NCBI RefSeq assembly: GCF_007559335.1
Contig: NZ_VMBG01000002.1
Span: 984,501 to 1,048,500 of the forward strand
Direction: 5' to 3'
Length of the DNA: 64,000 bases
DNA from: Rariglobus hedericola
GTDB lineage: Bacteria; Verrucomicrobiota; Verrucomicrobiia; Opitutales; Opitutaceae
Position 1 is the first letter of the stretch. Every line of letters starts with the position of its first letter. A program made the position numbers and the translations under genes. The notes under the pieces are model-generated. The model saw nothing but the letters and a program-made list of their open reading frames with translations, had not been told where the DNA came from and ran no database searches. Positions 1-64,000 of this stretch are shown here, piece by piece.

Positions 1-760
1 CCTCGATGAACTTAAGGGCGTCTTGGGCGTTTTTCACGCGGGTGGCCAGAGCGTCGCGGTTGGCTCCGATCACGGAATCCGCGCCGGTGCCTGCGCTGGT
101 GGCCAGTGTGAGTTTATACAGACGTTCGAGTTGTCCGATGCGGCGTCGCTGGGCTTCGATGATTTCATCGCGAAACAACGCGGCCTGGACCAGCTCCAAG
201 GCCTGCGCGGGTTTTTTATCGGCGAGCAGCGAATCGGTGATGCTGAGGGTGAGGTCGAGCACCGAGGCATAGTTGTCAATGCCCTGTGAGCCGGAGCGCT
301 CGCGCAAGTTGCGCAGCGAATCGATGGCGGCGAGGGCCTCGGGCATGCGCTTGGTGGCGATGAACGCCTTGGTGAGCCCGGCACGGGCGTCGTTCAATTG
401 GGCGCCGTTGGGGTAGAGCCTCAGGTAAGTGCGAAAGGCCTCAATGGCTCCATTGTGGTCGCCCATGAGCAGCCGGGCCTGGGCGATGGTGAAATAAATG
501 GATTCGAGCGCGGGGCTGGGCTTGGCCTGTTTCAAGACCTGCTCAAACAGCGTGATGGAGCGGGCGTAATCGCCTTTGTTGTAGGCATCAGCGCCTTGGT
601 TGAATGTCGTTTCAAGCGCCGCTGCGGTCGTCTGTCCGGAGAGGGTGCCCAGGCTGATCGAGGTGATGAGCAAGACTCCCGCGGTGCGCAGGCGGATTTT
701 TCCCGGGCAGGCGCGACCGGTGTTGTGAGTGCCTGATAAAGCGTGACGGGATTTGGGCAT
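1..760 (-). CDS. TPR-like exported protein, 3' end cut by window edge
   Basis: The minus strand is open from an ATG at 758-760 to the window edge, giving at least 253 residues with no stop. After a basic N-terminus, residues about 27-45 form a hydrophobic stretch (VLLITSISLGTLSG) that fits a signal peptide or membrane anchor. The rest is helical and alanine-rich with tetratricopeptide character, for example FNQGADAYNKGDYARSI followed by a second helix pair containing ARLLMGDHNGAIEAF. TPR proteins of this type usually act as periplasmic scaffolds. No partner can be named from the sequence. It lies 193 bp downstream of the GH28-like gene on the same strand, with a perfect hairpin between them, so separate transcription is likely. 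The product beyond residue 253 is unknown. The frame is secure because its composition and reading frame stay consistent through to base 1. Confidence 0.75.
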   Translation of the reverse strand, partial: MPKSRHALSGTHNTGRACPGKIRLRTAGVLLITSISLGTLSGQTTAAALETTFNQGADAYNKGDYARSITLFEQVLKQAKPSPALESIYFTIAQARLLMGDHNGAIEAFRTYLRLYPNGAQLNDARAGLTKAFIATKRMPEALAAIDSLRNLRERSGSQGIDNYASVLDLTLSITDSLLADKKPAQALELVQAALFRDEIIEAQRRRIGQLERLYKLTLATSAGTGADSVIGANRDALATRVKNAQDALKFIE

Positions 761-862
761 CGGCTGAGCGGGTTGGATTCAGTAGCCGGCGGAAGTCGCG
801 GCCCGTGCAGTCACTTCGTTGTCGTGCGGCAGGGCGCTTGGGAACAGCACGGGCGCGGACAA

Positions 863-885
863 GGCGCAGCTCAAAGGGCTGCGCC
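863..885 (-). terminator. Hairpin after the GH28-like gene
   Basis: A perfect 8-bp stem (863-870 with 878-885) encloses a 7-base loop, 69 bp beyond the stop of the upstream minus-strand gene. The minus-strand 3' flank is TTGTCC, only weakly T-rich, so this may be a weak intrinsic terminator or a processing hairpin. Confidence 0.45.
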
Positions 886-953
886 CACACAAGGTGGGGT
901 AGGGGTGGGGCATGAAGGGGCGAAAGGCAGATTCTCTAAGCAGCTGTCAGGGG

Positions 954-2264
954 TCAGGAGAAACGGATGTCTTCGGTATTGCGGGTATGCAACTCCAGTT
1001 CATCGGCACACATCACCTTTTTTTCATTCAAATAAAAATCCTCGAAATGCACATCGTGCACAGGCTTTTCCGCGGTGTAGCCGCTGATCAGCGAAGTCGA
1101 ACAGCCGGGATTGAAGTAGGCGTGGATAACGCGAATGTTTTTCAGGTGGATGTTGCGGATGATCCCGCGCTCGGTGTCGCGGTTGTAGCGCGAGCGCACC
1201 ACGCGGAAGTCCACGAGCTTGTCCCAGTAGTGTTCGACGCGGATGTTTTCCCAGCGGATGTTTTCAACGATGGCGCGGTCGCCATTGTGGATGGAAAACA
1301 CGGCGCCGTCACCGTGCGCGTTGATGACGTCGATGTCTTCGAAGACGACGTTGCTCACGCGATCGGTGCTGAGTTCGTAGCCAATCTCCATGGCATTTCC
1401 GGGCTGGCCGTTGAGGAAGATGCAGTGGCGGACGATGACATTTTCGACGTTATTGGTCCAGTGTAAGACTTTTTCGAATACGCCGGCCTTGATCGCGATG
1501 TTGTCGTCGTCGTTGCGCAGGCAGCAGTTTTCGATCAGGACATCGCTGGAGGCGCAGATGTCGATGCCGTCGGAGGACATGCACGAGCCGATCTGCTTGA
1601 GCCCGTCCACATGCACGTCGCGACAGCAGGCGAAGACGAGCATCCACGAGGTGGGCTCGATCATGATGATGTCGGAGACTTCGACTCCGGTGCAGTGCGC
1701 GAAGATGACGGAACGCACGCGATCGCCCTGGGCGTAGCTGTGATAGCGTCCGTCAAGAATGCCGTGGCCGCGGATCGCGACGTTGGTGGCACCGTTGGAA
1801 CGAACGAAACCGCGGACGACTGCGCCGCCCTCGATGTAAAGCGTTTCTCCGTTTTTAAGGACGATCTCGCCGGCTTCGTGAATGGCTCCCGCCGCGAAGA
1901 AGTGGACGCCCTCCTCACCGGCGGAGGGCTTGTTGATTTCCGGCGCGTTGGCGTAGATGAACAACGGCTTGAGGCCCGGCACGTCGATGCACAAGTTGCG
2001 CGGTCCCTCGATCTGAAACTGAATGGTGCGGTTCTCGATCTCGGGAATGATGCCGGCGGAAAGCGGTTTCACCTGGGCATCTGCCGCGGAAGACTCGGCC
2101 ACGATGGAGATGAGGGTGGGCCCCGTGCATTCAAAGACGGCGAAGTCGGCTTTCTCCGCCAGCAGCGTGGCAACGGGTTCTCCGTTGACCGAGAGGGCAA
2201 AGGTAGTGGAGCGCGGCTGCGCGGCGTGATAGCGGTAAAGCGAGGCCGGAGACAGGGTGTTCAT
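954..2264 (-). CDS. GH28-like parallel beta-helix glycosidase, no signal peptide
   Basis: This 436-residue protein resembles family 28 polygalacturonases and rhamnogalacturonases, right-handed beta-helix enzymes that hydrolyse pectic polymers. An N-terminal beta-sandwich (about residues 1-120) precedes the helix. Acidic motifs sit at SSDGIDI (about 229) and NDDDNIAIKA (about 250), matching the NTD and DD motifs of the family. The usual GHG motif is replaced by GNAMEIGYE (about 288), so the canonical histidine is absent and activity on polygalacturonate is not assured. No signal peptide or membrane segment is visible, which suggests cytosolic action on imported oligosaccharides. I chose the ATG at 2262-2264 because the protein aligns from there with its paralogue at 53497-54888; the longer reading starts in low-complexity sequence. 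A palindromic operator-like site lies 119 bp upstream. Confidence 0.8.
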   Translation of the reverse strand: MNTLSPASLYRYHAAQPRSTTFALSVNGEPVATLLAEKADFAVFECTGPTLISIVAESSAADAQVKPLSAGIIPEIENRTIQFQIEGPRNLCIDVPGLKPLFIYANAPEINKPSAGEEGVHFFAAGAIHEAGEIVLKNGETLYIEGGAVVRGFVRSNGATNVAIRGHGILDGRYHSYAQGDRVRSVIFAHCTGVEVSDIIMIEPTSWMLVFACCRDVHVDGLKQIGSCMSSDGIDICASSDVLIENCCLRNDDDNIAIKAGVFEKVLHWTNNVENVIVRHCIFLNGQPGNAMEIGYELSTDRVSNVVFEDIDVINAHGDGAVFSIHNGDRAIVENIRWENIRVEHYWDKLVDFRVVRSRYNRDTERGIIRNIHLKNIRVIHAYFNPGCSTSLISGYTAEKPVHDVHFEDFYLNEKKVMCADELELHTRNTEDIRFS

Positions 2265-2382
2265 CAAGGAGGTGGGGGAAACCGGGCGAGGCAGTGCCCC
2301 GCAAAGGTGTGCCCTATCCAAAGCCCGGCGCCCTCAAGGCGGGCAAATGCAGAAGCCGGTCGCCCGGAGAAGCACGGGCCAA

Positions 2383-2392
2383 TGTTCAAACA
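2383..2392. promoter_or_regulatory. Operator-like palindrome TGTTCAAACA
   Basis: The site reads TGTTCAAACA, a TGTT/AACA inverted repeat. It lies 119 bp upstream of the GH28-like start at 2264 and is the exact reverse complement of the site at 2432-2441. It belongs to the window-wide TGTTYRAACA family. Confidence 0.55.
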
Positions 2393-2431
2393 ATGATTTG
2401 AGATGCAGGCGTGATGAGTCGCTCGGATGAA

Positions 2432-2441
2432 TGTTTGAACA
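2432..2441. promoter_or_regulatory. Operator-like palindrome TGTTTGAACA
   Basis: This is the exact reverse complement of the site 49 bp to its left. It lies 194 bp upstream of the propeller gene start at 2635, so the pair could control both divergent genes. Confidence 0.55.
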
Positions 2442-2634
2442 AAATTATGAGTAACGGCCCAATTTCATTTAAATCTAGTCGCGCCGGCCTGCGTGGCGGG
2501 GAGTCTTCGAAGCGCCGTTACCCTTCACCCCGGTCATATCCTGCGCCCTCAGCACGCTTCCTGATGTTCACAATTCATCGGAATCCGCAGCCCGCTCTTT
2601 CTGTTTTTTCTTATATAACATTAACCCCGTTACC

Positions 2635-5268
2635 ATGATGATCCCTCGTCTGTTGAATAAACCTCACCGGTGGCTGCTCGCCGGTCTTTGTGCGGCCTCC
2701 GCACCGTTTGCTTTCGCGCAGCTTTCACCGACCGCCGAAAATGCGACGCCCGCGTGGACGCCGACCGGCTGGAGCGGCGGTGGCTTTTATTACTCGGCGG
2801 CATTTCACCCGAAGCGTGACGGCGTGCTGTTCCTCGGTATGGACGTGGCCGGCGTGGCCAAGTCCACCGATCACGGAAAAACCTTCAAGATGGTGAACAA
2901 GGGCCTGATCGACTACGCCATGTATTCGCTGGCGGTTGATTTCAAGAATCCCGACATCGTTTACGCAGGCACCGAAGGCGGTCTGCACAAGAGCACCGAT
3001 GGCGGCGAGTCCTGGAAGTTCATTCCCGGAACGGAAAAGAAAGGTCTGCACATCACGTCGGAGCGCGGCATCAGTGTGCGTTCCGTCGCCTCCGATCCGA
3101 CCGATAGCAACATCGTCTATGCGGCGAGCCCCGGCGGTAAAGTTTACAAGAGCACCGACGGAGCCATGACCTGGCGCGTCGTCTATCAGAAGGGTGTCGC
3201 GGTCGATACCTTCGCCGGCCTTCGCGTGCAATTCGGCAAGGCCAACGGCGCGTATTTCGGCGGCATCTGGTCACCGCTGGAGTTTCCCAAAGATGCCACT
3301 GCCGCCACGGGCATTGGCTTCACGCTGAAGGGCGATGGTTCCACGCCTGAGAAGACGTTTATCAATTTGAAGACCTCCACCGGTCTCTCGTATCGCAGCC
3401 GCAGTGTTTCGGAGGTTTTCTCCGATGTGCAACCACGCGATGTCGTGTTCTCGGCCGACGATTTTGTGCTCGATCCGGACTTCGCCAAGAAGTCGCCCGA
3501 CCTGGCCGCGACTGCGCCCAAGACACCGGATTGGACCACGGTTAACCGCATCGATTTTTCGCGAGTTTCGGCACCGGACGCGGCGTCTGTGTTGAAGATC
3601 GCGCGTATCTTCTTTGCGGCCAAGGGAGCCGACGGCAAAGAAGCCAAACTCACCGTGCGTGATTTCAATGCCGACAAAGCAGTGCAGTCCTACGGCAACG
3701 TGCGCCTGGGTGAATCCGCCTCCGCCGGTGGCGCCGTCTCCAGCGTCGTGGTCTCCGCTCAAAAACCGACCCGCGTGCTCGCGGCCACTTCGGAGAGCGG
3801 CTTGTTGATCAGCGAAGACAAGGGTGAGACGTGGAAGCCGCTGGCCACTCCGGCCAAGGCGATGCACGCCGCCTTCGACCCCGCCAATCCCGATGTGATC
3901 TACGGCGCGTTTGCAAAAGAGGGCATTCACAAATCGACCGATGGTGGCGCCACGTGGCAGAAAATCTCCACGAAGCTTTCGCCCAAGTTCTCGGCCCGCG
4001 AAATCGCGGTCAACCCGACCAACTCCAAGGAAGTTTATGCCATCGGTTCGGACGGCTGGAATGGCGACTTCTTCTACTCCGTGGACGCAGGTGATTCGTG
4101 GACGCTTTCCCGCACGATGAAGACCGATGTCGCTGTTGATCCGACCACGCCAGGCGATGGCGCCTCGGCCGGTTTGAGCGCTCCGACCAACCTCACCATC
4201 AATCCTCTCAACCCGAAGGAAATCTTCATCAGTGCCAACTGGCGCCCGGCTTACAGCGCCGACGGTGGCCGCACGTGGGAAGAGCGCGTCAAGGGCGCGG
4301 ATATCACGGTTCACACCGACATCCGTTTCAGCGGTAACCGCACTTACGCCTCCGCGATGGACGAAGGCACGCTGATGAGCGAAGACCAGGGCAAGACTTG
4401 GAAACAACTCTGGCCGCTCAAATACGACGGCGAGTTCTCCGGTCACAACTGGCGTCTGGCCGTGAACAACATCAATGGTGTCGATCGCATCATCGCGACC
4501 GTCAGTCCGTGGACCGGCAAGAATTCCACGATTGTTGTGATCAGCGAAGACGGCGGCAAAACCTACAAGCAGACCACGGCCGGTCTGCCAACCTACGAGA
4601 TCAAGGCGAACACCATGTGGGGCCGCGGTTATCCGCGCGCGCTCGCGGTCGATCCGTCTAACCCGAAGATCGTTTACCTCGGCATCGATGGCGATGCGAC
4701 CGAAGGCAAACAGGGCGGCGGCGTATTCAAGTCGGTCGACGGCGGCTACACCTGGAAGCAGCTCGAAAACCAGCCCGGCAGCCGTCGCATGTATTACGGT
4801 CTCGCGATCGATCCGACGAATCCGAAGCGCATCATCTGGGGTGGCTTCGGCACCAACGGTGGTGTCTACATCAGCGAGGACGGCGGCGATTCCTGGAACT
4901 ATGCCTTCAAGCAGGACCAGTATCTGTTCAACGTTCACGCCGCTGCGGACGGCACGCTCTACGCCGCGGGCAACAACCTCTGGCGCAGCACCGACCACGG
5001 TAAAACGTGGAAGCAGATCACGCAGATCAAGGGCCGCTCGGTGGTCGGTCTCGAAATCGATCCGCGCAACCCGAAGGTCATGTGGATCTCGGCCGTGACG
5101 TGGGATGGCAGCTCCAAGGGAGACGTTTTCAAGACCACCGACGGCGGTGTGACCTGGACCGATTTCACCGGCGACATCCAGCATCGCAAGCCGCAGATCC
5201 TGCGCTTCAACCCGAAGACCAACGAGCTGTGGTCGGGTCAGACGATGATGCATAAGATTAAGCAGTAA
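2635..5268 (+). CDS. Secreted Asp-box (BNR) beta-propeller, GH74-like, with an inserted domain
   Basis: This 877-residue exported protein has a signal peptide ending in PFAFAQ near residue 29. It carries thirteen Asp-box motifs of the S/T-x-D-x-G-x-T/S-W type (for example KSTDHGKTF, ISEDKGETW, RSTDHGKTW), which fold as seven-bladed propellers in sialidases and GH74 xyloglucanases. Near the N-terminus GMDVAG aligns with the DVGG segment that holds the catalytic Asp in GH74. About 170 residues (roughly 187-366) carry no Asp box and look like an inserted beta-rich domain. The paralogue at 27553-29646 bridges the same place with about 12 residues. Both paralogues end in NELWSG...KIKQ. A xyloglucan or related hemicellulose substrate is inferred. 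The start has two adjacent ATGs and no clear ribosome site. A double hairpin separates it from the rhamnosidase gene 83 bp downstream. Confidence 0.85.
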   Translation: MMIPRLLNKPHRWLLAGLCAASAPFAFAQLSPTAENATPAWTPTGWSGGGFYYSAAFHPKRDGVLFLGMDVAGVAKSTDHGKTFKMVNKGLIDYAMYSLAVDFKNPDIVYAGTEGGLHKSTDGGESWKFIPGTEKKGLHITSERGISVRSVASDPTDSNIVYAASPGGKVYKSTDGAMTWRVVYQKGVAVDTFAGLRVQFGKANGAYFGGIWSPLEFPKDATAATGIGFTLKGDGSTPEKTFINLKTSTGLSYRSRSVSEVFSDVQPRDVVFSADDFVLDPDFAKKSPDLAATAPKTPDWTTVNRIDFSRVSAPDAASVLKIARIFFAAKGADGKEAKLTVRDFNADKAVQSYGNVRLGESASAGGAVSSVVVSAQKPTRVLAATSESGLLISEDKGETWKPLATPAKAMHAAFDPANPDVIYGAFAKEGIHKSTDGGATWQKISTKLSPKFSAREIAVNPTNSKEVYAIGSDGWNGDFFYSVDAGDSWTLSRTMKTDVAVDPTTPGDGASAGLSAPTNLTINPLNPKEIFISANWRPAYSADGGRTWEERVKGADITVHTDIRFSGNRTYASAMDEGTLMSEDQGKTWKQLWPLKYDGEFSGHNWRLAVNNINGVDRIIATVSPWTGKNSTIVVISEDGGKTYKQTTAGLPTYEIKANTMWGRGYPRALAVDPSNPKIVYLGIDGDATEGKQGGGVFKSVDGGYTWKQLENQPGSRRMYYGLAIDPTNPKRIIWGGFGTNGGVYISEDGGDSWNYAFKQDQYLFNVHAAADGTLYAAGNNLWRSTDHGKTWKQITQIKGRSVVGLEIDPRNPKVMWISAVTWDGSSKGDVFKTTDGGVTWTDFTGDIQHRKPQILRFNPKTNELWSGQTMMHKIKQ

Positions 5269-5280
5269 TCAGCCAAACCC

Positions 5281-5338
5281 GGGCGCGCACGAGGCGCGCC
5301 CCTACGTCGTAAAGTAGGGGCGCGGCTTGTCCGCGCCC
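5281..5338. repeat. Tandem hairpins, REP-like or attenuator
   Basis: Two perfect 8-bp GC hairpins sit in a row: 5281-5288 with 5294-5301, and 5318-5325 with 5331-5338. The inner arms (CGCCCCTAC and GTAGGGGCG) also pair with each other, so alternative folds are possible. The block lies between two co-directional genes and is followed by a short T-run (5344-5348). It could be a partial terminator that lowers rhamnosidase expression, or a dispersed intergenic repeat. Confidence 0.6.
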
Positions 5339-5351
5339 TTCACGTTTTTAT

Positions 5352-7670
5352 ATGTCCACGCCATTTGATGAAGCGCTCGCTGGAAACGCCCGCTGGATTT
5401 GGGCGGAGGGCGTCGCCGGTCCCAACAGCTACGTTGAGTTCTCGCGCGAACTCGACGTGGGCGGTGACATCACCGAGGCGTGGATTCAGTTGTCGGCGGA
5501 GACTTCGCTGCGGTTATGGGTAAACGGACGCCTCGTGCACTCCGGCCCACCGCGCGAAGTGCCGCCGTATTTTTATTTCGATACGATTGATCTGCGTGCT
5601 CATCTCATGAGCGGGCGCAACGAGGTGAGTATTGTCGCGCATCATCAAGGGCAGAACTCGCAGAGTTATCAGGCGGGAACGCCGGCGATTCTGGTGGCGG
5701 GGCGTTTCGCAGTGGCGGGAATGGCGGAGATTGATTTTTCAGAGACGGGTGGCTGGCGGACGCGACGGATGACGCGTTACCGGCAGGACGCGCACCGGCT
5801 CTTCGGCTGTCTCGGGTTTTCCGAGCGGGTGGATTTTGCGGCGGTTGATCTTCCGTGGGGCGAAGCGTGTGCGGTGGCGTTGCACCCGTGGACGGAGCGT
5901 CCGACTGCACTGGCGCGCGATCTGCCTGAGTGGCGCGAGACGGTGCGTGTGCCGGTGTCACAGGTGGCGCACGAAGGCGGCTGGTTGATTGACATGGGCC
6001 AGGAGGTGAGCGGCTACGTCGAAATACACGTGCATGCGGATCGGCCGCTGACGCTGGCGGTTTCTTATGCCGAGGCGCTGATCGCCGGACGTGTCGATGC
6101 GACCAAGGCGGGGATGAATTACAGTGACCGCCTGGAGCTGATCGCAGGCGAGGCGAAGTGGCGCAGTTACGAGAAGCGCGCGTTCCGCTTTCTGCAGCTC
6201 GACGCGCCGGTCGATGTGAAGGCGCTGCGCGTGATCGAGCACGTCTGGCCGTATGAACCGGTGTGGGCGAAGGCGGGTGACGGATCGGAACTGATACGGC
6301 GTATTCGTGAAGTTTCGGCGCGCACGATCGAGCTGAACACCGAGGACATGCTGACGGATTGTCCGTGGCGTGAACGCGCGCAGTATCTCGATTCGCAGTT
6401 TTACATGGGAGCGATGTTTCAGCTCTTCGGCACGCTGGAGCCGATCCGGCGGTTTCTGCACCAGTTCCCACGTGGCGCGGACGCGACCGGGTTGTTGCGC
6501 GCGTGTTATCCGTCGCCTGCGGCGATGATCGTCATCCCGGATTTCTCGATGTCGTATGCGGTGCTGCTGCTGCGTTATCTCGAACTCAGCGGAGATTTGG
6601 AAACGGTGCGGAAGAACCTGCCGCTCGCGGAGCGAGGCGTGCTGGCCTATCGCCAATACGAGGATGCGGCGGGTCTGCTCGTCGATGTGCCGGGCTGGAT
6701 CTTTTTGGACAACACGTTCGAACTGCCGAAGTTCCCGCGAAGCGCGGGGCTCAATGCGGTGTATCACGGCGGCTATCGGGCGCTGGCCGCGTTGCTGCGG
6801 ACGTGCGGAGACGAGAAACGTGCGGCGGAGTTTGATGCGATAGCGGTGCGTTTGCGCGCTGCGTTTCGCGAAGTATTTTTGCGAGATGGACGTTTGCTGG
6901 ATGCGGACTCAACGCCGGAGCATGAGAAGCACCGGCAGTGGGTGTATCATCATGGTGGCGGGAAGGGCGGGAGTTTCCGTCTGCAGGTGGAGTTTAGAAA
7001 AAGCGAAGCGGCGCATCCGCTGCGGCTCGCGGTGCATGGCGGTGCGCGCGTGTGGATCGATGGCGTCGACGTGGCGTCGGTGAAAGAAGGCGGGTCGTGG
7101 ACGCGGTCGGCGATTTATCAGCCGATTACGCTGCCGACGCCGGCGGACACGAGCTGGCATCGATTGGAACTGGAGGTGGAGTTCAGCGGCATCGATTGGG
7201 AATGCTATCTCTCGTCTTTGAGCGACGTGGAATGGCGTGATGCGCGCGTGAATGGACGGGCCGTGGAGTTGCGGGTGAATCCCTGGGCGTGGCTGACCCA
7301 GACCACAGTGGGTTACGCGGCTTATCACGGACTGCTGGAGGACGACGAGGCCAAGGAGTTGCTTAAAGCGTGTCTGCCGCAGCGCTACGTGTTGCCGTAT
7401 CCAAAACGAACGACGCCGTTTTTTGCGCAGATCGGTGAAGCGGCGGCGGACGAGAAACGAATCCTGCCCTGCAACGTGCCTGCGAGCCTGTTCCATTTCT
7501 GCCATGCGCTGAAACGTTACGGCATGGAGCGCGAAGCGCGGGAGTTGTTGATGCCGATCTACGCAGGCATGCTCGAGCGCGGTGCGACGACGTGGTGGGA
7601 AGAATGGAACACGGGCTCCAGCCTCTGCCACGCGTGGGCGAGCTTCGTAGTCGAGTTTATCGACGAGTAA
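5352..7670 (+). CDS. GH78 alpha-L-rhamnosidase, cytosolic
   Basis: This 772-residue protein matches the bacterial GH78 layout. It has an N-terminal beta-sandwich (about 1-200, with WVNGRLVHSG typical of the jelly-roll domain), a linking beta domain, an (alpha/alpha)6 barrel from about residue 310, and a C-terminal sandwich. The segment TDCPWRERAQYLDS near residue 335 is the acid cluster that holds the general acid in this family. Near the end, TTWWEEW followed by SSLCHAW holds the second catalytic Glu and a conserved His. These enzymes release terminal alpha-L-rhamnose from pectic or glycoside substrates by an inverting mechanism. No signal peptide is present. An extra beta-rich stretch around residues 540-640 is inserted in or after the barrel. 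It follows the propeller gene by 83 bp and probably shares its transcript, subject to the intervening hairpins. Confidence 0.9.
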   Translation: MSTPFDEALAGNARWIWAEGVAGPNSYVEFSRELDVGGDITEAWIQLSAETSLRLWVNGRLVHSGPPREVPPYFYFDTIDLRAHLMSGRNEVSIVAHHQGQNSQSYQAGTPAILVAGRFAVAGMAEIDFSETGGWRTRRMTRYRQDAHRLFGCLGFSERVDFAAVDLPWGEACAVALHPWTERPTALARDLPEWRETVRVPVSQVAHEGGWLIDMGQEVSGYVEIHVHADRPLTLAVSYAEALIAGRVDATKAGMNYSDRLELIAGEAKWRSYEKRAFRFLQLDAPVDVKALRVIEHVWPYEPVWAKAGDGSELIRRIREVSARTIELNTEDMLTDCPWRERAQYLDSQFYMGAMFQLFGTLEPIRRFLHQFPRGADATGLLRACYPSPAAMIVIPDFSMSYAVLLLRYLELSGDLETVRKNLPLAERGVLAYRQYEDAAGLLVDVPGWIFLDNTFELPKFPRSAGLNAVYHGGYRALAALLRTCGDEKRAAEFDAIAVRLRAAFREVFLRDGRLLDADSTPEHEKHRQWVYHHGGGKGGSFRLQVEFRKSEAAHPLRLAVHGGARVWIDGVDVASVKEGGSWTRSAIYQPITLPTPADTSWHRLELEVEFSGIDWECYLSSLSDVEWRDARVNGRAVELRVNPWAWLTQTTVGYAAYHGLLEDDEAKELLKACLPQRYVLPYPKRTTPFFAQIGEAAADEKRILPCNVPASLFHFCHALKRYGMEREARELLMPIYAGMLERGATTWWEEWNTGSSLCHAWASFVVEFIDE

Positions 7671-7715
7671 GAAGGGCCGCTTGCCACTAATCGGTCCGGA
7701 AGGGGCGGCGGGTGG

Positions 7716-7788
7716 CGAGAATCGATGATTTCTGAACGTAACGCTTAGCCGCACCGTGAAAAATCCGGATTCTCGTCCAGAGTTTTTT
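7716..7788. terminator. Inverted repeat and T-run between convergent genes
   Basis: An 8-bp inverted repeat (7716-7723 with 7768-7775) with a long 44-base loop is followed by six T residues at 7783-7788, 8 bp before the 3' end of the convergent PEP-CTERM gene. It is a weak terminator candidate for the plus-strand rhamnosidase transcript. Confidence 0.3.
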
Positions 7789-7795
7789 CAGCGTT

Positions 7796-10120
7796 TCAGC
7801 GGCGAACGGTGCGACGGCGCTTACAGAATGCTCCGGTCAGTGTGAGTGCGCCGAACAGAGCCGGGTAGTTCGAGGGCTCGGGGATGGCGGAAACCGTGAG
7901 TGAGCCGATACCCGTGAACACCGACGTGAGGAAGGCCGAGTTCAGTTGGGCGGCCGTGTAGGTGCCACCGGCGAGATAGGTCGCGGTGATGGAGTCGTAA
8001 ACGTAACCTAGGGTTTCGATTCCGGAGAAATTGAGACTGATGCTGCTCGCGATCGATGTGCTGTCGAAGGTGAGCGTGGACAGGTCGCCAATCGACACAT
8101 TGTTGCCCAAGGTGAGCTTGGCACCGCTGGCAACCGTGACATGGCCGGTGCCTAATTTGCCGGTGGCGTTCGTCGCCAGCGTGCCGAAGTTGGCGAAGGT
8201 ATCACCCGAGTAGGTGTTAGCGGCACCGAAGGTCAGTGTGCCGGTGCCGATCTTGGTCAATGAGCCTTCGCCGCTGATGACGACGGTATTGACGGTTGAG
8301 GTATCGGATCCGTTGACGTTCCACGTGTGCGTGCCCGAGACGTTATTGGTATTGGTCAGAGTGAACACGGGGGCGGCTCCGGCATTCGATACGGTCTGAT
8401 TGCTGCCGCTGATGTTACTGAGAGTGCCGTCGGCCCAGGTGAAGTTGGCGTTGCCGCCGGTCGATCCGGTGGCGCCGACCTGAAGCGAAGTGACGTTAAG
8501 GGTGCCGCCGTTCAGGTTGAAATTAGCCACGGTGTTGGCGATGCCGGAGACGTCTCGTTTGGAGATCTGCAGCGTGGCGATGGTGGCGGTGCCGCCGTTC
8601 AAGTTAAAGGTTCCTTGAACAAAACTGCTGTTTGAAGAGGTGCCTCCAGAGACATTGTGGGCGATGGTGACGGTCGTGGCATCAAGGGTGCCCGCTCCCA
8701 TGGAAAAGGTGCCGGATACGGAAGGCATGGCCGAGTTGCGGGTATTCTCACCGATCTTCAGGGTGCTGATTTTGGCATCCAGAACGCCGGTTCCTCCGTT
8801 GAAGGTGCCGCTTGCCCCAGTGTAACCACTGTTGGTGCCCACGACCACGGCCGCACGATCACTGTCGGTGCCGCCGGTGCCGCGAATCTTCAAGGTGGGA
8901 GCGGTCAGGCCTGCTTGGAAATCCAAAGTGCCTGTGCCCGAGGTGCTGCCGATCAGGATGTTGTCGGCGTTGATCGTGTTGGTCTGGCCGAGATGGACGA
9001 CGCCTTGGTGGTTGCTTCCGTTGTTGGGCGCGTTGGCGGCAATTCCCACGCTGGCCGCCGTGATGACGGTGGTTCCGGCCAGTGTCCACGTGCCGACGGA
9101 GTTGGTGGTTCCGATTGCGCCCACATTGATCGTGCCGCTGGCATTCGAGTAGTTGAAATTGCTCAATCCGGACATATCGACGGTCTGGTTGATGTTGCTG
9201 GTCGTGCTGCCGATTTGGAGCGCGGCGCCTGTCAGCGAAAGGGTGCCGCCGGTGCCGGTGATCGTGGAGGTGCTGGTTGCCGTGGACGAGAGGACCAGGT
9301 TGGACAGGCTCTGATTGTTGGCGCCCACATCCAGCGTGCCGCTGGAGCCGTTGAAGATCAGGGTGCCGGTGGTCGCCAGTCGGTTGTCGCCGCCGCCGAG
9401 GGCGAGCGTGCCTTGGTTGATGGTGGTCGAGCCGGTGTAGGTGTTGGCGGCGGTGAGGGTGGTCGTGCCGGCGCCTGTTTTGGTCAGGGCGATGGTGCCG
9501 CCGGAAGAGCCGTCGGCGATGATGCCGCCGACCGATACCGCGTTGGCGTTGTTGAAGGTCAGGGTCTGCGTGCCGCCGGTGAGCGCCGAGGTGATGCCGG
9601 CGGAAAGGGTGAGCGTTTTCGCGGAAGCGGCGTTGCTAATGGTGAGGTTGCCGTTGCCGCCGATCGCGAGGAGGCCGGAGATCGTGGCACCGTTGGCGGT
9701 CGAGATCTGGTTGAGCTGAGCATCGGAGGACCCGTTATCAAACGTCAGGGTATTTGCTCCCGTCGCCAGCATGTAACTGTTGGTCGCATCGGTATCACCG
9801 ATGTTCAGGACGCCTAGGCTGCGTGCGCTATCCAGTGTGACGACGCGATCTCCGGTGAGATTAAACGTGAGGTTGGCGGTGAACGTCGTGCCATCGGCGA
9901 TGCCGGGCGTCCAGTTGGCTCCATTGCTCCAATTGCCATCCGCATCCACGTTCCAGGTGCCGGAGGCGGCATGCGCCGCCGAACAGGTTACGAGCCCGAG
10001 CATAAGGGTCAGAAATGTAGACAGCGAAATCGCGGTGATTGGGCGTCGTGCGGTCTTCGATTTGGAATCGGTTGCTTGGATGGCTAGCAACGCACGCGGG
10101 CGGTGAGTATTCATGATCAT
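7796..10120 (-). CDS. PEP-CTERM surface protein with autotransporter-associated beta-strand repeats
   Basis: The protein has about 774 residues. A basic N-terminus and a hydrophobic segment ending AAHAASG (about 30-50) form the signal peptide. The body is Gly/Thr/Asn-rich with repeats such as TAANTYTGSTTINQGTL, the autotransporter-associated beta-strand repeat (PATR) that builds a right-handed beta-helix. The C-terminus is IPEPSNYPALFG, a hydrophobic helix and RRRTVRR. This is a PEP-CTERM sorting signal, cleaved by an exosortase, and no exosortase gene is in the window. ATG codons at 10120 and 10114 are both plausible; the longer reading runs across the operator and into the divergent LacI gene. 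It lies back to back with the LacI gene at 10297 across a 23-bp perfect palindrome, so repression by that regulator is the simplest model. A role in surface attachment or glycan binding is inferred. Confidence 0.85.
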   Translation of the reverse strand: MIMNTHRPRALLAIQATDSKSKTARRPITAISLSTFLTLMLGLVTCSAAHAASGTWNVDADGNWSNGANWTPGIADGTTFTANLTFNLTGDRVVTLDSARSLGVLNIGDTDATNSYMLATGANTLTFDNGSSDAQLNQISTANGATISGLLAIGGNGNLTISNAASAKTLTLSAGITSALTGGTQTLTFNNANAVSVGGIIADGSSGGTIALTKTGAGTTTLTAANTYTGSTTINQGTLALGGGDNRLATTGTLIFNGSSGTLDVGANNQSLSNLVLSSTATSTSTITGTGGTLSLTGAALQIGSTTSNINQTVDMSGLSNFNYSNASGTINVGAIGTTNSVGTWTLAGTTVITAASVGIAANAPNNGSNHQGVVHLGQTNTINADNILIGSTSGTGTLDFQAGLTAPTLKIRGTGGTDSDRAAVVVGTNSGYTGASGTFNGGTGVLDAKISTLKIGENTRNSAMPSVSGTFSMGAGTLDATTVTIAHNVSGGTSSNSSFVQGTFNLNGGTATIATLQISKRDVSGIANTVANFNLNGGTLNVTSLQVGATGSTGGNANFTWADGTLSNISGSNQTVSNAGAAPVFTLTNTNNVSGTHTWNVNGSDTSTVNTVVISGEGSLTKIGTGTLTFGAANTYSGDTFANFGTLATNATGKLGTGHVTVASGAKLTLGNNVSIGDLSTLTFDSTSIASSISLNFSGIETLGYVYDSITATYLAGGTYTAAQLNSAFLTSVFTGIGSLTVSAIPEPSNYPALFGALTLTGAFCKRRRTVRR

Positions 10121-10186
10121 TCTGGGAAGGGGCTGCGGGGTGAGTGGATGCAGCATTGGGGCGTGGCGGTATGCGGGCAATTTAGC

Positions 10187-10209
10187 CCTCTCTTTACTGT
10201 AAAGAGAGG
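10187..10209. promoter_or_regulatory. Perfect 23-bp operator palindrome (core TTTACTGTAAA)
   Basis: Left arm 10187-10197, central T at 10198 and right arm 10199-10209 form a perfect 11-bp inverted repeat between the PEP-CTERM start (10120/10114) and the LacI start (10297). The inner core TTTACTGTAAA is shared with the site at 16208-16224, which lies in the same position of a paralogous gene pair. Confidence 0.75.
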
Positions 10210-10296
10210 TTGCGCCGCCTTTGCCTGAGGCTAGTTTGGGTTTCAGGGCATTCCGCTCTTCATTCCGGTGCATGCCGCTTCCGAGTCTTCCGTCCG

Positions 10297-11337
10297 ATGA
10301 AACGTATATCCATGCAGGATGTTGCGACTGCGGCCGGTGTTTCGCGCATGGCTGTTTCCTATGCCTTGCGCGGCGATCCGCAGATTGCGGCTGAAACCCG
10401 TCAAAAGATCGTAGCTGTGGCGGAGCGTATGGGCTACCGGCCCGACCCACTCATTCAGCGACTTTCGGCGCACCTAGCTGATGCCCGTCGCTCCCCTTAT
10501 GTAGGGTGTATTGGATACATCACCAATGAACCAACGAAAGATTCCTGGAGGCGCATGCATCCCTATCTGACCAGCTTCAACGCCGGGGTTAAACGCGCTC
10601 AACAGTTGGGCTATCGAATGGAGGAGTTCTGGCTGGGGGAACCGGGTATGACGGGTGCGAAACTAAGCCGCATTCTCGTTCATCGTGGTATCCCTGGCAT
10701 CATCATTGCGCCGATCCCCGACGGAACCAAACCGCCCAGCCTGCAATGGGCGAAATTCGCCAGCGCGGCCTTGGGTTATTCCATGCTTAAGCCTCCGCTT
10801 CACCGGTCGGTGAATCACCAGCTCAACACCGCGATGGAGGCGGTTCGTCAGCTGGTTCGGCTCGGATATCAACGGATCGGATTATGCGTGGACCGCGGAC
10901 AGAATCAGCGCGTCAACCACGCCTGGGAGCATGCCCTGCTTTTCCATCATTCACGCATTCCGCGTTCGCGCAGGATAACGCCCCATATGCCGCAGGAGCT
11001 TGATTGCGCTGATATGCTGCGATGGGTAAAGGTGGAAGGGCCGGACTGCCTGCTGATTCATAATCCCGCGATCCGGGATTATTTGCAGGGTGCGGGATAT
11101 CGGGTGCCCGACGACATCGGTATCGCGATGCTGGATCGTGACTCGTATTCCTATTCCGAATTCGCGGGCATGAACCAGCAGCACGACGAGATCGGTGCGG
11201 CGTGCGTTGATATCGTCGTCGCCCAGATACATCGCAATGAGCGCGGCCTTCCGGCAACGCCGCGCACCGTGATGATCGACGGCATCTGGGAACCGAGCGA
11301 GACGGTGCGAGACTTACGCCCGGTCGACAAAAGTTAA
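10297..11337 (+). CDS. LacI-family transcriptional regulator
   Basis: This 346-residue regulator starts at MKRISMQDV, the canonical N-terminus of the LacI helix-turn-helix. The recognition helix reads AGVSRMAVSYALR, placing Arg and Met at the positions of LacI Tyr17 and Gln18. Residues 60-335 form a periplasmic-binding-protein-like effector domain with the KLSRILVHRGIPGIIIAPIP pattern typical of such sensors. I moved the start from an upstream in-frame codon because only the ATG at 10297 begins the conserved domain; the longer reading would overlap the operator region. It is closely similar to the regulator at 16299-17336, with the same recognition-helix core and the same palindromic core upstream. 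It probably represses itself and the divergent PEP-CTERM gene. The sugar effector is unknown. Confidence 0.9.
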   Translation: MKRISMQDVATAAGVSRMAVSYALRGDPQIAAETRQKIVAVAERMGYRPDPLIQRLSAHLADARRSPYVGCIGYITNEPTKDSWRRMHPYLTSFNAGVKRAQQLGYRMEEFWLGEPGMTGAKLSRILVHRGIPGIIIAPIPDGTKPPSLQWAKFASAALGYSMLKPPLHRSVNHQLNTAMEAVRQLVRLGYQRIGLCVDRGQNQRVNHAWEHALLFHHSRIPRSRRITPHMPQELDCADMLRWVKVEGPDCLLIHNPAIRDYLQGAGYRVPDDIGIAMLDRDSYSYSEFAGMNQQHDEIGAACVDIVVAQIHRNERGLPATPRTVMIDGIWEPSETVRDLRPVDKS

Positions 11338-11412
11338 CGGGCGTGCAGGCAGTATCAGTTCGCCACACGCACGGTGCCTCGTCGGGCTGCGTCGAACGAC
11401 GACGTGTAATGC

Positions 11413-12096
11413 TCAGTTGGCGACACGCTGTGTGTCGTGGGACGAGAGGTAGGACGCCGTGTCACGCGTGAAATCCGCGCGGAAAAGTTGAGCGACATCT
11501 TGCGAGCTCACGTGCCCGTCCAGGTAGAGGACGTTGTTGTTTTTGCCGTGGGGTTTGACGGTCGTGGCGATCAGGTGGGTGCCGAGTGTGCTGAAATCCA
11601 TCCAGCGTTTGCCGGCGGCAAGTTCCGTGGCCCATATCATTCTAGAGGGTTTGGAGATGGTCGTCATGGGTAGTTGCGAAGGATAAATATTAAATCCATA
11701 CGTTCCCCACTTCATGCCGTTGCCCGCGTCGTCGAGGTTCGAGCACATATAGGCGGCCATGTCGTTGGAATTGAATCCCCACTTTTGGGTCGAGTGGTTT
11801 GGCGGCATCACATAACGGATAAGACAGGAGTAGGCATCGGTCGACATATCGACATTATCGATCTTCGTTGTGCCGTGGACACTGGAGGGAAGACGGCCGT
11901 TATTGTCTGCGACAAAGAGTCCGGTGGCGTTGCCCCACGAGCGGAGGTTGGCCACGCATTGGGTGGCGCGGGCTTTCTCACGCATGGAGCCCAGCACAGG
12001 AATCAGGATCGCGGCGAGAACGCCGATAATCGCGATGACGGTGAGCAGTTCGACCAAGGTGAACGCGCGGCGGGATGAAAAACGATAGGTAGCCAT
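11413..12096 (-). CDS. Type II/IV pseudopilin with H-X9-DG motif
   Basis: The protein has 227 residues from the ATG at 12094-12096. The prepilin leader MATYRFSSRRA is followed by FTLVELLTVIAIIGVLAAILIPVL, the classic N-methylation site with Glu5 and the hydrophobic pilin helix. Near the C-terminus, His followed nine residues later by DG (PHGKNNNVLYLDGHV) is the H-X9-DG signature of a pseudopilin group expanded in Planctomycetota and Verrucomicrobiota. These proteins are processed by a prepilin peptidase and assembled in or exported by a type II secretion or pilus-like machine. It is the last gene of a likely operon after the PEP-CTERM and FAD-oxidoreductase genes, with a 98-bp gap that contains a small inverted repeat. 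It ends 76 bp from the convergent LacI gene. Its exact role is unknown. Confidence 0.85.
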   Translation of the reverse strand: MATYRFSSRRAFTLVELLTVIAIIGVLAAILIPVLGSMREKARATQCVANLRSWGNATGLFVADNNGRLPSSVHGTTKIDNVDMSTDAYSCLIRYVMPPNHSTQKWGFNSNDMAAYMCSNLDDAGNGMKWGTYGFNIYPSQLPMTTISKPSRMIWATELAAGKRWMDFSTLGTHLIATTVKPHGKNNNVLYLDGHVSSQDVAQLFRADFTRDTASYLSSHDTQRVAN

Positions 12097-12140
12097 AGGG
12101 TAATGGGGTTGCTGACAACCTAAGTTCTGCACGGACCGAG

Positions 12141-12172
12141 CCCGGTGAAAAGACCGGCGGTCGAGCACCGGG
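12141..12172 (-). other. Inverted repeat between FAD gene and pseudopilin gene
   Basis: A 7-bp inverted repeat (12141-12147 with 12166-12172) lies in the 98-bp gap within the operon. Just upstream, at 12188-12197, TGTTCGATCA differs from the window-wide TGTTYRAACA palindrome at one position, 92 bp before the pseudopilin start and overlapping the FAD gene's stop. Either could set separate expression of the pseudopilin. Confidence 0.3.
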
Positions 12173-12194
12173 ACTTTCTCAAGAGATTGTTCGA

Positions 12195-13550
12195 TCAAAC
12201 CTGCACGGCTTCCGGCAGGTAGGCGCCGACCTCGCGCAGGCGGGAGCGCAGGACGTCGGTATCGATGGCGTGGACGTCGGGAACCTCGTCACGGCTGGCT
12301 AGGGCAGCGGCTAGGCCGGCGGCTTCGCCCATCGACAAACACACGGGCATCACGCGGATGCTGCCGTGCACGGCGCGTTCGACGGAGATGTTGCGGCCGG
12401 CGACGAGGACGTTGCGCAGGCCTTTCGGTGTGAGGCAGCGGTAGGGGATGCCGTGGGATTCACCGGCCTTGTAGTGCTCGAAGCGATGCTCGGTGACTTT
12501 TTTTTTGATGCGCATCTCCTCGGCGGTGGCGTGGAGGTCGATGAAGTAGGCGTTGCGGCAGATCTCGTCGTCGAAGTCACGGCGGGTGAGCCAGTCGTCG
12601 AGTGTGAGCATGTAGTCGCCGACAATACGGCGGGTTTCGCGGATGCCGACCTGGGTGCCCGTGGAAACGAGGAAGGAGTTGCCGAACGCGGCGGGTGCGA
12701 ACTCGGCGAGCGCGCGTTGGTAGGCGTCGGCCATCTTGCGGCCTTCGCGGGCGGCGCGGGAGACGCTGACGGGGTCGGTGTTGTCCACATAGAACATGTG
12801 GCCGGCGTTGAAGCCCTGCGTGCCGGGACCGATTTTGTTGTGACACAGGTGGGTGTCGGGGATTTCTGGATACCGGCCGGAGGCGAGGATGGCGTGGATC
12901 GGGCTGAGCGGGTCGCCGCCGTAGAGACGGCCCGGGATCGCGGCGAGGGCGGCCTCGTCGACGTTGGCCAGCACGAAGCAGAGCGTGCCGGGCTGGAGGT
13001 TGCCGTTTTCGTCACCTTTTTGGAATTCGGCACCGGCCCAGGCGGAGAGGTCTCCGTCGCCGGTGCAGTCGACGTAAACGCGGGCCTTGAGGGCGCGGAG
13101 CCCGTGTTTGCCGGCGATGACGAGGGATGTGACATCACCGGACTCGTCGCGATTCACGGCGGCGAGGACGATTTGAAACAGCACCTCGACGCCGTGTTCG
13201 GCAAGGAGGTCGTCGTAAACGCGTTTGAGCTGCTCGGGGTTGATGGCGACCCAGTCGATCTGATCGGCGGGAACGTGCGGCGTGCCGCGTTTGGAGGCGT
13301 TGAGGATGGTTTCGGCGAGTCCGCGATAGATGAGCTGCTTGCGGTCGGAGAACGGGCACCACGCCGGCACGAGCGCGGTGGTGCCGCTGCCGCCGAGCGA
13401 CTGGGTTTGCTCGAGCAGCAACGTGCGAGCACCGGCGCGGGCAGCAGCCGCGGCAGCGGTGCAACCGGCGGGACCGCCGCCTACGACGATGACATCCCAG
13501 CTGGCATCGACTTCAAGGGAACGGGAGAACGGCAGCGTAGAAGCGGACAC
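12195..13550 (-). CDS. FAD-dependent oxidoreductase (FAD_oxidored/PF12831-like)
   Basis: This 451-residue flavoprotein starts at GTG 13550. The dinucleotide-binding fold is clear: DVIVVGGGPAGCTAAAAAAR at residues about 19-38, followed by the acidic residue of TLLLEQ that binds the FAD ribose. A second FAD segment, RVYVDCTGDGDLSAWAG, lies near residue 160, and a C-terminal ARNISVERAVHGS followed by MGEAAG near 390-420 completes the fold. The family includes enzymes that oxidise or dehydrogenate sugar-linked or small organic substrates, often encoded in polysaccharide clusters of this phylum. The substrate here cannot be read from sequence. It begins 15 bp after the PEP-CTERM gene and is probably co-transcribed with it. 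No signal peptide is visible, so it should be cytosolic. An alternative call would be a halogenase- or succinate-dehydrogenase-like flavoprotein. Confidence 0.8.
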   Translation of the reverse strand: MSASTLPFSRSLEVDASWDVIVVGGGPAGCTAAAAAARAGARTLLLEQTQSLGGSGTTALVPAWCPFSDRKQLIYRGLAETILNASKRGTPHVPADQIDWVAINPEQLKRVYDDLLAEHGVEVLFQIVLAAVNRDESGDVTSLVIAGKHGLRALKARVYVDCTGDGDLSAWAGAEFQKGDENGNLQPGTLCFVLANVDEAALAAIPGRLYGGDPLSPIHAILASGRYPEIPDTHLCHNKIGPGTQGFNAGHMFYVDNTDPVSVSRAAREGRKMADAYQRALAEFAPAAFGNSFLVSTGTQVGIRETRRIVGDYMLTLDDWLTRRDFDDEICRNAYFIDLHATAEEMRIKKKVTEHRFEHYKAGESHGIPYRCLTPKGLRNVLVAGRNISVERAVHGSIRVMPVCLSMGEAAGLAAALASRDEVPDVHAIDTDVLRSRLREVGAYLPEAVQV

Positions 13551-13565
13551 GGGGGGGAAGACAGA

Positions 13566-14390
13566 TTAGCGTTGGGTGCGGTTGCGGCGGAGCAGAGCGA
13601 CGAAGAGTGCGCCGCCGGAAGCGAGGAGCGCGTAGGAGCTCGGCTCGGGGATGGCGGAGATGGAAAAACTGTCAATTTGTAGATTGTGTGACGCGCTAGA
13701 CCCCGCTCGAATACCCACCTCGCCGAGACCAATTATGGCGGAGGTGGTGTCGGTCAGTGTGATCGTATTGCCGAGCTGGGTGCCGGTGGTGGTCCATATA
13801 GATGCCTCGAATCGCACGTTTGTGCCGACATCGGTGACCGTGAGCCTGGCGATGTAAAAGCTGTTCGTCGCAAACGAACCCGAAGTCCGCGTGATTGTTT
13901 GATCGCTCCCAATCTGGGTGCCAAGGGATAAGGGGGACGCAGGTTCATATAATCTGAAATCGGCGGTGGTGGCGCTGGTGAGGCGGAAAAGGGCTGCGTA
14001 GCCCACGCCGCCATTGATTTTGGTGAAAAAGCCGATGCCGGTGCTGGCAGCTGCCAGCTGGCTCGAGCTGAACGTGGCTTCGATGGTGAAATCACCGAAT
14101 GTATCGATCGGCGTGCCGCCGGTGGTGCCCCCGGCGCCGGCGGTGAGAGCACCGGTGGAGTGAGTGTTGTAAATCGCGCTGGTAGCCGTGCCGTTTGACT
14201 TGTAAAGGTAACCATTGGCTACGCTGGCGGTGAGATCTCCGCCGTTCGCTACTTCGTAGAAGTTATTGTCGTAGTCGGCAGCTGTATTGAACGTGAGCGT
14301 GACGGCGGACACGGTGTGGGCCAGCAGGACTGCGGCGGACAGGCCGGCGAATTGTTTCCAGGCGCCAGCGAGATGGGTCGGGTTTTTCAT
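13566..14390 (-). CDS. PEP-CTERM protein, concanavalin-like single domain
   Basis: This 274-residue exported protein has an N-terminal signal peptide ending near TVSA (about residue 29), a single beta-rich domain of about 200 residues, and a PEP-CTERM tail IPEPSSYALLASGG followed by a hydrophobic helix and RRNRTQR. The central domain (TFNTAADYDNNFYEV, IDTFGDFTIEATFSSSQL, GIGFFTKINGGVGYAALF) resembles LamG/concanavalin-type jelly rolls that bind glycans. It lacks the PATR repeats of the larger paralogues and is closest in style to the protein at 15353-16162. It is the first gene of a likely operon with the FAD oxidoreductase (15-bp gap) and the pseudopilin. It is divergent from the AraC gene, with paired ATCATGAT boxes in between. 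Confidence 0.8.
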   Translation of the reverse strand: MKNPTHLAGAWKQFAGLSAAVLLAHTVSAVTLTFNTAADYDNNFYEVANGGDLTASVANGYLYKSNGTATSAIYNTHSTGALTAGAGGTTGGTPIDTFGDFTIEATFSSSQLAAASTGIGFFTKINGGVGYAALFRLTSATTADFRLYEPASPLSLGTQIGSDQTITRTSGSFATNSFYIARLTVTDVGTNVRFEASIWTTTGTQLGNTITLTDTTSAIIGLGEVGIRAGSSASHNLQIDSFSISAIPEPSSYALLASGGALFVALLRRNRTQR

Positions 14391-14444
14391 GGGGAAATGA
14401 GCTCGTGCAAGAGGGTCATCCGCAAATTAACTCGATTTCGCTCT

Positions 14445-14472
14445 ATCATGATTGGTATCAAAATATCATGAT
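14445..14472. promoter_or_regulatory. Paired ATCATGAT boxes, AraC-type operator candidate
   Basis: Two copies of the palindrome ATCATGAT (14445-14452 and 14465-14472) are spaced 20 bp apart, two helical turns, on one DNA face. They lie between the PEP-CTERM gene and the AraC gene. The second copy overlaps the preferred AraC ATG at 14468, which suggests autoregulation. Confidence 0.5.
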
Positions 14473-15349
14473 CGCATCACCGCCGCTACGGCTCTCGTTG
14501 CACGAATGGGCCAGTCTGCAGACTGAGCTCATCTGGGTTTATGACGGTGTTGTGGACCCGGAATACCGCCATCTGCGCACGGCGGATGGGCGTGCCGGTT
14601 ACTGGGCGCGTTATGTGCGGTCGGGACAGGTTCGGCTGAGTAGCCCGGCCGGTGTGCTCGAAGCGGGGCCGGGTCAGTGGCTCACGGGGGCGCGCGAAAA
14701 AGGGGCGATCGATGTCACGGATGACGCGCGTATTCTCTCGATACACTTTCTTTGCCAGTGGCCGACCGGGGATGACTTTTTTGGAAAGTTCGGCGTGCGG
14801 ATGATTTCCGATGAGGTGTGTTCGGCGCTGAGAAAACAAGCGGAGCAGTTGCAGCGCAGTGTGCGGAAGAGTCATCCGACGGCGAAGGTGGGCTACTCGC
14901 ACGAACAGGCGGCGTATCCGGATTTTTTGCGGCAGCAGGCGTTGTTTGTGAATTGGCTGGCGACGTGGTGCGAAACGCTCGCGGCACAGGGTTGCCGGCC
15001 GACGTATGGCGGCAGCGGTGACGAGCGGCTGACACGCGTGGTGCGACGGCTCAACGAGTCCCCAATGGCCGCGGGTTTCCCCAAGGAGTTGTTACGCGCG
15101 GAGGCGCAACTGAGTCCGGGACAGTTGGACCTGAAGTTTGTGCAGGCCTTTGGGTTGAGTCCGTGGCGTTATTGGGAGCGCCGACGGTTGGAACATGCAA
15201 AGCGTCGTCTGGCGCAGGCGGAGATTCCTGTGAAGCAGGTCGCCTATGAATTGGGCTTCAAGAGCGACGCCCATTTCGTGGCATGGTTCCGAAGACTGGC
15301 CGGAGATGCACCGGGGCGGTTTCGGGCGAAGCCGATGGGCGACCGGTAA
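14468..15349 (+). CDS. AraC/XylS-family transcriptional regulator
   Basis: The protein has 293 residues if it starts at the ATG 14468; a GTG at 14405 would add 21 residues that show no conserved features. The N-terminal half is a cupin-like effector domain (WVYDGVVDPEYRH, SPAGVLEAGPGQWLTG). The C-terminal 100 residues hold the two helix-turn-helices of the family: LDLKFVQAFGLSPWRYWERRR, then VKQVAYELGFKSDAHFVAWF and RLAGDAPGRFR. AraC regulators usually activate adjacent sugar genes on ligand binding. It is divergent from the PEP-CTERM/FAD/pseudopilin operon, its likely target. It ends 3 bp before the convergent PEP-CTERM gene. Confidence 0.85.
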   Translation: MIASPPLRLSLHEWASLQTELIWVYDGVVDPEYRHLRTADGRAGYWARYVRSGQVRLSSPAGVLEAGPGQWLTGAREKGAIDVTDDARILSIHFLCQWPTGDDFFGKFGVRMISDEVCSALRKQAEQLQRSVRKSHPTAKVGYSHEQAAYPDFLRQQALFVNWLATWCETLAAQGCRPTYGGSGDERLTRVVRRLNESPMAAGFPKELLRAEAQLSPGQLDLKFVQAFGLSPWRYWERRRLEHAKRRLAQAEIPVKQVAYELGFKSDAHFVAWFRRLAGDAPGRFRAKPMGDR

Positions 15350-15352
15350 GGC

Positions 15353-16162
15353 TCAGTGCGAGCTGCGCGAGCGCTTAAAAGCAACGAGTCCGAGGGCGGC
15401 GAGTCCGACGAGGGCGGCGTAGGTGGAGGGTTCGGGGATGGTGCCTTGGGTGACGAGCACGTTGTCGACGGCGAACGGTATCGCGGTGCCGCCTTCACCG
15501 AGGATGATCCGGTTGAAAGTGAAATCGCTTATGCTGTTGGACGTGACCGACGTGTAGGTGGTCCCGTCAAGGGTTGCAATGAAGGAGAGCGACGATGCAC
15601 CACTGCGGGTGATCGTCATGGAAAACGTGTGGTATGCGGTATTGGTGATCGACTGGGCGACGCCGGGTGTCGGTGAGGTGGTATAGGTAGCACCACCTCC
15701 TGATATGGAGTCGGGACTACTAAACTCTTTAAATCCGCCGGGTGCGGTTCCGCCCGTGCCGATGTGAAAGAGATACGTCTTGGTTGCGGTGCTGAAGCCG
15801 AAGCGAAACCCGGCGTCTGCTGCCCCCGGATTGGAGGTTGCGCGCAAGTCCAGGGAAAGAGTGATCGAGTCGTTGGCACCTCCATTGGTCAGAGCCGTAG
15901 CGCCGGTATCAGCCTTGACGGCAAAGAAAGTAGTAGCGCTTTGGGTCAGTGCGTTGGACGTGACAGATAGAGTGCCGGCAGTGGTTGTCCATGCGGTGTC
16001 CAAAGGATCGGCACCGTTGGTGAGGCCGCCGTCGTTGAACTGATCGTCGACGAGGATGGTGGCGGCATGCGCGGAACTGACGGCGGAGACGGCCAGCAAT
16101 CCGGCCAAAAGGCAGGCGCCTATCGAGTAACCTTTGGGGAGAGCAGATTGAACGGGGTTCAT
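15353..16162 (-). CDS. PEP-CTERM protein, concanavalin-like single domain
   Basis: The protein has 269 residues from the ATG at 16160-16162; a TTG two codons earlier is also possible. The signal peptide ends near SSAHA (about residue 33). A single beta-sandwich follows (LVDDQFNDGGLTNG, DSITLSLDLRATSNP, FRFGFSTATKTYLFHIG), like LamG-type glycan-binding or exported lectin-like folds. The tail IPEPSTYAALVGLAALG plus FKRSRSSH is a PEP-CTERM signal for exosortase-dependent anchoring. It is divergent from the LacI gene at 16299 across a perfect TTGTTTAC/GTAAACAA palindrome and is therefore a likely direct target. It ends 3 bp from the convergent AraC gene. Confidence 0.8.
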   Translation of the reverse strand: MNPVQSALPKGYSIGACLLAGLLAVSAVSSAHAATILVDDQFNDGGLTNGADPLDTAWTTTAGTLSVTSNALTQSATTFFAVKADTGATALTNGGANDSITLSLDLRATSNPGAADAGFRFGFSTATKTYLFHIGTGGTAPGGFKEFSSPDSISGGGATYTTSPTPGVAQSITNTAYHTFSMTITRSGASSLSFIATLDGTTYTSVTSNSISDFTFNRIILGEGGTAIPFAVDNVLVTQGTIPEPSTYAALVGLAALGLVAFKRSRSSH

Positions 16163-16207
16163 GACCAAAAATACTGGAAATTTTTAAGTCGTCGGCAACG
16201 GGGCGAC

Positions 16208-16224
16208 TTGTTTACTGTAAACAA
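16208..16224. promoter_or_regulatory. Perfect 17-bp operator palindrome (core TTTACTGTAAA)
   Basis: Arms 16208-16215 and 16217-16224 around a single T form a perfect 8-bp inverted repeat, placed between divergent PEP-CTERM and LacI starts. The 11-base core TTTACTGTAAA is identical to that at 10187-10209. Confidence 0.75.
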
Positions 16225-16298
16225 TCGAATTTTGCGCGCTGTGATATGGAGTTGCGCGTGTCGTCATCCCATTTTCCCAAGCCTCGATTTAGGATTTT

Positions 16299-17336
16299 AT
16301 GAAACGTATTTCCATGCAGGACATCGCGGATGCGGCAGGCGTGTCGCGGATGGCGGTTTCATATGCATTGAGGAATAACCCCAAGGTGCCGGCGACGACC
16401 CGCGAGCACATCAAGAAGATCGCTGAAAGTCTGGGTTACCGGCCCGACCCGCTCATCCAGCGATTGTCGGTGCATCTGGCGAATGCGCGCAGGTCGCCCC
16501 ATGCGGGCTGTATCGGTTATATCACTACGGATCACACCAAGTCGGCTTGGCAGGGGATTCCTGCGTATCGGACTGCGTTCAACGCCGTGGTGGAGCGGGC
16601 GGAACAGCTGGGTTATCGGACTGAGGAATTCTGGCTGGGTGAACTGGGCATGACTGCGGCGAAACTGAGCCGTATTCTCACGCACCGCGGCGTGGCTGGA
16701 ATCGTCATGGCACCCGTGCCGGGAGGGATGAAACCGCCGCGTTTGAAGTGGGCGGATTTTGCGAGTGTGGCGTTGGGATATTCCATGCGTGCACCGGCGG
16801 TGCACCGCGTCGTCAATCATCAGCTGCATACCGGACTCGAGGCGATCCGGCAACTGCAGTCCCTCGGGTATCACCGGATCGGACTTTGCGTGAGCCGCGA
16901 CCAAAATGACCGCGTGGATAACGCCTGGTTACACACGATGCTTTTTCATCATTCGTGTGTCGCGAGTTTACGACGGGTGGCTCCATACATGCCTGATGAG
17001 CTGACACGTGAGGGGATTCTCCGTTGGGTGGCGGACGAGAGTCCTGATTGTTTGCTGGTTCAGGATCAGTTCGTCCGAGTTTATCTGACGGAGGCCGGTT
17101 ACCGCGTGCCAGTGGATTTGGGCGTCGTCATGCTGGACCACAACGCAGCGAACGAGCCCGATTTCGCGGGCATGAAACAGCGGCACGACAAGATTGGCGC
17201 CGCTTGCGTCGATCTCTTGGTGGCCCAGATTCACCGCAATGAAAAAGGCCTGCCCGCGGCACCGCTCACCGTGATGATAGACGGCGAGTGGGTGTCGGGG
17301 GCGACGGTGAAGATGCGCGGGTCGAAGACGGTTTAG
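16299..17336 (+). CDS. LacI-family transcriptional regulator
   Basis: This 345-residue protein starts MKRISMQDIADAAGVSRMAV, with an AGGA ribosome site 4 bases before the ATG. Its recognition helix SRMAVSYALR is the same as in the regulator at 10297-11337, and the two stay collinear to the end (shared blocks RPDPLIQRLS, FWLGE.GMT.AKLSRIL, FAGM.Q.HD.IGAACVD). The effector domain is of the sugar-binding type. The two genes look like an in-window duplication whose copies each kept a divergent PEP-CTERM neighbour and the same operator core. Cross-regulation is therefore likely. Its last 4 bp overlap the end of the convergent GH74-like gene. Confidence 0.9.
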   Translation: MKRISMQDIADAAGVSRMAVSYALRNNPKVPATTREHIKKIAESLGYRPDPLIQRLSVHLANARRSPHAGCIGYITTDHTKSAWQGIPAYRTAFNAVVERAEQLGYRTEEFWLGELGMTAAKLSRILTHRGVAGIVMAPVPGGMKPPRLKWADFASVALGYSMRAPAVHRVVNHQLHTGLEAIRQLQSLGYHRIGLCVSRDQNDRVDNAWLHTMLFHHSCVASLRRVAPYMPDELTREGILRWVADESPDCLLVQDQFVRVYLTEAGYRVPVDLGVVMLDHNAANEPDFAGMKQRHDKIGAACVDLLVAQIHRNEKGLPAAPLTVMIDGEWVSGATVKMRGSKTV

Positions 17337-19519
17337 TTGCCGCGTCCCGAGGAATCGATATCACCGACCATGGCGCCGTTGCCGGTGGTGCCGAAGTAAA
17401 CGCGTCCGAAGACACGGCGGTCAGCAGTCATACAGAACGGAGACTTGCCGATGGCGGGAACACCGAGATCGGTCCACGTCGCGCCGTTGTCGATTGAACG
17501 GAAGAGGCTCTTCTCGACCTCGCCCATTTTGCCGAGGATGTAAACGGCGGGAACTCCGGGATTGGTCGGCGAGGCTTTGCCCACCGCCATGAACTCCGCG
17601 CTGTCGATGCCGGCGATTTTGGTGAACGTCGCGCCGGAATCGATGGAGTGGAATAGACCTTGTTTCGCCATGCCGATCCAGACGTCGCCCTCCTTGCCGG
17701 GGGTGGTTTCGATGGTGAGCGGGTCGGTGGGGTAGGAGTTGGGAAGGCTGGCGGCTTGGACGAACGTCGCGCCGCCGTCGCTGCTTACATGCACGCGACC
17801 GTAATGGTAAACGTAGAATTTTTTTCCGTTCACCTTGTCGGCGGCCAACGGGAAGCGGGGGCCGGTGGAGAAGACGTTGTTGCCACCGATGAGAATGCCC
17901 TTCGGCAACGTGGTGATGGCCGTCCAAGTGTTGCCGCGATCCGTGGAACGGTAGGAGCCGTTTTGCTGGGTGACCCAGACCATGGTCTCGCTGGTGGCGG
18001 AGACGGCGATGCGGCCGCCGGCGGCGTCGGACGGGCTCTTCCACTGAGTGTAGGTGGTGCCGCCGTCGGTGGAGTAGCCGCAGTAGGCGGCGCCGTCCCA
18101 AGAGATGCGACCGACGCGGGCGATGAAGTTGGGGTTGGTTTCCTGAACGGCCACACCGGTCATGTTGCCGCTGCCGCTGATGGTCTTGGTGAAGATGTGG
18201 GGGAAGAACTTCATCATGCCTACGACGGGCGACTCGGTGATCGATTTGTGGTCCCAGCCGCCGATGTCGGCGACCGAGGAGTGGAGAACGTTGGTGCCCG
18301 AGCCGGGGGAAAGCAGGTTGCCGATGTAAACGGTTTCCTCATGGCCTGTGGATTGCGACTTCCAGGTGACCGAAGGCGAGGCCCACACGTCATCGGTTTT
18401 GTAGGCGAAGAAAAAATCGGTGAACCAGACGGTGGCTGGCTTGAAGGGATCCCAGCAGAACGTGCTCGTGGCCTGGCCGATGGAGGAGGCATACCACGGG
18501 GATTCGGACTTGTCGTGGGACTTGTTCATCATGGCCCAAGTTACACCGCCGTCCTTGCTGCGGTAGTGGTTGAATTGATACGGGGAAAACGAGCAGCTGC
18601 TGACGACGACCTGGTCTTTGTTCTGCGGGTTGACGGCGACGGCTGAGTAAGTGCCGGGCGTGGGCGGGCTGATGGTGGTCCAGGCGTTGTTGCTCCATTT
18701 GAACACGCCACCGTTGGGCTTGCCGGTCCAAGGGTTGCCGGCCGTCACATAGAGGACGCCGCTGGAGTGGAGGCTGACGCGGGTGGCGGTGACCGGGCTG
18801 CCGGGCATGAGGGTGAACGTCGCGCCGCCGTCGGTGCTGAGCTGCACGCCTTGCGAGGTGCCGATGTAGATCGTGCGGGTGACGCCGTTGACCATGCCGC
18901 CACTGGGATCGAAGAGGACGAAGTTACCGCAGAGGTCATTCACTTTTTCCCACGAGCCGGGCGCGCCGCCGCGGGTGGTCTTAAACGTGCCGTTGGTCTC
19001 GGTGACCTGCGCATCCTTGGCACCGCGCGTGGTGACATAAACGACGGAGCTGTTGTTCGGATCCACGGCGATGCGCTGGCCGGCGCCCTGCTCCTTGTTG
19101 GGATTCACATCGAGGCGGATCTGGCAGTCGCCCCATGTGTTGCCGCGATCAACGGATTTGAGAACCGTGCCGTCCACGGACCACGCGCCGCCGGTGGTGA
19201 GGTAGAGTGTGTTGCCGGTGGCGTCACTGGGATCGAACGCCAGACGGGCGGCGGCGCTACGGTTTTCCCAACCCTTGGGACCGTTTTTGTAGAGCAGGCC
19301 TTCCCAGCGTTGTTCGGTCGCGTTCCAGCGGTAAGGCGTGCCGACGTCGGTGGTGATGAAGTAGAGGTTCTTCACCTTGGGATGCGCCTGGATGGTGGTG
19401 GTTGCACCGCCGCCGCCGACGCGAACCGGTTTCCACGTGTAGGATTGGGCGTGGGTGCAGCCGGTGAAGGCGGCGATCGCAAGGGCTCCGGCAAGCAGGG
19501 TTTTGGTGAACGATTTCAT
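17333..19519 (-). CDS. GH74-like beta-propeller, probable lipoprotein
   Basis: This 728-residue exported propeller has an N-terminal hydrophobic segment that ends in AAFTGCTHAQ, a near-lipobox with Cys at about residue 21, so lipid anchoring is possible. The mature start YTWKPVRVGGGGATT followed by TTDVGTPYRW matches the GH74 opening, in which the Asp of TD-V/I-G is catalytic. About eight Asp boxes follow (KSVDRGNTW, RSKDGGVTW, RSTDRGNTW, RSIDNGATW). The C-terminus ADRRVFGRVYFGTTGNG is the usual GH74 end motif. The family cleaves the beta-1,4-glucan backbone of xyloglucan; this substrate is a family inference. The gene is 25 bp downstream of the SGNH esterase gene and is likely co-transcribed with it. 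It overlaps the convergent LacI gene by 4 bp. Confidence 0.85.
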   Translation of the reverse strand: MKSFTKTLLAGALAIAAFTGCTHAQSYTWKPVRVGGGGATTTIQAHPKVKNLYFITTDVGTPYRWNATEQRWEGLLYKNGPKGWENRSAAARLAFDPSDATGNTLYLTTGGAWSVDGTVLKSVDRGNTWGDCQIRLDVNPNKEQGAGQRIAVDPNNSSVVYVTTRGAKDAQVTETNGTFKTTRGGAPGSWEKVNDLCGNFVLFDPSGGMVNGVTRTIYIGTSQGVQLSTDGGATFTLMPGSPVTATRVSLHSSGVLYVTAGNPWTGKPNGGVFKWSNNAWTTISPPTPGTYSAVAVNPQNKDQVVVSSCSFSPYQFNHYRSKDGGVTWAMMNKSHDKSESPWYASSIGQATSTFCWDPFKPATVWFTDFFFAYKTDDVWASPSVTWKSQSTGHEETVYIGNLLSPGSGTNVLHSSVADIGGWDHKSITESPVVGMMKFFPHIFTKTISGSGNMTGVAVQETNPNFIARVGRISWDGAAYCGYSTDGGTTYTQWKSPSDAAGGRIAVSATSETMVWVTQQNGSYRSTDRGNTWTAITTLPKGILIGGNNVFSTGPRFPLAADKVNGKKFYVYHYGRVHVSSDGGATFVQAASLPNSYPTDPLTIETTPGKEGDVWIGMAKQGLFHSIDSGATFTKIAGIDSAEFMAVGKASPTNPGVPAVYILGKMGEVEKSLFRSIDNGATWTDLGVPAIGKSPFCMTADRRVFGRVYFGTTGNGAMVGDIDSSGRGN

Positions 19520-19544
19520 GGTATCAAAAGGGTGGGGTCAGGGC

Positions 19545-20312
19545 TCAGGGTTTCAGCAAGGCGGTCACGGCGGGCTGGATGGCGTCGGCCAGAATCGTGT
19601 AGCCCTCGGTGGAAAGATGAACTTGGTCGGACTTGAAGAGAGCCGGCGTGATGGTGCCTCCCGCGTTTAGGAATTTGGCGGAGGCGTCGATGAACTGGAT
19701 TTTGCTTTTGGAGGCGTAGGCGGACAGCTCCTTGTTGAGCGCGGCGGTGCGATTGGTGAAAAACGCGTTCTGGCGCGGGAGCACGCCGAGCAGCAGAACT
19801 TTGGCGGCCGGGGCCTTGGCGTGAATAAGGCCGACGATCTTCGCGACGCCTTCGGTGATCTCGGCATCGGTGCCGGAGTTGTGGTCGCTGTAGATGTTGT
19901 TCGTGCCGATCATGAGCACGACGAGCTTGGGGTTGAGGTTGTCGATCTCTCCGTTTTCGAGACGCCAGATGACCTGCCTCGTGCTGTTACCGCCGATACC
20001 GTAGTTGGCGGCTTTCAGCGGGGCGAAGCGGGCGTCCCAAACGGTTTTGCCTTCTTTGTCCCAGAGCGCGGTGAGTGAGTCGCCGAGAAACAGGATGTCC
20101 ACGCCGCCCTGTGCGGTGCGGGCGAGGAGTTTTTGGTGAAGGCCGGCCCAACCGGATGCCCAGCCTTTGTAGAAACCCCAGCCGGCTTCGGACGGTTTTG
20201 CTTTGGGCGGAAAATCGTCGGTGGGTTGGGCCAGCGCGCGGCCGGTGAGTGCGGCGAGCACGAGGCCGGTGAACGCAAGACGGCAAAAACGAAAGAAGGC
20301 GGGTGACTTCAT
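19545..20312 (-). CDS. Secreted SGNH/GDSL-family esterase
   Basis: This 255-residue protein has a signal peptide ending at ALA (about residue 28). All four SGNH blocks are present: FLGDSLT with the nucleophile Ser79, NYGIGGNST with the oxyanion Gly at about 105, IGTNN with Asn at about 138, and DQVHLS with Asp229 and His232. The sequence style matches PAF-acetylhydrolase-IB-like bacterial members, several of which are carbohydrate acetyl esterases. Removal of O-acetyl groups from plant polysaccharide is the likely role. A TGTTYRAACA-type site lies 103 bp upstream, and a GH74-like gene follows after 25 bp, so this pair probably forms its own transcript. Confidence 0.88.
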   Translation of the reverse strand: MKSPAFFRFCRLAFTGLVLAALTGRALAQPTDDFPPKAKPSEAGWGFYKGWASGWAGLHQKLLARTAQGGVDILFLGDSLTALWDKEGKTVWDARFAPLKAANYGIGGNSTRQVIWRLENGEIDNLNPKLVVLMIGTNNIYSDHNSGTDAEITEGVAKIVGLIHAKAPAAKVLLLGVLPRQNAFFTNRTAALNKELSAYASKSKIQFIDASAKFLNAGGTITPALFKSDQVHLSTEGYTILADAIQPAVTALLKP

Positions 20313-20414
20313 GGGGCAAAGCGGTGGCTACGGGGCAGGGAAGTCTTGATGTATCCAAAAAATACCCGCGCAAAGCCCTCCTCGAATCAGAGGATGGAGA
20401 TTTTCTTGGAAATT

Positions 20415-20424
20415 CGTTTGAACA
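20415..20424. promoter_or_regulatory. Operator-like palindrome CGTTTGAACA
   Basis: The site sits in the 144-bp gap after the glycosidase gene and 103 bp before the SGNH esterase start. It differs from TGTTTGAACA at the first base only, and suggests an internal promoter for the esterase/GH74-like pair. Confidence 0.5.
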
Positions 20425-20456
20425 AACCGAATTGCCTTGGGCGAAAGCAGGTGGAT

Positions 20457-22292
20457 TTACGTTGGGGGCTCTCGCACTATATAACCCAGCGCCGGAATTC
20501 GCGTGCCCCCGGCATCGAAGTCGGCCGCGGACAGGTTGACGAACAAGGTCAGTCCGTTCGCGAAGGAAGCTGACTCGACGTTGTCAGATAAAATGTGGTG
20601 CGAGGTCATTTCACTGGTGCCGATGCGTTCGTGCCAGTGATCAACGATGAAGGATTCCTGAAATGCGGAGCGGCTCAGATCCCACTCGGCTTGAGAGGCG
20701 AAATACCAGCGAACCTGATAGCCCCGGAGCATCTGGAGCAGCCATTGGCGGCGAAGATTCTCGGGCGAGGTTTTGGTCGAATCGGAAACCGCGTAGGAGA
20801 TCACGGCATCGTGATATACCAGCGGCCACAGGGGAATGGTTTCACCGGGGATGTGTTCCTGGTCGAAGGGCAGCAGGAAGTCGGTGAACGGCACGCCGAA
20901 GTCAGAGCCACCTTCGCTGCCGAGAACCACGCCCTGTTGTTTGTAGAAATCAAGGAGCGCGATCTTGCCCTCTTCATCCTGCGTGCGCGTCTGGGTGTGG
21001 CCCGGTTCGTAGGATTCGTAGAATTGCACGGCGGTCGTGGTGTCACAGTAAACGGCGCGCAACGGGAGCGTGCGAAGCTGTTCCCAGTTGCGGCGCAGGT
21101 AAGCGAGACTGGCCCGCGAGTTGAGAATGTAGGCCTGCCCGCCGGCCCAGTAGCCGCCAGGCATGGGTGCGCCTGATGACGTGCGCACGACGCCTTGGGG
21201 CCAACTCGGGGATTGGGCGTAGATGTCCTGGTAGTTGTCGTGAACACCAATGGTAAGCGGATCGGGTTGCGCAAGGAGCGTTTTGAACTCGTCGGGTGTG
21301 CCGAGTGCGGATTCGGGCGGCCAGATGTCGGGGTGCGACTCGTCGTAGCCGCCGCGAATCCAGCCGCAGAGTGTGATGAGACTGCGTTGCAGGCCGGCGG
21401 TTTTCATCTGTCTGACCAGCTTGAGCACGTCGGCATGAGTGAGGTGAACCTTGAGCGAGGAAGTTTGATCACCTTCGGCCGCGGGCAGCATGCGGTCCGC
21501 GCGGCGCTCCGGATGAAGCGTGCGTGCCTGCCAGAAAAATACGGCGCGACTGCCGATCAAGTTTTTGAGCGCGGGGGTCGTCTTAAATTTTTCGGCGAGC
21601 GAACGGAAAAAGCCTTTGGTCTTCGCGTAGACGCGGAACGTTTTGGCGAGCTCGACGTAGTTGCCGCGAATGAAGCGAAAGCGCACGGCGCGTCGTCCCT
21701 GCCAGCGGCCGAGTGATTTCAGCCAGCCGGTCGTGGCGGTCATGGTGGCCGCCATCACGCCCGCGTCCTGATAGCCCTCGTCCACGATGCTGATCCAACC
21801 GTGTTCGCCGCGCAGCCCGCCGAACCAGCGCATGGTGAGATGCGCGGGAAACACCCAGAAATGGCGGCCGGTGAGCGGTTTTTTTATCCAACGACCTACG
21901 CCTTGCGGAACGACGAGGCTTTCGGTTTGTAGTGGTGGAGGAAATACGAGGCTTGGCAGCGATTCGTCGACATGGATGATGCGGATCTCGAACCAAGGAC
22001 CGTCGAGACGGAACTCGCAGTCGAAGGTGCCCACCGGTTGGCCCTCGCGACCGAGCAACGTGAAGCGGATGGTATTGTCGCTTTCCAGAGTTCCTTGAAA
22101 GCGTCCAGGGAATTGTTCGCAGAGAGAACGGTCGGTGCGAAGCCACACATGACCGACCTCGATGGCACCGTCTTCCTGAAAGGCGACGGAACCCATGTGC
22201 CATGAAGTGCCGTTGGTTTTGTCGCGGATGTCGGCCGAGGCATCAGCGTTGACGGTGACGGAGAGGAATTCGTTTTCGGCGAACCAGAGCAT
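20457..22292 (-). CDS. Glycoside hydrolase-like protein, family uncertain (DUF5696-like)
   Basis: This 611-residue protein has no signal peptide. An N-terminal beta-sandwich (about 1-210, with FEIRIIHVDESLPSLVFPP) is followed by a (beta/alpha)8-barrel-like region. There, SLITLCGWIRGGYDESHPD (about 310), IGVHDNYQDIY (about 350), RAVYCDTTTAVQFYESYEP (about 410) and LGSEGGSDF (about 450) look like successive barrel strands with acidic residues at their ends. This pattern recalls GH101/DUF5696-type and alpha-galactosidase-clan enzymes, but I cannot place it in a numbered family. The Asp of YCDT and Glu of GSEGG are the best catalytic candidates. The gene starts 3 bp after the stop of the upstream GH74-like gene, so the two are almost certainly one transcript. 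The context points to intracellular trimming of oligosaccharides. Confidence 0.6.
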   Translation of the reverse strand: MLWFAENEFLSVTVNADASADIRDKTNGTSWHMGSVAFQEDGAIEVGHVWLRTDRSLCEQFPGRFQGTLESDNTIRFTLLGREGQPVGTFDCEFRLDGPWFEIRIIHVDESLPSLVFPPPLQTESLVVPQGVGRWIKKPLTGRHFWVFPAHLTMRWFGGLRGEHGWISIVDEGYQDAGVMAATMTATTGWLKSLGRWQGRRAVRFRFIRGNYVELAKTFRVYAKTKGFFRSLAEKFKTTPALKNLIGSRAVFFWQARTLHPERRADRMLPAAEGDQTSSLKVHLTHADVLKLVRQMKTAGLQRSLITLCGWIRGGYDESHPDIWPPESALGTPDEFKTLLAQPDPLTIGVHDNYQDIYAQSPSWPQGVVRTSSGAPMPGGYWAGGQAYILNSRASLAYLRRNWEQLRTLPLRAVYCDTTTAVQFYESYEPGHTQTRTQDEEGKIALLDFYKQQGVVLGSEGGSDFGVPFTDFLLPFDQEHIPGETIPLWPLVYHDAVISYAVSDSTKTSPENLRRQWLLQMLRGYQVRWYFASQAEWDLSRSAFQESFIVDHWHERIGTSEMTSHHILSDNVESASFANGLTLFVNLSAADFDAGGTRIPALGYIVREPPT

Positions 22293-22295
22293 GGA

Positions 22296-24479
22296 TCAGC
22301 GCGGGGATTTTTTTCCGTAGTAGATGCCGGTGCTGGATTCGAGGAACACGGTTCCGTGGGTGCGGCGGTCGCCAGTCATATAAACCCATCCATTCGGATA
22401 GGGACGACGGATGTCGATCTTGATCCAGCTGGCGCCGCGGTTGTCGGAGCGGAAGATGTGCTCCGCTTTGTCGTTATCGACTTTGCCGGCAAGATAGAGC
22501 GACGGGGTGGTGGCGTTCGGGCCTTTGCCGATGGCGACGATGCCGGCGGACTGGATGTTGGACAGGCGCTTCCACGTGGAGCCGCCGTCGGTCGAGTGCC
22601 AGAGGCCGATGCCTTTGAATGAGAGCCACAGTTCTCCTTCTTTAGTAAAGTCGGCGACGAGGTTGGCGTTGATGTTTTTAGGGAGGTTCGTGGCGACCTC
22701 GGTGAACGTGGCTCCGCTGTCGGTGCTGCGATAAAACGAGCCGGCTTTGTGATGATAGAAGTAAAAGGTTTTTCCGTTCACGCGATCCGAACAAAGCGGA
22801 CTCATGAAGTAAAAAATACTGAAGCCAAGGTGAGCGGGCGCGTCGTCGGGCAGGCCGGCGCTGAGCGTCCACGTGGCCCCCAGATCGTGGGAATAGTATA
22901 TCTTGTGCTCCGAATAACCGGTGGCCCAGACGAGATTGCGGCTGGTGGCGGAGACGGCGATGCGGCCGCCTTGGTTTTTGGGCAGTCGCTCGACGTTGGG
23001 GAAGGTGACGAACGTTGCACCGCCGTCGGTGGTGTAGCCGCCGCTACCCGGGCCGTTCCATCCGGTCGGGCCGACGAAGGCGGCGAAGTTGGGATCGCTC
23101 TCTTGGAAATCGGCGCCGTCGATCTGGATGTGAGTTTCGTAGCGCTTGAGCGGAAGCTGCGTCGGCCAGTCGGTGAGAGAGGTGTGGCGGAAACCATAGA
23201 CATCGGCCGCGCCGCTGTAGAGCAGCGTGGGGCCGGAGGGCGGAGTGATGAGCGCGGCGGTGCCGACGGTTTCCTCGTGGCCGGAGGTGTAGCTCTCCCA
23301 GTGCACGACCTTGGCGTAAATGTTGTCGGTCTTCCACGTCATGAAAGCGTCGCTTTCCCAGACCACGCCCTGGCGAAACGGATCGAAGCGCAGGTGTTTT
23401 CCGCCCCAGCCGAATTGAGATTGGTTGGATGCGTTATACCAATCGGGAGTGGCGTGGGTGGATTGATTGACGCCGTGTTTGGCGATGTAGGCCCACGTCT
23501 CGCCGCCGTCGGTCGAGTAGCACGGGCGGTAGTTTTCCATCGCGAGGATGTTTCGCTTGTTGAACGGATCGACCTGGACCGTGGTGAAGCCGCGCGGGCC
23601 GTTGGCGAGTTCGGCCGGAGTAATGGTGCTCCACGTGCCGGCAGTGCCGCCGGTGTATTTGGTGAGTCCTCCGAGACGGCTCGCGCAGTAGAGCACGCCG
23701 TCGGGATCGACGTCGGCGTTGGAAACGTTGGCGGGAGCGCCGGGCATCTCGGCCCACGTTTCGCCGCCATCCTCGGTTTTGTAGAGCGGCGAGCCGAGCG
23801 GAGAAAGGTAGGCGCGTTTGGTGCGCTTGGGATTTCCGACGATGCCGGAGGAGCGATCAAGGATCACGAGCACGGTGCCGGCGGCGCCCTGGCCTTTGCC
23901 TAGTTTGGATTGGTCGCCCTGGGGGGCGCCGGGGAGCTTGGTCCAGTTGACGCCGCCATCGGTGCTGCGCCAGAGACCGTTGCGGGCGGCGAAGTAAACG
24001 ACCTGACCGTTGGCGGGATCGACGGCGAGACGGTTGTTCCAGCCCTGGGCGCCGTTGCTGCAGTTAAAGAAAGAGGTTTCGGATGCGGTCCAGGTCTCGC
24101 CGCGATCCACGGATTTCATGATCTTGCCGGTGAGTTTCCCGTCGGAGCTGCCCACGCCGGCGTAAACAATATTTCCGGTGGTATCGGACGGATCGACGGC
24201 GAGGGCATCGATGCCCTGCTGGGCACCGTGGTAATTCATGGTGGGAATCCAGCGCTTGTTTTTTTCATCCCATCGATCCACGCCGCCGACATCGGCGCCG
24301 AGGTAGATGACGTCCTTCACCTTTGGGTGAATGACGAGATTGGTGATGTTGCCGGTTCCTCCGATGGGGACTTGTCCCCACGCGTAGGATTCGGTCGTGT
24401 AAGCGTGGGCGGACTGGATCGAGACGCCGGCGAGCGGAATGCAGACGGAGAGAAGGGGCGGGATGAAACGATGAAGCAT
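22296..24479 (-). CDS. Secreted GH74-like beta-propeller
   Basis: This 727-residue protein has a signal peptide ending QSAHA (about residue 26). The opening YAWGQVPIGGTGNIT with GADVGGVDRW matches the GH74 start and keeps the Asp of DVGG. About nine Asp boxes follow (KSVDRGETW, KTEDGGETW, YSTDGGETW, RSTDSGATF, HSTDGGSTW). The C-terminal TGDRRTHGTVFLESSTG is a diverged form of the family's end motif. A xyloglucanase or a related backbone-cleaving enzyme is the best guess. It is 3 bp upstream of the glycosidase gene at 20457-22292. The 188-bp region before it carries several inverted repeats but no clear TGTTYRAACA site. Confidence 0.82.
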   Translation of the reverse strand: MLHRFIPPLLSVCIPLAGVSIQSAHAYTTESYAWGQVPIGGTGNITNLVIHPKVKDVIYLGADVGGVDRWDEKNKRWIPTMNYHGAQQGIDALAVDPSDTTGNIVYAGVGSSDGKLTGKIMKSVDRGETWTASETSFFNCSNGAQGWNNRLAVDPANGQVVYFAARNGLWRSTDGGVNWTKLPGAPQGDQSKLGKGQGAAGTVLVILDRSSGIVGNPKRTKRAYLSPLGSPLYKTEDGGETWAEMPGAPANVSNADVDPDGVLYCASRLGGLTKYTGGTAGTWSTITPAELANGPRGFTTVQVDPFNKRNILAMENYRPCYSTDGGETWAYIAKHGVNQSTHATPDWYNASNQSQFGWGGKHLRFDPFRQGVVWESDAFMTWKTDNIYAKVVHWESYTSGHEETVGTAALITPPSGPTLLYSGAADVYGFRHTSLTDWPTQLPLKRYETHIQIDGADFQESDPNFAAFVGPTGWNGPGSGGYTTDGGATFVTFPNVERLPKNQGGRIAVSATSRNLVWATGYSEHKIYYSHDLGATWTLSAGLPDDAPAHLGFSIFYFMSPLCSDRVNGKTFYFYHHKAGSFYRSTDSGATFTEVATNLPKNINANLVADFTKEGELWLSFKGIGLWHSTDGGSTWKRLSNIQSAGIVAIGKGPNATTPSLYLAGKVDNDKAEHIFRSDNRGASWIKIDIRRPYPNGWVYMTGDRRTHGTVFLESSTGIYYGKKSPR

Positions 24480-24539
24480 ATTCGACGTGGGGCGGCTGTT
24501 GGTGGGCAGGACGGAGGATTTTTGACGAAGTAATAGCTT

Positions 24540-24645
24540 GGTCCGCTCTGGTTGAGGCCAACAGGGCGGACCGGAGGCTCGCGATTTCTCTCATCAAATT
24601 GACGAAGCAAATTTGAGATCAGCGTATCTACTTCCCTGATACGAA
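24540..24645. other. Hairpins in the gap between GH74-like and PEP-CTERM genes
   Basis: Three inverted repeats lie in the 188-bp gap: an 11-bp stem with one wobble pair (24540-24550 with 24562-24572), a TCAAATT/AATTTGA repeat near 24595-24615, and CGTATC/GATACG near 24625-24645. The first could end the PEP-CTERM transcript, though it lacks a T-run. The second could be an operator for the gene at 24479. Confidence 0.35.
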
Positions 24646-24667
24646 TGGGCCGCCTTCGGTCAGGTGA

Positions 24668-26329
24668 TCAAGCGCGCCGACGGCGAAGCGTTGCCAGCCC
24701 AAGGGTGAATACTCCGGTGAGAAGCGCGCAGGTGGACGGTTCGGGTATGGCGGAGAATGTAACGAAACCGTTGGAATCCAGTGCGGCGGTAAAGCCGGTG
24801 AGGGAGATGGCGTTCAGTTGCGCGATGGTAAGTGCGGTGACGGATGTGCCGAACTTCAGGGAATCGGTGCCGATGTCGAAATTGAGCAACGTGAGTGTGC
24901 CGTTCCAAGCGATGCCGTTGCTGGCGGAGAAGACTAGGGAAGAGCCCAGGCCGGAGCCGAAGTCGAGCGTGGAGGAGGCGTTGAGCGTGAGCGTGTTGAG
25001 GGTCTCGTTAAAACCGCCGGTGGCGAAGGTGCCGCCGCCAAGGACGAGGCCACTGGTGTCGGCGACGCGGTCGGAGGCACCGAGGGCGAGCGTGCCGGCG
25101 TTGACCGTGGTGGCACCGGAGTAGGTGTTGTTACCGGAGAGCGTCTGCGTGCCGGAGCCGATCTTGGTGAAGCCGCCGGAGCCGGAGATCGCGCCGGAGT
25201 AGGTGGTCGAAGTGTTGTTGCCTCCCGTAGTGAGGATAGCCGAGCCGAGCGTGACGGATCCGCCGGAGCCTGCAAGGGAACCGATCGTGTTGTTTAAACT
25301 GTTTAGGTCCAAGACTGCCGACGAAAGCGATCCGATCGTCACCGCCGAGTTTACACCGAAGGCGCTGGTCGAACCTGCCTGAAGCTTGCCGGTGGTGACG
25401 TTAGTGGCACCGGTGTAGGTGTTCGCACCTGAAAGTTTGATGGTCCGGGTGTTGCCTCCGCCGTTGGTGGAAACGCCGCCCGCTCCTGAAATCACACCTG
25501 CAACGGTTGCGGTGCCCGTGCCGGTCTTGTTGAGAACAATACTACCGCCGCTGTTCACCAAAATATTGCGATTCGCATTCAGAGTGAAGTCAGCTGTGAA
25601 CTGGATGGCGGCAGAGGACGATGTCACCGTGATATTAGTCGTCGGGGAGCCCGGAGCCGCACCGAGATTGGTGTCCGCATCAATTGAGATACCGCCGCCT
25701 GCCAGCGCACTCCCTCCCGAGGTTGAAGATAAGGTCCAGTTGCCGGTGTAACTGGTGTTGGACCCGCTCAACGTTAAGTAGTTTTTACCGGTTCCAGTCG
25801 AACTGCCCGTGACGGTGATGTTGCCCGCTCCGCTAAAGCCACCACTGAGCGTGAGTCCCTGCGTGGTGCCTGACGCCGCCGCCGTTCCCAGAGCGACCGT
25901 CGTGTCGCTCGTAAAGACGACGGGAGCGGAGATAACATTTACTACGGCCTGAGTGGAATTGGTCAGCGTCGCGTTCCCCGAGGCGACTTGGAATGTCAGG
26001 CTACCCGATGTGCCCGTGGCGATTTCAACGGGGCTGTCCGGTGAAGCTCCGGTGTCGTTAATCGTGAGTGAACCAATGGTGATGGGCGTATTGAGATTGA
26101 TGATCTGAGCTCCGGCGAAATCGGCGGAGATGTTGGCGGTGCCACCGACGGAGTTGGGGAACGAGCCGCCGCCCCAGTTGCCGGCGGCGTCCCAGTCGTA
26201 GGTGGCCGCGGCGGTTGGAGTCCAGGTTTCGCCGCGGACCGCGGACGCAATCAGGATCAGGCTGGCGGCGAGCAGAAGCGGGCGGGAGGATTTGTGTCCG
26301 AGACTGGGAACGAAGGCAGGCGATTTCAT
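24668..26329 (-). CDS. PEP-CTERM surface protein with beta-strand repeats
   Basis: This 553-residue protein has a signal peptide ending near SAVRG (about residue 33). The mature N-terminus TWTPTAAATYDWDAAGNW opens a block shared with the protein at 38230-40107 (both contain LT.NDTGAS and FQV..GNAT). PATR-type repeats follow, such as LSGANTYTGATNVTTGKL and [18 protein letters not shown], which predict a right-handed beta-helix. The tail IPEPSTCALLTGVFTLG with LRRRRA is the PEP-CTERM sorting signal. It is divergent from the LacI gene at 26505 across the conserved CAGTTAG element, the likely point of repression. The molecular function is unknown; a cell-surface display or polysaccharide-contact role is inferred. 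Confidence 0.85.
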   Translation of the reverse strand: MKSPAFVPSLGHKSSRPLLLAASLILIASAVRGETWTPTAAATYDWDAAGNWGGGSFPNSVGGTANISADFAGAQIINLNTPITIGSLTINDTGASPDSPVEIATGTSGSLTFQVASGNATLTNSTQAVVNVISAPVVFTSDTTVALGTAAASGTTQGLTLSGGFSGAGNITVTGSSTGTGKNYLTLSGSNTSYTGNWTLSSTSGGSALAGGGISIDADTNLGAAPGSPTTNITVTSSSAAIQFTADFTLNANRNILVNSGGSIVLNKTGTGTATVAGVISGAGGVSTNGGGNTRTIKLSGANTYTGATNVTTGKLQAGSTSAFGVNSAVTIGSLSSAVLDLNSLNNTIGSLAGSGGSVTLGSAILTTGGNNTSTTYSGAISGSGGFTKIGSGTQTLSGNNTYSGATTVNAGTLALGASDRVADTSGLVLGGGTFATGGFNETLNTLTLNASSTLDFGSGLGSSLVFSASNGIAWNGTLTLLNFDIGTDSLKFGTSVTALTIAQLNAISLTGFTAALDSNGFVTFSAIPEPSTCALLTGVFTLGLATLRRRRA

Positions 26330-26430
26330 AAGCGTGTTTTGGAGAAGCTACAATGCATGCGGAGTGAGGGGCGGAGTCCGTCGGGGTTGATGTAGATTGA
26401 TCGAAGCGAGGCGACCCGGGCAACCGACTC

Positions 26431-26454
26431 AAAACTTTATCAGTTAGATTGATT
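26431..26454. promoter_or_regulatory. Conserved 24-bp element, CAGTTAG type (operator candidate)
   Basis: The 24 bases at 26431-26454 match those at 52147-52170 at 20 positions (common core CAGTTAG). Both lie 74-79 bp before the ATG of paralogous LacI genes and upstream of divergent PEP-CTERM genes. The surrounding sequence is not conserved. Confidence 0.65.
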
Positions 26455-26504
26455 ACGGCGTGGTGCGGATTCAGGGTTCCGCGGAGGAGCTATTTCTGTC
26501 GCAC

Positions 26505-27563
26505 ATGGAACCGATCAAACGTCCCCGCCTGAAAGACATCGCCGCCCGTGTCGGTGTTTCGACGATGCTCGTATCGATCGCCCTGCGCGGCATGCCCGGT
26601 GTGGCGGAAGCGACGCGGCGGAAAATAAAAGCCTGCGCCAAACAGCTCGGCTATCATCCCGATCCGGCGTTGTCGGCGCTGGCCGATTATCGGCGCCGCA
26701 GCCGGCCGGTGGCTTCGTTTGCGCAAATCGCATTCGTGACCGATTTCCCTAAAGAACAAGGGCTGGGGTCCGCATACACGTATGATTTTTTAAGCGGTGC
26801 GCAAAAACGCGGTTTGGAGTTCGGCTACGAAGTAACGCCGTTCTGGCTGCGTGAAGGCGGACTCACGCACCGGCAGGCCAGCAGTGTGCTTTTTAACCGC
26901 GGCATCAAGGGGCTGGTGATCGCGCCTCTTCCCGTGGAGAGCGGGCAATTGGACCTGACGTGGAAATGCTTTTGTGCAGTCGCGATCGGTAATTCACTGA
27001 CCAGCCCGCTGCTGGATTATGCCGCGTTTGACCATCACAAGGCGATGCAGGCCGTCTTGGAGCGTCTGCACGAGAGAGGTTATCAGCGCATTGGGCTTTT
27101 CCTGATTTATCGCAGCAGTGAGCGGCTGCGATATGCGCCTCTTGATGCATACATGGGCGAGCAACACCGGCGGCCGCCTGAATTCCCGCTGCCACCGCTG
27201 CTGACAGACGGGATGGACTCCGGGGAATTTTGGCATTGGTTCGATAGCTACAAACCGGATGTCATCATCACCGATGCCTATGCGGGCATTATCGATCTTC
27301 TAAAACAGCGCGGTTTGAGGGCGCCTGCAGATGTCGGCGTTGCCTGTTTCAGCCGCTTTATAAAAGAAAACATCGAAATCTCGTCCGTGACTCAGGACTT
27401 GGAAGCCATCGGGGCGGCGGCAATCGACCGGTTGCACACCAATCTGCTGCGCAGCGCCTATGGCGTGCCCGAGCATTCCTATGGAACGCTGCTGCACGGG
27501 CACTGGGCGGAGGGCACGACGTTGAAGAAACGAGCCGGCCGCACGCAGAAACTCACTGCTTGA
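26505..27563 (+). CDS. LacI-family transcriptional regulator
   Basis: This 352-residue protein starts at MEPIKRPRLKDIA, the true LacI N-terminus. A GGAGGAG run at 26483-26489 is 15 bases before the ATG, farther than usual. The helix-turn-helix reads RVGVSTMLVSIALRGMPG, different from the 10297/16299 pair. The effector domain shares FWLREGG.T..QASSVLFNRGIKGL.IAPLPVE with the regulator at 52226-53257, its closest relative here. It is divergent from the PEP-CTERM gene at 24668-26329, with the CAGTTAG element between them. Its last 11 bp overlap the 3' end of the convergent propeller gene. The ligand is unknown. Confidence 0.88.
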   Translation: MEPIKRPRLKDIAARVGVSTMLVSIALRGMPGVAEATRRKIKACAKQLGYHPDPALSALADYRRRSRPVASFAQIAFVTDFPKEQGLGSAYTYDFLSGAQKRGLEFGYEVTPFWLREGGLTHRQASSVLFNRGIKGLVIAPLPVESGQLDLTWKCFCAVAIGNSLTSPLLDYAAFDHHKAMQAVLERLHERGYQRIGLFLIYRSSERLRYAPLDAYMGEQHRRPPEFPLPPLLTDGMDSGEFWHWFDSYKPDVIITDAYAGIIDLLKQRGLRAPADVGVACFSRFIKENIEISSVTQDLEAIGAAAIDRLHTNLLRSAYGVPEHSYGTLLHGHWAEGTTLKKRAGRTQKLTA

Positions 27564-29646
27564 TTTTGTAGAGGCCGACCCAGCCGGACCAGAGCTCGTT
27601 GGTCTCGGGATTGAAGCGGAGGACCTGAGGTTTCGAGTAGGGGATGTCGCCGGTGATATCCTGCCATGTGACGCCGGCATCGCTCGTTTTGTAGATGCCA
27701 CCGATGGCGGAGGCGTTCCAGGTGGTCTGTGAAATCCAGACGGTCTTGGCATCGCGCGGATCCGTTTCGATGCCGACGACGGAGCGACCGGCGGGCAATT
27801 CGCCGACTTGGCTCCAGGTGGTGCCGTGATCGGTGCTGCGCCAGAGCTGGCTGCCGCCGCAATAGATCACGCCTTCTTTGGTCACGTGAATATTCCAGAC
27901 GTAGGATTCTTTATCGAAGACGCGCTCCCAGGTTTTGCCGCCGTCCTGCGTGCGATGAACTCCGCCGTTGGCGGCGCAGGCGCCCCAGAAGATGCGTTTG
28001 GAATCGGTGGGATCGACGGCGAGGCCGTAATACATGCGGCGGCTTGAAGGCTGGTTCGGAAGTTGTTTCCACGTAGCGCCGCCATCCTCTGATTTGAAAA
28101 TGCCGCCGCCGGATTTGCCTTCGGTGGCGTCGCCGTCAAGGCCGAGGTAAACGATGCGGGGATCGTTCGGATCCACGGCGAGGGCGCGCGGGTGGCCCTG
28201 GCCCCACATGGTGTTTGCGGTGGGAATGTAGTCGGGCAGGCCGGAGATGGTATCGGTAAAAGTCTTGCCGCCGTCGGCGCTGAACACGACGCGGCGCAGG
28301 GGCGTATTCCACGGCGAGGCGGCGCTCACGATCTGGTCAACGCCGTCGATGGTGTTGACGGCGATGCGCCAGTAATGGCCGCTGGTGTCGGGGAGATATT
28401 TGAGCGGCCAGAGCTGGCGCCAAGTCTTGCCGTTGTCCTCGGACACGAGCGTGCCTTCATCCATGGCGGTCGTGTAGGCGCGGCCCTTGCTGAAGCGGAT
28501 GTCGGTGATGCAGGAGATGTCCGCGCCGCGTTCGCGTTCGTGCCAGGTGGTGCCGCCGTCGCCGCTCCACGCGGCGCGCCAGTCGGAGCTGATGAAGAGT
28601 TCTTTGGGGTTCGTCGGGTTGAACGTGATATTCATCGGGTGAACGATGTTGGTCGTCGGTTCCTCGCCGTTGTAGTGGCGCGTGGGATTGCCGGTGAGAT
28701 CGGCGTTCAGCGTCATCGATTGCTTCCAGGATTTTCCGCCGTCGTTGGAGACGAGGACGGTCGAGCCAATGGCATACACATCGAGGGTGTTGGCCGGGCT
28801 GACGGCGATCTCACGGAACGTGGCATTGGCAGGCACCCCTTCGGTGAGACGCGTCCAGGTTTTACCGGTGTCGGTAGATTTCCAGATGCCATCTTTGTAG
28901 AACGAACCGAACATCACGCTCGAGTCGGTCTCGGCGAACATGGCGCTGGAGGCTTTTTTCGGGGTGTCGAGTTCGCGCCAGGTGCGGCCGGCGTCTTCGC
29001 TCAGCACGAGGCCGGAGTCGTCGGTGGCGGCGACGACGAGCGCGGGATTTTTTGCGGAGACGGCGACGGCGTGAAACGGCGCAGGCGCGGCGGTGCCTGG
29101 GGATTTTTTCTCGAAGACGACGGACCAGGTTTCACCGGTGTCGGTGGATTTGTAGATTTTTCCGCCGGGCGTGGCGGCGTAGAGGATGTTGCCATCGGTG
29201 GGATCGACGGCGATGGAGCGGACACTGTGGTTGCGCTCGCCGGTGATGCGCAGTTCGGCGCGGCGGGTTGAGGGGAGGAGTTTCCACGTGGCGGCGCCGT
29301 CGGTGCTCTTGTGCAGGCCATCCTCGGTGGCGACGTAAACGGTTTCGGGATTCTTGCGATCAACGGCGAGGGAATAGGCGGCGTAGTTGGTGAGGCCGTT
29401 GTTGACGATTTTCCACGTGAGGCCGTGGTCGGTGGTTTTGGCGACGCCGCCGACATCGAGGCCGATGTAGATCGTGCCGGATTTGGTCGGATGATAGGCG
29501 GTGGCCCAGAACCAGCCGCCGCCGCCCCAGCCGGTGTGTTCCCATTGAGGAGCGGGTGCGCTGGTCGCCGACTGGGCGGCGAACGAGGCAGGCAGAGCTG
29601 TGGCGAGGAGGGCGAGAGATACGGAGATGAAACGAGAGGTATTCAT
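27553..29646 (-). CDS. Secreted Asp-box (BNR) beta-propeller, GH74-like
   Basis: This 697-residue protein, from the ATG at 29644-29646, has a signal peptide ending ASFAAQ. It is the compact paralogue of the 877-residue propeller at 2635-5268. Both open with TGW.GGG, keep a DV(G/A)GVAK.TDHG segment, carry thirteen Asp boxes and end NELWSG...KIKQ. The compact copy lacks the inserted domain of about 170 residues. The conserved Asp of LDVGG corresponds to the GH74 catalytic base position. The longer possible N-terminus lacks signal-peptide features and was not used. A TGTTCAAACA site lies 116 bp upstream. The gene sits just downstream of the GH35 gene on the same strand (142-bp gap) and could be partly served by readthrough. 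Confidence 0.85.
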   Translation of the reverse strand: MNTSRFISVSLALLATALPASFAAQSATSAPAPQWEHTGWGGGGWFWATAYHPTKSGTIYIGLDVGGVAKTTDHGLTWKIVNNGLTNYAAYSLAVDRKNPETVYVATEDGLHKSTDGAATWKLLPSTRRAELRITGERNHSVRSIAVDPTDGNILYAATPGGKIYKSTDTGETWSVVFEKKSPGTAAPAPFHAVAVSAKNPALVVAATDDSGLVLSEDAGRTWRELDTPKKASSAMFAETDSSVMFGSFYKDGIWKSTDTGKTWTRLTEGVPANATFREIAVSPANTLDVYAIGSTVLVSNDGGKSWKQSMTLNADLTGNPTRHYNGEEPTTNIVHPMNITFNPTNPKELFISSDWRAAWSGDGGTTWHERERGADISCITDIRFSKGRAYTTAMDEGTLVSEDNGKTWRQLWPLKYLPDTSGHYWRIAVNTIDGVDQIVSAASPWNTPLRRVVFSADGGKTFTDTISGLPDYIPTANTMWGQGHPRALAVDPNDPRIVYLGLDGDATEGKSGGGIFKSEDGGATWKQLPNQPSSRRMYYGLAVDPTDSKRIFWGACAANGGVHRTQDGGKTWERVFDKESYVWNIHVTKEGVIYCGGSQLWRSTDHGTTWSQVGELPAGRSVVGIETDPRDAKTVWISQTTWNASAIGGIYKTSDAGVTWQDITGDIPYSKPQVLRFNPETNELWSGWVGLYKIKQ

Positions 29647-29761
29647 GGGGGGCTGGGGTTGCGGGCCAAGGCGGCGATGCCAGAAAGGGTTTCTCATCAC
29701 GAGCGATCAGCGCCGTCGCCAGAAGTTCAAAACGCCCCTCGCGAGAGATTGTTTAGAGCAA

Positions 29762-29771
29762 TGTTCAAACA
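29762..29771. promoter_or_regulatory. Operator-like palindrome TGTTCAAACA
   Basis: This exact copy of the site at 2383-2392 lies 116 bp before the propeller start at 29646 and 18 bp from the end of the GH35 gene. A flanking TTGTTT (29749-29754) with the site's AAACAA forms a wider inverted repeat. Confidence 0.55.
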
Positions 29772-29788
29772 AAGGGATGCCGGTGTTT

Positions 29789-31564
29789 TCAGACGAATGG
29801 TTTTATGCGCGACTTCTCTTCAGAAGTGGCCGTTGGGATCTCATTCGGTTCCGTTTCCAGCAGCACGAGTTCGTTGGAGCCGGAGCGCAGAACGGAGACG
29901 GGCACGTAGAGGCTGAGCTGCGGGCCGATGCTCCAATAACGTCCGAGACAAAAGCCGTTGATCCAAGCGACGCCGTGGCCACCGGCGATATGCAGCCAAG
30001 TATCCGACGGGGCGGAGGTGTTTATTTGGAGCGTGCCTCGGTGGAACGTGGGTGTGCAGGAACCGATGGCGTTTTTGTTGGCGGGGCTCCACGGGAGTGC
30101 GTCGGGCAGTTGCGTGAGATCGAGCGGGTAAATTTCCCAGTCGGTCAGCCACTGCCACTGCAGGCGGACGCCGCCGGTGATTCCTTTGCGATCATGGATA
30201 GCGCCGTAGTTCACGCGGCCAAGATTCTCGACGAGGATGTCGATGGGCGAGCCTTGCGAGGGAATCGCGATGCTGATTCCGGGATGCGGCTGGTCGCGAT
30301 CAAGCACGCCTACGAATACGCCGTCTTGATAAACATGGGCACGGTCGCGCACCTCCTCGATGTGGAGGCGCGCCGCCGGACGCGGACCCGAGACGTGAGT
30401 GCGATAAAGGGTGAAGCCGTGGTTCTGGCCCAAGGCTTCCTGGCCGATGGGGTCGTGCGAGCGGACGGCGGGGAGCGTGGCGGCGTGAGTGAACAGCGGC
30501 GCGGTTTCGGTGAGGGCGACGTTGCCGTAGGCGTGCGCGGGGGCGGTCGGCGGAACGAGTTCGATTCTGGCTCCGTGCTTTGCGAGTATTTTTCTAAACG
30601 CGTGGTATTTCGCGGTGGGTTCGCCGCGCTCGTCGAGGGGCGCGTCGTAGTCGTAGCTGGTGACGGTGGGGAAGTAGCGTTCGTCCTGATTGGCGCCGGC
30701 CATAAACCCGAAATTGGTTCCGCCGTGAAACATGTAGAAATTGACCGAGCCTCCGGCGGAAAGGATTTCGTCGAGTGTGGCGGCGGCGTCTTCCGCGGTG
30801 CGCGTGTGGTGGGCTTTGCCCCAGTGGTCGAACCAGCCGCACCAAAACTCCATACACATGAGCGGGCCGGCCGGCTGGTATTCCGTCAGCTTGGCAAAGG
30901 CTTGGTTGGCGCGTGAGCCGAAGTTCACCGTCTTGAAAATGTTCGGAAGTGTCCCGCCTTGCAGCATGGAGTCCTCGGGGCCGTCGGAGGTGAACAGCAG
31001 TTCTTTGACGCCGCGCTCGATGAGCGCCGTTTCGATCCATTCCAAGTAGGGGCGACTGTTACCGTAGCTGCCGTATTCGTTTTCAATCTGCACGGCGACG
31101 ATGGGGCCGCCGTTGTGCGCGAGCAGGGGGCGCACTTCGTCGATGACGCGGTCGAGATAACGCGCGACCGCTTCAAGATAACCGGCGTGCGTGGTGCGCA
31201 GCTTCATGGTCGGATCGGTCAGCAGCCACGCGGGGAATCCGCCCAGATCCCACTCGGCGCAAATGTAGGGGCCGGGGCGCAGGATCACATCGAGGCCGAG
31301 TGAGCCTGCGAGGCGAACGAAGCGCGCGAGGTCGAGCATGCCGGTGAAGTCGAAGCGACCTGGTTGCGGTTCGTGGGCATTCCACGCGACGTAGGTCTCG
31401 ATGGTGTTGAGTCCGCAGGCGCGATACTTGAGAAGCCGGTCTTCCCAGGCGGAAGCAGGAACACGGAAGTAGTGCAGCGCACCGGAAAGAATCCGGTGGC
31501 GCGCACCGTTGCGGAGAAAGCAATCGGGGCCGAGGGCGAGGGTAACAGAGGCGGGAGTGGTCAT
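29789..31564 (-). CDS. GH35 beta-galactosidase, cytosolic
   Basis: This 591-residue protein starts at the ATG 31562-31564, which overlaps the stop of the oxidoreductase gene by 4 bp. The TIM barrel begins at about residue 10 and shows the GH35 signature GPYICAEWDLGGFPAWL near residue 105. The general acid/base is in IENEYG (about residue 161), and the nucleophile Glu is in MEFWCGWFDHWG (about residue 237). C-terminal jelly-roll domains follow from about residue 380. The family releases beta-1,4/1,3-linked galactose from galactan or xyloglucan side chains with retention. The absence of a signal peptide implies an intracellular exo-enzyme. Overlap with the Gfo/Idh gene implies translational coupling. 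Confidence 0.92.
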   Translation of the reverse strand: MTTPASVTLALGPDCFLRNGARHRILSGALHYFRVPASAWEDRLLKYRACGLNTIETYVAWNAHEPQPGRFDFTGMLDLARFVRLAGSLGLDVILRPGPYICAEWDLGGFPAWLLTDPTMKLRTTHAGYLEAVARYLDRVIDEVRPLLAHNGGPIVAVQIENEYGSYGNSRPYLEWIETALIERGVKELLFTSDGPEDSMLQGGTLPNIFKTVNFGSRANQAFAKLTEYQPAGPLMCMEFWCGWFDHWGKAHHTRTAEDAAATLDEILSAGGSVNFYMFHGGTNFGFMAGANQDERYFPTVTSYDYDAPLDERGEPTAKYHAFRKILAKHGARIELVPPTAPAHAYGNVALTETAPLFTHAATLPAVRSHDPIGQEALGQNHGFTLYRTHVSGPRPAARLHIEEVRDRAHVYQDGVFVGVLDRDQPHPGISIAIPSQGSPIDILVENLGRVNYGAIHDRKGITGGVRLQWQWLTDWEIYPLDLTQLPDALPWSPANKNAIGSCTPTFHRGTLQINTSAPSDTWLHIAGGHGVAWINGFCLGRYWSIGPQLSLYVPVSVLRSGSNELVLLETEPNEIPTATSEEKSRIKPFV

Positions 31565-32751
31565 TTTTGAAAAGGGAGGAAAGCCGAAGTCAGGCGGGCG
31601 GGAATGCGGGGAACGGAAAGGGCGCCACCGCCGCTGCGCAACGATTCGGTCGCGCGACAGCCGGCGGCGACGCTTTCGCGGGCGGCCAGCGGAGACGTCG
31701 CGGTTTCGCCGCCGTCGCGGGCAAAGCGGATAAACTCCGCGATGATGCGCGGATCGGCGCCGCCGTGTCCGCCCGCCGCTTTCGGAACGCGGTGGGTGCG
31801 GCTTCCGACGGCATCGTAGCCGGGTCGACGCTGATTCCAGACGCGGATGACGGTGCCCGGCTCGCCGTTGCCAAAGTTTTCCAGACGGCCCTCCGTGCCT
31901 ATGACTGTGTAGCTCCGCCAGTAGTCGGGCGTGTAATGGCACTGCGAATACGTCGCCTGCACGCCGTTATCCAAGAGCATCTGCATGGAGCTGAGATCCT
32001 CGACGTCGATGCGGTGGTTCAGGCCGCGGGATTGAGAGGGAGGCCAGACGTCGAGATTCTGGTTGTGCGTCACGGGACGCGGACGTTTGGACGCCGGCAG
32101 GCGGTCCTGGATATCGCCGTAGAGAGTGAGCGCACCCATTCCGCTGACGCGCCGAGTGTAGCCGCCGCAGAGCCAGTGGATGACATCGATGTCGTGCGCG
32201 GCTTTTTGCAGCAGGAGGCCGTTGGAGTAACGGCGTTCGGCGTGCCAGTCGTGGAAATAGAAATCGCCGCCGTGCCCCACGAAATGGCGCACCCAACAGG
32301 CCTTCACCTCGCCGATGGCGCCGCTGTCGATGATTTCCTTCATCTTCCGGACAAAGGGCATGTGTCGCATGTTGTGTCCGAGATAGAGGTGAGCCTTGGA
32401 TCGGGCCGCCGCGGCCAAAATGCGGTCACATCCGGCGATGGTCAGGGCCATCGGTTTTTCCAAGTAAACAGCGAGGCCGCGTTTCAGCGCTGCGACGGCC
32501 TGTTCTTCGTGGAGGAAATCCGGCGTGGCGATGATCACCGCGTCGAGATTGCGTTCGAGCAGATGACGATAATCCGCAGTGGTGAAAATATCGGGGCCGA
32601 AGTCGGCGCGGTTGCGCGCCAGCGTCGCGGGATTGATGTCGCAGACGGCGACGACGCGGGCGCCTTGGCGGGAGCGATGCGCGATCGCGGCGAGAATTCC
32701 TCCGCGTCCGCCGGAGCCGATAACACCGATCTTCAACTTGGGGGTTTCCAT
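31561..32751 (-). CDS. Gfo/Idh/MocA-family NAD(P)-dependent oxidoreductase
   Basis: This 396-residue protein has the Rossmann glycine motif GVIGSGGRGG at residues 9-18, the hallmark EKPMAL near residue 97, and HDIDVIHW near residue 185, where the conserved Asp and His sit in the active site. The family oxidises or reduces sugars, inositols and sugar derivatives at a ring hydroxyl, using NAD(P). Substrate specificity cannot be read directly. Four-base overlap with the GH35 gene and a divergent AraC gene 40 bp away make a galactose-containing disaccharide route plausible. A C-terminal extension of about 60 residues beyond a typical member is Gly/Ala/Arg-rich. Confidence 0.88.
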   Translation of the reverse strand: METPKLKIGVIGSGGRGGILAAIAHRSRQGARVVAVCDINPATLARNRADFGPDIFTTADYRHLLERNLDAVIIATPDFLHEEQAVAALKRGLAVYLEKPMALTIAGCDRILAAAARSKAHLYLGHNMRHMPFVRKMKEIIDSGAIGEVKACWVRHFVGHGGDFYFHDWHAERRYSNGLLLQKAAHDIDVIHWLCGGYTRRVSGMGALTLYGDIQDRLPASKRPRPVTHNQNLDVWPPSQSRGLNHRIDVEDLSSMQMLLDNGVQATYSQCHYTPDYWRSYTVIGTEGRLENFGNGEPGTVIRVWNQRRPGYDAVGSRTHRVPKAAGGHGGADPRIIAEFIRFARDGGETATSPLAARESVAAGCRATESLRSGGGALSVPRIPARLTSAFLPFQK

Positions 32752-32791
32752 GAGTAGAGTCGCAGCTTAAACCAATCGATAAAGATAGGCC

Positions 32792-33694
32792 ATGGCTCAA
32801 ATAACGAAAAAAATAGCAAAATCGATTGAGGCTGTCGCTGCCCTGGTTCCGCTCGCCCGGGGTCTTGGGCGGCCGGAGGACTTCTATCGCGGACGGAAAC
32901 ACGAAGGGTGGGGCCTGCCGGATAATATCCTGCTGTTTCATGAACGGGGGGCGCGGGCGATGCGCAGCAAGGATGGCGCACGGCATTTTCACCACAGAAA
33001 CGTATTGGTTTTTCCGTTACAGGGTGACGGACGGATCGTGGTCAACGGACGCACATTCGCCCTTGGGCCTGGTCGGTGCGCGTTGATCCGTGCGTATCAA
33101 TTCCATCATTTCACCGGGTTTTCTTCGGGCGAGGTGGACTGGCTGATCATCACGTTTGAGGGCGAGAGCGCCCATGGGGAGGGAACGGTCTTCAGGTCGG
33201 AGTCGGACCGCTTTTGGGCGGATTTGGACTGTTTACTCGAAGAGTTTCGAGGCGGCGCGAATACGGACAGAGGTGGTTTCCGGCTGGCATGCAGGCTGGC
33301 CTTGCTGCTGGAGGAGCTGTCTGCGGCGGCGCCCGTTCGGGCGGAAAATCGCGGCAAGGCCGGTGGAGGCGAAGACCTGCTGCTAAAGGTTCACGCCCTA
33401 ATCTCCGCCGACATGGGGCGGATGATTTCCATCGATAAAATGGCGCGGCACCTGGGGATTTCCGCGAGTCACCTGCGCGCGCGGTTCCGGAAAGGAACGG
33501 GGAAAAGTCTGGGCGAATTTCAGCGAGAAGTGCGCCTGCAAAAAGCGGCGGAGTTACTCGCGCAAACCGATGCAACGGTCGCTGAAGTGGGCGAGGCCTG
33601 TGGATGGGAGTCGCCGTTCACCTTCAGCCGGGCGTTCCGCCGTTATTGGGGACGGCCGCCGAAGCGGTTTTCGATGTTTGCGCGCGGGCGTTAA
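32792..33694 (+). CDS. AraC-family transcriptional regulator
   Basis: This 300-residue regulator has an N-terminal cupin domain (about 40-140; HFHHRNVLVFPLQGDGRI, GPGRCALIRAYQFHHF) and a C-terminal AraC DNA-binding domain (about 205-295) with MARHLGISASHLRARFRKGT and EVGEACGWESPFTFSRAFRR. It is divergent from the Gfo/Idh-GH35 operon with a 40-bp gap, so the operator must overlap both promoters. Activation of that operon is the simplest model. It ends in a strong hairpin shared with the convergent CE4-like gene. Confidence 0.87.
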   Translation: MAQITKKIAKSIEAVAALVPLARGLGRPEDFYRGRKHEGWGLPDNILLFHERGARAMRSKDGARHFHHRNVLVFPLQGDGRIVVNGRTFALGPGRCALIRAYQFHHFTGFSSGEVDWLIITFEGESAHGEGTVFRSESDRFWADLDCLLEEFRGGANTDRGGFRLACRLALLLEELSAAAPVRAENRGKAGGGEDLLLKVHALISADMGRMISIDKMARHLGISASHLRARFRKGTGKSLGEFQREVRLQKAAELLAQTDATVAEVGEACGWESPFTFSRAFRRYWGRPPKRFSMFARGR

Positions 33695-33705
33695 CACGCT
33701 CGCGC
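33682..33705. terminator. Hairpin between convergent AraC and CE4-like genes
   Basis: A 9-bp stem with one wobble pair (33682-33690 with 33697-33705) and a 6-base loop spans the AraC stop codon. No long T-run follows on either strand, so terminator activity is uncertain. Confidence 0.4.
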
Positions 33706-33719
33706 ATACGGAAGGTTGT

Positions 33720-34736
33720 TTACTGGGCCGGCCAGATGCTAATGGGCGGGCCGTTGGGTAGGGCGTCGAACGTGAGCTTGCCGTTGACGGCGGTAGCAGT
33801 GACCGGGGTGGCACCGCCTTGCGAGATGTTGCACGTGCGCCAGTTGGCGGGGACCTCGGTGACGAGGGTGAGCGGCAGGTCGTAGAGCTTCGGATCGGCG
33901 GAGGACTTGAGCTCAAGCTGGATGCCGTTGGCGAGGACCTTGAGGGTCTTCACGGTCGCGGTCTCGCGCTCGGTTTTGTATTGGTGGCAGGAGATGTGGT
34001 CGGTGACCCAGAGTTCGCGCTTGTCCTGCTTGTCTTTCAAGTAGTCGAGAAGCGGGAAGAAAATGGACTGCTTGAGCGGCCACATGTCCTGATAACCCCA
34101 GTTGGGGGTTATACGTTCGACGCCGTGAACGACCAGGTATTCGACGTCTTTTTTGGCGATGCCCTTCTCGGCCAGCGCGGTCATTTCTTCAAGAGTCTTC
34201 TGGTGATAAACGGCTCCGTGTCCGTCAAAAGTCGGACGGCTGATGAGATTATGTTTCTCCAGTAACGCCTTCAACTGCGGGCCGGTGATGTTCCACTTGC
34301 CGGGGCCTACTCCGGGCATGCCAAACGAGATGAGGCGGTTCTCTTTTCCGGGCTGAAGCTTGTGGATGGCGTGCGTGCATCCGCCGATTTCGTATTCGGC
34401 ATTGGCCATATCTTTGACCCCCTGGTGAGTCATGGTGTGGTTGGCGAAAACCATTTTTGATTTCGCGACTTTGTCCCATGAACCGGCTTGGGTTTTGAAC
34501 TCACCTTTATCAGGGCAGATATAAAAAGTCGCGATTAGATCGCGCTTTTCGAGTTCGGGGACGGCGACTTGAAAGTGGCTCGGCCAGCTGTCGTCGAACA
34601 TCAGCATGAACACGGCAGTGCGGTCATCCTTCCAGTTGGCGACGCGGGTGTCGCCGACGGCGGCGTGCAGATGCGCGGCGAGGGAGACGAAGACGGTGAA
34701 CGCGAGGAGGCGACTGAGGCGAGGGGTGGTAATCAT
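33720..34736 (-). CDS. Exported polysaccharide deacetylase-like protein (CE4/NodB fold)
   Basis: This 338-residue protein, from the ATG at 34734-34736, has a signal peptide ending AAHLHA (about residue 24). The NodB catalytic motifs are present: MFDDSWPSH (about residue 46), where the two Asp are the base and a metal ligand, and NHTMTHQG (about residue 98), which supplies two metal-binding His. A short C-terminal beta domain ends GPPISIWP. The family removes N- or O-acetyl groups from glycans in a metal-dependent way. The substrate here is unknown. It is collinear with the second copy at 42015-43022. A TGTTTAAATAAACA palindrome lies 84 bp upstream. Confidence 0.83.
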   Translation of the reverse strand: MITTPRLSRLLAFTVFVSLAAHLHAAVGDTRVANWKDDRTAVFMLMFDDSWPSHFQVAVPELEKRDLIATFYICPDKGEFKTQAGSWDKVAKSKMVFANHTMTHQGVKDMANAEYEIGGCTHAIHKLQPGKENRLISFGMPGVGPGKWNITGPQLKALLEKHNLISRPTFDGHGAVYHQKTLEEMTALAEKGIAKKDVEYLVVHGVERITPNWGYQDMWPLKQSIFFPLLDYLKDKQDKRELWVTDHISCHQYKTERETATVKTLKVLANGIQLELKSSADPKLYDLPLTLVTEVPANWRTCNISQGGATPVTATAVNGKLTFDALPNGPPISIWPAQ

Positions 34737-35092
34737 GCGGGGGCGAACTGCCAACCTAGGGGAGGAGAGTGGCTGATCGCACTCGTGCGCAGGGGGTCTG
34801 GTGCAGTTTCTTAGGCGTTTGTTTAAATAAACAAGGCGGCGGGCCACCGATCAGGCCGATCGGATCGTTGGAGACTTTACTGACCCGTGCGCCGGCGTGT
34901 GTTCATCAGTCGAAAACTTTGACGACGTCTGGGTAGTGACCGGATCGCTCATTGTCGTCATGCGCTACGTAAGCGTAAGCGAACTATTTATATCGAGGTA
35001 AACGCAGGCGGTCCTGCTCGGCGAACTTGACCCCGGTGGCGAGGCTATCGGTGAGATATGTGAGGCGGAGGCGTGTGCTTTCTCCGAGCGGG
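34737..35092. promoter_or_regulatory. 356-bp intergenic region
   Basis: The stretch holds the operator-like palindrome at 34820-34833. Otherwise it has only short direct repeats such as TACGTAAGCGTAAGCG near 34967-34982. No gene or clear terminator was found in it. Confidence 0.5.
34820..34833. promoter_or_regulatory. Operator-like palindrome TGTTTAAATAAACA
   Basis: TGTTTA and TAAACA form 6-bp arms around AA, 84 bp before the CE4-like start at 34736. The inner TGTTTAAATA reappears inverted before the paralogous gene (43099-43108). Confidence 0.55.
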
Positions 35093-36058
35093 TTACTGTG
35101 TCGCCCGGCGGCGATATTCGCCCGGGGAGAGCCCGGTTATTTGGCGGAAGCGGCGGAAGAAGTAGAACTCGGTGCGAAAGCCGAGCGAGTAAGCGATGTC
35201 CTTGATGCCTCGATCGGTGCCACACAGTTCATGGCAGGCCTGCTCGATGAGATGGCGCGAGCGAAAGGTGGTCGGCGAAACGCCGCACAGACGTTTGAAT
35301 TTTTTTCGATATGCCTGCTCGCCGAGACCGAGGGCCTTGGCGGCTTCTACCAAGTTGAGCGGGACGGTGGTCGGAAGATCGATCAACCAGGCACGCGCGG
35401 TGTGGATCCACTCCATGGCGTGATCCGAGTGGGGACGGATCCACGTTGAACACATCTCGGCAATCAATGCGATCAGCCGGCCCGTGTCTGCGAGCGCGGG
35501 CTCGAGGCCTTTTTTTGCGAGTGGCAGCACGCTTTCATGGAAACGACCCAGCCAATAATCCATCGGTGCGAGCCGCCGGATCGGCTCGGCGGGATCCAGC
35601 AGGTCGGTGCCGGTCCAGGCGCTGAAGGCGGGGCCTGAAAACTCGATGTTGATCTCGTTCCAGCGGGTTCCGGGGAGCGGACAATAAACGTGACCGACAT
35701 CGGGAAACAGGCAGAGCAGGTCGCCTGCGCGGATGGGCTGGTCGGTTTTGCCGCGTTCATCTGAAAAGAGTCCTTCGCCCTCCAGCAGATAAACCAACGA
35801 GAAGACTTTCAGCCGGCGGAAGGTTTTTTCGCGGTTCTGGTTGATCATGCCCCAGCTGCGATGGATCTGCGCGCTCCGCGTCATGCCGCCCGTCGGGAGG
35901 GCGTGGAACGATTCCATGATCAGCCAGTAATCACGGGTCTCGCCCGGTATAATACCGGATTGGACAGTGTATTTACCGCCATGTGTATCGCTAAGGGCTT
36001 TTAGCGACGGCCGTTTTTCTGAGAGTTTGGGGCGTGGCTTCACGAGCAGAGTGAACAT
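35093..36058 (-). CDS. AraC-family transcriptional regulator
   Basis: This 321-residue protein has a cupin-type sensor domain (about 60-150; LEGEGLFSDERGKTDQPIRAGDLLCLFPD is its core pattern, beginning near residue 92) and a C-terminal AraC domain with VEAAKALGLGEQAYRKKFK and IKDIAYSLGFRTEFYFFRRF. It is divergent from the sialidase-like/DapA/PEP-CTERM/FGGY operon with only 21 bp between start codons. A GTGAAC/ATTCAC-type palindrome (36051-36062) overlaps its own start codon. Control of that operon is the obvious role. Confidence 0.87.
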   Translation of the reverse strand: MFTLLVKPRPKLSEKRPSLKALSDTHGGKYTVQSGIIPGETRDYWLIMESFHALPTGGMTRSAQIHRSWGMINQNREKTFRRLKVFSLVYLLEGEGLFSDERGKTDQPIRAGDLLCLFPDVGHVYCPLPGTRWNEINIEFSGPAFSAWTGTDLLDPAEPIRRLAPMDYWLGRFHESVLPLAKKGLEPALADTGRLIALIAEMCSTWIRPHSDHAMEWIHTARAWLIDLPTTVPLNLVEAAKALGLGEQAYRKKFKRLCGVSPTTFRSRHLIEQACHELCGTDRGIKDIAYSLGFRTEFYFFRRFRQITGLSPGEYRRRATQ

Positions 36059-36062
36059 TCAC
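36051..36062. promoter_or_regulatory. Near-palindrome GTGAACATTCAC over the AraC start
   Basis: The 5-base arms GTGAA and TTCAC flank two central bases and cover the AraC ATG (36056-36058), 18 bp before the divergent operon start. It is a possible autoregulatory operator. Confidence 0.35.
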
Positions 36063-36079
36063 CCAAGTAAATATCCCCC

Positions 36080-37264
36080 ATGTCGCAAGCCAATCCGAGC
36101 GTATTGATCGCCAAACCGAGTATCGAAGTCGTGCCCGGTCAGATTATTTATCACCGTAAAACAAATACCGGAGAGTATATAGGCTCTCCGAGTATCGCGA
36201 TCCTGCCCGATGGTGCCTACGTGGCTTCGCACGATGTGTTCGGACCGGGCACGACGGAGCACTCATCGGGGGTTTCGTTTGTTTATCGCAGCGAGGATTG
36301 CGGAGTGACGTGGCGGAATGTGGCACGGATCGAGCCGGCGTTTTGGTCTAATCTGTTTGTGCACACCGGTGCGCTTTATCTGTTCGGGACGACGCATCAT
36401 CACGGCCTCGTGGTCATCCGGCGCAGCGACGACGGAGGGTTCACGTGGACGCAGCCGAAGGACGAGTGCTCGGGGTTGCTTACCGCGAAGGGACATTTTC
36501 ACACCGGGCCAATGCCGATGCTTATGCATCGCGAAAGAATCTGGCGCGCGGTGGAAAATGCCGGAGACGGCGGTGCGTGGGGCGAGCGTTATTTGCCGAT
36601 GCTGATGTCGTCTCCGGTCGATGCGGATCTGTTGTGCAGCGAGAGCTGGACCTGCACGCGGCCGATGGCGCATTCGACAACGTGGTTGGGCGGGGCGTTT
36701 GTCGGCATGTTGGAAGGCAACGCGGTGCTCACTCCGGCGGGTGCGGTTGGCAACTTGTTGCGCGTGGCTTGCCCGGACGGGGAGAAGGCGGCTCTGGCGG
36801 TGTTGTCGGCGGACGGTGCGGAGCTGAAATTTTCTCCCGACAGCGGCTTTGTCGATTTGCCGGGAGGGGCGGCGAAATTCACGGTGCGATACGATGCGGA
36901 GAGCGGACGTTACTGGACGTTGTCCAACTGGGTGCCCCCGCGTTACGAGGGCAGCGGCAACGCGTCGCTGGTGCGCAACACTCTCGCGCTGCTCTGCTCG
37001 GCGAATCTGCGCGATTGGGAATTGCGTGCCGTGGTGTTGCATCACCCGGATGCGAAACGACACGGCTTCCAATACGTGGACTGGCTCGCTGACGGCGACG
37101 ACCTCGTGGCTGTGTCGCGCACCGGTCATGACGATGCCTGGGGCGGCGCGCTCAAGGCGCATGACGCGAACTATCTCACTTTTCACCGGGTATCCCGATT
37201 CCGGACCCTCACGCCGGGGGACTCGTCGGTATCCGTGGACGAACTTAAAACACCCGCCTTATGA
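36080..37264 (+). CDS. Sialidase-like (BNR) protein, no signal peptide
   Basis: This 394-residue protein is predicted to be a propeller with two clear Asp boxes, YRSEDCGVTW (about 72) and RRSDDGGFTW (about 115), and an N-terminal YIGSPSIAILPDG segment typical of sialidase-superfamily blade one. Late in the protein, HPDAKRHGFQYVDWL and TGHDDAWGG fit later blades. Sialidase-superfamily enzymes include exo-sialidases, trans-sialidases and plant-glycan lyases. The arginine triad of true sialidases could not be assigned, so the substrate is open. It is leaderless and presumably cytosolic. Its stop overlaps the DapA-family start by 4 bp, indicating translational coupling, and it opens a four-gene operon. 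Confidence 0.75.
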   Translation: MSQANPSVLIAKPSIEVVPGQIIYHRKTNTGEYIGSPSIAILPDGAYVASHDVFGPGTTEHSSGVSFVYRSEDCGVTWRNVARIEPAFWSNLFVHTGALYLFGTTHHHGLVVIRRSDDGGFTWTQPKDECSGLLTAKGHFHTGPMPMLMHRERIWRAVENAGDGGAWGERYLPMLMSSPVDADLLCSESWTCTRPMAHSTTWLGGAFVGMLEGNAVLTPAGAVGNLLRVACPDGEKAALAVLSADGAELKFSPDSGFVDLPGGAAKFTVRYDAESGRYWTLSNWVPPRYEGSGNASLVRNTLALLCSANLRDWELRAVVLHHPDAKRHGFQYVDWLADGDDLVAVSRTGHDDAWGGALKAHDANYLTFHRVSRFRTLTPGDSSVSVDELKTPAL

Positions 37265-38199
37265 ACTTTGCCGCCTCTTCCGTTCAGTATCGTGGAATCA
37301 TTCCGCCGATGGCGACGCCGTTGCGCGCGCGTGACGAGCTCGACGTGCCCGGGCTGGAGCGGTTGATCGAGCACATGCTGGCGGGAGGCGTGCATGGGCT
37401 TTTTGTGCTCGGCACGACGGGGGAAGCTCCGGGGCTGAGCTACCGGTTGCGACGCGAGTTGATCGAGCGCACCTGCCGGCAGGTGGCCGGCCGCGTTCCG
37501 GTGTTGGTCGGCGTGACGGACACGTCGATGGTGGAAGCACTGGGGCTGGCGCGGGTGTCACAGGAAAACGGAGTGAACGCGTTGGTGGTGGCTCCACCGT
37601 ATTATTTTCCGAACAGCCAGCCCGAACTCACCGAATACATCCAGCACCTCGCGGCGGAACTGCCACTGCCGTTCTTTCTCTACAATATGCCGTCGCACAC
37701 GAAGACCGTGTTCGACTTGGAGACGGTGCGTCGTGCGATGGCGCTGCCCAACGTGATCGGCATGAAAGACAGCTCGGCGAACATGGTTTATTATCACCAA
37801 CTGGTGCGCCTGCTGCCCGAGCGTCGTGATTGGACGCTGCTGATGGGACCCGAGGAGCTGCTCGCGGAGTCGGTGTTGTTGGGCGGCCATGGCGGCGTGT
37901 GTGGCGGAGCCAATCTATGTCCGCAGCTTTATGTCGAGCTTTACGAGGCGGCGGTGGCGCGGGATTTGGCGCGCGTGGCCGAACTCCATGCGAGGGTCAT
38001 GCACATTTCCTCCACGCTTTATCGAGTGGGCCGGCATGGTTCGGCGTTCATCAAAGGCCTGAAGTGCGCGCTGAGCGAGTCGGGTATCTGCGACGATTTT
38101 ATGACCGAGCCTTTTCACCGATTCCGCGAGCCGGAACGGGCGCAGGTGCGCGAACGACTCGCCGAGCTTGGATTGCTGCGCGAGGCCGTCCGCGCGTGA
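37261..38199 (+). CDS. DapA/N-acetylneuraminate lyase-family aldolase
   Basis: This 312-residue protein is a class I aldolase-type TIM barrel. Family motifs are present: GTTGEAPGLS (about 51-60), YYFPN (about 117), LYNMPS with the active-site Tyr (about 141) and GMKDSSAN with the Schiff-base Lys (about 168). The family includes dihydrodipicolinate synthase, N-acetylneuraminate lyase and 2-keto-3-deoxy-sugar-acid aldolases. The GTTGE loop is common to all of them, so biochemistry must decide. Coupling to a sialidase-like gene suggests cleavage of a 2-keto-3-deoxy sugar acid to pyruvate plus an aldehyde, rather than lysine synthesis. Start by 4-bp overlap with the upstream gene. Confidence 0.85.
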   Translation: MNFAASSVQYRGIIPPMATPLRARDELDVPGLERLIEHMLAGGVHGLFVLGTTGEAPGLSYRLRRELIERTCRQVAGRVPVLVGVTDTSMVEALGLARVSQENGVNALVVAPPYYFPNSQPELTEYIQHLAAELPLPFFLYNMPSHTKTVFDLETVRRAMALPNVIGMKDSSANMVYYHQLVRLLPERRDWTLLMGPEELLAESVLLGGHGGVCGGANLCPQLYVELYEAAVARDLARVAELHARVMHISSTLYRVGRHGSAFIKGLKCALSESGICDDFMTEPFHRFREPERAQVRERLAELGLLREAVRA

Positions 38200-38229
38200 A
38201 CCTTTTTTCGATTTAACCCCAACCCCAAC

Positions 38230-40107
38230 ATGAAAAATCCCATGAACAACCCCACCGCTCAACCCAACGGACGGCGCTTTCTTATGCCGCTCCTGATGAT
38301 TTCCCTGTCCGGCGCAGGTGTCGCGATAGCCCAGACCTTCAACTGGACGCCGACCGCCGGAGGGACATACGCGTGGAACGACGTTGCGAGCAACTGGACC
38401 AGCGGCTTCCCGAACGGGACAGACGTCATCGCCGATTTTTCGACGGATATCGCCGCGAACCAGACGGTCTCATTGAACGAGGCGATCACGGTTGGCGCGC
38501 TTACGCTGAATGACACGGGGGCAAGCGGTGACAGCAATTTCACGATCCAGACGGGCACGGCCGGCAGTCTGAATTTCCAGGTTTCCACCGGTAACGCGAC
38601 AGTGACGAACGGCAGCGGTGCCAACGTGATCTCCGCGCCTGTTACGCTGACGAGCAACACTGCGTTTAATATCTCCACGGGCACCACACTCACGCTCTCG
38701 GGTGCGGTGGGCGGTGCGGGCACACTCACGCAGTCCACGGGCACCGGCACGCTGGTGCTTTCAGGGGCCAACAACTACACGGGCGCGACGACGGTGAATG
38801 CGGGCGTGTTAAAAATCTCCAATGCAGCCTCTCTGGGCGGAACCGCGGCGGGCACCAGCGTGCTCGGCGGCACTGCGGGCGGCGGGTTGCAAATCGAGGG
38901 GGGCATCACGGTCGCCGACGAGACGCTTACGATCTCCTCGGGTGCCAGTGGTTCGGCCAATGCCCTGCGCAGCTTGAGCGGAGACAATAGCTGGACCGGC
39001 ACGATCACGATTCAGCACAACAATAATAACATCATCACGGTCGATGCGGGCACGCTGACCCTGGGCGACATCGTCACGGTTACGGGATCCGGCCGCATCG
39101 CGGCCTTTCAGGGCGCGGGCAACACGGTGGTGCAAGGCGTGATCAGTGGACCTGGTTCCGTGTCGCGCAGCAGCGGATCGGGTGGTGTCACTACTCTGGA
39201 AGGACTCAACACCTACACGGGAAGCACCTCGGTGACGCAGGGAACGCTGAGCATCAAGACGCTGGCCAACAGTGGATCCGCGAGCGGCATCGGCGCATCG
39301 GGCACGATCAATTTGCAGGGGGGAACCTTGCGCTACACGGGCACGGGGCATTCGACGGACCGCTTGTTCACGCTGGCTGGCGGCACCAACACGGTATCCA
39401 AAATCGAAGCCAACGGCAGCGGTGCGATGACGTGGGCCAACACGGGCGCGATTCTTCACGGTGTCGTGGACCGCAATTTCACGCTCAAACTGGGCGGCAC
39501 CAGCACGGAGGCGAACACGCTGGCGTCCGCGATCACCGACAACGGGACCGGCATCGTGAGTCTCACCAAGGAAGACGCGGGTCGCTGGGTGATCTCGGGA
39601 GCCAACACGTTTGACGGCGCGACCACCGTGACCGGCGGCACATTGGCGCTGGGGGCGAACAACGCGTTGTCCGCAACGAGTGCGATCACGTTGTCGGCCG
39701 GCACGATCGACCTGCAGACCTTCAGCAGCTCGGCGGCCTCGCTGGGGTTCGCCGGTGGGGCGAATCTGAAGTTCAGTCTCGGCACGCCGGAGAACTCGAC
39801 GGCGTTGCTGGCGTTGACCGGAAATCTGACGAAGAGCGGCAGCGGACTCTACACGCTGGATTTTTCGGGAACGGGGCAGGCGGGCACTTATAACCTGATT
39901 AGTTACGCGGGAACCTCGTTCGCGTCCACGAGCGACTTCACGATTGCCAACCTGGGGACCGGACTCGACGCCGTGCTCTCGCTGGGCTCCGGCAACCTGA
40001 GCCTGACGTTGACCACGAGTGGGATTCCCGAGCCATCGTCGTTCGCGTTGATCGCGGGTGTTCTGATGTTGGGAGTGGCGACAATCGGCTCGCGCCGTCG
40101 CGGTTGA
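38230..40107 (+). CDS. PEP-CTERM surface protein with beta-strand repeats
   Basis: This 625-residue protein has a signal peptide ending GVAIAQ (about residue 36). Its N-terminal block ([28 protein letters not shown]) is collinear with that of the protein at 24668-26329. PATR repeats follow, for example [36 protein letters not shown] and [18 protein letters not shown], predicting a right-handed beta-helix. The tail is [17 protein letters not shown] with GSRRRG, an exosortase signal. Unusually, it sits inside an operon of leaderless metabolic enzymes, 30 bp after the aldolase gene and 4 bp before the FGGY kinase gene. This links surface display directly to the catabolic route. Confidence 0.85.
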
Positions 40108-40111
40108 TATC

Positions 40112-41770
40112 ATGACGGATCCAATCTGTCTGGGCATTGATGTCGGCACCGGCAGTGCACGCGCGGGTCTCTTCACTCCGCGTGGGCGGATGTTGGCATC
40201 GGCGAGTCACCCGATTCGTATGTGGAAACCGGAGCCGGATTTCGTCGAACAGTCTTCCGACGATATCTGGCGGGCATGCTGCCTGGCGGTGCGCGAGGCG
40301 TTGGAGAAAAGCGGAGTGGCGCCGGAGCAGGTGTGCGGAGTGGGCTTCGACGCGACCTGTTCCCTAGTGGTGCTTGATGACAAGAGCCGTCCCGTGACGG
40401 TCAGTCCGACGGGGAAAGCCGCGCAAAATGTCATTGTATGGATGGATCATCGCGCAAAGGGGCAGGCCTCGCGGATCAATCGAACGCGACACGCGGTGCT
40501 CAAGTATGTCGGCGGCGCAATCTCTCCGGAGATGCAGACGCCGAAGCTGCTTTGGTTGAAGGAAACCATGCCGGAAACCTGGAGACGTGCGGCGGCATTT
40601 TTTGATCTGCCGGATTTTCTCACGTATCGGGCCACCGGTGACGACACGCGTTCGTTGTGTTCCACGGTCTGCAAGTGGACCTATCTCGGTCAGCGCGGCG
40701 GCGAGGGGCAGGGGTGGGATGCGGGCTATTTTCGTGAGATCGGGCTCGGCGATCTTGCCGGCGAAGGATTCCGCCGCATCGGCACCCGTATTCGCCCGAT
40801 GGGCGAGCCGGCAGGCTGTGGATTGACCGAGCAATCGGCGCGGGAACTCGGGCTCGTCGCCGGGACACCGGTGGGCGTGTCGGTGATCGACGCCCATGCA
40901 GGAGGGCTCGGCATGCTTGGCGCATCGCTAAAAGGGAAAACTGATCTCCGCGGACGTCTCGCGCTGATTGGCGGAACCTCGTCATGCCACATGGCCGTGG
41001 CGAAGCAGCCGCGCTTCATCCGTGGAATTTGGGGACCTTATTTTTCCGCGATGATTCCCGGTCTCTGGCTTGCGGAGGGCGGACAGTCGGCCACGGGCGC
41101 GTTGGTGGATCACGTGATTTTTTCGCATCCCGCTTCCGCGGACATGATGAAGCTCGCGAAGCGCAACAAGCGGACGATTTACGAGGAGCTGAACGTGCGG
41201 CTCGAAGCAATGGTCGGGGCTGAGCGGGTATTATTTCCGGCCGCGTTGACGAGAGACCTGCACGTGCAGCCTGATTTTCACGGCAATCGTTCCCCGCGCG
41301 CGGATGCTTCGCTGCGGGGGGTGATTGCGGGATTTTCTTTGTCGAAGGATGCTGACGATCTTGCCCGGCTTTATCTGGCGACCATCCAGGCGGTGGCTTA
41401 CGGCACCCGACACATCATCGAAGAGATGAACAAGGCGGGGCACGGCATCCGCTCGATTTTTATCTGCGGCGGCGGAGCGAAAAACCCCGTCTTTTTGCGT
41501 GAACATGCCGACATCACCGGTTGCGAGCTGATCCTCCCGGCGGAGCCCGAGGCGGTGCTGTTGGGTGCGGCGGTGCTGGGCGCGGTGGCCTCGGGGGAAT
41601 GGCCCTCGGTTGAGAAGGCGATTGCCATGATGAATGTAGCGGGGCGTCGTATCCGGCCGAAAGGCGGAAAAACGGGAGCGTATCACGATTTGAAATACAA
41701 AGTGTTTCACCGCATGCACGCGGACTTCAAGGCCTGCCGGCGTTTGATGGCGCCGGCGGCCGGAGGTTAA
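40112..41770 (+). CDS. FGGY-family carbohydrate kinase (ribulokinase-like)
   Basis: This 552-residue protein has both ATPase lobes of the FGGY family: [14 protein letters not shown] at about 8-21 (phosphate-1 loop) and an adenosine-side GGGAKNP near residue 450. Between them IVWMDHRA (about 109) and [14 protein letters not shown] (about 255) are typical of the ribulokinase/ribitol-kinase branch. Length and motifs fit D-ribulose or related pentulose/polyol kinases rather than xylulokinase or rhamnulokinase. The substrate is not decided by sequence. It ends the operon that starts with the sialidase-like gene and begins 4 bp after the PEP-CTERM stop. Confidence 0.87.
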
Positions 41771-42014
41771 TTGGTTTCCACGACGATTCGGAGACCGAAG
41801 CCACTGGTGGCGAGGAACGGGATGACGCTGCAGCCGGTTGGCGCTCCGGGTGCCGAGCGGGACGTGATGCTGGAAACCGTCTTTTGTTTGCGACTGTTGG
41901 ACTCGTTGAAGGCGGCGCCTACGCGGAGTGCTCGGTCGGCCGCGTGCGTGGAAACGGAGAGCTGGCCTGTGAGAAGAGCGGGTGTTTCTGAACAGAATCC
42001 GCAGGCATTTTTTA
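41767..42014 (-). pseudogene. Possible remnant ORF tail (weak)
   Basis: In the 244-bp gap between the FGGY and CE4-like genes the minus strand stays open through about 80 codons. It reads, near the end, ADRALRVGAAFNESNS and GFGLRIVVE before a stop overlapping the kinase stop. The spacing recalls the last part of a formylglycine-generating/SUMF1-like domain, which ends in a GFR-type motif. There is no start, and the frame only continues upstream as the shadow of the CE4-like gene. It may be a decayed 3' end or chance. Confidence 0.2.
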
Positions 42015-43022
42015 TCAGGGCGTGACGGGCCAAATGCTGATGGGCGGGCCGTGTGGTGCCGCGTCGAAGATGAGTTTTCCGTTGGCGGCGGTGGCGCGGG
42101 ACTGCGTGGCGCGTTGGGAAATATTGCACTCGCGCCACGCGGCCGGAACTTCGACGACGAGCGTGAGCGGTAGATCGTAAAGCGCGGGGTTGGCGGTGCA
42201 CTTGAGGTCGAGCTGGATGGCGTTGCCGATGACTTTGAGCGTGTTGACGGTCGCGGCGTCGCGCTGGGTTTCGTATTGGTGCTGCGTGATGTGATCGGTG
42301 ACCCACAACTCGCGGCTGTCCTGCTTGGCCTTCAAATAATCGAGGAGCGGGAAAAAGACGTCCTGCTTGAGCGCCCAAAAATCCTGATAGTTGACGCCGA
42401 TGCGCTCGACTCCGTGAAGGATGAGGTGGCTCTTGTCGCGCGCGGTGATGGCCTTCTCGGCCAGCGCGGTCATTTCCTCAAGCGTCTTCCAATGATAGAC
42501 CGCGCCGTGGCCTTTGAACGGGGGGCGGTCGATGAGGTTGAACTCCTTGAGCAGGGACTGGAATTGGTCGGGAGTGATGTTCCAGTGTTTCACGCCGCCG
42601 GGCTGGGCGAAGGAGAGGAGGCGGCCGGGCTTGCCGCCGGCCTGCAGTTCTTCGCGGATGATGCGGGCGCACTCGCCGAATTCCCAGCGGGCGTTTTCGA
42701 GATCGGTGACGCCCTGGTGAGTCATGGTGTGCACGCCGTAAACCACGCCGCCGCCTTTCTCGGCCTCGGCCCACTTGGCGGCGTAGACTTTGTATTCACC
42801 CTTGTCGGGCACCATGTAGAATGTCGCGGTGAGCCCGCGTTTTTGGAGCTCGGGGATGGCGACCTCAACCTGTCCGGGCCAGCCGTCGTCGAGCATGAGC
42901 AGGAACGATGCGGTGCGGTCGTCTTTCCACTTGGCGACACGGGCGTCGCCGACGGCGGCACGGGCGCACAATGCGAGGACTACGAACGAAAGGGCGAGGG
43001 CGAGTGGGGTGATGCGGAGCAT
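42015..43022 (-). CDS. Exported polysaccharide deacetylase-like protein (CE4/NodB fold), second copy
   Basis: This 335-residue protein has a signal peptide ending ALCARA (about residue 22). The NodB motifs MLDDGWPGQ (about 43) and HTMTHQG (about 98) keep the two Asp and two His needed for metal-dependent deacetylation. It aligns end to end with the protein at 33720-34736 (shared AVGD.RVA.WKDDRTA, FPLLDYLK.KQD.RELWVTDHI, GPPISIWP). Motif one reads DDG here and DDS in the other copy; DDG is the canonical form. A TATTTAAACA site is 77 bp upstream, the same motif as before the other copy. Duplicated enzymes with the same operator suggest two related substrates. Confidence 0.83.
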   Translation of the reverse strand: MLRITPLALALSFVVLALCARAAVGDARVAKWKDDRTASFLLMLDDGWPGQVEVAIPELQKRGLTATFYMVPDKGEYKVYAAKWAEAEKGGGVVYGVHTMTHQGVTDLENARWEFGECARIIREELQAGGKPGRLLSFAQPGGVKHWNITPDQFQSLLKEFNLIDRPPFKGHGAVYHWKTLEEMTALAEKAITARDKSHLILHGVERIGVNYQDFWALKQDVFFPLLDYLKAKQDSRELWVTDHITQHQYETQRDAATVNTLKVIGNAIQLDLKCTANPALYDLPLTLVVEVPAAWRECNISQRATQSRATAANGKLIFDAAPHGPPISIWPVTP

Positions 43023-43098
43023 GGGTATGGAAAAAATGATAAGCCGCGCCGGCCGAGGTTGCAGGTTAACAGACGGCGGGGCGCGGATTCTGAGGATT

Positions 43099-43108
43099 TA
43101 TTTAAACA
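43099..43108. promoter_or_regulatory. Operator-like site TATTTAAACA
   Basis: This is the reverse complement of the inner 10-mer at 34820-34829. It lies 77 bp before the CE4-like start at 43022, in the 96-bp gap after the giant GH74-like gene. Confidence 0.5.
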
Positions 43109-43118
43109 GACGCGGGTC

Positions 43119-46100
43119 TCACGGCGTGTAGCGGAAGACGCCGCGGCCGCCGGTGCCGAGGTAAACTTCGCCGAAGCTTTCGCGGTCGCCGGCGAGGGCG
43201 GTGGCGACGTTGGTGGTGGGCGTGCCGTAGTAGGTCCACGTCGGCGCGGTGGTCGTGCAGGCGTTGTCGCTGCGGTAAACGCCGCGCACCGAGCCGATGC
43301 GGCCGTTGATGAAGACGGTGTAGCCGGTCGGCGTGGCGGCCTTGCCGAACGAGATGCACGTGGCCGCGGCGACGCCGGTGAGCTTGGTCCACGTGGTTGA
43401 GCCGGCGCGTCGGACGTAGGCGCCGCCATCGTAGGCGAACCAGAGATCGCTCGCGGTGGCGGAGGACGACGGCGGCGGCGCGGCCACGAGTTGGTAGATG
43501 GTGGTGTAAACGCCGGAGCCGAAGTTGGGCTCTACGGTCCACGTCGCGCCGTCGGTGCTGGAGAGCAGACTGACGGAGCCGCCGGACGAACCGTAGGTGA
43601 CATAGAACGTGCCGGTGACGCGGTCCACGGTGAGGTTTTTCACGGAGGCGAGCGGTGTCCAACGATCGAGGATGCGCGACGTGACCAGGGCGTTGGCGGT
43701 GGTGCGGCAGGCGGTCCAGGTGATGCCGCGGTCTTTACTATAGTAGAGCGGCATGGTGGTGCCGGCGGTGTTGTATTGGGGTTCCCATACAAGCAGCGAC
43801 GGATTGACGGGGGAGATGGCGATGCGTCCGCCGAAGGCGCGGGTGGTGCCGTTGGTCGCATAGACGGCGGGGCGGACGGACGTGAACCAGTTGGGATCGT
43901 AGTCGTAGTTGTCGATGATGCCGCCGGAGGGATTGTGGTCGGAGGCGTAGGTGGGCGGGCGGTTGGCGAACGTGAGCGTGGTCTCGCCCCACGTGGTGTT
44001 GGCGGCGGGATAGACGCCGACGATGGCCTGCGCGGCGGTGGTCTGGGCGTTGGAGCGGTAGAGCCGCAGCGTGGCCTGGGTGACGGAGGAGACGCCGGTG
44101 AGGTCGAACTTGAGGTAGGACCACTTGGTGTTCACGACCTGGCCCCAGGCGTAGGAAACCTTGAGGGACGGATCGGCGCCGTAGTTGGTGATGTTTTTCA
44201 CGGGAGTGCCGGAAGGCGTGCCGTCCACGAAGGCGTCGGCGGTCGCGGGGAGCGTGACGCCGTCGATCACCAGTTCGGGCGGGTTGGTCGAGGCCTCGCG
44301 GGAGTGGTAGGAAAGCGCGGCGGTGTTGGACGGCGTATTGTTGGAAATGAGCACGAGGGTGACGACCTTGCCGGCGTTTTGGGCGAGGTAGGCGGAGAGG
44401 TCCCACGTGTCCCAGCCGGCGGGAGCGCCGGGGGCGAGGACGGCGCGGGCGGCCTGGCCGAAGACGAGCCAGGTGACGCCGTTGTCGTGGGAGACGGCGC
44501 CGCCGCCGCTGAAGCCGTCGGAGTTGACCCAGGTGCGCGCCCAGTGGGAGGGGTTGCCCTCGGAGAAATCGAGCGACGGGGTGTTGCCGGGGAGAGGATT
44601 GTTGAAGCGCACGTCGGGGCGCTGGTTGACGTTGGTGTAGTAGAAGCCGTTGTTGTCGGCGACGCCGGTCATGAGCTCGGCGTCCCCGGCGGCGGGCGTG
44701 GTGGCGAGGTCCATGACGACGACCTCTTCCTGGCCCTTTTGGAGCGGATACCAATCGGACGGAGACGCGGTGATGTCGCGCGTGCGCATGACGCCCTGGG
44801 CGCCGGCGATCCAGACGTGGTCCGCATTGGCGGGACCGATGAGCAGGGCGTCGGTGGCGGCGAACACGTTGCCATCGGTGCGCGTGGTCGGGCCGTTGGC
44901 GTCGTAGTCGGTGGCGAACCGCGTGGCGTTGACGAGCGACCAGGACGAGCCGCTGTTGGTGGTGCGCCAGACCTCGTTGCCGTTTTTGTAGTCGGAGACC
45001 ATGGCGACGCCGGCGACGAGCGGATCGACGGCGACGGCGACGAGGGCCTGCGCGCCGGAGATGACGGTGGCGGTCATGGCGGTGGCGGTGCGGGAAACCG
45101 AGTAGGCGGAGTTGCCGTAGCCGGTGACGAAGAGCGTGCCGTCCACGGGCGAGACGTGGGCGCGCGCGGGGTTGACCGGACCGCCGGAGAGGAGTGTCCA
45201 GGTCGATCCGCTGTTGGCGCTGCGATAGACGCCGGAACCGTGGACGCCGGCATAGACGAGGGTGGAGGAACCGTTTTTGTCACAGGCGACGAACGTGACG
45301 CCGTTGCCGGCGGAGCCGTTGGGAAGGCCGGTGAGATGCGACCATGTCCACGAGCCACCGCTCTTTACGCCCTTGATGAGGCCGACGGGGCCGGCGGCGG
45401 GAGTGTTGGTGCCGTAATAGAGGGTGTTGGAATCATTGGGATCGACGACGAGACGCTCGCCGAAAAGTTTGCCCTCCTTGTTGCTGCTGCAGCGGACGGT
45501 CGGGTGGATGGTGGTCCAGACGGGCGAAGCGGCGGAGGCGTCGTCGGTGACGTAGATGCCGGACGGCGTGACGGTGGAGTAGAGACCCGCGGCGACGTAA
45601 ACGCGGTCGGGGTTGGCGGGGTCGATGGCGAGCGCGTTGATACCCTGGAGATTGCTGCCGTCGGCGGCGGAAGGATCGATGATTTTATCGGTGATGCAGA
45701 GCCATCCCTTGTAGGCCTCGCTCCAGCGGAAAGCACCGCCGACATCGGTGCGGCAGTAAACGACCTCGGAGAACGGCCCCGTCTTGAGTCCGACGACACC
45801 GAGCACGGCACCGCCGCCGCCGAGGGGAACGGTTTTCCAGCCGGAGACGACCTCGGCGGTGTAGGTGATCTTCGGAATGGCGGAGCCGCCGGCTTCGCGC
45901 ATGGCGAGTAGGTAGTAGCCGCCGGGAGGAGGCAGGGTGTCGGGGTTGACGCGCAGGTAGACGTGGGCGTTGGCGGCACCGTCGTCGCGGGCGGCGGCGA
46001 GTTCGCCGTTGAGGTAGTCGATCAAGCCCGCACCCGAGGATGATGCGATGGCGTTGGGCGCGATGGAAGGAGTGAGGAAGTTGTCGTGAACGAGGACGCT

Positions 46101-46532
46101 GGCAGTATCGAGCGGGCCTTGATAGAAATCCGATGGGAGCACGGCGGGCATCGCGGTGTAACCAAGGCCGTAGAGATCTCCGTTGAAGGCGGTGGGGTTG
46201 TTGGCGCCGGTCTTGAGATCGAAGGCGGCGGCGGTGAATTGGAGATCGGGATCGGAGAGGACGGAGGACGGTATTTGGAAAACGTAAACGGCGCCCAGTT
46301 GTGTGCCGCCCCAGTAGCGGCCGACGTTGAGGTAGGCGCTGGTCTGACCGGAGACGCCGTTGACGCCGCTGAGCTGGGTGACCTGCGCGTCATCGGTGAG
46401 ACCGTTGATGACGCCGGTGACGGCGCGGGCGTAAAAAAAGGAACCGAGCAGTGCACACCCCAGGAAGAGTGCGGAGAAACGCGCCAAGTGCGCGGACGGG
46501 CTAAAGCCGAGGGGCAGGGACGGGGTTTTCAT
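43119..46532 (-). CDS. Giant secreted GH74-like propeller with DNRLRE/CBM96-like insert
   Basis: This 1137-residue protein, from the ATG at 46530-46532, has an N-terminal hydrophobic segment ending FFYARA (about residue 38). An N-terminal beta-sandwich (about 45-230) resembles DNRLRE domains. The GH74 core then starts with PLGGGGAVLG and CRTDVGGAFRW, keeping the catalytic-type Asp, and shows at least five Asp-box-like blades (RSANSGSTW, VSHDNGVTW, YSKDRGITW). Inside the propeller, about residues 705-860 (bases 43950-44420), sits a second DNRLRE/CBM96-like module (TWDLSAYL, LSYHSREAS, YLKFDLTGV). The C-terminus GDRESFGEVYLGTGGRG is the GH74 end motif. The inserted module probably binds glycan. 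The next gene downstream, the second CE4-like gene, begins 96 bp beyond its stop. Confidence 0.85.
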   Translation of the reverse strand: MKTPSLPLGFSPSAHLARFSALFLGCALLGSFFYARAVTGVINGLTDDAQVTQLSGVNGVSGQTSAYLNVGRYWGGTQLGAVYVFQIPSSVLSDPDLQFTAAAFDLKTGANNPTAFNGDLYGLGYTAMPAVLPSDFYQGPLDTASVLVHDNFLTPSIAPNAIASSSGAGLIDYLNGELAAARDDGAANAHVYLRVNPDTLPPPGGYYLLAMREAGGSAIPKITYTAEVVSGWKTVPLGGGGAVLGVVGLKTGPFSEVVYCRTDVGGAFRWSEAYKGWLCITDKIIDPSAADGSNLQGINALAIDPANPDRVYVAAGLYSTVTPSGIYVTDDASAASPVWTTIHPTVRCSSNKEGKLFGERLVVDPNDSNTLYYGTNTPAAGPVGLIKGVKSGGSWTWSHLTGLPNGSAGNGVTFVACDKNGSSTLVYAGVHGSGVYRSANSGSTWTLLSGGPVNPARAHVSPVDGTLFVTGYGNSAYSVSRTATAMTATVISGAQALVAVAVDPLVAGVAMVSDYKNGNEVWRTTNSGSSWSLVNATRFATDYDANGPTTRTDGNVFAATDALLIGPANADHVWIAGAQGVMRTRDITASPSDWYPLQKGQEEVVVMDLATTPAAGDAELMTGVADNNGFYYTNVNQRPDVRFNNPLPGNTPSLDFSEGNPSHWARTWVNSDGFSGGGAVSHDNGVTWLVFGQAARAVLAPGAPAGWDTWDLSAYLAQNAGKVVTLVLISNNTPSNTAALSYHSREASTNPPELVIDGVTLPATADAFVDGTPSGTPVKNITNYGADPSLKVSYAWGQVVNTKWSYLKFDLTGVSSVTQATLRLYRSNAQTTAAQAIVGVYPAANTTWGETTLTFANRPPTYASDHNPSGGIIDNYDYDPNWFTSVRPAVYATNGTTRAFGGRIAISPVNPSLLVWEPQYNTAGTTMPLYYSKDRGITWTACRTTANALVTSRILDRWTPLASVKNLTVDRVTGTFYVTYGSSGGSVSLLSSTDGATWTVEPNFGSGVYTTIYQLVAAPPPSSSATASDLWFAYDGGAYVRRAGSTTWTKLTGVAAATCISFGKAATPTGYTVFINGRIGSVRGVYRSDNACTTTAPTWTYYGTPTTNVATALAGDRESFGEVYLGTGGRGVFRYTP

Positions 46533-46633
46533 TTTCGAGGGGGCGGGTTGTTTCCGACGAAAAGTCGGACGGGGTGAACGCGCGGGGAACGACACAACAC
46601 TGGCAAACCCGAGTCCGATCCGAAGCCCGTTGA

Positions 46634-46679
46634 TATGCATGCGGCGGTAAATGAATTGTCCGATGTGGTATGCATGCGG
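46634..46679. promoter_or_regulatory. Direct repeat TATGCATGCGG, spaced 35 bp
   Basis: Two identical 11-mers (46634-46644 and 46669-46679), each containing the palindromes ATGCAT and GCATGC, lie upstream of the giant propeller gene. This gene lacks a TGTTYRAACA site, so this may be its own regulator-binding region. Confidence 0.45.
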
Positions 46680-46870
46680 ACATGACGGAGTGCGTCTTCA
46701 AACTCACGCCGCAGAAAACGCGTCCGACCGAGGAATCAATGCTCGGCGACTTCGCAGGTGAGGGCGGCGCCGGCGAGGGACCGGGATCGCGAGGCGCAGA
46801 AAAGCGAAACACAGGCGAGGTATCATAAGGGGGTAAGTCGAGAGCGTGCCGTATGGTCATGAACTTGGGC

Positions 46871-46909
46871 AAAAAAAAGCCCGGGGCTTCCAGAAGGAAG
46901 CGCCCGGGC
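46871..46909 (-). terminator. Rho-independent terminator
   Basis: On the minus strand a GC-rich stem of about 13 bp (GCCCGGGC...GCCCCGGGC) with loop TTCT is followed by eight T residues, 22 bp after the stop of the GH74-like gene ending at 46931. It is a textbook intrinsic terminator. Confidence 0.9.
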
Positions 46910-46930
46910 CTGGGGCGGACATGGAGCCGA

Positions 46931-49900
46931 TCAGTTTTTCCCGTGGAACACGCCGCGGCCGCCGGTGCCGATGAAGACGCGACCGTAATTTTGGCGGTCG
47001 CCGGCGAGTGACTCGATGCTGACCACCGAAGGGACATCCACCAGACGAGTCCAGGTGGAGCCGTAGTCATCGGATCGATACACGCCCTGCACGCCGCTCA
47101 AACAACCGTTGAAGAACACGGTGTATCCGCTGCCGCTGGCGGCTTTGCCAAAGGCGACTTGGCGCACGGCCGAGATGCCGGTCATTTTTGTCCAGGAAAC
47201 GGCGCCGTTGGTGGATTTCCAGAGACCGCCCGCGGTGGTGCCGTTGACGCCGTCGTCACAGAACCAGACCTCGTTCGCCGCAGGTGCGGCCACGATCTGG
47301 GTGCGATAGGTGTTGTAGGTCCCTGCCGAGATGGTGCCGGCGGCCGCCCAAGTCGCGCCCTGGTCGGTGCTGCGATAGATCGTGTGGCTACCACCGCCCG
47401 AGCTGAGCTGGCTCATGTAGAACTGGCCGTTCACACGATCCGCGGTGACCTGCTGGATCAGGTAGGAGGGGTTCGATTTGCCCGCGAGACGGTTGATGTT
47501 GGCGGGAAGTCCGGTGCAAGGCATCCAGGTAACACCATCATCGTTGCTGTAGTGCGGCACGGTGGATGTGCCGAAACCCATCCAGACCATGCGATCGGGA
47601 TTGGTCGACGAGACTGCCACACGTCCACCATTCAAGCTGACACCGGCGCCGGTCAGATAACGCGGATCGTCGATCGGGCGGCCGCTGCTGCTGGCATAGG
47701 GCTTGGGGCGGTTGTTCCAATTTACCTCGCTGGCCGGCAGGTTGTCGGTGCCGCCGTCGCCTTCCACCCACGAAGTGCTGGCGCAGGCGTATACCGTGAC
47801 GGTGTAGTCGAACCCGGCAGCGGCCGTGACCCGGTGCAATTGCAACGAAGCCGAGGAGATCGCGCCCGCAGCGGTAAGATCAAACTTCAGGAATACCTGA
47901 CGATCATAAGTGGTGACGCCGGAGTAGGTGTGGGAAACGCCCAGCGTCGCGGCATTGCCATAGTTGGTCGTGGCGGCGCTACCGTAAACATACGTGTCGG
48001 ACGTGGCGGTCACCGTGGTGGTGCCATTGAAGACCAGCTTGGGCCTGAGCGAAGGGTCTGCCGCCTCACGGGAGTCGAACAACAACGGCGTGCTCGAATA
48101 GTTGGTTGTCCGGGTCGTGGCCAGCATGAGGGTCACGGTGCTCACGCCCTTGGCTTTTTGGGCCGCAAGGTAGGTGGTGAGATCCCAGGTTTCCCATGCA
48201 CCCGTTCCGCTGCTGATCGTGCGCCGGTCGATGCCACCAAAATACAACCAGGAGGCACCGGCATCTTTCGAGTAGGCGCCGCTGCCGCCGGCGCTGGTGC
48301 CATACCAGCCGAGGGCCCACACGGAGTGATTGGCCTCGCTGAAATCCAGACTCGTGGTGTTGCCACCGCCGAAGCCGTTGCCACCGGTTCCGTAAGGACG
48401 GACGGTAAGGTCGTTGTAACGAAAACCGCCGACATCCGCGACGCCAGTCAACAGCAGGGGGCCGGTCGGAGCATTCTTAACCGTTTCGACGACGGTTTCC
48501 TCCTGACCCTTTTGCAGCATATACCAGATGGCCTCGTTGCCGGTCGTGGTGCCGCCGATCAACTGGGCGTTTTGCGTGCGGGCGACACCGAAGAAGTCAC
48601 CGGCCCAGAGTTCGTTGGGGTTGGTGGGATTGACCAGGAGCGAAGATGTTTTCCCGAACCAGTAACCGGTGAGGGTGGGCGTGCCGTCGGGTTCCTGGCG
48701 CGTGATGGCGCCGTTGTTGTTGAGGGAGGTGGAGCTTTGCACGGCCCAAGTCGGCGTGGCGGCGGCGGCGGTGGCTGTGCGCCAGACGCGACCGGTGCCC
48801 GCGCTGGCCTCGGCAACATAGATGATGTTTCCGGTGGTGTCGCTTTGCGCGATGCCGAGCCCGCGATAATCGACTCCGGCTGCCGGCGTGATGTCCTCCA
48901 GCGAGCCACCGCGCACGAGTCGGGCGATGCTCCCGAAGCCGGTGGCGTAAAGGGTGCCATTGGCGGCCACCTGACCGCGCGCCGGCCTGGCGAAGGTTGC
49001 GCCGGGGACTTTGGACCACGTCACGCCATCCGTCGATTTGTAGATGCCGCCCGTGGTGCCGGCGGAATCAAACACGCCCGCATACACGATGGTGGAGCTG
49101 CCGTTCTTGTCGCAGGCGACAAACGTCACGCCGCCATTGGCATCTCCAAAGGGAACCGAGGTGCTGGCAACCTGCATCCAAGTCCAGGTGCCGCCGCTCT
49201 TGGTGCCCTTATACAAACCGGCAAATGAAGAACCGAACCACACGATCGACGGATTGTTCGGGTCGACCGCGAGTCGCTCGCCATAAGAACGGAACCCGCC
49301 GTTGCCATCCATGGAGATGGTGTTGTTGATGATCGTCCATGTGGCGCCTTTGTCCGTGGACGCATAGATGCCGCGCAGACTGCCGGTGCCGCCGGTGGCG
49401 ACGTAGAGGTTATTGGAGTTGCTGGGATCAAGCGCGATCGCGGTCGTGCCTGTCAGCGCGCTGGCCGCCGGAGTGGAGGTCGGCACGATGACATCGGTGA
49501 TCGAATCCCAGTTGCCGCCGGCCGCGTTCCACTTGAACGCTCCGCCCACATCCGTGCGGCAATAGACGTCCGCACCGGTCGGATCCGAGATGAGTCCGGT
49601 CACATAGCCGCCGCCGCCGAGCGGAACTGATACCCACGATGGCGGAATGTCGGCGGTGCCGTAAGTGAGCGAAGGCCAGTAAAAGGAACCGCCGGAATAC
49701 TCGCGGCTGTAAAGATTGTAGCGCGTGTAGTTGTTCAGTCCGGCGACATCGGGACTGACACGGAAAAACACATACTGACCGGCGCGGGCGCCCTTGTCGT
49801 AGGCGGCGTTGAGGAAGTCGGTAAGGTCGGCGGCGTTGGACACCCGGGCGCCGCTGGTTGCTGACGGGGTGACGAGGTTGTCCTGAAGGCGGACGGCTCC

Positions 49901-50305
49901 CGCATCCAAGGCGCCGGAGTAGTAGTCGCCCGACTGGACGGCGGAGGATGCGGAGACGCCGAGGGCGTAGAGATCACCGTTGAAAGACGGCGTGCCGCTT
50001 GGGGCGGCGAAATAAAGTCGCAGGCTGGCCGCGTCGAATTCCTTGCCGGCGGGAAGCGTGGGTAGTTGGAAAACAACTACGGCGTTTTGTGCGGTGGTGC
50101 CGGAGTAGCCGGCCTGCATCGGCGTGCCGTCACTGAGAGTGCCGGCGCTGTTCACCTGGCGGTCGGCGGTGAGCCCGTAGATGGTCGACGTCTGCGCGTA
50201 GGCCGCGGAAACGGCGAGCAGGGTGCCCGCAAACAAGGTGGTGGCGATGCGTTGGAAACGGGCGGAGCGGCCCGGACTGCACGGAGGGGTTGGGGGTGTT
50301 TTCAT
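46931..50305 (-). CDS. Giant secreted GH74-like propeller with DNRLRE/CBM96-like insert, second copy
   Basis: This 1124-residue protein, from the ATG at 50303-50305, has a signal peptide ending VSAAYAQ (about residue 38). It shares its whole layout with the protein at 43119-46532: an N-terminal DNRLRE-like sandwich (IYGLTADRQV, VVFQLPTLPAG), a GH74 core opening PLGGGGYVTGL with CRTDVGGAFKW, Asp boxes (ASTDKGATW, YSKDAGASW, RSTDQGATW, RSDDYGSTW), an inserted DNRLRE/CBM96-like module at about residues 700-870 (TWDLTTYLA, LLFDSREAA, FLKFDLTAA) and the end motif GDRQNYGRVFIGTGGRG. The catalytic-type Asp of TDVGG is kept. A strong terminator follows. The upstream PEP-CTERM gene also ends in a terminator, so this gene needs its own promoter in the intervening 90 bp. 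Confidence 0.87.
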   Translation of the reverse strand: MKTPPTPPCSPGRSARFQRIATTLFAGTLLAVSAAYAQTSTIYGLTADRQVNSAGTLSDGTPMQAGYSGTTAQNAVVVFQLPTLPAGKEFDAASLRLYFAAPSGTPSFNGDLYALGVSASSAVQSGDYYSGALDAGAVRLQDNLVTPSATSGARVSNAADLTDFLNAAYDKGARAGQYVFFRVSPDVAGLNNYTRYNLYSREYSGGSFYWPSLTYGTADIPPSWVSVPLGGGGYVTGLISDPTGADVYCRTDVGGAFKWNAAGGNWDSITDVIVPTSTPAASALTGTTAIALDPSNSNNLYVATGGTGSLRGIYASTDKGATWTIINNTISMDGNGGFRSYGERLAVDPNNPSIVWFGSSFAGLYKGTKSGGTWTWMQVASTSVPFGDANGGVTFVACDKNGSSTIVYAGVFDSAGTTGGIYKSTDGVTWSKVPGATFARPARGQVAANGTLYATGFGSIARLVRGGSLEDITPAAGVDYRGLGIAQSDTTGNIIYVAEASAGTGRVWRTATAAAATPTWAVQSSTSLNNNGAITRQEPDGTPTLTGYWFGKTSSLLVNPTNPNELWAGDFFGVARTQNAQLIGGTTTGNEAIWYMLQKGQEETVVETVKNAPTGPLLLTGVADVGGFRYNDLTVRPYGTGGNGFGGGNTTSLDFSEANHSVWALGWYGTSAGGSGAYSKDAGASWLYFGGIDRRTISSGTGAWETWDLTTYLAAQKAKGVSTVTLMLATTRTTNYSSTPLLFDSREAADPSLRPKLVFNGTTTVTATSDTYVYGSAATTNYGNAATLGVSHTYSGVTTYDRQVFLKFDLTAAGAISSASLQLHRVTAAAGFDYTVTVYACASTSWVEGDGGTDNLPASEVNWNNRPKPYASSSGRPIDDPRYLTGAGVSLNGGRVAVSSTNPDRMVWMGFGTSTVPHYSNDDGVTWMPCTGLPANINRLAGKSNPSYLIQQVTADRVNGQFYMSQLSSGGGSHTIYRSTDQGATWAAAGTISAGTYNTYRTQIVAAPAANEVWFCDDGVNGTTAGGLWKSTNGAVSWTKMTGISAVRQVAFGKAASGSGYTVFFNGCLSGVQGVYRSDDYGSTWTRLVDVPSVVSIESLAGDRQNYGRVFIGTGGRGVFHGKN

Positions 50306-50396
50306 GGGGTGAAGAAAGCGGGGGGGCGTTTTCGCCGGGGCGGGCGAACGGGGATACGCATGGGCGAGCGGGACGCTGAGGTCTGCTCGTAGACAT

Positions 50397-50432
50397 AAAA
50401 AATCCGACCAAAGCGCGGGCATTGGTCGGATT
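50397..50432 (-). terminator. Rho-independent terminator
   Basis: On the minus strand a 12-bp stem (AATCCGACCAAT-type arm, 50421-50432 with 50401-50412) closes an 8-base loop. The stem's own 3' T residues continue into TTTT, 28 bp after the PEP-CTERM stop. It is a strong intrinsic terminator. Confidence 0.88.
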
Positions 50433-50459
50433 GGGGAATTTACATGAGAGGAGGTTTGA

Positions 50460-52031
50460 TCAGCTGCGGCGACGACGGAAGCCGGCCAGGAGCGCGGTGC
50501 CCGCTCCCAAGAGAAGAGCGTAGGTCGAAGGCTCGGGAATGGCGCTGGTGGTGAGCACGATATTGTTGCCGTTGAGGGAGACCGTGCCGTCGATGCCGCT
50601 GCCGCCGATGTTCGAGACGGCGAAAGACGTGAAGGTGCCGGTGACGCTGGTGTTTTCGAACAACGTGTAGGATTGGCCGCTGGCGAAACCGGTTCCCGTG
50701 GTGAGGCTGAAATCGGCGGCGTCGAGAACGTTGGTGCCGAGCGTGAGGGAACTGGCGACGATCTTGTCGAACGCGGTGCCGAGCGTGAAGACGAAGGCGG
50801 CGGTGTTGTTGGCAGCGGCGGAGATATCGAGGCCGCCGCTGAAGGTCAGGGTCGCTGTGGAGTTGGAACCAGCGGAGAGCTTGGAACCGGCTGCGAATGT
50901 GGTCGCACCACCGATGGTGCCGGATCCGCCGAGGAGTGCGCCCGAGTTCACGGTGACGAGTGAGCCGGAAGCGAGGCTGCCGTTGACGATGAGAGAGGCG
51001 TTGCTGTTGACGGTGGTGGCACCGGTGTAGGTGTTGATGCCAGAGAGTGTCACGGTGAGAGGGGCCCCGACGTTCGAATTAATGGTAAAGGCCAGCTTCT
51101 TGGTTGAATCACTAGCGTTGTCGCTGAGGGCTCCGGTGACGGACATCGAGCGCGTGCGAGTGAGGCCGGTGTTGGCTGAAGTGAGAGTGAAGGTTGTGGT
51201 CGTTCCGGTGGCAACGCTGTCGCCTACAGAGACGGTTGAGAAAGTGGCGGAGCCGTCGGTTCGGGTGCCGCCTCCCTTGGAGTTAGAAATGATTGCATTG
51301 CCTGTAAGTGTCGTCGCACCAAAGCTGACGGTGCCGTTGCTTACGTTACTACCGGTTCCGATCGACAAAGTTTGGGCTCCGATGGACAGTGCGCCGACGG
51401 TGAACGTCGGGCCGGTCGACGCCATATCAATGGTAGAGTTAGCGGTAACGAGCAGGTTGTTGGTGAGGTTGGCGCGAGGTGTGAACGTGCCGCCGTTGAG
51501 GTTGATTACATTGGTTCCGAGCGATCCGGCGGTGTTGGTGGTAAGTATTCCGGAATTGATGCTGATACCGCCGCTGAACGTATTGGCGGCGTTATTGATC
51601 GTAAAAGAACTGCTGCCATTACCGCCGGCCAAAACCAGTCCGTTGGTCCCCGTGAGCAGGCTCGTGATGGTCGTGGAAACCGATGCCGCATTGGTGAGCG
51701 TGGGCGTCGCGCCGGAAAGATTCAGCGTGCCGCCGGTAACAATGTAGCCGGTGGTGTTAAAGTTAAGGGCGTTGGCGGCAATCGTAGTGCCGCCAATGGT
51801 CACCGTGCCGGCGGTGCCGCCGAAAGTGGCGGTGTGCGTGCCGTCATTGCCCCAAACGGTGTCGGCTCCGGCCAAGGACCAGATCGCGCTGCCGGTATCC
51901 CAAGCGCCCGTGCCGCCTGAAGGGGTGGCGGGCGTAAGACCGGGATCGAACGAGTAGATGGCGGCATTCGACACAACGGGCCACAGGAGGGTGGCAACAA
52001 CGATGGGCAGGAGCTTCTTTTTGGTAATCAT
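50460..52031 (-). CDS. PEP-CTERM surface protein with beta-strand repeats
   Basis: This 523-residue protein, from the ATG at 52029-52031, has a signal peptide ending VVSNAA. The body starts YSFDPGLTPATPSGGTGAWD and continues with Gly/Thr-rich beta-helix repeats including [19 protein letters not shown] and GGNGSSSFTINNAANTF. The end IPEPSTYALLLGAGTALLAG with FRRRRS is a PEP-CTERM signal. It is divergent from the LacI gene at 52226 across the conserved CAGTTAG element. A strong terminator ends its transcript. It is the fourth PEP-CTERM protein in the window with a divergent LacI gene. Confidence 0.85.
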   Translation of the reverse strand: MITKKKLLPIVVATLLWPVVSNAAIYSFDPGLTPATPSGGTGAWDTGSAIWSLAGADTVWGNDGTHTATFGGTAGTVTIGGTTIAANALNFNTTGYIVTGGTLNLSGATPTLTNAASVSTTITSLLTGTNGLVLAGGNGSSSFTINNAANTFSGGISINSGILTTNTAGSLGTNVINLNGGTFTPRANLTNNLLVTANSTIDMASTGPTFTVGALSIGAQTLSIGTGSNVSNGTVSFGATTLTGNAIISNSKGGGTRTDGSATFSTVSVGDSVATGTTTTFTLTSANTGLTRTRSMSVTGALSDNASDSTKKLAFTINSNVGAPLTVTLSGINTYTGATTVNSNASLIVNGSLASGSLVTVNSGALLGGSGTIGGATTFAAGSKLSAGSNSTATLTFSGGLDISAAANNTAAFVFTLGTAFDKIVASSLTLGTNVLDAADFSLTTGTGFASGQSYTLFENTSVTGTFTSFAVSNIGGSGIDGTVSLNGNNIVLTTSAIPEPSTYALLLGAGTALLAGFRRRRS

Positions 52032-52146
52032 AGGTGGGCGGATTTGGGCTTTTGCCTGCGTGCGCATAATCCACGGCAAGGCGGGCGTATGAACGGAGAG
52101 GTATAACCGCAGAAAACCGTCGATGCGGATGTCTCGCAAGCGCACC

Positions 52147-52170
52147 AAAACCTTAACAGTTAGGTTGAAT
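52147..52170. promoter_or_regulatory. Conserved 24-bp element, CAGTTAG type (operator candidate)
   Basis: This element matches 26431-26454 at 20 of 24 bases. Outer bases AACCT and AGGTT form a 5-bp inverted repeat around an 8-base centre. It lies between divergent PEP-CTERM and LacI starts, 79 bp before the LacI ATG. Confidence 0.65.
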
Positions 52171-52225
52171 CTGTTCCGGGGTGTCTCAAGGTGTGCGCAG
52201 TCCGCTTTCGTTTACCCTTCCAACA

Positions 52226-53257
52226 ATGGCCTCCGAGAAATCAGTTCGCATCAAAGACATCGCCGACCGTCTGGGGCTTTCGATGATGAGTGTGTCCGTT
52301 GCGCTGCGCGGTATGCCGGGTGTTTCAGAAAAAACGCGCAAGGCGGTGAAGGCGTGTGCGGCCAAACTCGGTTACCGGCCGGACCCGGCGCTTTCGGCGC
52401 TGGCGGATTATCGGCGGCGTGTGCGACCGACCATGTCATTCGCCCAGTTGGCGTTTGTGACAGATTATCCTGTGAAGGATGATCCGTTCTGGGGCTACAC
52501 GAACGAGTTTTTATACGGTGCCCAGAAACGCGGACAGGAATATGGTTATAACGTGGTGCCGTTCTGGCTGCGCGAAGGCGGGATGACCCGCAAGCAGGCG
52601 AGTTCGGTGCTGTTCAATCGTGGTATCAAGGGACTGCTCATCGCTCCGCTGCCGGTTGAAGACGGACATCTCGATGATCTCACCTGGAAATATTTTGCGG
52701 CGGTCGCGATCGGGCCTTCGATGGCGAGCCCTCAGCTGGATCATGCAGTCTTTGATCATCATCACGCCACGCAGACGGTTTTGCGCCAACTGCATGAACG
52801 TGGCTATCGACGCATCGGCTTCTTGATCCTCCGACGCCGGAGCACGCGCGTGCATCATATGCCGCTGGATGCGTATTTGGGCCACCAATACAGGCATGAA
52901 GAGGATCGGCGCATTGAACCTTATTTGCCCGAGGCACTCACGGCGGAAGGATTCTGGCGGTGGTTTGATGATCAGAAGCCTGATGTTATCGTGACGGATG
53001 CCCCGCAGGATATTCCCCGGTTGCTTGCTCAACGGGGTCTAAAATCTCCCCTCGATGTGGGGTTGGTGTGCGTGTCCGGTCAGGCGAACGAATTGGAAGG
53101 AGTTTCTGCCATCATTCAGGATCTTAAAGCTATCGGGGCGGCAGCGATGGACCGGTTGCACACCAACTTGCTGCGGCATGCCTATGGCCCGCCGCAGCAC
53201 GCGCACGGATCACATATCCGGGGGCATTGGCAGGAAGGTATGACGCTTAAAAAATAG
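52226..53257 (+). CDS. LacI-family transcriptional regulator
   Basis: This 343-residue protein starts at MASEKSVRIKDIADRL. The helix-turn-helix reads RLGLSMMSVSVALRGMPGVS, similar in the VS.ALRGMPGV part to the regulator at 26505-27563. The effector domains share ALSALADYRRR.RP, FWLREGG.T and LFNRGIKGL, marking them as a second duplicated pair. It lies back to back with the PEP-CTERM gene at 50460-52031, the likely target with itself. A TGTTCGAACA palindrome follows 61 bp after its stop, in front of the GH28-like gene. The effector is unknown; a neighbouring pectin-type enzyme hints at a galacturonide or rhamnose-containing ligand. Confidence 0.88.
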   Translation: MASEKSVRIKDIADRLGLSMMSVSVALRGMPGVSEKTRKAVKACAAKLGYRPDPALSALADYRRRVRPTMSFAQLAFVTDYPVKDDPFWGYTNEFLYGAQKRGQEYGYNVVPFWLREGGMTRKQASSVLFNRGIKGLLIAPLPVEDGHLDDLTWKYFAAVAIGPSMASPQLDHAVFDHHHATQTVLRQLHERGYRRIGFLILRRRSTRVHHMPLDAYLGHQYRHEEDRRIEPYLPEALTAEGFWRWFDDQKPDVIVTDAPQDIPRLLAQRGLKSPLDVGLVCVSGQANELEGVSAIIQDLKAIGAAAMDRLHTNLLRHAYGPPQHAHGSHIRGHWQEGMTLKK

Positions 53258-53317
53258 ACCCGGCTGCGTCAGAAAGAGATCGGTTTCGCGATGGTCATGA
53301 GGGCTGGCGATGAAGTT

Positions 53318-53327
53318 TGTTCGAACA
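53318..53327. promoter_or_regulatory. Operator-like perfect palindrome TGTTCGAACA
   Basis: This perfect 10-bp palindrome lies 170 bp before the GH28-like start and 61 bp after the LacI stop. The remaining 239-bp gap shows no other strong feature. Confidence 0.58.
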
Positions 53328-53496
53328 TAAGCACGAGAATTGGGCGACGTTTGATGGTTTGGGTTTCATGAATGTCCGTGGTGGGGCATCAATCGGCTAC
53401 TTCATAACCCGGTTGCGATGATGTGCCGCGAAGGCGGAGCGTTGCTCACTAGCGCAGTGCTTCATTCCCCATTCTCAGCCGGTTTCTCTCATTACC

Positions 53497-54888
53497 ATGA
53501 ACCCGCTTCCGCATACATTTCACCCGTCATTGACGCGCTCTTCCGTTTATCGGGCTACCGTCAACTCGCTACCGCTCGACGTGCTGTCGCATTCTGCGGC
53601 GGATCATACCACGTTTGAATGCGACGGTGCGGTGACCGTTGAGCTTGAGGTCGCAGGACTGGCTGGCGAGGCGATCACGGTGCGGCCGCTACGGCTGGGG
53701 ATTGAGGCAAAAGTGCAGGGCAGCCGCGTCCGCTTCACGGTTTCAGAGCCGCAGAATCTCCAGATCGAAATCGCGGGAAAGCCGTTGCTTTACGTGTATG
53801 CATTGCCCCCGGCCGAGCAGCCGCCATCCGGTGCGAACGTGCTTCGTTTTGAGGGCGGTAAAATTCACAACGTCGGGTTGATCGTGCTTGGCGAGGGCCA
53901 GACCTGCTGGATCGATGCGGGTGCGGTGGTGCGCGGCAGCATTCGCGCTGCGGGTGTGTCCGGCGTGCGAATCGGCGGCTACGGCATTCTGGATGGTGGC
54001 TACTGGGTCGATTTGGAAAATCGCCGGCGCAAGGCGATGGTGCTCGATCATTGCACCCAGTCCCGTGTCGAAACGATTTTGATGGTGAGCCCTTGTCATT
54101 GGATGGTGGTGCTCGGGGCGTGCGAGGATATCACGGTGACCGGAATCCGGCAGATCGCCGACGACATGAGCTCCGACGGCATTGATATCGCCGGATCGAA
54201 ACGCGTGCGCGTGACCGGCTGCTGTCTGCATAACGGCGACGACAACATTGCGATCAAGGCGATCGGCAACACCTCTGGCGAAGACGAACGCGTTCCGCTC
54301 GGGTTTCCCGACGAACATTGGAAGGGAACCGTGGAAGACGTGGTCGTGTCCGGCTGTGTTTTTTATAACATACATGGCGGCTCAGCGATGGAGATCGGCT
54401 ACGAGACGAGCACCGACCACATCCGTAACATCCGCTTCGAGGATATCGACGTGCTGGCGGTTCACCAATTCGGCTCGGTCTTTGGCATTCACAATGGCGA
54501 CCGTGCGATGGTCGAAAATGTCGTGTGGGATAATATTCGCGTGGAGCATCACTTCGATACGCTGATTGATTTTCGGGTGCTGCAGTCACGCTGGAACGTG
54601 GACGCGAAGCGCGGTGGCGTGCGGAACATCACGCTGAGCAACATCCAGGTGGCGCAGAGCCCCTACAACGCAGGCTACACGGTGAGCATCATCAGCGGTT
54701 TCAATGCAGCGCACCCGGTGACGAATGTGACGTTCGAAAACTTCGAGCTCGGCGGACGCATGATGCTCAACGCCGACGACTTGGATCTGGTTACGCGTCA
54801 TGCCCACGAAATCACGTTCCGCCGCTCGCCGGATGCGGTGATGGCGAAGCGCGTAGTCGGCGTGTCTGCGGTGGCGGGTGTGGTATGA
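53497..54888 (+). CDS. GH28-like parallel beta-helix glycosidase, no signal peptide
   Basis: This 463-residue protein is the paralogue of the one at 954-2264. It has an N-terminal beta-sandwich (about 1-125) and a beta-helix carrying SSDGIDI (about 225) and NGDDNIAIKA (about 246), which match the two acidic motifs of GH28. The GHG motif is again replaced, here by GGSAMEIGYE (about 294). The segment between the DD motif and this block is about 10 residues longer than in the paralogue and holds GFPDEHWKG. No signal peptide is present, so it should act on imported pectic or rhamnogalacturonan-like oligosaccharides. It follows a TGTTCGAACA site and ends in a hairpin with a T-run. Confidence 0.8.
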   Translation: MNPLPHTFHPSLTRSSVYRATVNSLPLDVLSHSAADHTTFECDGAVTVELEVAGLAGEAITVRPLRLGIEAKVQGSRVRFTVSEPQNLQIEIAGKPLLYVYALPPAEQPPSGANVLRFEGGKIHNVGLIVLGEGQTCWIDAGAVVRGSIRAAGVSGVRIGGYGILDGGYWVDLENRRRKAMVLDHCTQSRVETILMVSPCHWMVVLGACEDITVTGIRQIADDMSSDGIDIAGSKRVRVTGCCLHNGDDNIAIKAIGNTSGEDERVPLGFPDEHWKGTVEDVVVSGCVFYNIHGGSAMEIGYETSTDHIRNIRFEDIDVLAVHQFGSVFGIHNGDRAMVENVVWDNIRVEHHFDTLIDFRVLQSRWNVDAKRGGVRNITLSNIQVAQSPYNAGYTVSIISGFNAAHPVTNVTFENFELGGRMMLNADDLDLVTRHAHEITFRRSPDAVMAKRVVGVSAVAGVV

Positions 54889-54898
54889 GGCCTGCGGA

Positions 54899-54937
54899 CG
54901 GCGTGGCCATGCCCTTCTGGGCGCCGGCTGTTTTTTT
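54899..54937 (+). terminator. Probable intrinsic terminator after GH28-like gene
   Basis: The stem CGGCG (54899-54903) with CGCCG (54922-54926) encloses an inner GCCC/GGGC pairing and is followed by GGCTG and seven T residues (54931-54937), 10 bp after the stop codon. Confidence 0.6.
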
Positions 54938-54992
54938 AATAGGGGGCATGTGCGTGTTGCCGACGGCGACTTGATATAAGGCACCGTAAAAT

Positions 54993-55002
54993 TGTTCGAA
55001 CG
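54993..55002. promoter_or_regulatory. Operator-like palindrome TGTTCGAACG
   Basis: It differs from the perfect palindrome at 53318-53327 at the last base only. It lies 115 bp before the 917-residue PEP-CTERM gene. Confidence 0.5.
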
Positions 55003-55116
55003 AATTGCTGGCATTGTGTGGACAAGGCCCTCTGTGCCGTTGTGCGCGGGGGCGGGGTTTTCAGTTTGGGGGCTAGTTAAACAGTCCCCGTCAGTAGCCC
55101 TTACCCCGTCATCCCC

Positions 55117-57870
55117 ATGCAAAAAACAGGCCTCTTTGTGCCCTCGTTCGCCTCTTTGGCGTCCTCGCGTCTAACCCGAAAAAGTTTCGCTTTCGCGCTC
55201 ACGCTGATTGCGTTTGCGCACTTGCCGGTAGCTCAAGCGGCGTCCTTTTACTGGGACAGCGATGCGACTGGCTCTGGCAACGATGCCATTGCTGGAACGG
55301 GTTTGGGTAGCACGGGTAATTGGAATAATTCCCTCTCGGGCACACCGCTTGTGAATTGGTGGTCGGGCAGCGGCACCACCGATCAGACGTGGGTCAATGC
55401 CGGCAATAATACTGCGGTTTTCTCGGGCACGGCGGGCACGGTTTCACTCACAGATAATATCACCGCTGGCGGCCTGCTGTTTAATACCACCGGTTACACG
55501 ATCAACACCGGTGCCAATACGCTCACGTTTGCGACTGGTTCCACGATCACGCTGAACAACATCGCCGCTGCGGCCATCACGGGCAATGTGTCTGGTTCGG
55601 GTGCGGTTACGCTCACTCGCAGCACCGGCACGGCAGGCATCTTGACGCTCAATGGCACGTCCACCGGCGGCTGGTCGGGCGCCACCACCCTTTCGAACGG
55701 AGCGGGTTTGACCCTTTCCGGGAGCAATCAGGCGCTGCTGAATACCAGTGGCATCGATCTCGGTGGCAATATCACCTTGGTGAACACTTCGCTTGCGGAA
55801 GCTGGTCTCAATCGCATCTCCGACACCGCAGCCATAACCTCCACCGGCGGCACATTCACGGTGACCAACACCGTTGCCGCGGCCACGCCTTATGCGGAAA
55901 CCGTCGGAGCGGTCGGCGTTACATCGGGCAAACTGAATGTCGTCTCCACCAACGCCAACACCGGCGGCACTCAAGTGCTCACTCTCGGTGGCCTCACTCA
56001 ATCGGGCACTGGCACCGTAGCCTTCAGCGCGGGTGGTGGACTGAATACCTCCACCAATCGTATCAATGTCACCGGCGCGACCCAAACTCCCGCAGGCCAG
56101 ATCATCGGGCCTTGGGCATCTATTGGCCTGTCGGCCACGAATCAAACGAACTACGCCGCCTATGATGCGGCAGGAAACATCGTCAGTGCGGGCATCACTG
56201 GTTCCGCCGAGACCACGTGGACGACCCCGGCCAATACCTATGGCGTGACCGGCGGCACGACCCTGACGGCCAATCGTTCGGTCAACGCGTTGCTGGCGAC
56301 CGGTGGTGCCCAGACGCTCGCACTGAACGGTTTTAATTTGGACACAAATGGCATCATGAATGGCGGCACGGGCCTGCTTACGATTTCAGGCACGGGTTCG
56401 ATTCGTCAGCAAGGCACCGCCGCGGGTAATCTTTACATCAATGCCGGAAGCGGCAGTGGCACCATCACGATCAGCTCCATCATCGCCAACAACACCGGGG
56501 CGCTCTCGTTGGTGAAAAGCGGTTCGGGCACCGTGACGATCACCGGAGCCAACACGTTTACCGGCGATACCATTGTGCAGGAGGGCACGTTGCTCGTTTC
56601 GGGAACCACCGTTACCCGGGGCAATATATTTGTCGGATCTTTGGGGGGCGGTGCTGCGGCTGTTTACGGAGCCTCCAATACCAACACATGGTTTAATGGC
56701 AGCAACACGACCAATGCCACGGTTTACAGCAATGGAACTCTCAACATCGTGAATGTGCCCGGCGGGCATCTCAATAACTTGACGGTGATTGGTGGCACAG
56801 TGGCTTCCGCATTCGGCTGGGTGTCCGGAGCGATCAACATGACCGGAGGAAGCATTACAGGTAATCTGTTTGGTTTGAACAGCGCGGTGACGACCAATGC
56901 GAGTTCGGCAACCGCCCTCATTTCTGCCAATGTCAGCACCAACTTCAATTCCTTCACCATTGCCGATGGCGAGGCGGCGATCGACCTCAACGTCACGGGT
57001 GTGAAAAGCCAGTCATCGCTTACCAAGTTGGGTGCCGGCGTGATGGCCTTGAGTGGGGCGAATACTTTCTCCGGCACCACGACGGTGAGCGCGGGAACAT
57101 TACTCCTTCGCAACAGCCTGGCCCTGCAAAACAGCCCGGTAATCACCGGCGGCACCGGCATTGCATTTGATTCCTCTGTCTCTTCGCGTGCGTTCACCTT
57201 CGGTGGCCTCGCCGGCAGCACGAACCTTTCGCTCTTGGACAACGCCGCCAACGCCGTTGCTTTGACCCTTAAGGTCGGCTCTACCGCCCGCAGCTACTCG
57301 GGCGTTCTGAGTGGAGCGGGCAGTCTGACCAAGAGTGGCACGGGTGTCCAAACGCTGACCGGTTTGAATACCTACACGGGCGGCACGAACGTCACCGCCG
57401 GCACTTTGGTGTATGGCAATAGCTTCACGATGAGTGGCATTAATACAGTCACCGTCGCGGCGGCAGGTGTGGCGGGCACCGACTACGCGACGGTTGGCAG
57501 CACCGCGGGCACACTGACATTTGGTGGCACGCTGGGTATCAATGTCACCGCGTCTCTATCGGGTGGTGAATCCTTTACCTTGTTTTCCAAGAGCGGTAGC
57601 GGCGCACTTGCCGGAGATTTCGGAAACACGGCCGGCAACGTCAGCATCACGGGCACCTACGCCGCTTCCCTGACAAACGATGGTTCCGGTATCTGGACCG
57701 GCACCGATACCAATGGCAGCGGGCTTAGCTTCACGTTCTCCGCATCCGGTCTGAACGCCGGTCTGCTGACGGTGTCGGCCGTTCCCGAGCCTTCTACCTA
57801 TGCGGCGATCTGCGGTGTGCTGGCTCTGGCTGGTGCGACCTTGCAGCGCCGTCGTTCGGTTCGTCGCTAA
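55117..57870 (+). CDS. Large PEP-CTERM surface protein with beta-strand repeats
   Basis: This 917-residue protein is the largest PEP-CTERM member here. The signal peptide ends near PVAQAAS (about residue 42). The Gly/Thr/Asn-rich body has PATR repeats such as ITGANTFTGDTIVQEGTL, LSGANTFSGTTTVSAGTL and LTGLNTYTGGTNVTAGTL, fitting a long right-handed beta-helix. A spacer around residues 310-400 is less repetitive. The tail is VPEPSTYAAICGVLALAG with QRRRSVRR, an exosortase signal. Unlike the other repeat proteins it has no divergent LacI gene. Instead it follows a TGTTCGAACG site and the GH28-like gene. It ends with a clear terminator. An adhesin or surface-scaffold role is inferred. Confidence 0.85.
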   Translation: MQKTGLFVPSFASLASSRLTRKSFAFALTLIAFAHLPVAQAASFYWDSDATGSGNDAIAGTGLGSTGNWNNSLSGTPLVNWWSGSGTTDQTWVNAGNNTAVFSGTAGTVSLTDNITAGGLLFNTTGYTINTGANTLTFATGSTITLNNIAAAAITGNVSGSGAVTLTRSTGTAGILTLNGTSTGGWSGATTLSNGAGLTLSGSNQALLNTSGIDLGGNITLVNTSLAEAGLNRISDTAAITSTGGTFTVTNTVAAATPYAETVGAVGVTSGKLNVVSTNANTGGTQVLTLGGLTQSGTGTVAFSAGGGLNTSTNRINVTGATQTPAGQIIGPWASIGLSATNQTNYAAYDAAGNIVSAGITGSAETTWTTPANTYGVTGGTTLTANRSVNALLATGGAQTLALNGFNLDTNGIMNGGTGLLTISGTGSIRQQGTAAGNLYINAGSGSGTITISSIIANNTGALSLVKSGSGTVTITGANTFTGDTIVQEGTLLVSGTTVTRGNIFVGSLGGGAAAVYGASNTNTWFNGSNTTNATVYSNGTLNIVNVPGGHLNNLTVIGGTVASAFGWVSGAINMTGGSITGNLFGLNSAVTTNASSATALISANVSTNFNSFTIADGEAAIDLNVTGVKSQSSLTKLGAGVMALSGANTFSGTTTVSAGTLLLRNSLALQNSPVITGGTGIAFDSSVSSRAFTFGGLAGSTNLSLLDNAANAVALTLKVGSTARSYSGVLSGAGSLTKSGTGVQTLTGLNTYTGGTNVTAGTLVYGNSFTMSGINTVTVAAAGVAGTDYATVGSTAGTLTFGGTLGINVTASLSGGESFTLFSKSGSGALAGDFGNTAGNVSITGTYAASLTNDGSGIWTGTDTNGSGLSFTFSASGLNAGLLTVSAVPEPSTYAAICGVLALAGATLQRRRSVRR

Positions 57871-57906
57871 ACTTTAGAGCCGCTAAGCCGGCTTCTGATC
57901 TGCAAC

Positions 57907-57939
57907 CGTCTCCGGGGTTCTATCCTCGGGGGCGTTTTT
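57907..57939 (+). terminator. Rho-independent terminator
   Basis: An 11-bp stem containing three G-T wobble pairs (57907-57917 with 57924-57934), a 6-base loop and five T residues lie 36 bp after the PEP-CTERM stop. Confidence 0.75.
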
Positions 57940-58016
57940 GCTTAGATGTGTGGAGGTGGGCTGCGCTGAACCCGAAGCTCCGAATCGGAATGGCACCTGG
58001 AAGATCTGTGCGCGCC

Positions 58017-58040
58017 ATCGCGGCGTGAAGCCGCTCCTGC
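58017..58040. repeat. REP-like intergenic hairpin
   Basis: ATCGCGGC, a 5-base loop, GCCGC and a CCTGC tail match the element at 63962-63985 in outline (ATCGCGGCTT...AAGCCGCGCCTGC). Both are short GC hairpins outside genes, typical of dispersed palindromic repeats. Confidence 0.5.
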
Positions 58041-58056
58041 TTTTCAACAGGCTTGT

Positions 58057-59022
58057 TTAGTCTGCGCAACCAGCTTCCAGCTGAGCGTGTAAAAACTCCG
58101 CTTTCGCGGGTGGGTTTTTGGCTTCGGCAGGGAAATCGAACAGACGCCAGCGGACGGTCCATTCGCGGGTTTCGCCTTTGGTCAGGAACCAGGTCGGACT
58201 CAGAGCTTCGAGTTCATAGGTGCCGGTTTTCGCATCCATGAACGCTTCAAGACTGCAGGCGTCCAAGTATAGTTCGTTGGCGAAGTAGGGGATGCTTTGC
58301 CAAAAGGCCGAGCGTCCGCTCACCAAGGCGATCCAGCGGCCGTAGGTGCCGACCTTCATCGAATCGTTCTTGGGCGGGAGGACTTGGAGGATGCGGGTGC
58401 CGGGAAACAGAGATGCGTTGGGCGGAGTAGTGAAATCCGCGCCCGACCACGTCCGGTAAGGTTTGTAGCCGTCGTGTTTCACGCGCGCATCGGATTCCAT
58501 GAGCATGTAATCGCCCGCGCGCACGCCGGTGACGGTCCATACATGGATAGGGAACTTGCTCTCAGCCACCCGCTCGACGCGATAAGTATGAAGCACCTCG
58601 GTGGTTTTGCCGACGAGCTCGATGCGATGGGTCACTTGCAGACCCAACTCGGGGCTGATGCCGCTGCGCATTTCGAGAGTCGTGGCGGTTTTGGAAATCA
58701 ACTCCCACGGTTTGCCATCGATGATCGGATCGAAGCCGTTGTTGCGGTAGATCTGATAATTGAGGGTCTGTGACGTGGGCCACATGCGATCACCGCCCCA
58801 AGGATTCCAGTTCCAGCCGGGTTTGGGAACTTCGTCGAAAATCACCAGCCAGTTGGGTTCACCCGAGCGTTGATAAGACGTGATCCGTCCGACGCGAAGC
58901 GCGACATCGAGGGAAACCGCGCCGTTGTTGAGCGTCTCAACGGAACCGAGTTGAACAAACTCGGCGCGCACACACCCACACAGAATCGCTCCCAATAAAA
59001 CAAATTTTAACCAACGCATCAT
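58057..59022 (-). CDS. Exported DUF4380-like protein
   Basis: This 321-residue protein has an N-terminal signal peptide ending LLGAILCGCVRA, with cysteines that could also serve as a lipobox. The remainder is beta-rich with VGRITSYQRSGEPNWL, GWNWNPWGGDRMWP and ETREWTVRWRLFDFP, a pattern typical of DUF4380 proteins. These have a galactose-mutarotase-like supersandwich fold. Such folds bind sugars, so carbohydrate recognition or epimerisation is possible. No catalytic pair could be assigned with confidence. It is convergent with the 917-residue PEP-CTERM gene and separated by 176 bp from the upstream minus-strand gene. Confidence 0.7.
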   Translation of the reverse strand: MMRWLKFVLLGAILCGCVRAEFVQLGSVETLNNGAVSLDVALRVGRITSYQRSGEPNWLVIFDEVPKPGWNWNPWGGDRMWPTSQTLNYQIYRNNGFDPIIDGKPWELISKTATTLEMRSGISPELGLQVTHRIELVGKTTEVLHTYRVERVAESKFPIHVWTVTGVRAGDYMLMESDARVKHDGYKPYRTWSGADFTTPPNASLFPGTRILQVLPPKNDSMKVGTYGRWIALVSGRSAFWQSIPYFANELYLDACSLEAFMDAKTGTYELEALSPTWFLTKGETREWTVRWRLFDFPAEAKNPPAKAEFLHAQLEAGCAD

Positions 59023-59198
59023 AGCTCTATTTTTGGTGATACGCTCCTAGGGCGCACGTTAACGGCAGAAGCTATTAACATATCATAAATCGGGATGGTT
59101 GCGATGGTAGCAGGTGGGGCGGGCAATGACGTCGGCTTACAAGTCACCTTTGTCTGCCGCAATGACTACGTTATATTAAAGCCGGACGATTTCCGTGA

Positions 59199-59957
59199 CT
59201 ATCGCGTGCCATTCAAGGCCACAGTCGGCGATTTTTCCCGAGGCACGTGATCGAATACGTTGGTGATGTTTACATCGACAGGGTTGGGCAGTTCCTCGGT
59301 GGGGACTACGTCTGTCATGACGATGGTGGACCTCGCATTGGGAAGAATTCCCTGCGGACAACTGACACGCAAAATCCATCCGTCCGGCTCATGCAGGGCG
59401 ACCTTGAAGCGGACGGATCCGCGCTTGGAGGGATAGGCGAATACTTGGGATTGGCCTGATGAAAGCTGGGCGGTTTCGGCTTCCAGCTGAACCGCAGCAT
59501 GGCGTCTTGAGAAATTGAATACGCGAACAGTTCTAGCGGGATGCGCCTCCCACGAATCATCTACCACAATTGCCTTTGTCTGGCTGGTGTCGGAGGCGCC
59601 GGCTGGGGACGACATGACGATAAGATAAGGTCCGCCTTTGCCGAGGCGGGCGTCAGTCACGGGCACGCGACGCGGTTTGCCGCCCGGTTCGGTCGCGGGA
59701 ATCTCCCGATAGAAGGAAACCAGGCCGCTCGCGGGGCTTTCATAGGGAATGGACAGACCGGAGCCGCCGGCTGCGACTGATACGGGTTTGCCGGGAGCAA
59801 GGTCGTAAAAGATTCCCGACACCGTTGCGCCAATGGCAATCATGCGAAATACCACCGGCTGCTCGTCCGGTTGCTTGGCTTGCGCCAGGGTGAAGCCGAG
59901 CACGAGACTGACGACCAACGCCAGCCGTTGGATTAAATGTCGTTTGAGGAAAGCCAT
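59199..59957 (-). CDS. Small exported protein of unknown function next to Verru_Chthon A
   Basis: This 252-residue protein has a signal peptide ending TLAQAKQ (about residue 28). It is predicted to be beta-rich throughout (AGGSGLSIPYESPASGLVSF, ARTVRVFNFSRRHAAVQLEA, GSVRFKVALHEPDGWILRV). I recognise no domain. Its start lies 25 bp inside the 3' end of the Verru_Chthon A-like gene in another frame, so the two are translationally coupled. That link suggests a role with pilin-like export or assembly, as in Verru_Chthon cassettes. No cysteine-rich or metal-binding motif is apparent. Confidence 0.7.
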   Translation of the reverse strand: MAFLKRHLIQRLALVVSLVLGFTLAQAKQPDEQPVVFRMIAIGATVSGIFYDLAPGKPVSVAAGGSGLSIPYESPASGLVSFYREIPATEPGGKPRRVPVTDARLGKGGPYLIVMSSPAGASDTSQTKAIVVDDSWEAHPARTVRVFNFSRRHAAVQLEAETAQLSSGQSQVFAYPSKRGSVRFKVALHEPDGWILRVSCPQGILPNARSTIVMTDVVPTEELPNPVDVNITNVFDHVPREKSPTVALNGTR

Positions 59958-62900
59958 CGGAAGGAAATGATTTTGAATTTGCGGCCGAACTTCAGGTTGG
60001 TGGTTTTGGCGGTCGAGGTGGGAAGGGATTCGAGGCTGACTTCGGGGTTAATCGAGGGATCGACGTAATCAGGGATGCGTTGAACGACGGCTTCGCACCA
60101 TGCGCGGCCCGTGATAACGGGACTGGTTGAGGTGGAGTTAAGGTGGTCGCGAACTTCGCCGTAGGTGCGAACAACGAAGGTGTCGGACCGTGCCGACAGA
60201 TTGTTGCCGATGGCGGAAAGAACGTCCGCCTGGGTGAGATATTGGGGGGCGAAGGCGGCGACGGAGCTGTAGGGAGCCGTAGTGGTGGGAGCACCCGCGA
60301 GGGCACTGCCGGTGGCGAAGGCATTTGGGTAGGTCAATGAGACCAGCGGAGTGTTGAGCGGGTTGGGGGGATTGGGGGCGGTGGCGACGGTGCCATCGTT
60401 GATGGCTTCGGCACCAGTGGGCGTGGCGTCGAGCGCGGCTTGAAGGGTGCCCTTGAGCCGCTTGTCATTTGTCAGAGGGAAGGCGCCATTGTCGGAAAGC
60501 CTGCGGTTTACGAAATCGCCCAGTGAAACGAAGGGGCCGCGGCGGCGGATTTCCTCGACGATATTTTTGGCGAATCGGGCGATCTGTTCATCGCTCAGTC
60601 TGCGATAACCCTGCCATACACTGGCGGTGGAATTTGTCGTGGGTTTAGAGAAACGAGAAAAGACGGCTTTGTTATGAGCTGTGCCGCCTGTATTGGCTCC
60701 CGTCGGATCGTATGAAAGCTGGTTGTTGCCTCCCAAGACCGCCCGCCAAGCCTGTTCCGACGTGGAGTTGATATTCAAACCGCCGGCAATGAGCAGGTGC
60801 GCGGCTGCCTTGTCCGCATCGCGCATCGTGGCGGGAGCAACGGTGGAGTCGCCGTAGAGGACATGGCGTGGATTGGGAAGAACGAGGGGGAGCGCTGTGC
60901 CGGGAGTTATGCTGGCTTCTGCAAGGGTGCCGGTGCCGCGGTTGGGAATGGTCGAGACGAAATATCGATCCCAGAGTGCGCGATTGTTCAGCCAGGACTG
61001 ATCGTAGAAAGCGGTGTAGGTCCCGTCCGCATAGGCAGAGCTGTTTGTGCTGGCCAGGCGCACTACGGATCCGGGCACGCCGGAAAACGGAGTCGCCCCG
61101 ATGCTGTTACCGATCGAGTATGAGGAGGACGCTGCGAACCATCCGAGATTCGCGTGTTGCAGTTGGCCGATGGCGAGGAGTGGCAGGGTCTCCGGGCGAA
61201 ACTCAAAAAGCGTGGAGTCCACCATGGTGGTGCTGCGCAGGCTGTCTCCGGACGAAGTGATTACGAGACTGCCGGTATCGTCGAGATTGATGGGGGGCCA
61301 GGTCGTAACGACGTAGTCCGCGCCCGTGAAATTGGATATGCTGCTGATCTTGGTGTTGGTGGTCGTGAATCCGCGTGGATTATTTTGCGCGATCCAGCGT
61401 GAGTCCGAGTCTTTGAAACGCGCTTTCACATGCATGCGCCAAGCGGGGTTGTCGGCTGGGGAAAGTTGTCCGGGCGACTGGAGCAAACCGCGCCATTTCC
61501 CTATGTCGGCAGGGGTGGGGGCGTCGCTTGCGTTGAGTTGGGTTTGAGCGAGCGGATCGCTGGGGAATCCGAGGTTAGGACCAAACGGAGCGTGGGGATA
61601 AGAGGTCGGAGTGAGCCAGCTCATGACTTGATACCATTGCCGGCTGACCACGTTGCCGCTGGCCGTATAGAAAGGAGTGTTGCCGGTGGGTTTGGCCAAG
61701 CCGGTGGTTACCGCGCCCAAGTAAGCTTGTTGGCTGCCGTTGCCACCCCAGTTAAAATTCGTGCCATATGTCGGGTCCAAGGACGAGAAGTAGGTCACCA
61801 TCGTCGGCTTGCTGACATAGGTGTTACGGGAGCCATTTCCGTTTACGCCTACACGATAGGTGCCGCCTGCAGCCGGAACCGGGGGATTGCCAATGATCAA
61901 AGAGGAGGGCAGGTAGGCGCAGTTCAGCGGGTTGAATTCATTGGTGAGAACCAACGATGAACTAGCCGGTGTGTAGTTGCCTGAACTGTCCAAGGTGAAG
62001 ACAAGGCTTTTGCCCGCGGGGATGCCACCGGTGTTATCGATAATGAATCGGAAGTAAGGATCGCCGCTACCGTTGCCGTATCGGAGATCTTTTACCTCGA
62101 GCACATCGCTGCTGCTCCATGCGAAGTTGGTGGCAACGCTGCCGGCGTGACCCTGGAGTTCAACTTGACTGTATTCAGGACGCTGGATGCCGACCTCGTA
62201 TTTGGCCGGAAGCATGTCGGTGGTATACGGATTCCAAAGCACGACCATCGGGTAGACCCCTAGGGCAATACGTTGTCCATTTGCGTCTCCTTCAGGAGCC
62301 AGATAGCGAAAGCCCAGCAACGCATAAGACATGATGGGGGATATACCCACATTGGTGGGAACAGGACGGCTATACGCCGGGATCTTGGTCATGGTGGGCA
62401 CGCGGGGTGTCAGACCTTGATTGCTCGTCAGATCGCCAATGGGCGCCCAGGTTTGAGCGAACGAGCGGAGCTGACCCCAAGTGGGCAGACCGTATTCATT
62501 GCTGGGGTCGGACGGCGTGCTGGGTTCGGGGGTGAAAAGGAATGCCGTATCGGCGGGGGTGGTCGCTCCTGTCGCAAGCACTGCCGAGAGATCCTTTTTT
62601 AAGCCGCCGGCATAGGTGTCGGAAAGAAGTGAAAGCGACGTGCCAGTGAGATCGTGGAATCGATATTTTACTGCGGTATTAAGCGCGGCCATATTGACAG
62701 GATTGATCAGAAGAAGCTGATTCGTGTTCAGGACTTCCTTTAGCATGTTTGAAGCGGGGTCGTAGGCGCTGCCGATTAAGTCGGCGGTCGTAAAGGCAGC
62801 GGTGCTTCCCGCAGGGTTTTTACCATCAATGAGCTCTATTGCGGTGCGTTGCGTAGAGACAAAAGAAAGAGGGGCCTGCGCTGCGGACGGCTTGGGAAGA

Positions 62901-63679
62901 TTGATTCGTGCTTTGGTGCCCTCGTCACCTATCCACCAAGCATAAGCCCCTACGGCAACATCAGTGGCGCTGCCGCCTGGGACGATATCTTTGGGCACGG
63001 AAACATCTACCAGGGGCGCCACCACGTAATCACGGGAATCGATAACCGAATTAGGGCCCACTAAAATACGTGCGGGGAGATTTTTTACCTTGGCGTCGGT
63101 CGCGAGCGCGGTGCCGCCGCCTAAAACTACGGGATCTGTCGGGGTAAACGTGATGCCGGTGCCTTTGGTGGTAATTTGACCGCTGGTCGCCGCTACGAAG
63201 GTGGTGGTTTCATTGCCGCTCACCAGCCAGTTAAGCAGACGGGCTTGGGAGCCTTTTGTAACATAGGGATCGCCGGTGTTAGCGGCATAATAATTAGCAA
63301 GGTTGGTTTGGATTTCCGTTGGCGTTTCGTCGTATTTGTTGGGATTGCCAAATCCACCCACGGGAACGCCGTTGCCGAAGGCGCCGGTCCAGCGGCCGCT
63401 GGGAGTCGTGTAGGCCGGAGTCGTGGTATCTGCGATGTCTGAGCGTGCCGTGGTGCGTTGGTCGGGGCCGGCGTGTTTTTGGAGTTGGCCGATGGCGATG
63501 TTCAGCGCCATGAGGGCGTTTTGGCGGGCTTGGGCTATGTTTTGGTTGTTGCTTGCGACTTGGGTTTCTACACGGGTCAGCGAGGCAAGGGAAACGAGCA
63601 GCAGCACCAGAAACGCGAGTAGCGTGATCGTGATGATCAGGGCGAAGCCCTTGGAGTGGGTTTTGGCAGATAGCTGCAT
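59933..63679 (-). CDS. Verru_Chthon cassette protein A-like giant prepilin
   Basis: This 1248-residue protein starts with MQLSAKTHSKGFALIITITLL, a prepilin-type leader (cleavage expected after Gly11). A hydrophobic helix runs to about residue 30. Position 5 of the mature protein is Ile rather than the Glu of classical pilins, a minor-pilin or PilX-like feature. The helix continues into VASNNQNIAQARQNALMALNIAIGQLQKHAG, then a very long beta-rich body. Its overall plan and size match Verru_Chthon cassette protein A, known from Verrucomicrobiota gene cassettes that also encode pseudopilins B-D. Those partners are not visible in the window. The downstream partner gene overlaps its 3' end by 25 bp. 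A CGTTTAAACA site lies 139 bp upstream. Confidence 0.82.
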   Translation of the reverse strand: MQLSAKTHSKGFALIITITLLAFLVLLLVSLASLTRVETQVASNNQNIAQARQNALMALNIAIGQLQKHAGPDQRTTARSDIADTTTPAYTTPSGRWTGAFGNGVPVGGFGNPNKYDETPTEIQTNLANYYAANTGDPYVTKGSQARLLNWLVSGNETTTFVAATSGQITTKGTGITFTPTDPVVLGGGTALATDAKVKNLPARILVGPNSVIDSRDYVVAPLVDVSVPKDIVPGGSATDVAVGAYAWWIGDEGTKARINLPKPSAAQAPLSFVSTQRTAIELIDGKNPAGSTAAFTTADLIGSAYDPASNMLKEVLNTNQLLLINPVNMAALNTAVKYRFHDLTGTSLSLLSDTYAGGLKKDLSAVLATGATTPADTAFLFTPEPSTPSDPSNEYGLPTWGQLRSFAQTWAPIGDLTSNQGLTPRVPTMTKIPAYSRPVPTNVGISPIMSYALLGFRYLAPEGDANGQRIALGVYPMVVLWNPYTTDMLPAKYEVGIQRPEYSQVELQGHAGSVATNFAWSSSDVLEVKDLRYGNGSGDPYFRFIIDNTGGIPAGKSLVFTLDSSGNYTPASSSLVLTNEFNPLNCAYLPSSLIIGNPPVPAAGGTYRVGVNGNGSRNTYVSKPTMVTYFSSLDPTYGTNFNWGGNGSQQAYLGAVTTGLAKPTGNTPFYTASGNVVSRQWYQVMSWLTPTSYPHAPFGPNLGFPSDPLAQTQLNASDAPTPADIGKWRGLLQSPGQLSPADNPAWRMHVKARFKDSDSRWIAQNNPRGFTTTNTKISSISNFTGADYVVTTWPPINLDDTGSLVITSSGDSLRSTTMVDSTLFEFRPETLPLLAIGQLQHANLGWFAASSSYSIGNSIGATPFSGVPGSVVRLASTNSSAYADGTYTAFYDQSWLNNRALWDRYFVSTIPNRGTGTLAEASITPGTALPLVLPNPRHVLYGDSTVAPATMRDADKAAAHLLIAGGLNINSTSEQAWRAVLGGNNQLSYDPTGANTGGTAHNKAVFSRFSKPTTNSTASVWQGYRRLSDEQIARFAKNIVEEIRRRGPFVSLGDFVNRRLSDNGAFPLTNDKRLKGTLQAALDATPTGAEAINDGTVATAPNPPNPLNTPLVSLTYPNAFATGSALAGAPTTTAPYSSVAAFAPQYLTQADVLSAIGNNLSARSDTFVVRTYGEVRDHLNSTSTSPVITGRAWCEAVVQRIPDYVDPSINPEVSLESLPTSTAKTTNLKFGRKFKIISFRWLSSNDI

Positions 63680-63817
63680 GGGGAGCGTGCGTAAAGTGGG
63701 GCGGGGTTTCTGGCCAAGGTGTGAACCTGACTAAAAACGGGGTATGGGCAGACACTGTCCTGCGGAGGAGCGGAGTGTCAGGTTATTCTCCGAGGACAAA
63801 AAATTTCTTGAGGGATT

Positions 63818-63827
63818 CGTTTAAACA
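63818..63827. promoter_or_regulatory. Operator-like palindrome CGTTTAAACA
   Basis: GTTTAAAC is a perfect 8-bp palindrome within the site, 139 bp before the Verru_Chthon A-like start. Confidence 0.5.
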
Positions 63828-63829
63828 AT

Positions 63830-63865
63830 CTGCGCAGGCCGGTTGCGGCTGGACGGCCTGCGCAG
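63830..63865. terminator. Perfect 11-bp hairpin
   Basis: CTGCGCAGGCC (63830-63840) pairs exactly with 63855-63865 across a 14-base loop. Read on the minus strand it is followed by ATTGTTT, so it may end a minus-strand gene lying beyond the window. Confidence 0.45.
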
Positions 63866-63961
63866 GTGGGGTGGGGGATGATTCCGGCGTTTGTGGGGTG
63901 ATGAGGTTTTTGGAAACAAGGAGCCGTTTTTGGTGCGTCATAGCTCGCGGCGTTTATTGGA

Positions 63962-63985
63962 ATCGCGGCTTAAAGCCGCGCCTGC
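63962..63985. repeat. REP-like intergenic hairpin
   Basis: CGCGGCTT and AAGCCGCG form a perfect 8-bp stem around one base (63964-63980), followed by CCTGC. It resembles the element at 58017-58040 and may be a dispersed palindromic repeat. Confidence 0.5.
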
Positions 63986-64000
63986 ATTCAGACCTTCGAC

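Follow-up and report, generated by a model that had tools for sequence, protein, structure and literature searches.

Background

Most Gram-negative bacteria have Kdo, a 2-keto-3-deoxy octulosonic acid, in their lipopolysaccharide and, judging from the title of one reference, it also occurs in the RG-II of pectin. Kdo aldolase activity carries the number EC 4.1.2.23 and, to our knowledge, is known only biochemically; a search of CC-licensed papers listed none under this enzyme name and none on genes dedicated to Kdo catabolism. According to two papers, NAL-family enzymes both make and cleave KDO, and use KDO or D-arabinose much less than their main substrates (PMC4016182, PMC13220900). In E. 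coli, a D-ribulokinase (DarK) encoded by an insertion in the fucose locus functions in the use of D-arabinose (PMC12307932).

Here we describe a gene cluster of Rariglobus hedericola, located in a 64-kb stretch of DNA which was analysed as a whole and is called the window. It resembles nan-type sialic acid catabolism in having a sialidase-fold protein and a DapA-superfamily lyase, and NanQ-like genes are found in some related loci (for NanA substrates, see PMC13220900). Unlike in nan-type systems, a pentulose kinase replaces ManNAc kinase and epimerase, the lyase scores below the nanA cut-offs, and the sialidase-like protein has no signal peptide and apparently lacks the first arginine of the triad. 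With D-arabinose catabolism by L-fucose isomerase and DarK the cluster shares an FGGY kinase bearing a presumed D-ribulokinase motif, as well as fucose-isomerase-type genes in some related loci; it differs in that an aldolase is predicted to supply the D-arabinose and that the isomerase is encoded outside the operon. The reaction predicted from sequence for the aldolase is that of Kdo aldolase. Finally, PEP-CTERM/exosortase sorting (PMC1569441) is resembled in a protein with a signal-like N-terminus and a PEP-CTERM-like tail, and in the exosortases of the genome, whereas the tail has no PF07589 match and the gene lies inside a catabolic operon.

Results

Gene order and spacing

Gene order, protein families, the kinase motif, the aldolase lysine, the signal-less group and the repeated linkage of the enzymes were read from the sequence. 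The araC gene (35093..36058, minus strand; Pfam HTH_18, 68 bits) encodes an AraC-family regulator and is divergent from the plus-strand genes of a sialidase-like protein (36080..37264), a DapA-family class-I pyruvate aldolase (dapA, 37261..38199; predicted Kdo aldolase), a surface protein (38230..40107) and an FGGY kinase (40112..41770). The sialidase-like gene and dapA overlap by 4 bp (ATGA), 30 bp separate dapA from the surface-protein gene, and 4 bp separate the latter from the kinase gene. In coordinates and spacing this confirms an earlier note on the same DNA, and its statement that the three enzymes lack signal peptides also holds, no strongly hydrophobic N-terminal stretch being found by a hydropathy heuristic, which is not a signal-peptide predictor. 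Judged from the spacing, the sialidase-like, dapA, surface-protein and kinase genes likely give one transcript, and the co-directional surface-protein gene is probably co-transcribed with the enzymes; in the gap between dapA and the surface-protein gene no terminator was listed and the fold was no better than that of shuffled sequences (z 0.18).

A gap of only 21 bp (36059..36079) separates the start codon of araC from that of the sialidase-like gene, so either the operon promoter overlaps the araC coding sequence or araC starts further in. AraC homologues of two genomes (G017 and G091) start about 15 residues later, and the true araC start lies possibly about 15 codons further in. Alignment of the gap for four loci gave scattered invariant columns only. 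In 6 of 8 loci of the signal-less group, the window included, an araC homologue is found at most two genes from the sialidase-like gene. Carbohydrate-active and PEP-CTERM-like genes are numerous in the window, which also carries genes of the rhamnosidase type and of GH35 and GH28.

The aldolase and the kinase

The dapA product (Pfam DHDPS, 187 bits) has 4xky as its closest solved chain (E 1.6e-110), followed by YagE, named as a probable 2-keto-3-deoxy-galactonate aldolase. It retains the class-I aldolase lysine (Lys169), Tyr141 and GTTGE, and K169, Y141, G51, T53, G54 and E55 are shared by 90% or more of the 34 proteins in an alignment. With the Schiff-base lysine, the tyrosine and the GxTGE motif all present, the sequence predicts a class-I aldolase of the DHDPS/NAL superfamily. 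A histidine occupies the position after YNxP, where DHDPS has an arginine which we take to bind the substrate. This replacement, together with a score of 160 bits against a cut-off of 206, led us to reject 4-hydroxy-tetrahydrodipicolinate synthase of lysine synthesis; with two N-acetylneuraminate lyase models the protein also stays below the cut-offs, reaching 113.5 bits where 281 are required and 90.5 bits where 382 are required. Kinase-adjacent DapAs were scattered on a quick DapA tree, with 3 changes of label; when strongly supported branches alone were kept, one change was forced, and 19 of 500 shuffles were equally low.

The kinase (Pfam FGGY_N/FGGY_C, 84/177 bits; closest solved chain 3gg4, E 6e-203) reaches 688 bits with the TIGR01315 pentulose kinase model, whose cut-off is 409. 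Its residues 82-86, TCSLV (40355..40369, a position counted by hand from the ORF), which we take to be a D-ribulokinase signature, recur in 14 of 14 clustered kinase homologues and, by six-frame reading, in 18 of 18 kinase loci. Membership in TIGR01315 and this motif predict a D-ribulokinase. L-ribulokinase and xylulokinase were rejected, since those models stayed below their own cut-offs and TIGR01315 was far above its own.

The sialidase-like protein

The best Pfam match of the sialidase-like protein is BNR_2, sub-threshold at 22.5 of 31.4 bits. Its AlphaFold model (mean pLDDT 92) resembles the NanA catalytic domain (VIA Z 31.1, rmsd 3.1, 317 aligned) and the sequence has two Asp-box-like stretches, which together point to a sialidase propeller fold with Asp boxes of the GH33 type. 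GH93 arabinanases are also among the top Foldseek rows, and given these a non-ulosonic substrate is possible.

Four residues, E212, R228, R299 and Y332, are invariant in 53 of 53 sequences. By the spacing of known sialidases, R228 and R299 are presumably the other two arginines of the carboxylate-binding triad, and E212/Y332 presumably the Tyr/Glu nucleophile pair. At the R of the sialidase RIP motif a weak profile alignment places an invariant Gly35-Ser36, and the first triad arginine appears to be missing in the family, which leaves it uncertain that the ligand is an ulosonic acid; the place of the missing residue could be taken by another invariant arginine. Relatives of the protein are mostly exported, while its own tree group is signal-less (support 100/99), N-termini having been inspected in 11 of 21 genomes with a sialidase-like match. 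Single-linkage clusters of these ORFs merge several families, and the counts rest on stricter searches. The protein is predicted to be a ketosidase acting in the cytosol. In 12 same-genus genomes no close sialidase-like gene was found, with one weak match (5e-12), so the operon is accessory.

A sialidase fold is also what would be expected of a sialic-acid or Kdn module, in which a sialidase would work together with a side kinase and an aldolase resembling N-acetylneuraminate lyase. Three related loci (L092, L100, L106) have NanQ-like genes close to dapA, in agreement with such a module; that of L092 scores 106.6 of 160 bits with the N-acetylneuraminate anomerase model. L192 also agrees with it, as dapA there lies beside amidohydrolase, SIS-domain and BadF-type kinase genes and a nagB-like gene (the latter by eye). 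We nevertheless consider such a module improbable, given the 113.5 bits of the DapA protein with the NAL model, the fact that the window operon encodes neither a ManNAc kinase nor an epimerase, and the apparent loss of the first triad arginine; we also know of no role of a pentulose kinase in sialic acid breakdown.

The surface protein

The third gene encodes a beta-helix type protein with autotransporter-type repeats (PATR, 66 bits), a signal-like N-terminus by the hydropathy heuristic and a 26-residue PEP-CTERM-like tail (40027..40107, stop codon included) recognised by eye and by regular expression. PF07589 gave no report on this tail even at E<=5; the genome totals 43 PF07589 matches and 6 exosortase matches. 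The proposed export and sorting of the protein thus agree with its N-terminus and with the regular expression, but not with the family model.

The idea that the surface gene forms a unit with the catabolic module is not supported, as a conserved gene order without it was found, an observation which the earlier note had named as refuting. Kinase and dapA are adjacent, with no surface gene, in G078 (47 bp, the sialidase-like gene lying 169 bp beyond the pair), G091 (33 bp) and G456 (22 bp), and in L040 a regulator and a GDSL gene, and no surface-protein gene, stand between them. Near sialidase-like genes of related loci there was no strong match to the surface protein, only a 40% partial one in L107, about 7 kb away. 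By these sequence comparisons the protein is an accessory passenger outside the conserved core of sialidase-like protein, DapA and kinase.

We regard it as unlikely that the surface protein instead takes part in the function of the module, for instance as a scaffold which binds glycans and is produced only while the pathway runs. The tight gene spacing would suit such a role. So would the surroundings of the AraC/sialidase-like genes in G017, G078 and G455 and those of the kinase in G017 and G456, both of which include different repeat proteins with PEP-CTERM-like tails; in the first set a pseudopilin-like gene is followed by the repeat protein and then by c19. A looser association of such proteins with the module may exist. 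Against the role stand the loci without such a gene between kinase and dapA and the partial resemblance of the window protein to other repeat proteins (about 30% over 235 residues at best). Tail-like sequences were found by regular expression in 5 of 8 stretches of the group, but also 7 times in the 64-kb window, and seven related genomes hold 12 to 78 PF07589 matches each; with this background we claim no PEP-CTERM enrichment around the group loci. Since such tails are frequent across the glycan-degradation region, a single case within the operon is in itself no surprise, and neither is the mixture of exported and cytosolic proteins, which occur together in many related loci.

Linkage across genomes

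Among 18 kinase loci, a DHDPS-family gene was present in the fetched stretch in 11 and absent nearby in 7, a sialidase-like gene was present in 7 (from the window's own family in 3 loci and from two other families in 4), and a fucose-isomerase-like gene in 4 and absent in 14. The close DapA type was found in 10 of 80 retained sialidase-like loci. The signal-less sialidase-like gene was seen in 4 of 387 genomes of the phylum, all 4 of which have DapA and kinase. G455 gave no DapA match at 1e-40, having only a divergent DHDPS-family gene beside the kinase, and in G017 and G236 close DapA and kinase are unlinked. In the same 387 genomes, at the cut-offs used and with shared ancestry ignored, sialidase-like protein and DapA occurred together in 11 genomes (expected 2.0, p 2.5e-7), sialidase-like protein and kinase in 5 (expected 0.8, p 4e-4), and DapA and kinase in 5 (expected 1.3, p 0.0065). 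When the window genome was taken out along with one of a pair of same-genus genomes, these p values became 7e-6, 0.017 and 0.086, respectively. An ordinary glycan-degradation cluster, with neighbours sharing no pathway, would be in line with the gene content of the window and with the accessory nature of the operon, but the linkage of the three enzymes across genera makes it quite improbable.

The fucose-isomerase-like gene of the Rariglobus genome (L227, 9785-11413) lies outside the operon, beside a class-II aldolase-family gene, and could belong to a separate pathway; the structural model of its product resembles L-fucose isomerase (Z 35.9) and D-arabinose isomerase (Z 35.3), with 337 aligned. 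The isomerase gene lies near lactonase-like and sugar-porter-like genes in G078 and G455 (by eye), and searches of G236 and G454 yielded no homologue. A canonical FucI (1053 bits, cut-off 775) overlaps dapA in the Tannerella locus L100, which also contains a ribulokinase, a NanQ-like and a sialidase-like gene. The operon has no transporter gene, and a search of the Rariglobus genome, run without a positive control, gave no match to one MFS candidate from a related locus.

Some of these observations would fit another 2-keto-3-deoxy acid (hexonate, pentonate or Dha), or an aldolase and a kinase acting on different sugars from one polysaccharide: YagE is the next closest solved relative, the operon lacks an isomerase, and in L194, L195, L197 and L253 a kinase of this type goes together with a DapA from a separate group. 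The close DapA type, however, accompanies pentulose kinases (L040, L192, the window) or ribulokinases (L100, L220), and also fucose-isomerase-type genes (L100, L192, L200, L201), which argues for one pathway via a pentulose. We treat another acid, or separate sugars, as a serious though unlikely alternative.

Discussion

Our verdict is that the operon represents an undescribed variant of ulosonic-acid catabolism. Families, motifs and linkage agree with that part of the earlier proposal in which an aldolase and a kinase, here a pentulose kinase, are central to a catabolic module, with a 2-keto-3-deoxy sugar acid as a plausible substrate. Among the CC-licensed papers listed by our search, none matched the gene set to a described pathway, and that note recognised none either. 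Somewhat short of even confidence, we tentatively favour a module under AraC control which breaks down a 2-keto-3-deoxy octulosonic acid, with Kdo as the most likely candidate. The rhamnosidase-type, GH35 and GH28 genes of the window fit pectin as a source, RG-II containing this acid.

The Kdo module is inferred as regards its substrate, the activity of every enzyme, the transport step, the connection with the isomerase and the single transcript. A Kdo-bearing oligosaccharide would be imported into the cell, and the sialidase-fold protein, its signal peptide presumably lost in the lineage, would free the acid in the cytosol. The DapA-family aldolase would split Kdo into pyruvate and D-arabinose. 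An isomerase of the L-fucose/D-arabinose type, whose gene lies in another part of the genome, would convert D-arabinose to D-ribulose, and the FGGY kinase would yield D-ribulose-5-phosphate, which would enter the pentose phosphate pathway. The surface protein could possibly bind or display glycans. A fuller version, namely a dedicated Kdo pathway with a Kdo aldolase gene, fed by a new two-arginine family of sialidase-fold ketosidases which are exported in most lineages and moved to the cytosol a single time, in Opitutales and controlled by an AraC switch, seems rather unlikely.

Conclusions

The neighbouring genes probably allow feeding on an unusual acidic sugar, our best guess being Kdo from plant or bacterial surfaces. 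The sialidase-fold family is widespread, and we found no substrate assigned to it. The cluster offers a testable gene set, which would give a gene to the Kdo aldolase activity.

Genomic setting and operon layout

The window (C2:984501-1048500, on a contig of the 4.15 Mb genome) is crowded with glycan-degradation genes, namely rhamnosidase-type, GH35 and GH28 genes, several sortilin-like propellers, a GDSL hydrolase and an FAD oxidoreductase, and two polysaccharide deacetylases flank the operon on either side. The gene order, strands and spacing claimed in the earlier note were confirmed from the sequence: the sialidase-like gene (36080-37264, +), dapA (37261-38199, +), the surface-protein gene (38230-40107, +) and the FGGY kinase gene (40112-41770, +) face a divergent araC (35093-36058, -), and the sialidase-like gene ends and dapA begins within a shared ATGA. 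That note did not mention the 21 bp (36059-36079) between the start codons of araC and the sialidase-like gene. In genomes G017 and G091 the AraC homologues begin about 15 residues further in, so the position of the araC start or of the promoter is uncertain. Those window-like loci that carry names come from Verrucomicrobiota.

The sialidase-like protein

Relatives of this protein occur widely; of 267 stretches found by pattern matching, 252 were confirmed, and the best 80 of these were retained. Its model is of high confidence (mean pLDDT 92) and resembles sialidases in fold, with Z about 31. Across 53 selected and aligned sequences, E212, R228, R299 and Y332 are invariant, and so is a Gly-Ser at the place of the RIP arginine of sialidases, where the alignment is weak and the arginine loss is therefore called only apparent. 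The protein may work in the manner of a sialidase; it is not assigned to GH33 here.

Upstream of the core, 39 of the 53 rows carry a strongly hydrophobic stretch (mean over 10 residues of at least 1.9, a heuristic whose margin is narrow for three rows). Six others (L044, L045, L047, L054, L087 and L163) have long upstream open frames without such a stretch and are not judgeable, and eight have none, their maximum being 1.7. All eight signal-less rows fall on the same side of one branch (support 100/99), and six of them have an AraC homologue no more than two genes away; a partial AraC match (41%) adjoins L042, a contig-end locus of the neighbouring group.

Aldolase and kinase

The dapA product retains the class-I aldolase lysine, the tyrosine and GTTGE, has His at the DHDPS arginine position and scores under the cut-offs for both dapA and nanA. 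Among solved chains the closest is 4xky, a Bacteroides thetaiotaomicron protein named dihydrodipicolinate synthase. The kinase belongs to the TIGR01315 pentulose kinases and carries TCSLV, a published D-ribulokinase signature.

Co-occurrence and linkage across genomes

An identical set of 387 genomes of the phylum was searched with the sialidase-like protein, DapA and kinase at cut-offs of 1e-60, 1e-90 and 1e-120, giving matches in 21, 37 and 14 genomes, respectively. Each pairwise overlap exceeds expectation when shared ancestry is ignored, and p values of 7e-6 (sialidase-like and DapA), 0.017 (sialidase-like and kinase) and 0.086 (DapA and kinase) remain when the window genome and one member of a same-genus pair are left out. 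Both DapA and kinase were present in 4/4 genomes seen with the signal-less form (N-termini inspected in 11 of the 21). The signal-less group comprises eight genomes, including the window's; the close DapA (the type near the window's own) occurs in 7/8 of them, the kinase in 8/8 and the isomerase-like gene in 6/8.

A DHDPS-family gene lies within the fetched stretch at 11 of 18 kinase loci and is absent there from the other seven; in five of the 11 (G078, G091, G456, L040 and the window) it is of the close DapA type, in a genome with a signal-less sialidase-like gene. In a quick tree of DapA sequences the kinase-adjacent members require three label changes, so the DapA-kinase pairing may have arisen more than once; the strongly supported branches are also compatible with a single origin. 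At L194, L195, L197 and L253 the same TCSLV kinase type is paired with a distinct DapA group.

Neighbours of the close DapA and the proposed Kdo pathway

Bait for the 31 close-DapA stretches was DapA for some and the sialidase-like protein for others; two kinase-adjacent DapAs, those of L186 and L188, lie below the bit cut-off of this set. The 31 stretches contain a sialidase-like gene (12/31), a sodium symporter (6/31), an MFS transporter (6/31), a kinase or ribulokinase homologue (5/31), a NanQ-like gene (3/31), FucI (2/31) and an isomerase-like c11 gene (2/31). The clearest case is L100 of Tannerella (1431-18291), in which FucI overlaps dapA and the same cluster holds ribulokinase, a NanQ-like gene, a sialidase-like gene and a sodium symporter.

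D-arabinose is also a substrate of L-fucose isomerases. An aldolase with D-arabinose as its sugar product would indicate Kdo as the substrate. The isomerase-like model of the own genome is nearest to L-fucose (Z 35.9) and D-arabinose (Z 35.3) isomerases, L-arabinose isomerases scoring about 30. Its location outside the operon is the weakest link of the proposed pathway: at L227 (C1, 8786-12196), away from the operon, the fucose-isomerase-like gene is followed after 15 bp by a class-II aldolase-family gene and accompanied by a divergent AraC-type gene. In E. coli, a D-ribulokinase encoded within the fucose locus functions in D-arabinose utilisation (PMC12307932), and NAL-family enzymes weakly make and cleave Kdo (PMC4016182, PMC13220900).

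Several related stretches carry further genes. On a single strand of L192 (G142, 6138-16270), amidohydrolase, SIS-domain, BadF-type kinase and nagB-like genes precede DapA, a fucose-isomerase-like gene, a DHH protein and a TCSLV kinase. L246 (G017, 9480-20000) groups a kinase, LacI-type and XylR-type regulators, a PEP-CTERM-like repeat protein, another DHDPS-family gene, a sialidase-like C8 gene and a sodium symporter. Homologues of a DUF3748 protein (Pfam) occur in 14 of 123 stretches searched, three with and 11 without close DapA, and sulfatase-like genes recur by eye.

The surface protein and the standing of the operon

The third protein had been described as PEP-CTERM; its tail is PEP-CTERM-like by eye, but PF07589 gives no report. 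The window (1-64000), a single glycan-degradation region with several sortilin-like propellers, holds seven PEP-CTERM-like tails by regular expression, a background that bears on the finding of the surface gene. Other repeat proteins with such tails lie close to the AraC/sialidase-like genes in G017, G078 and G455, and close to the kinase in G017 and G456. The proposal that the surface gene is a defined part of the operon was not supported, as the kinase directly adjoins dapA, with no surface-protein gene between them, in G078, G091 and G456. Given the high PEP-CTERM-like background, we treat the surface protein as an accessory member, and the headline of the earlier note, the placement of a surface gene within a cytosolic operon, is the less informative half of the observation.

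We read the operon as a real variant of ulosonic-acid catabolism, assembled from known families and, to the extent that the literature was searched, undescribed; this reading yields a specific and cheaply testable prediction.
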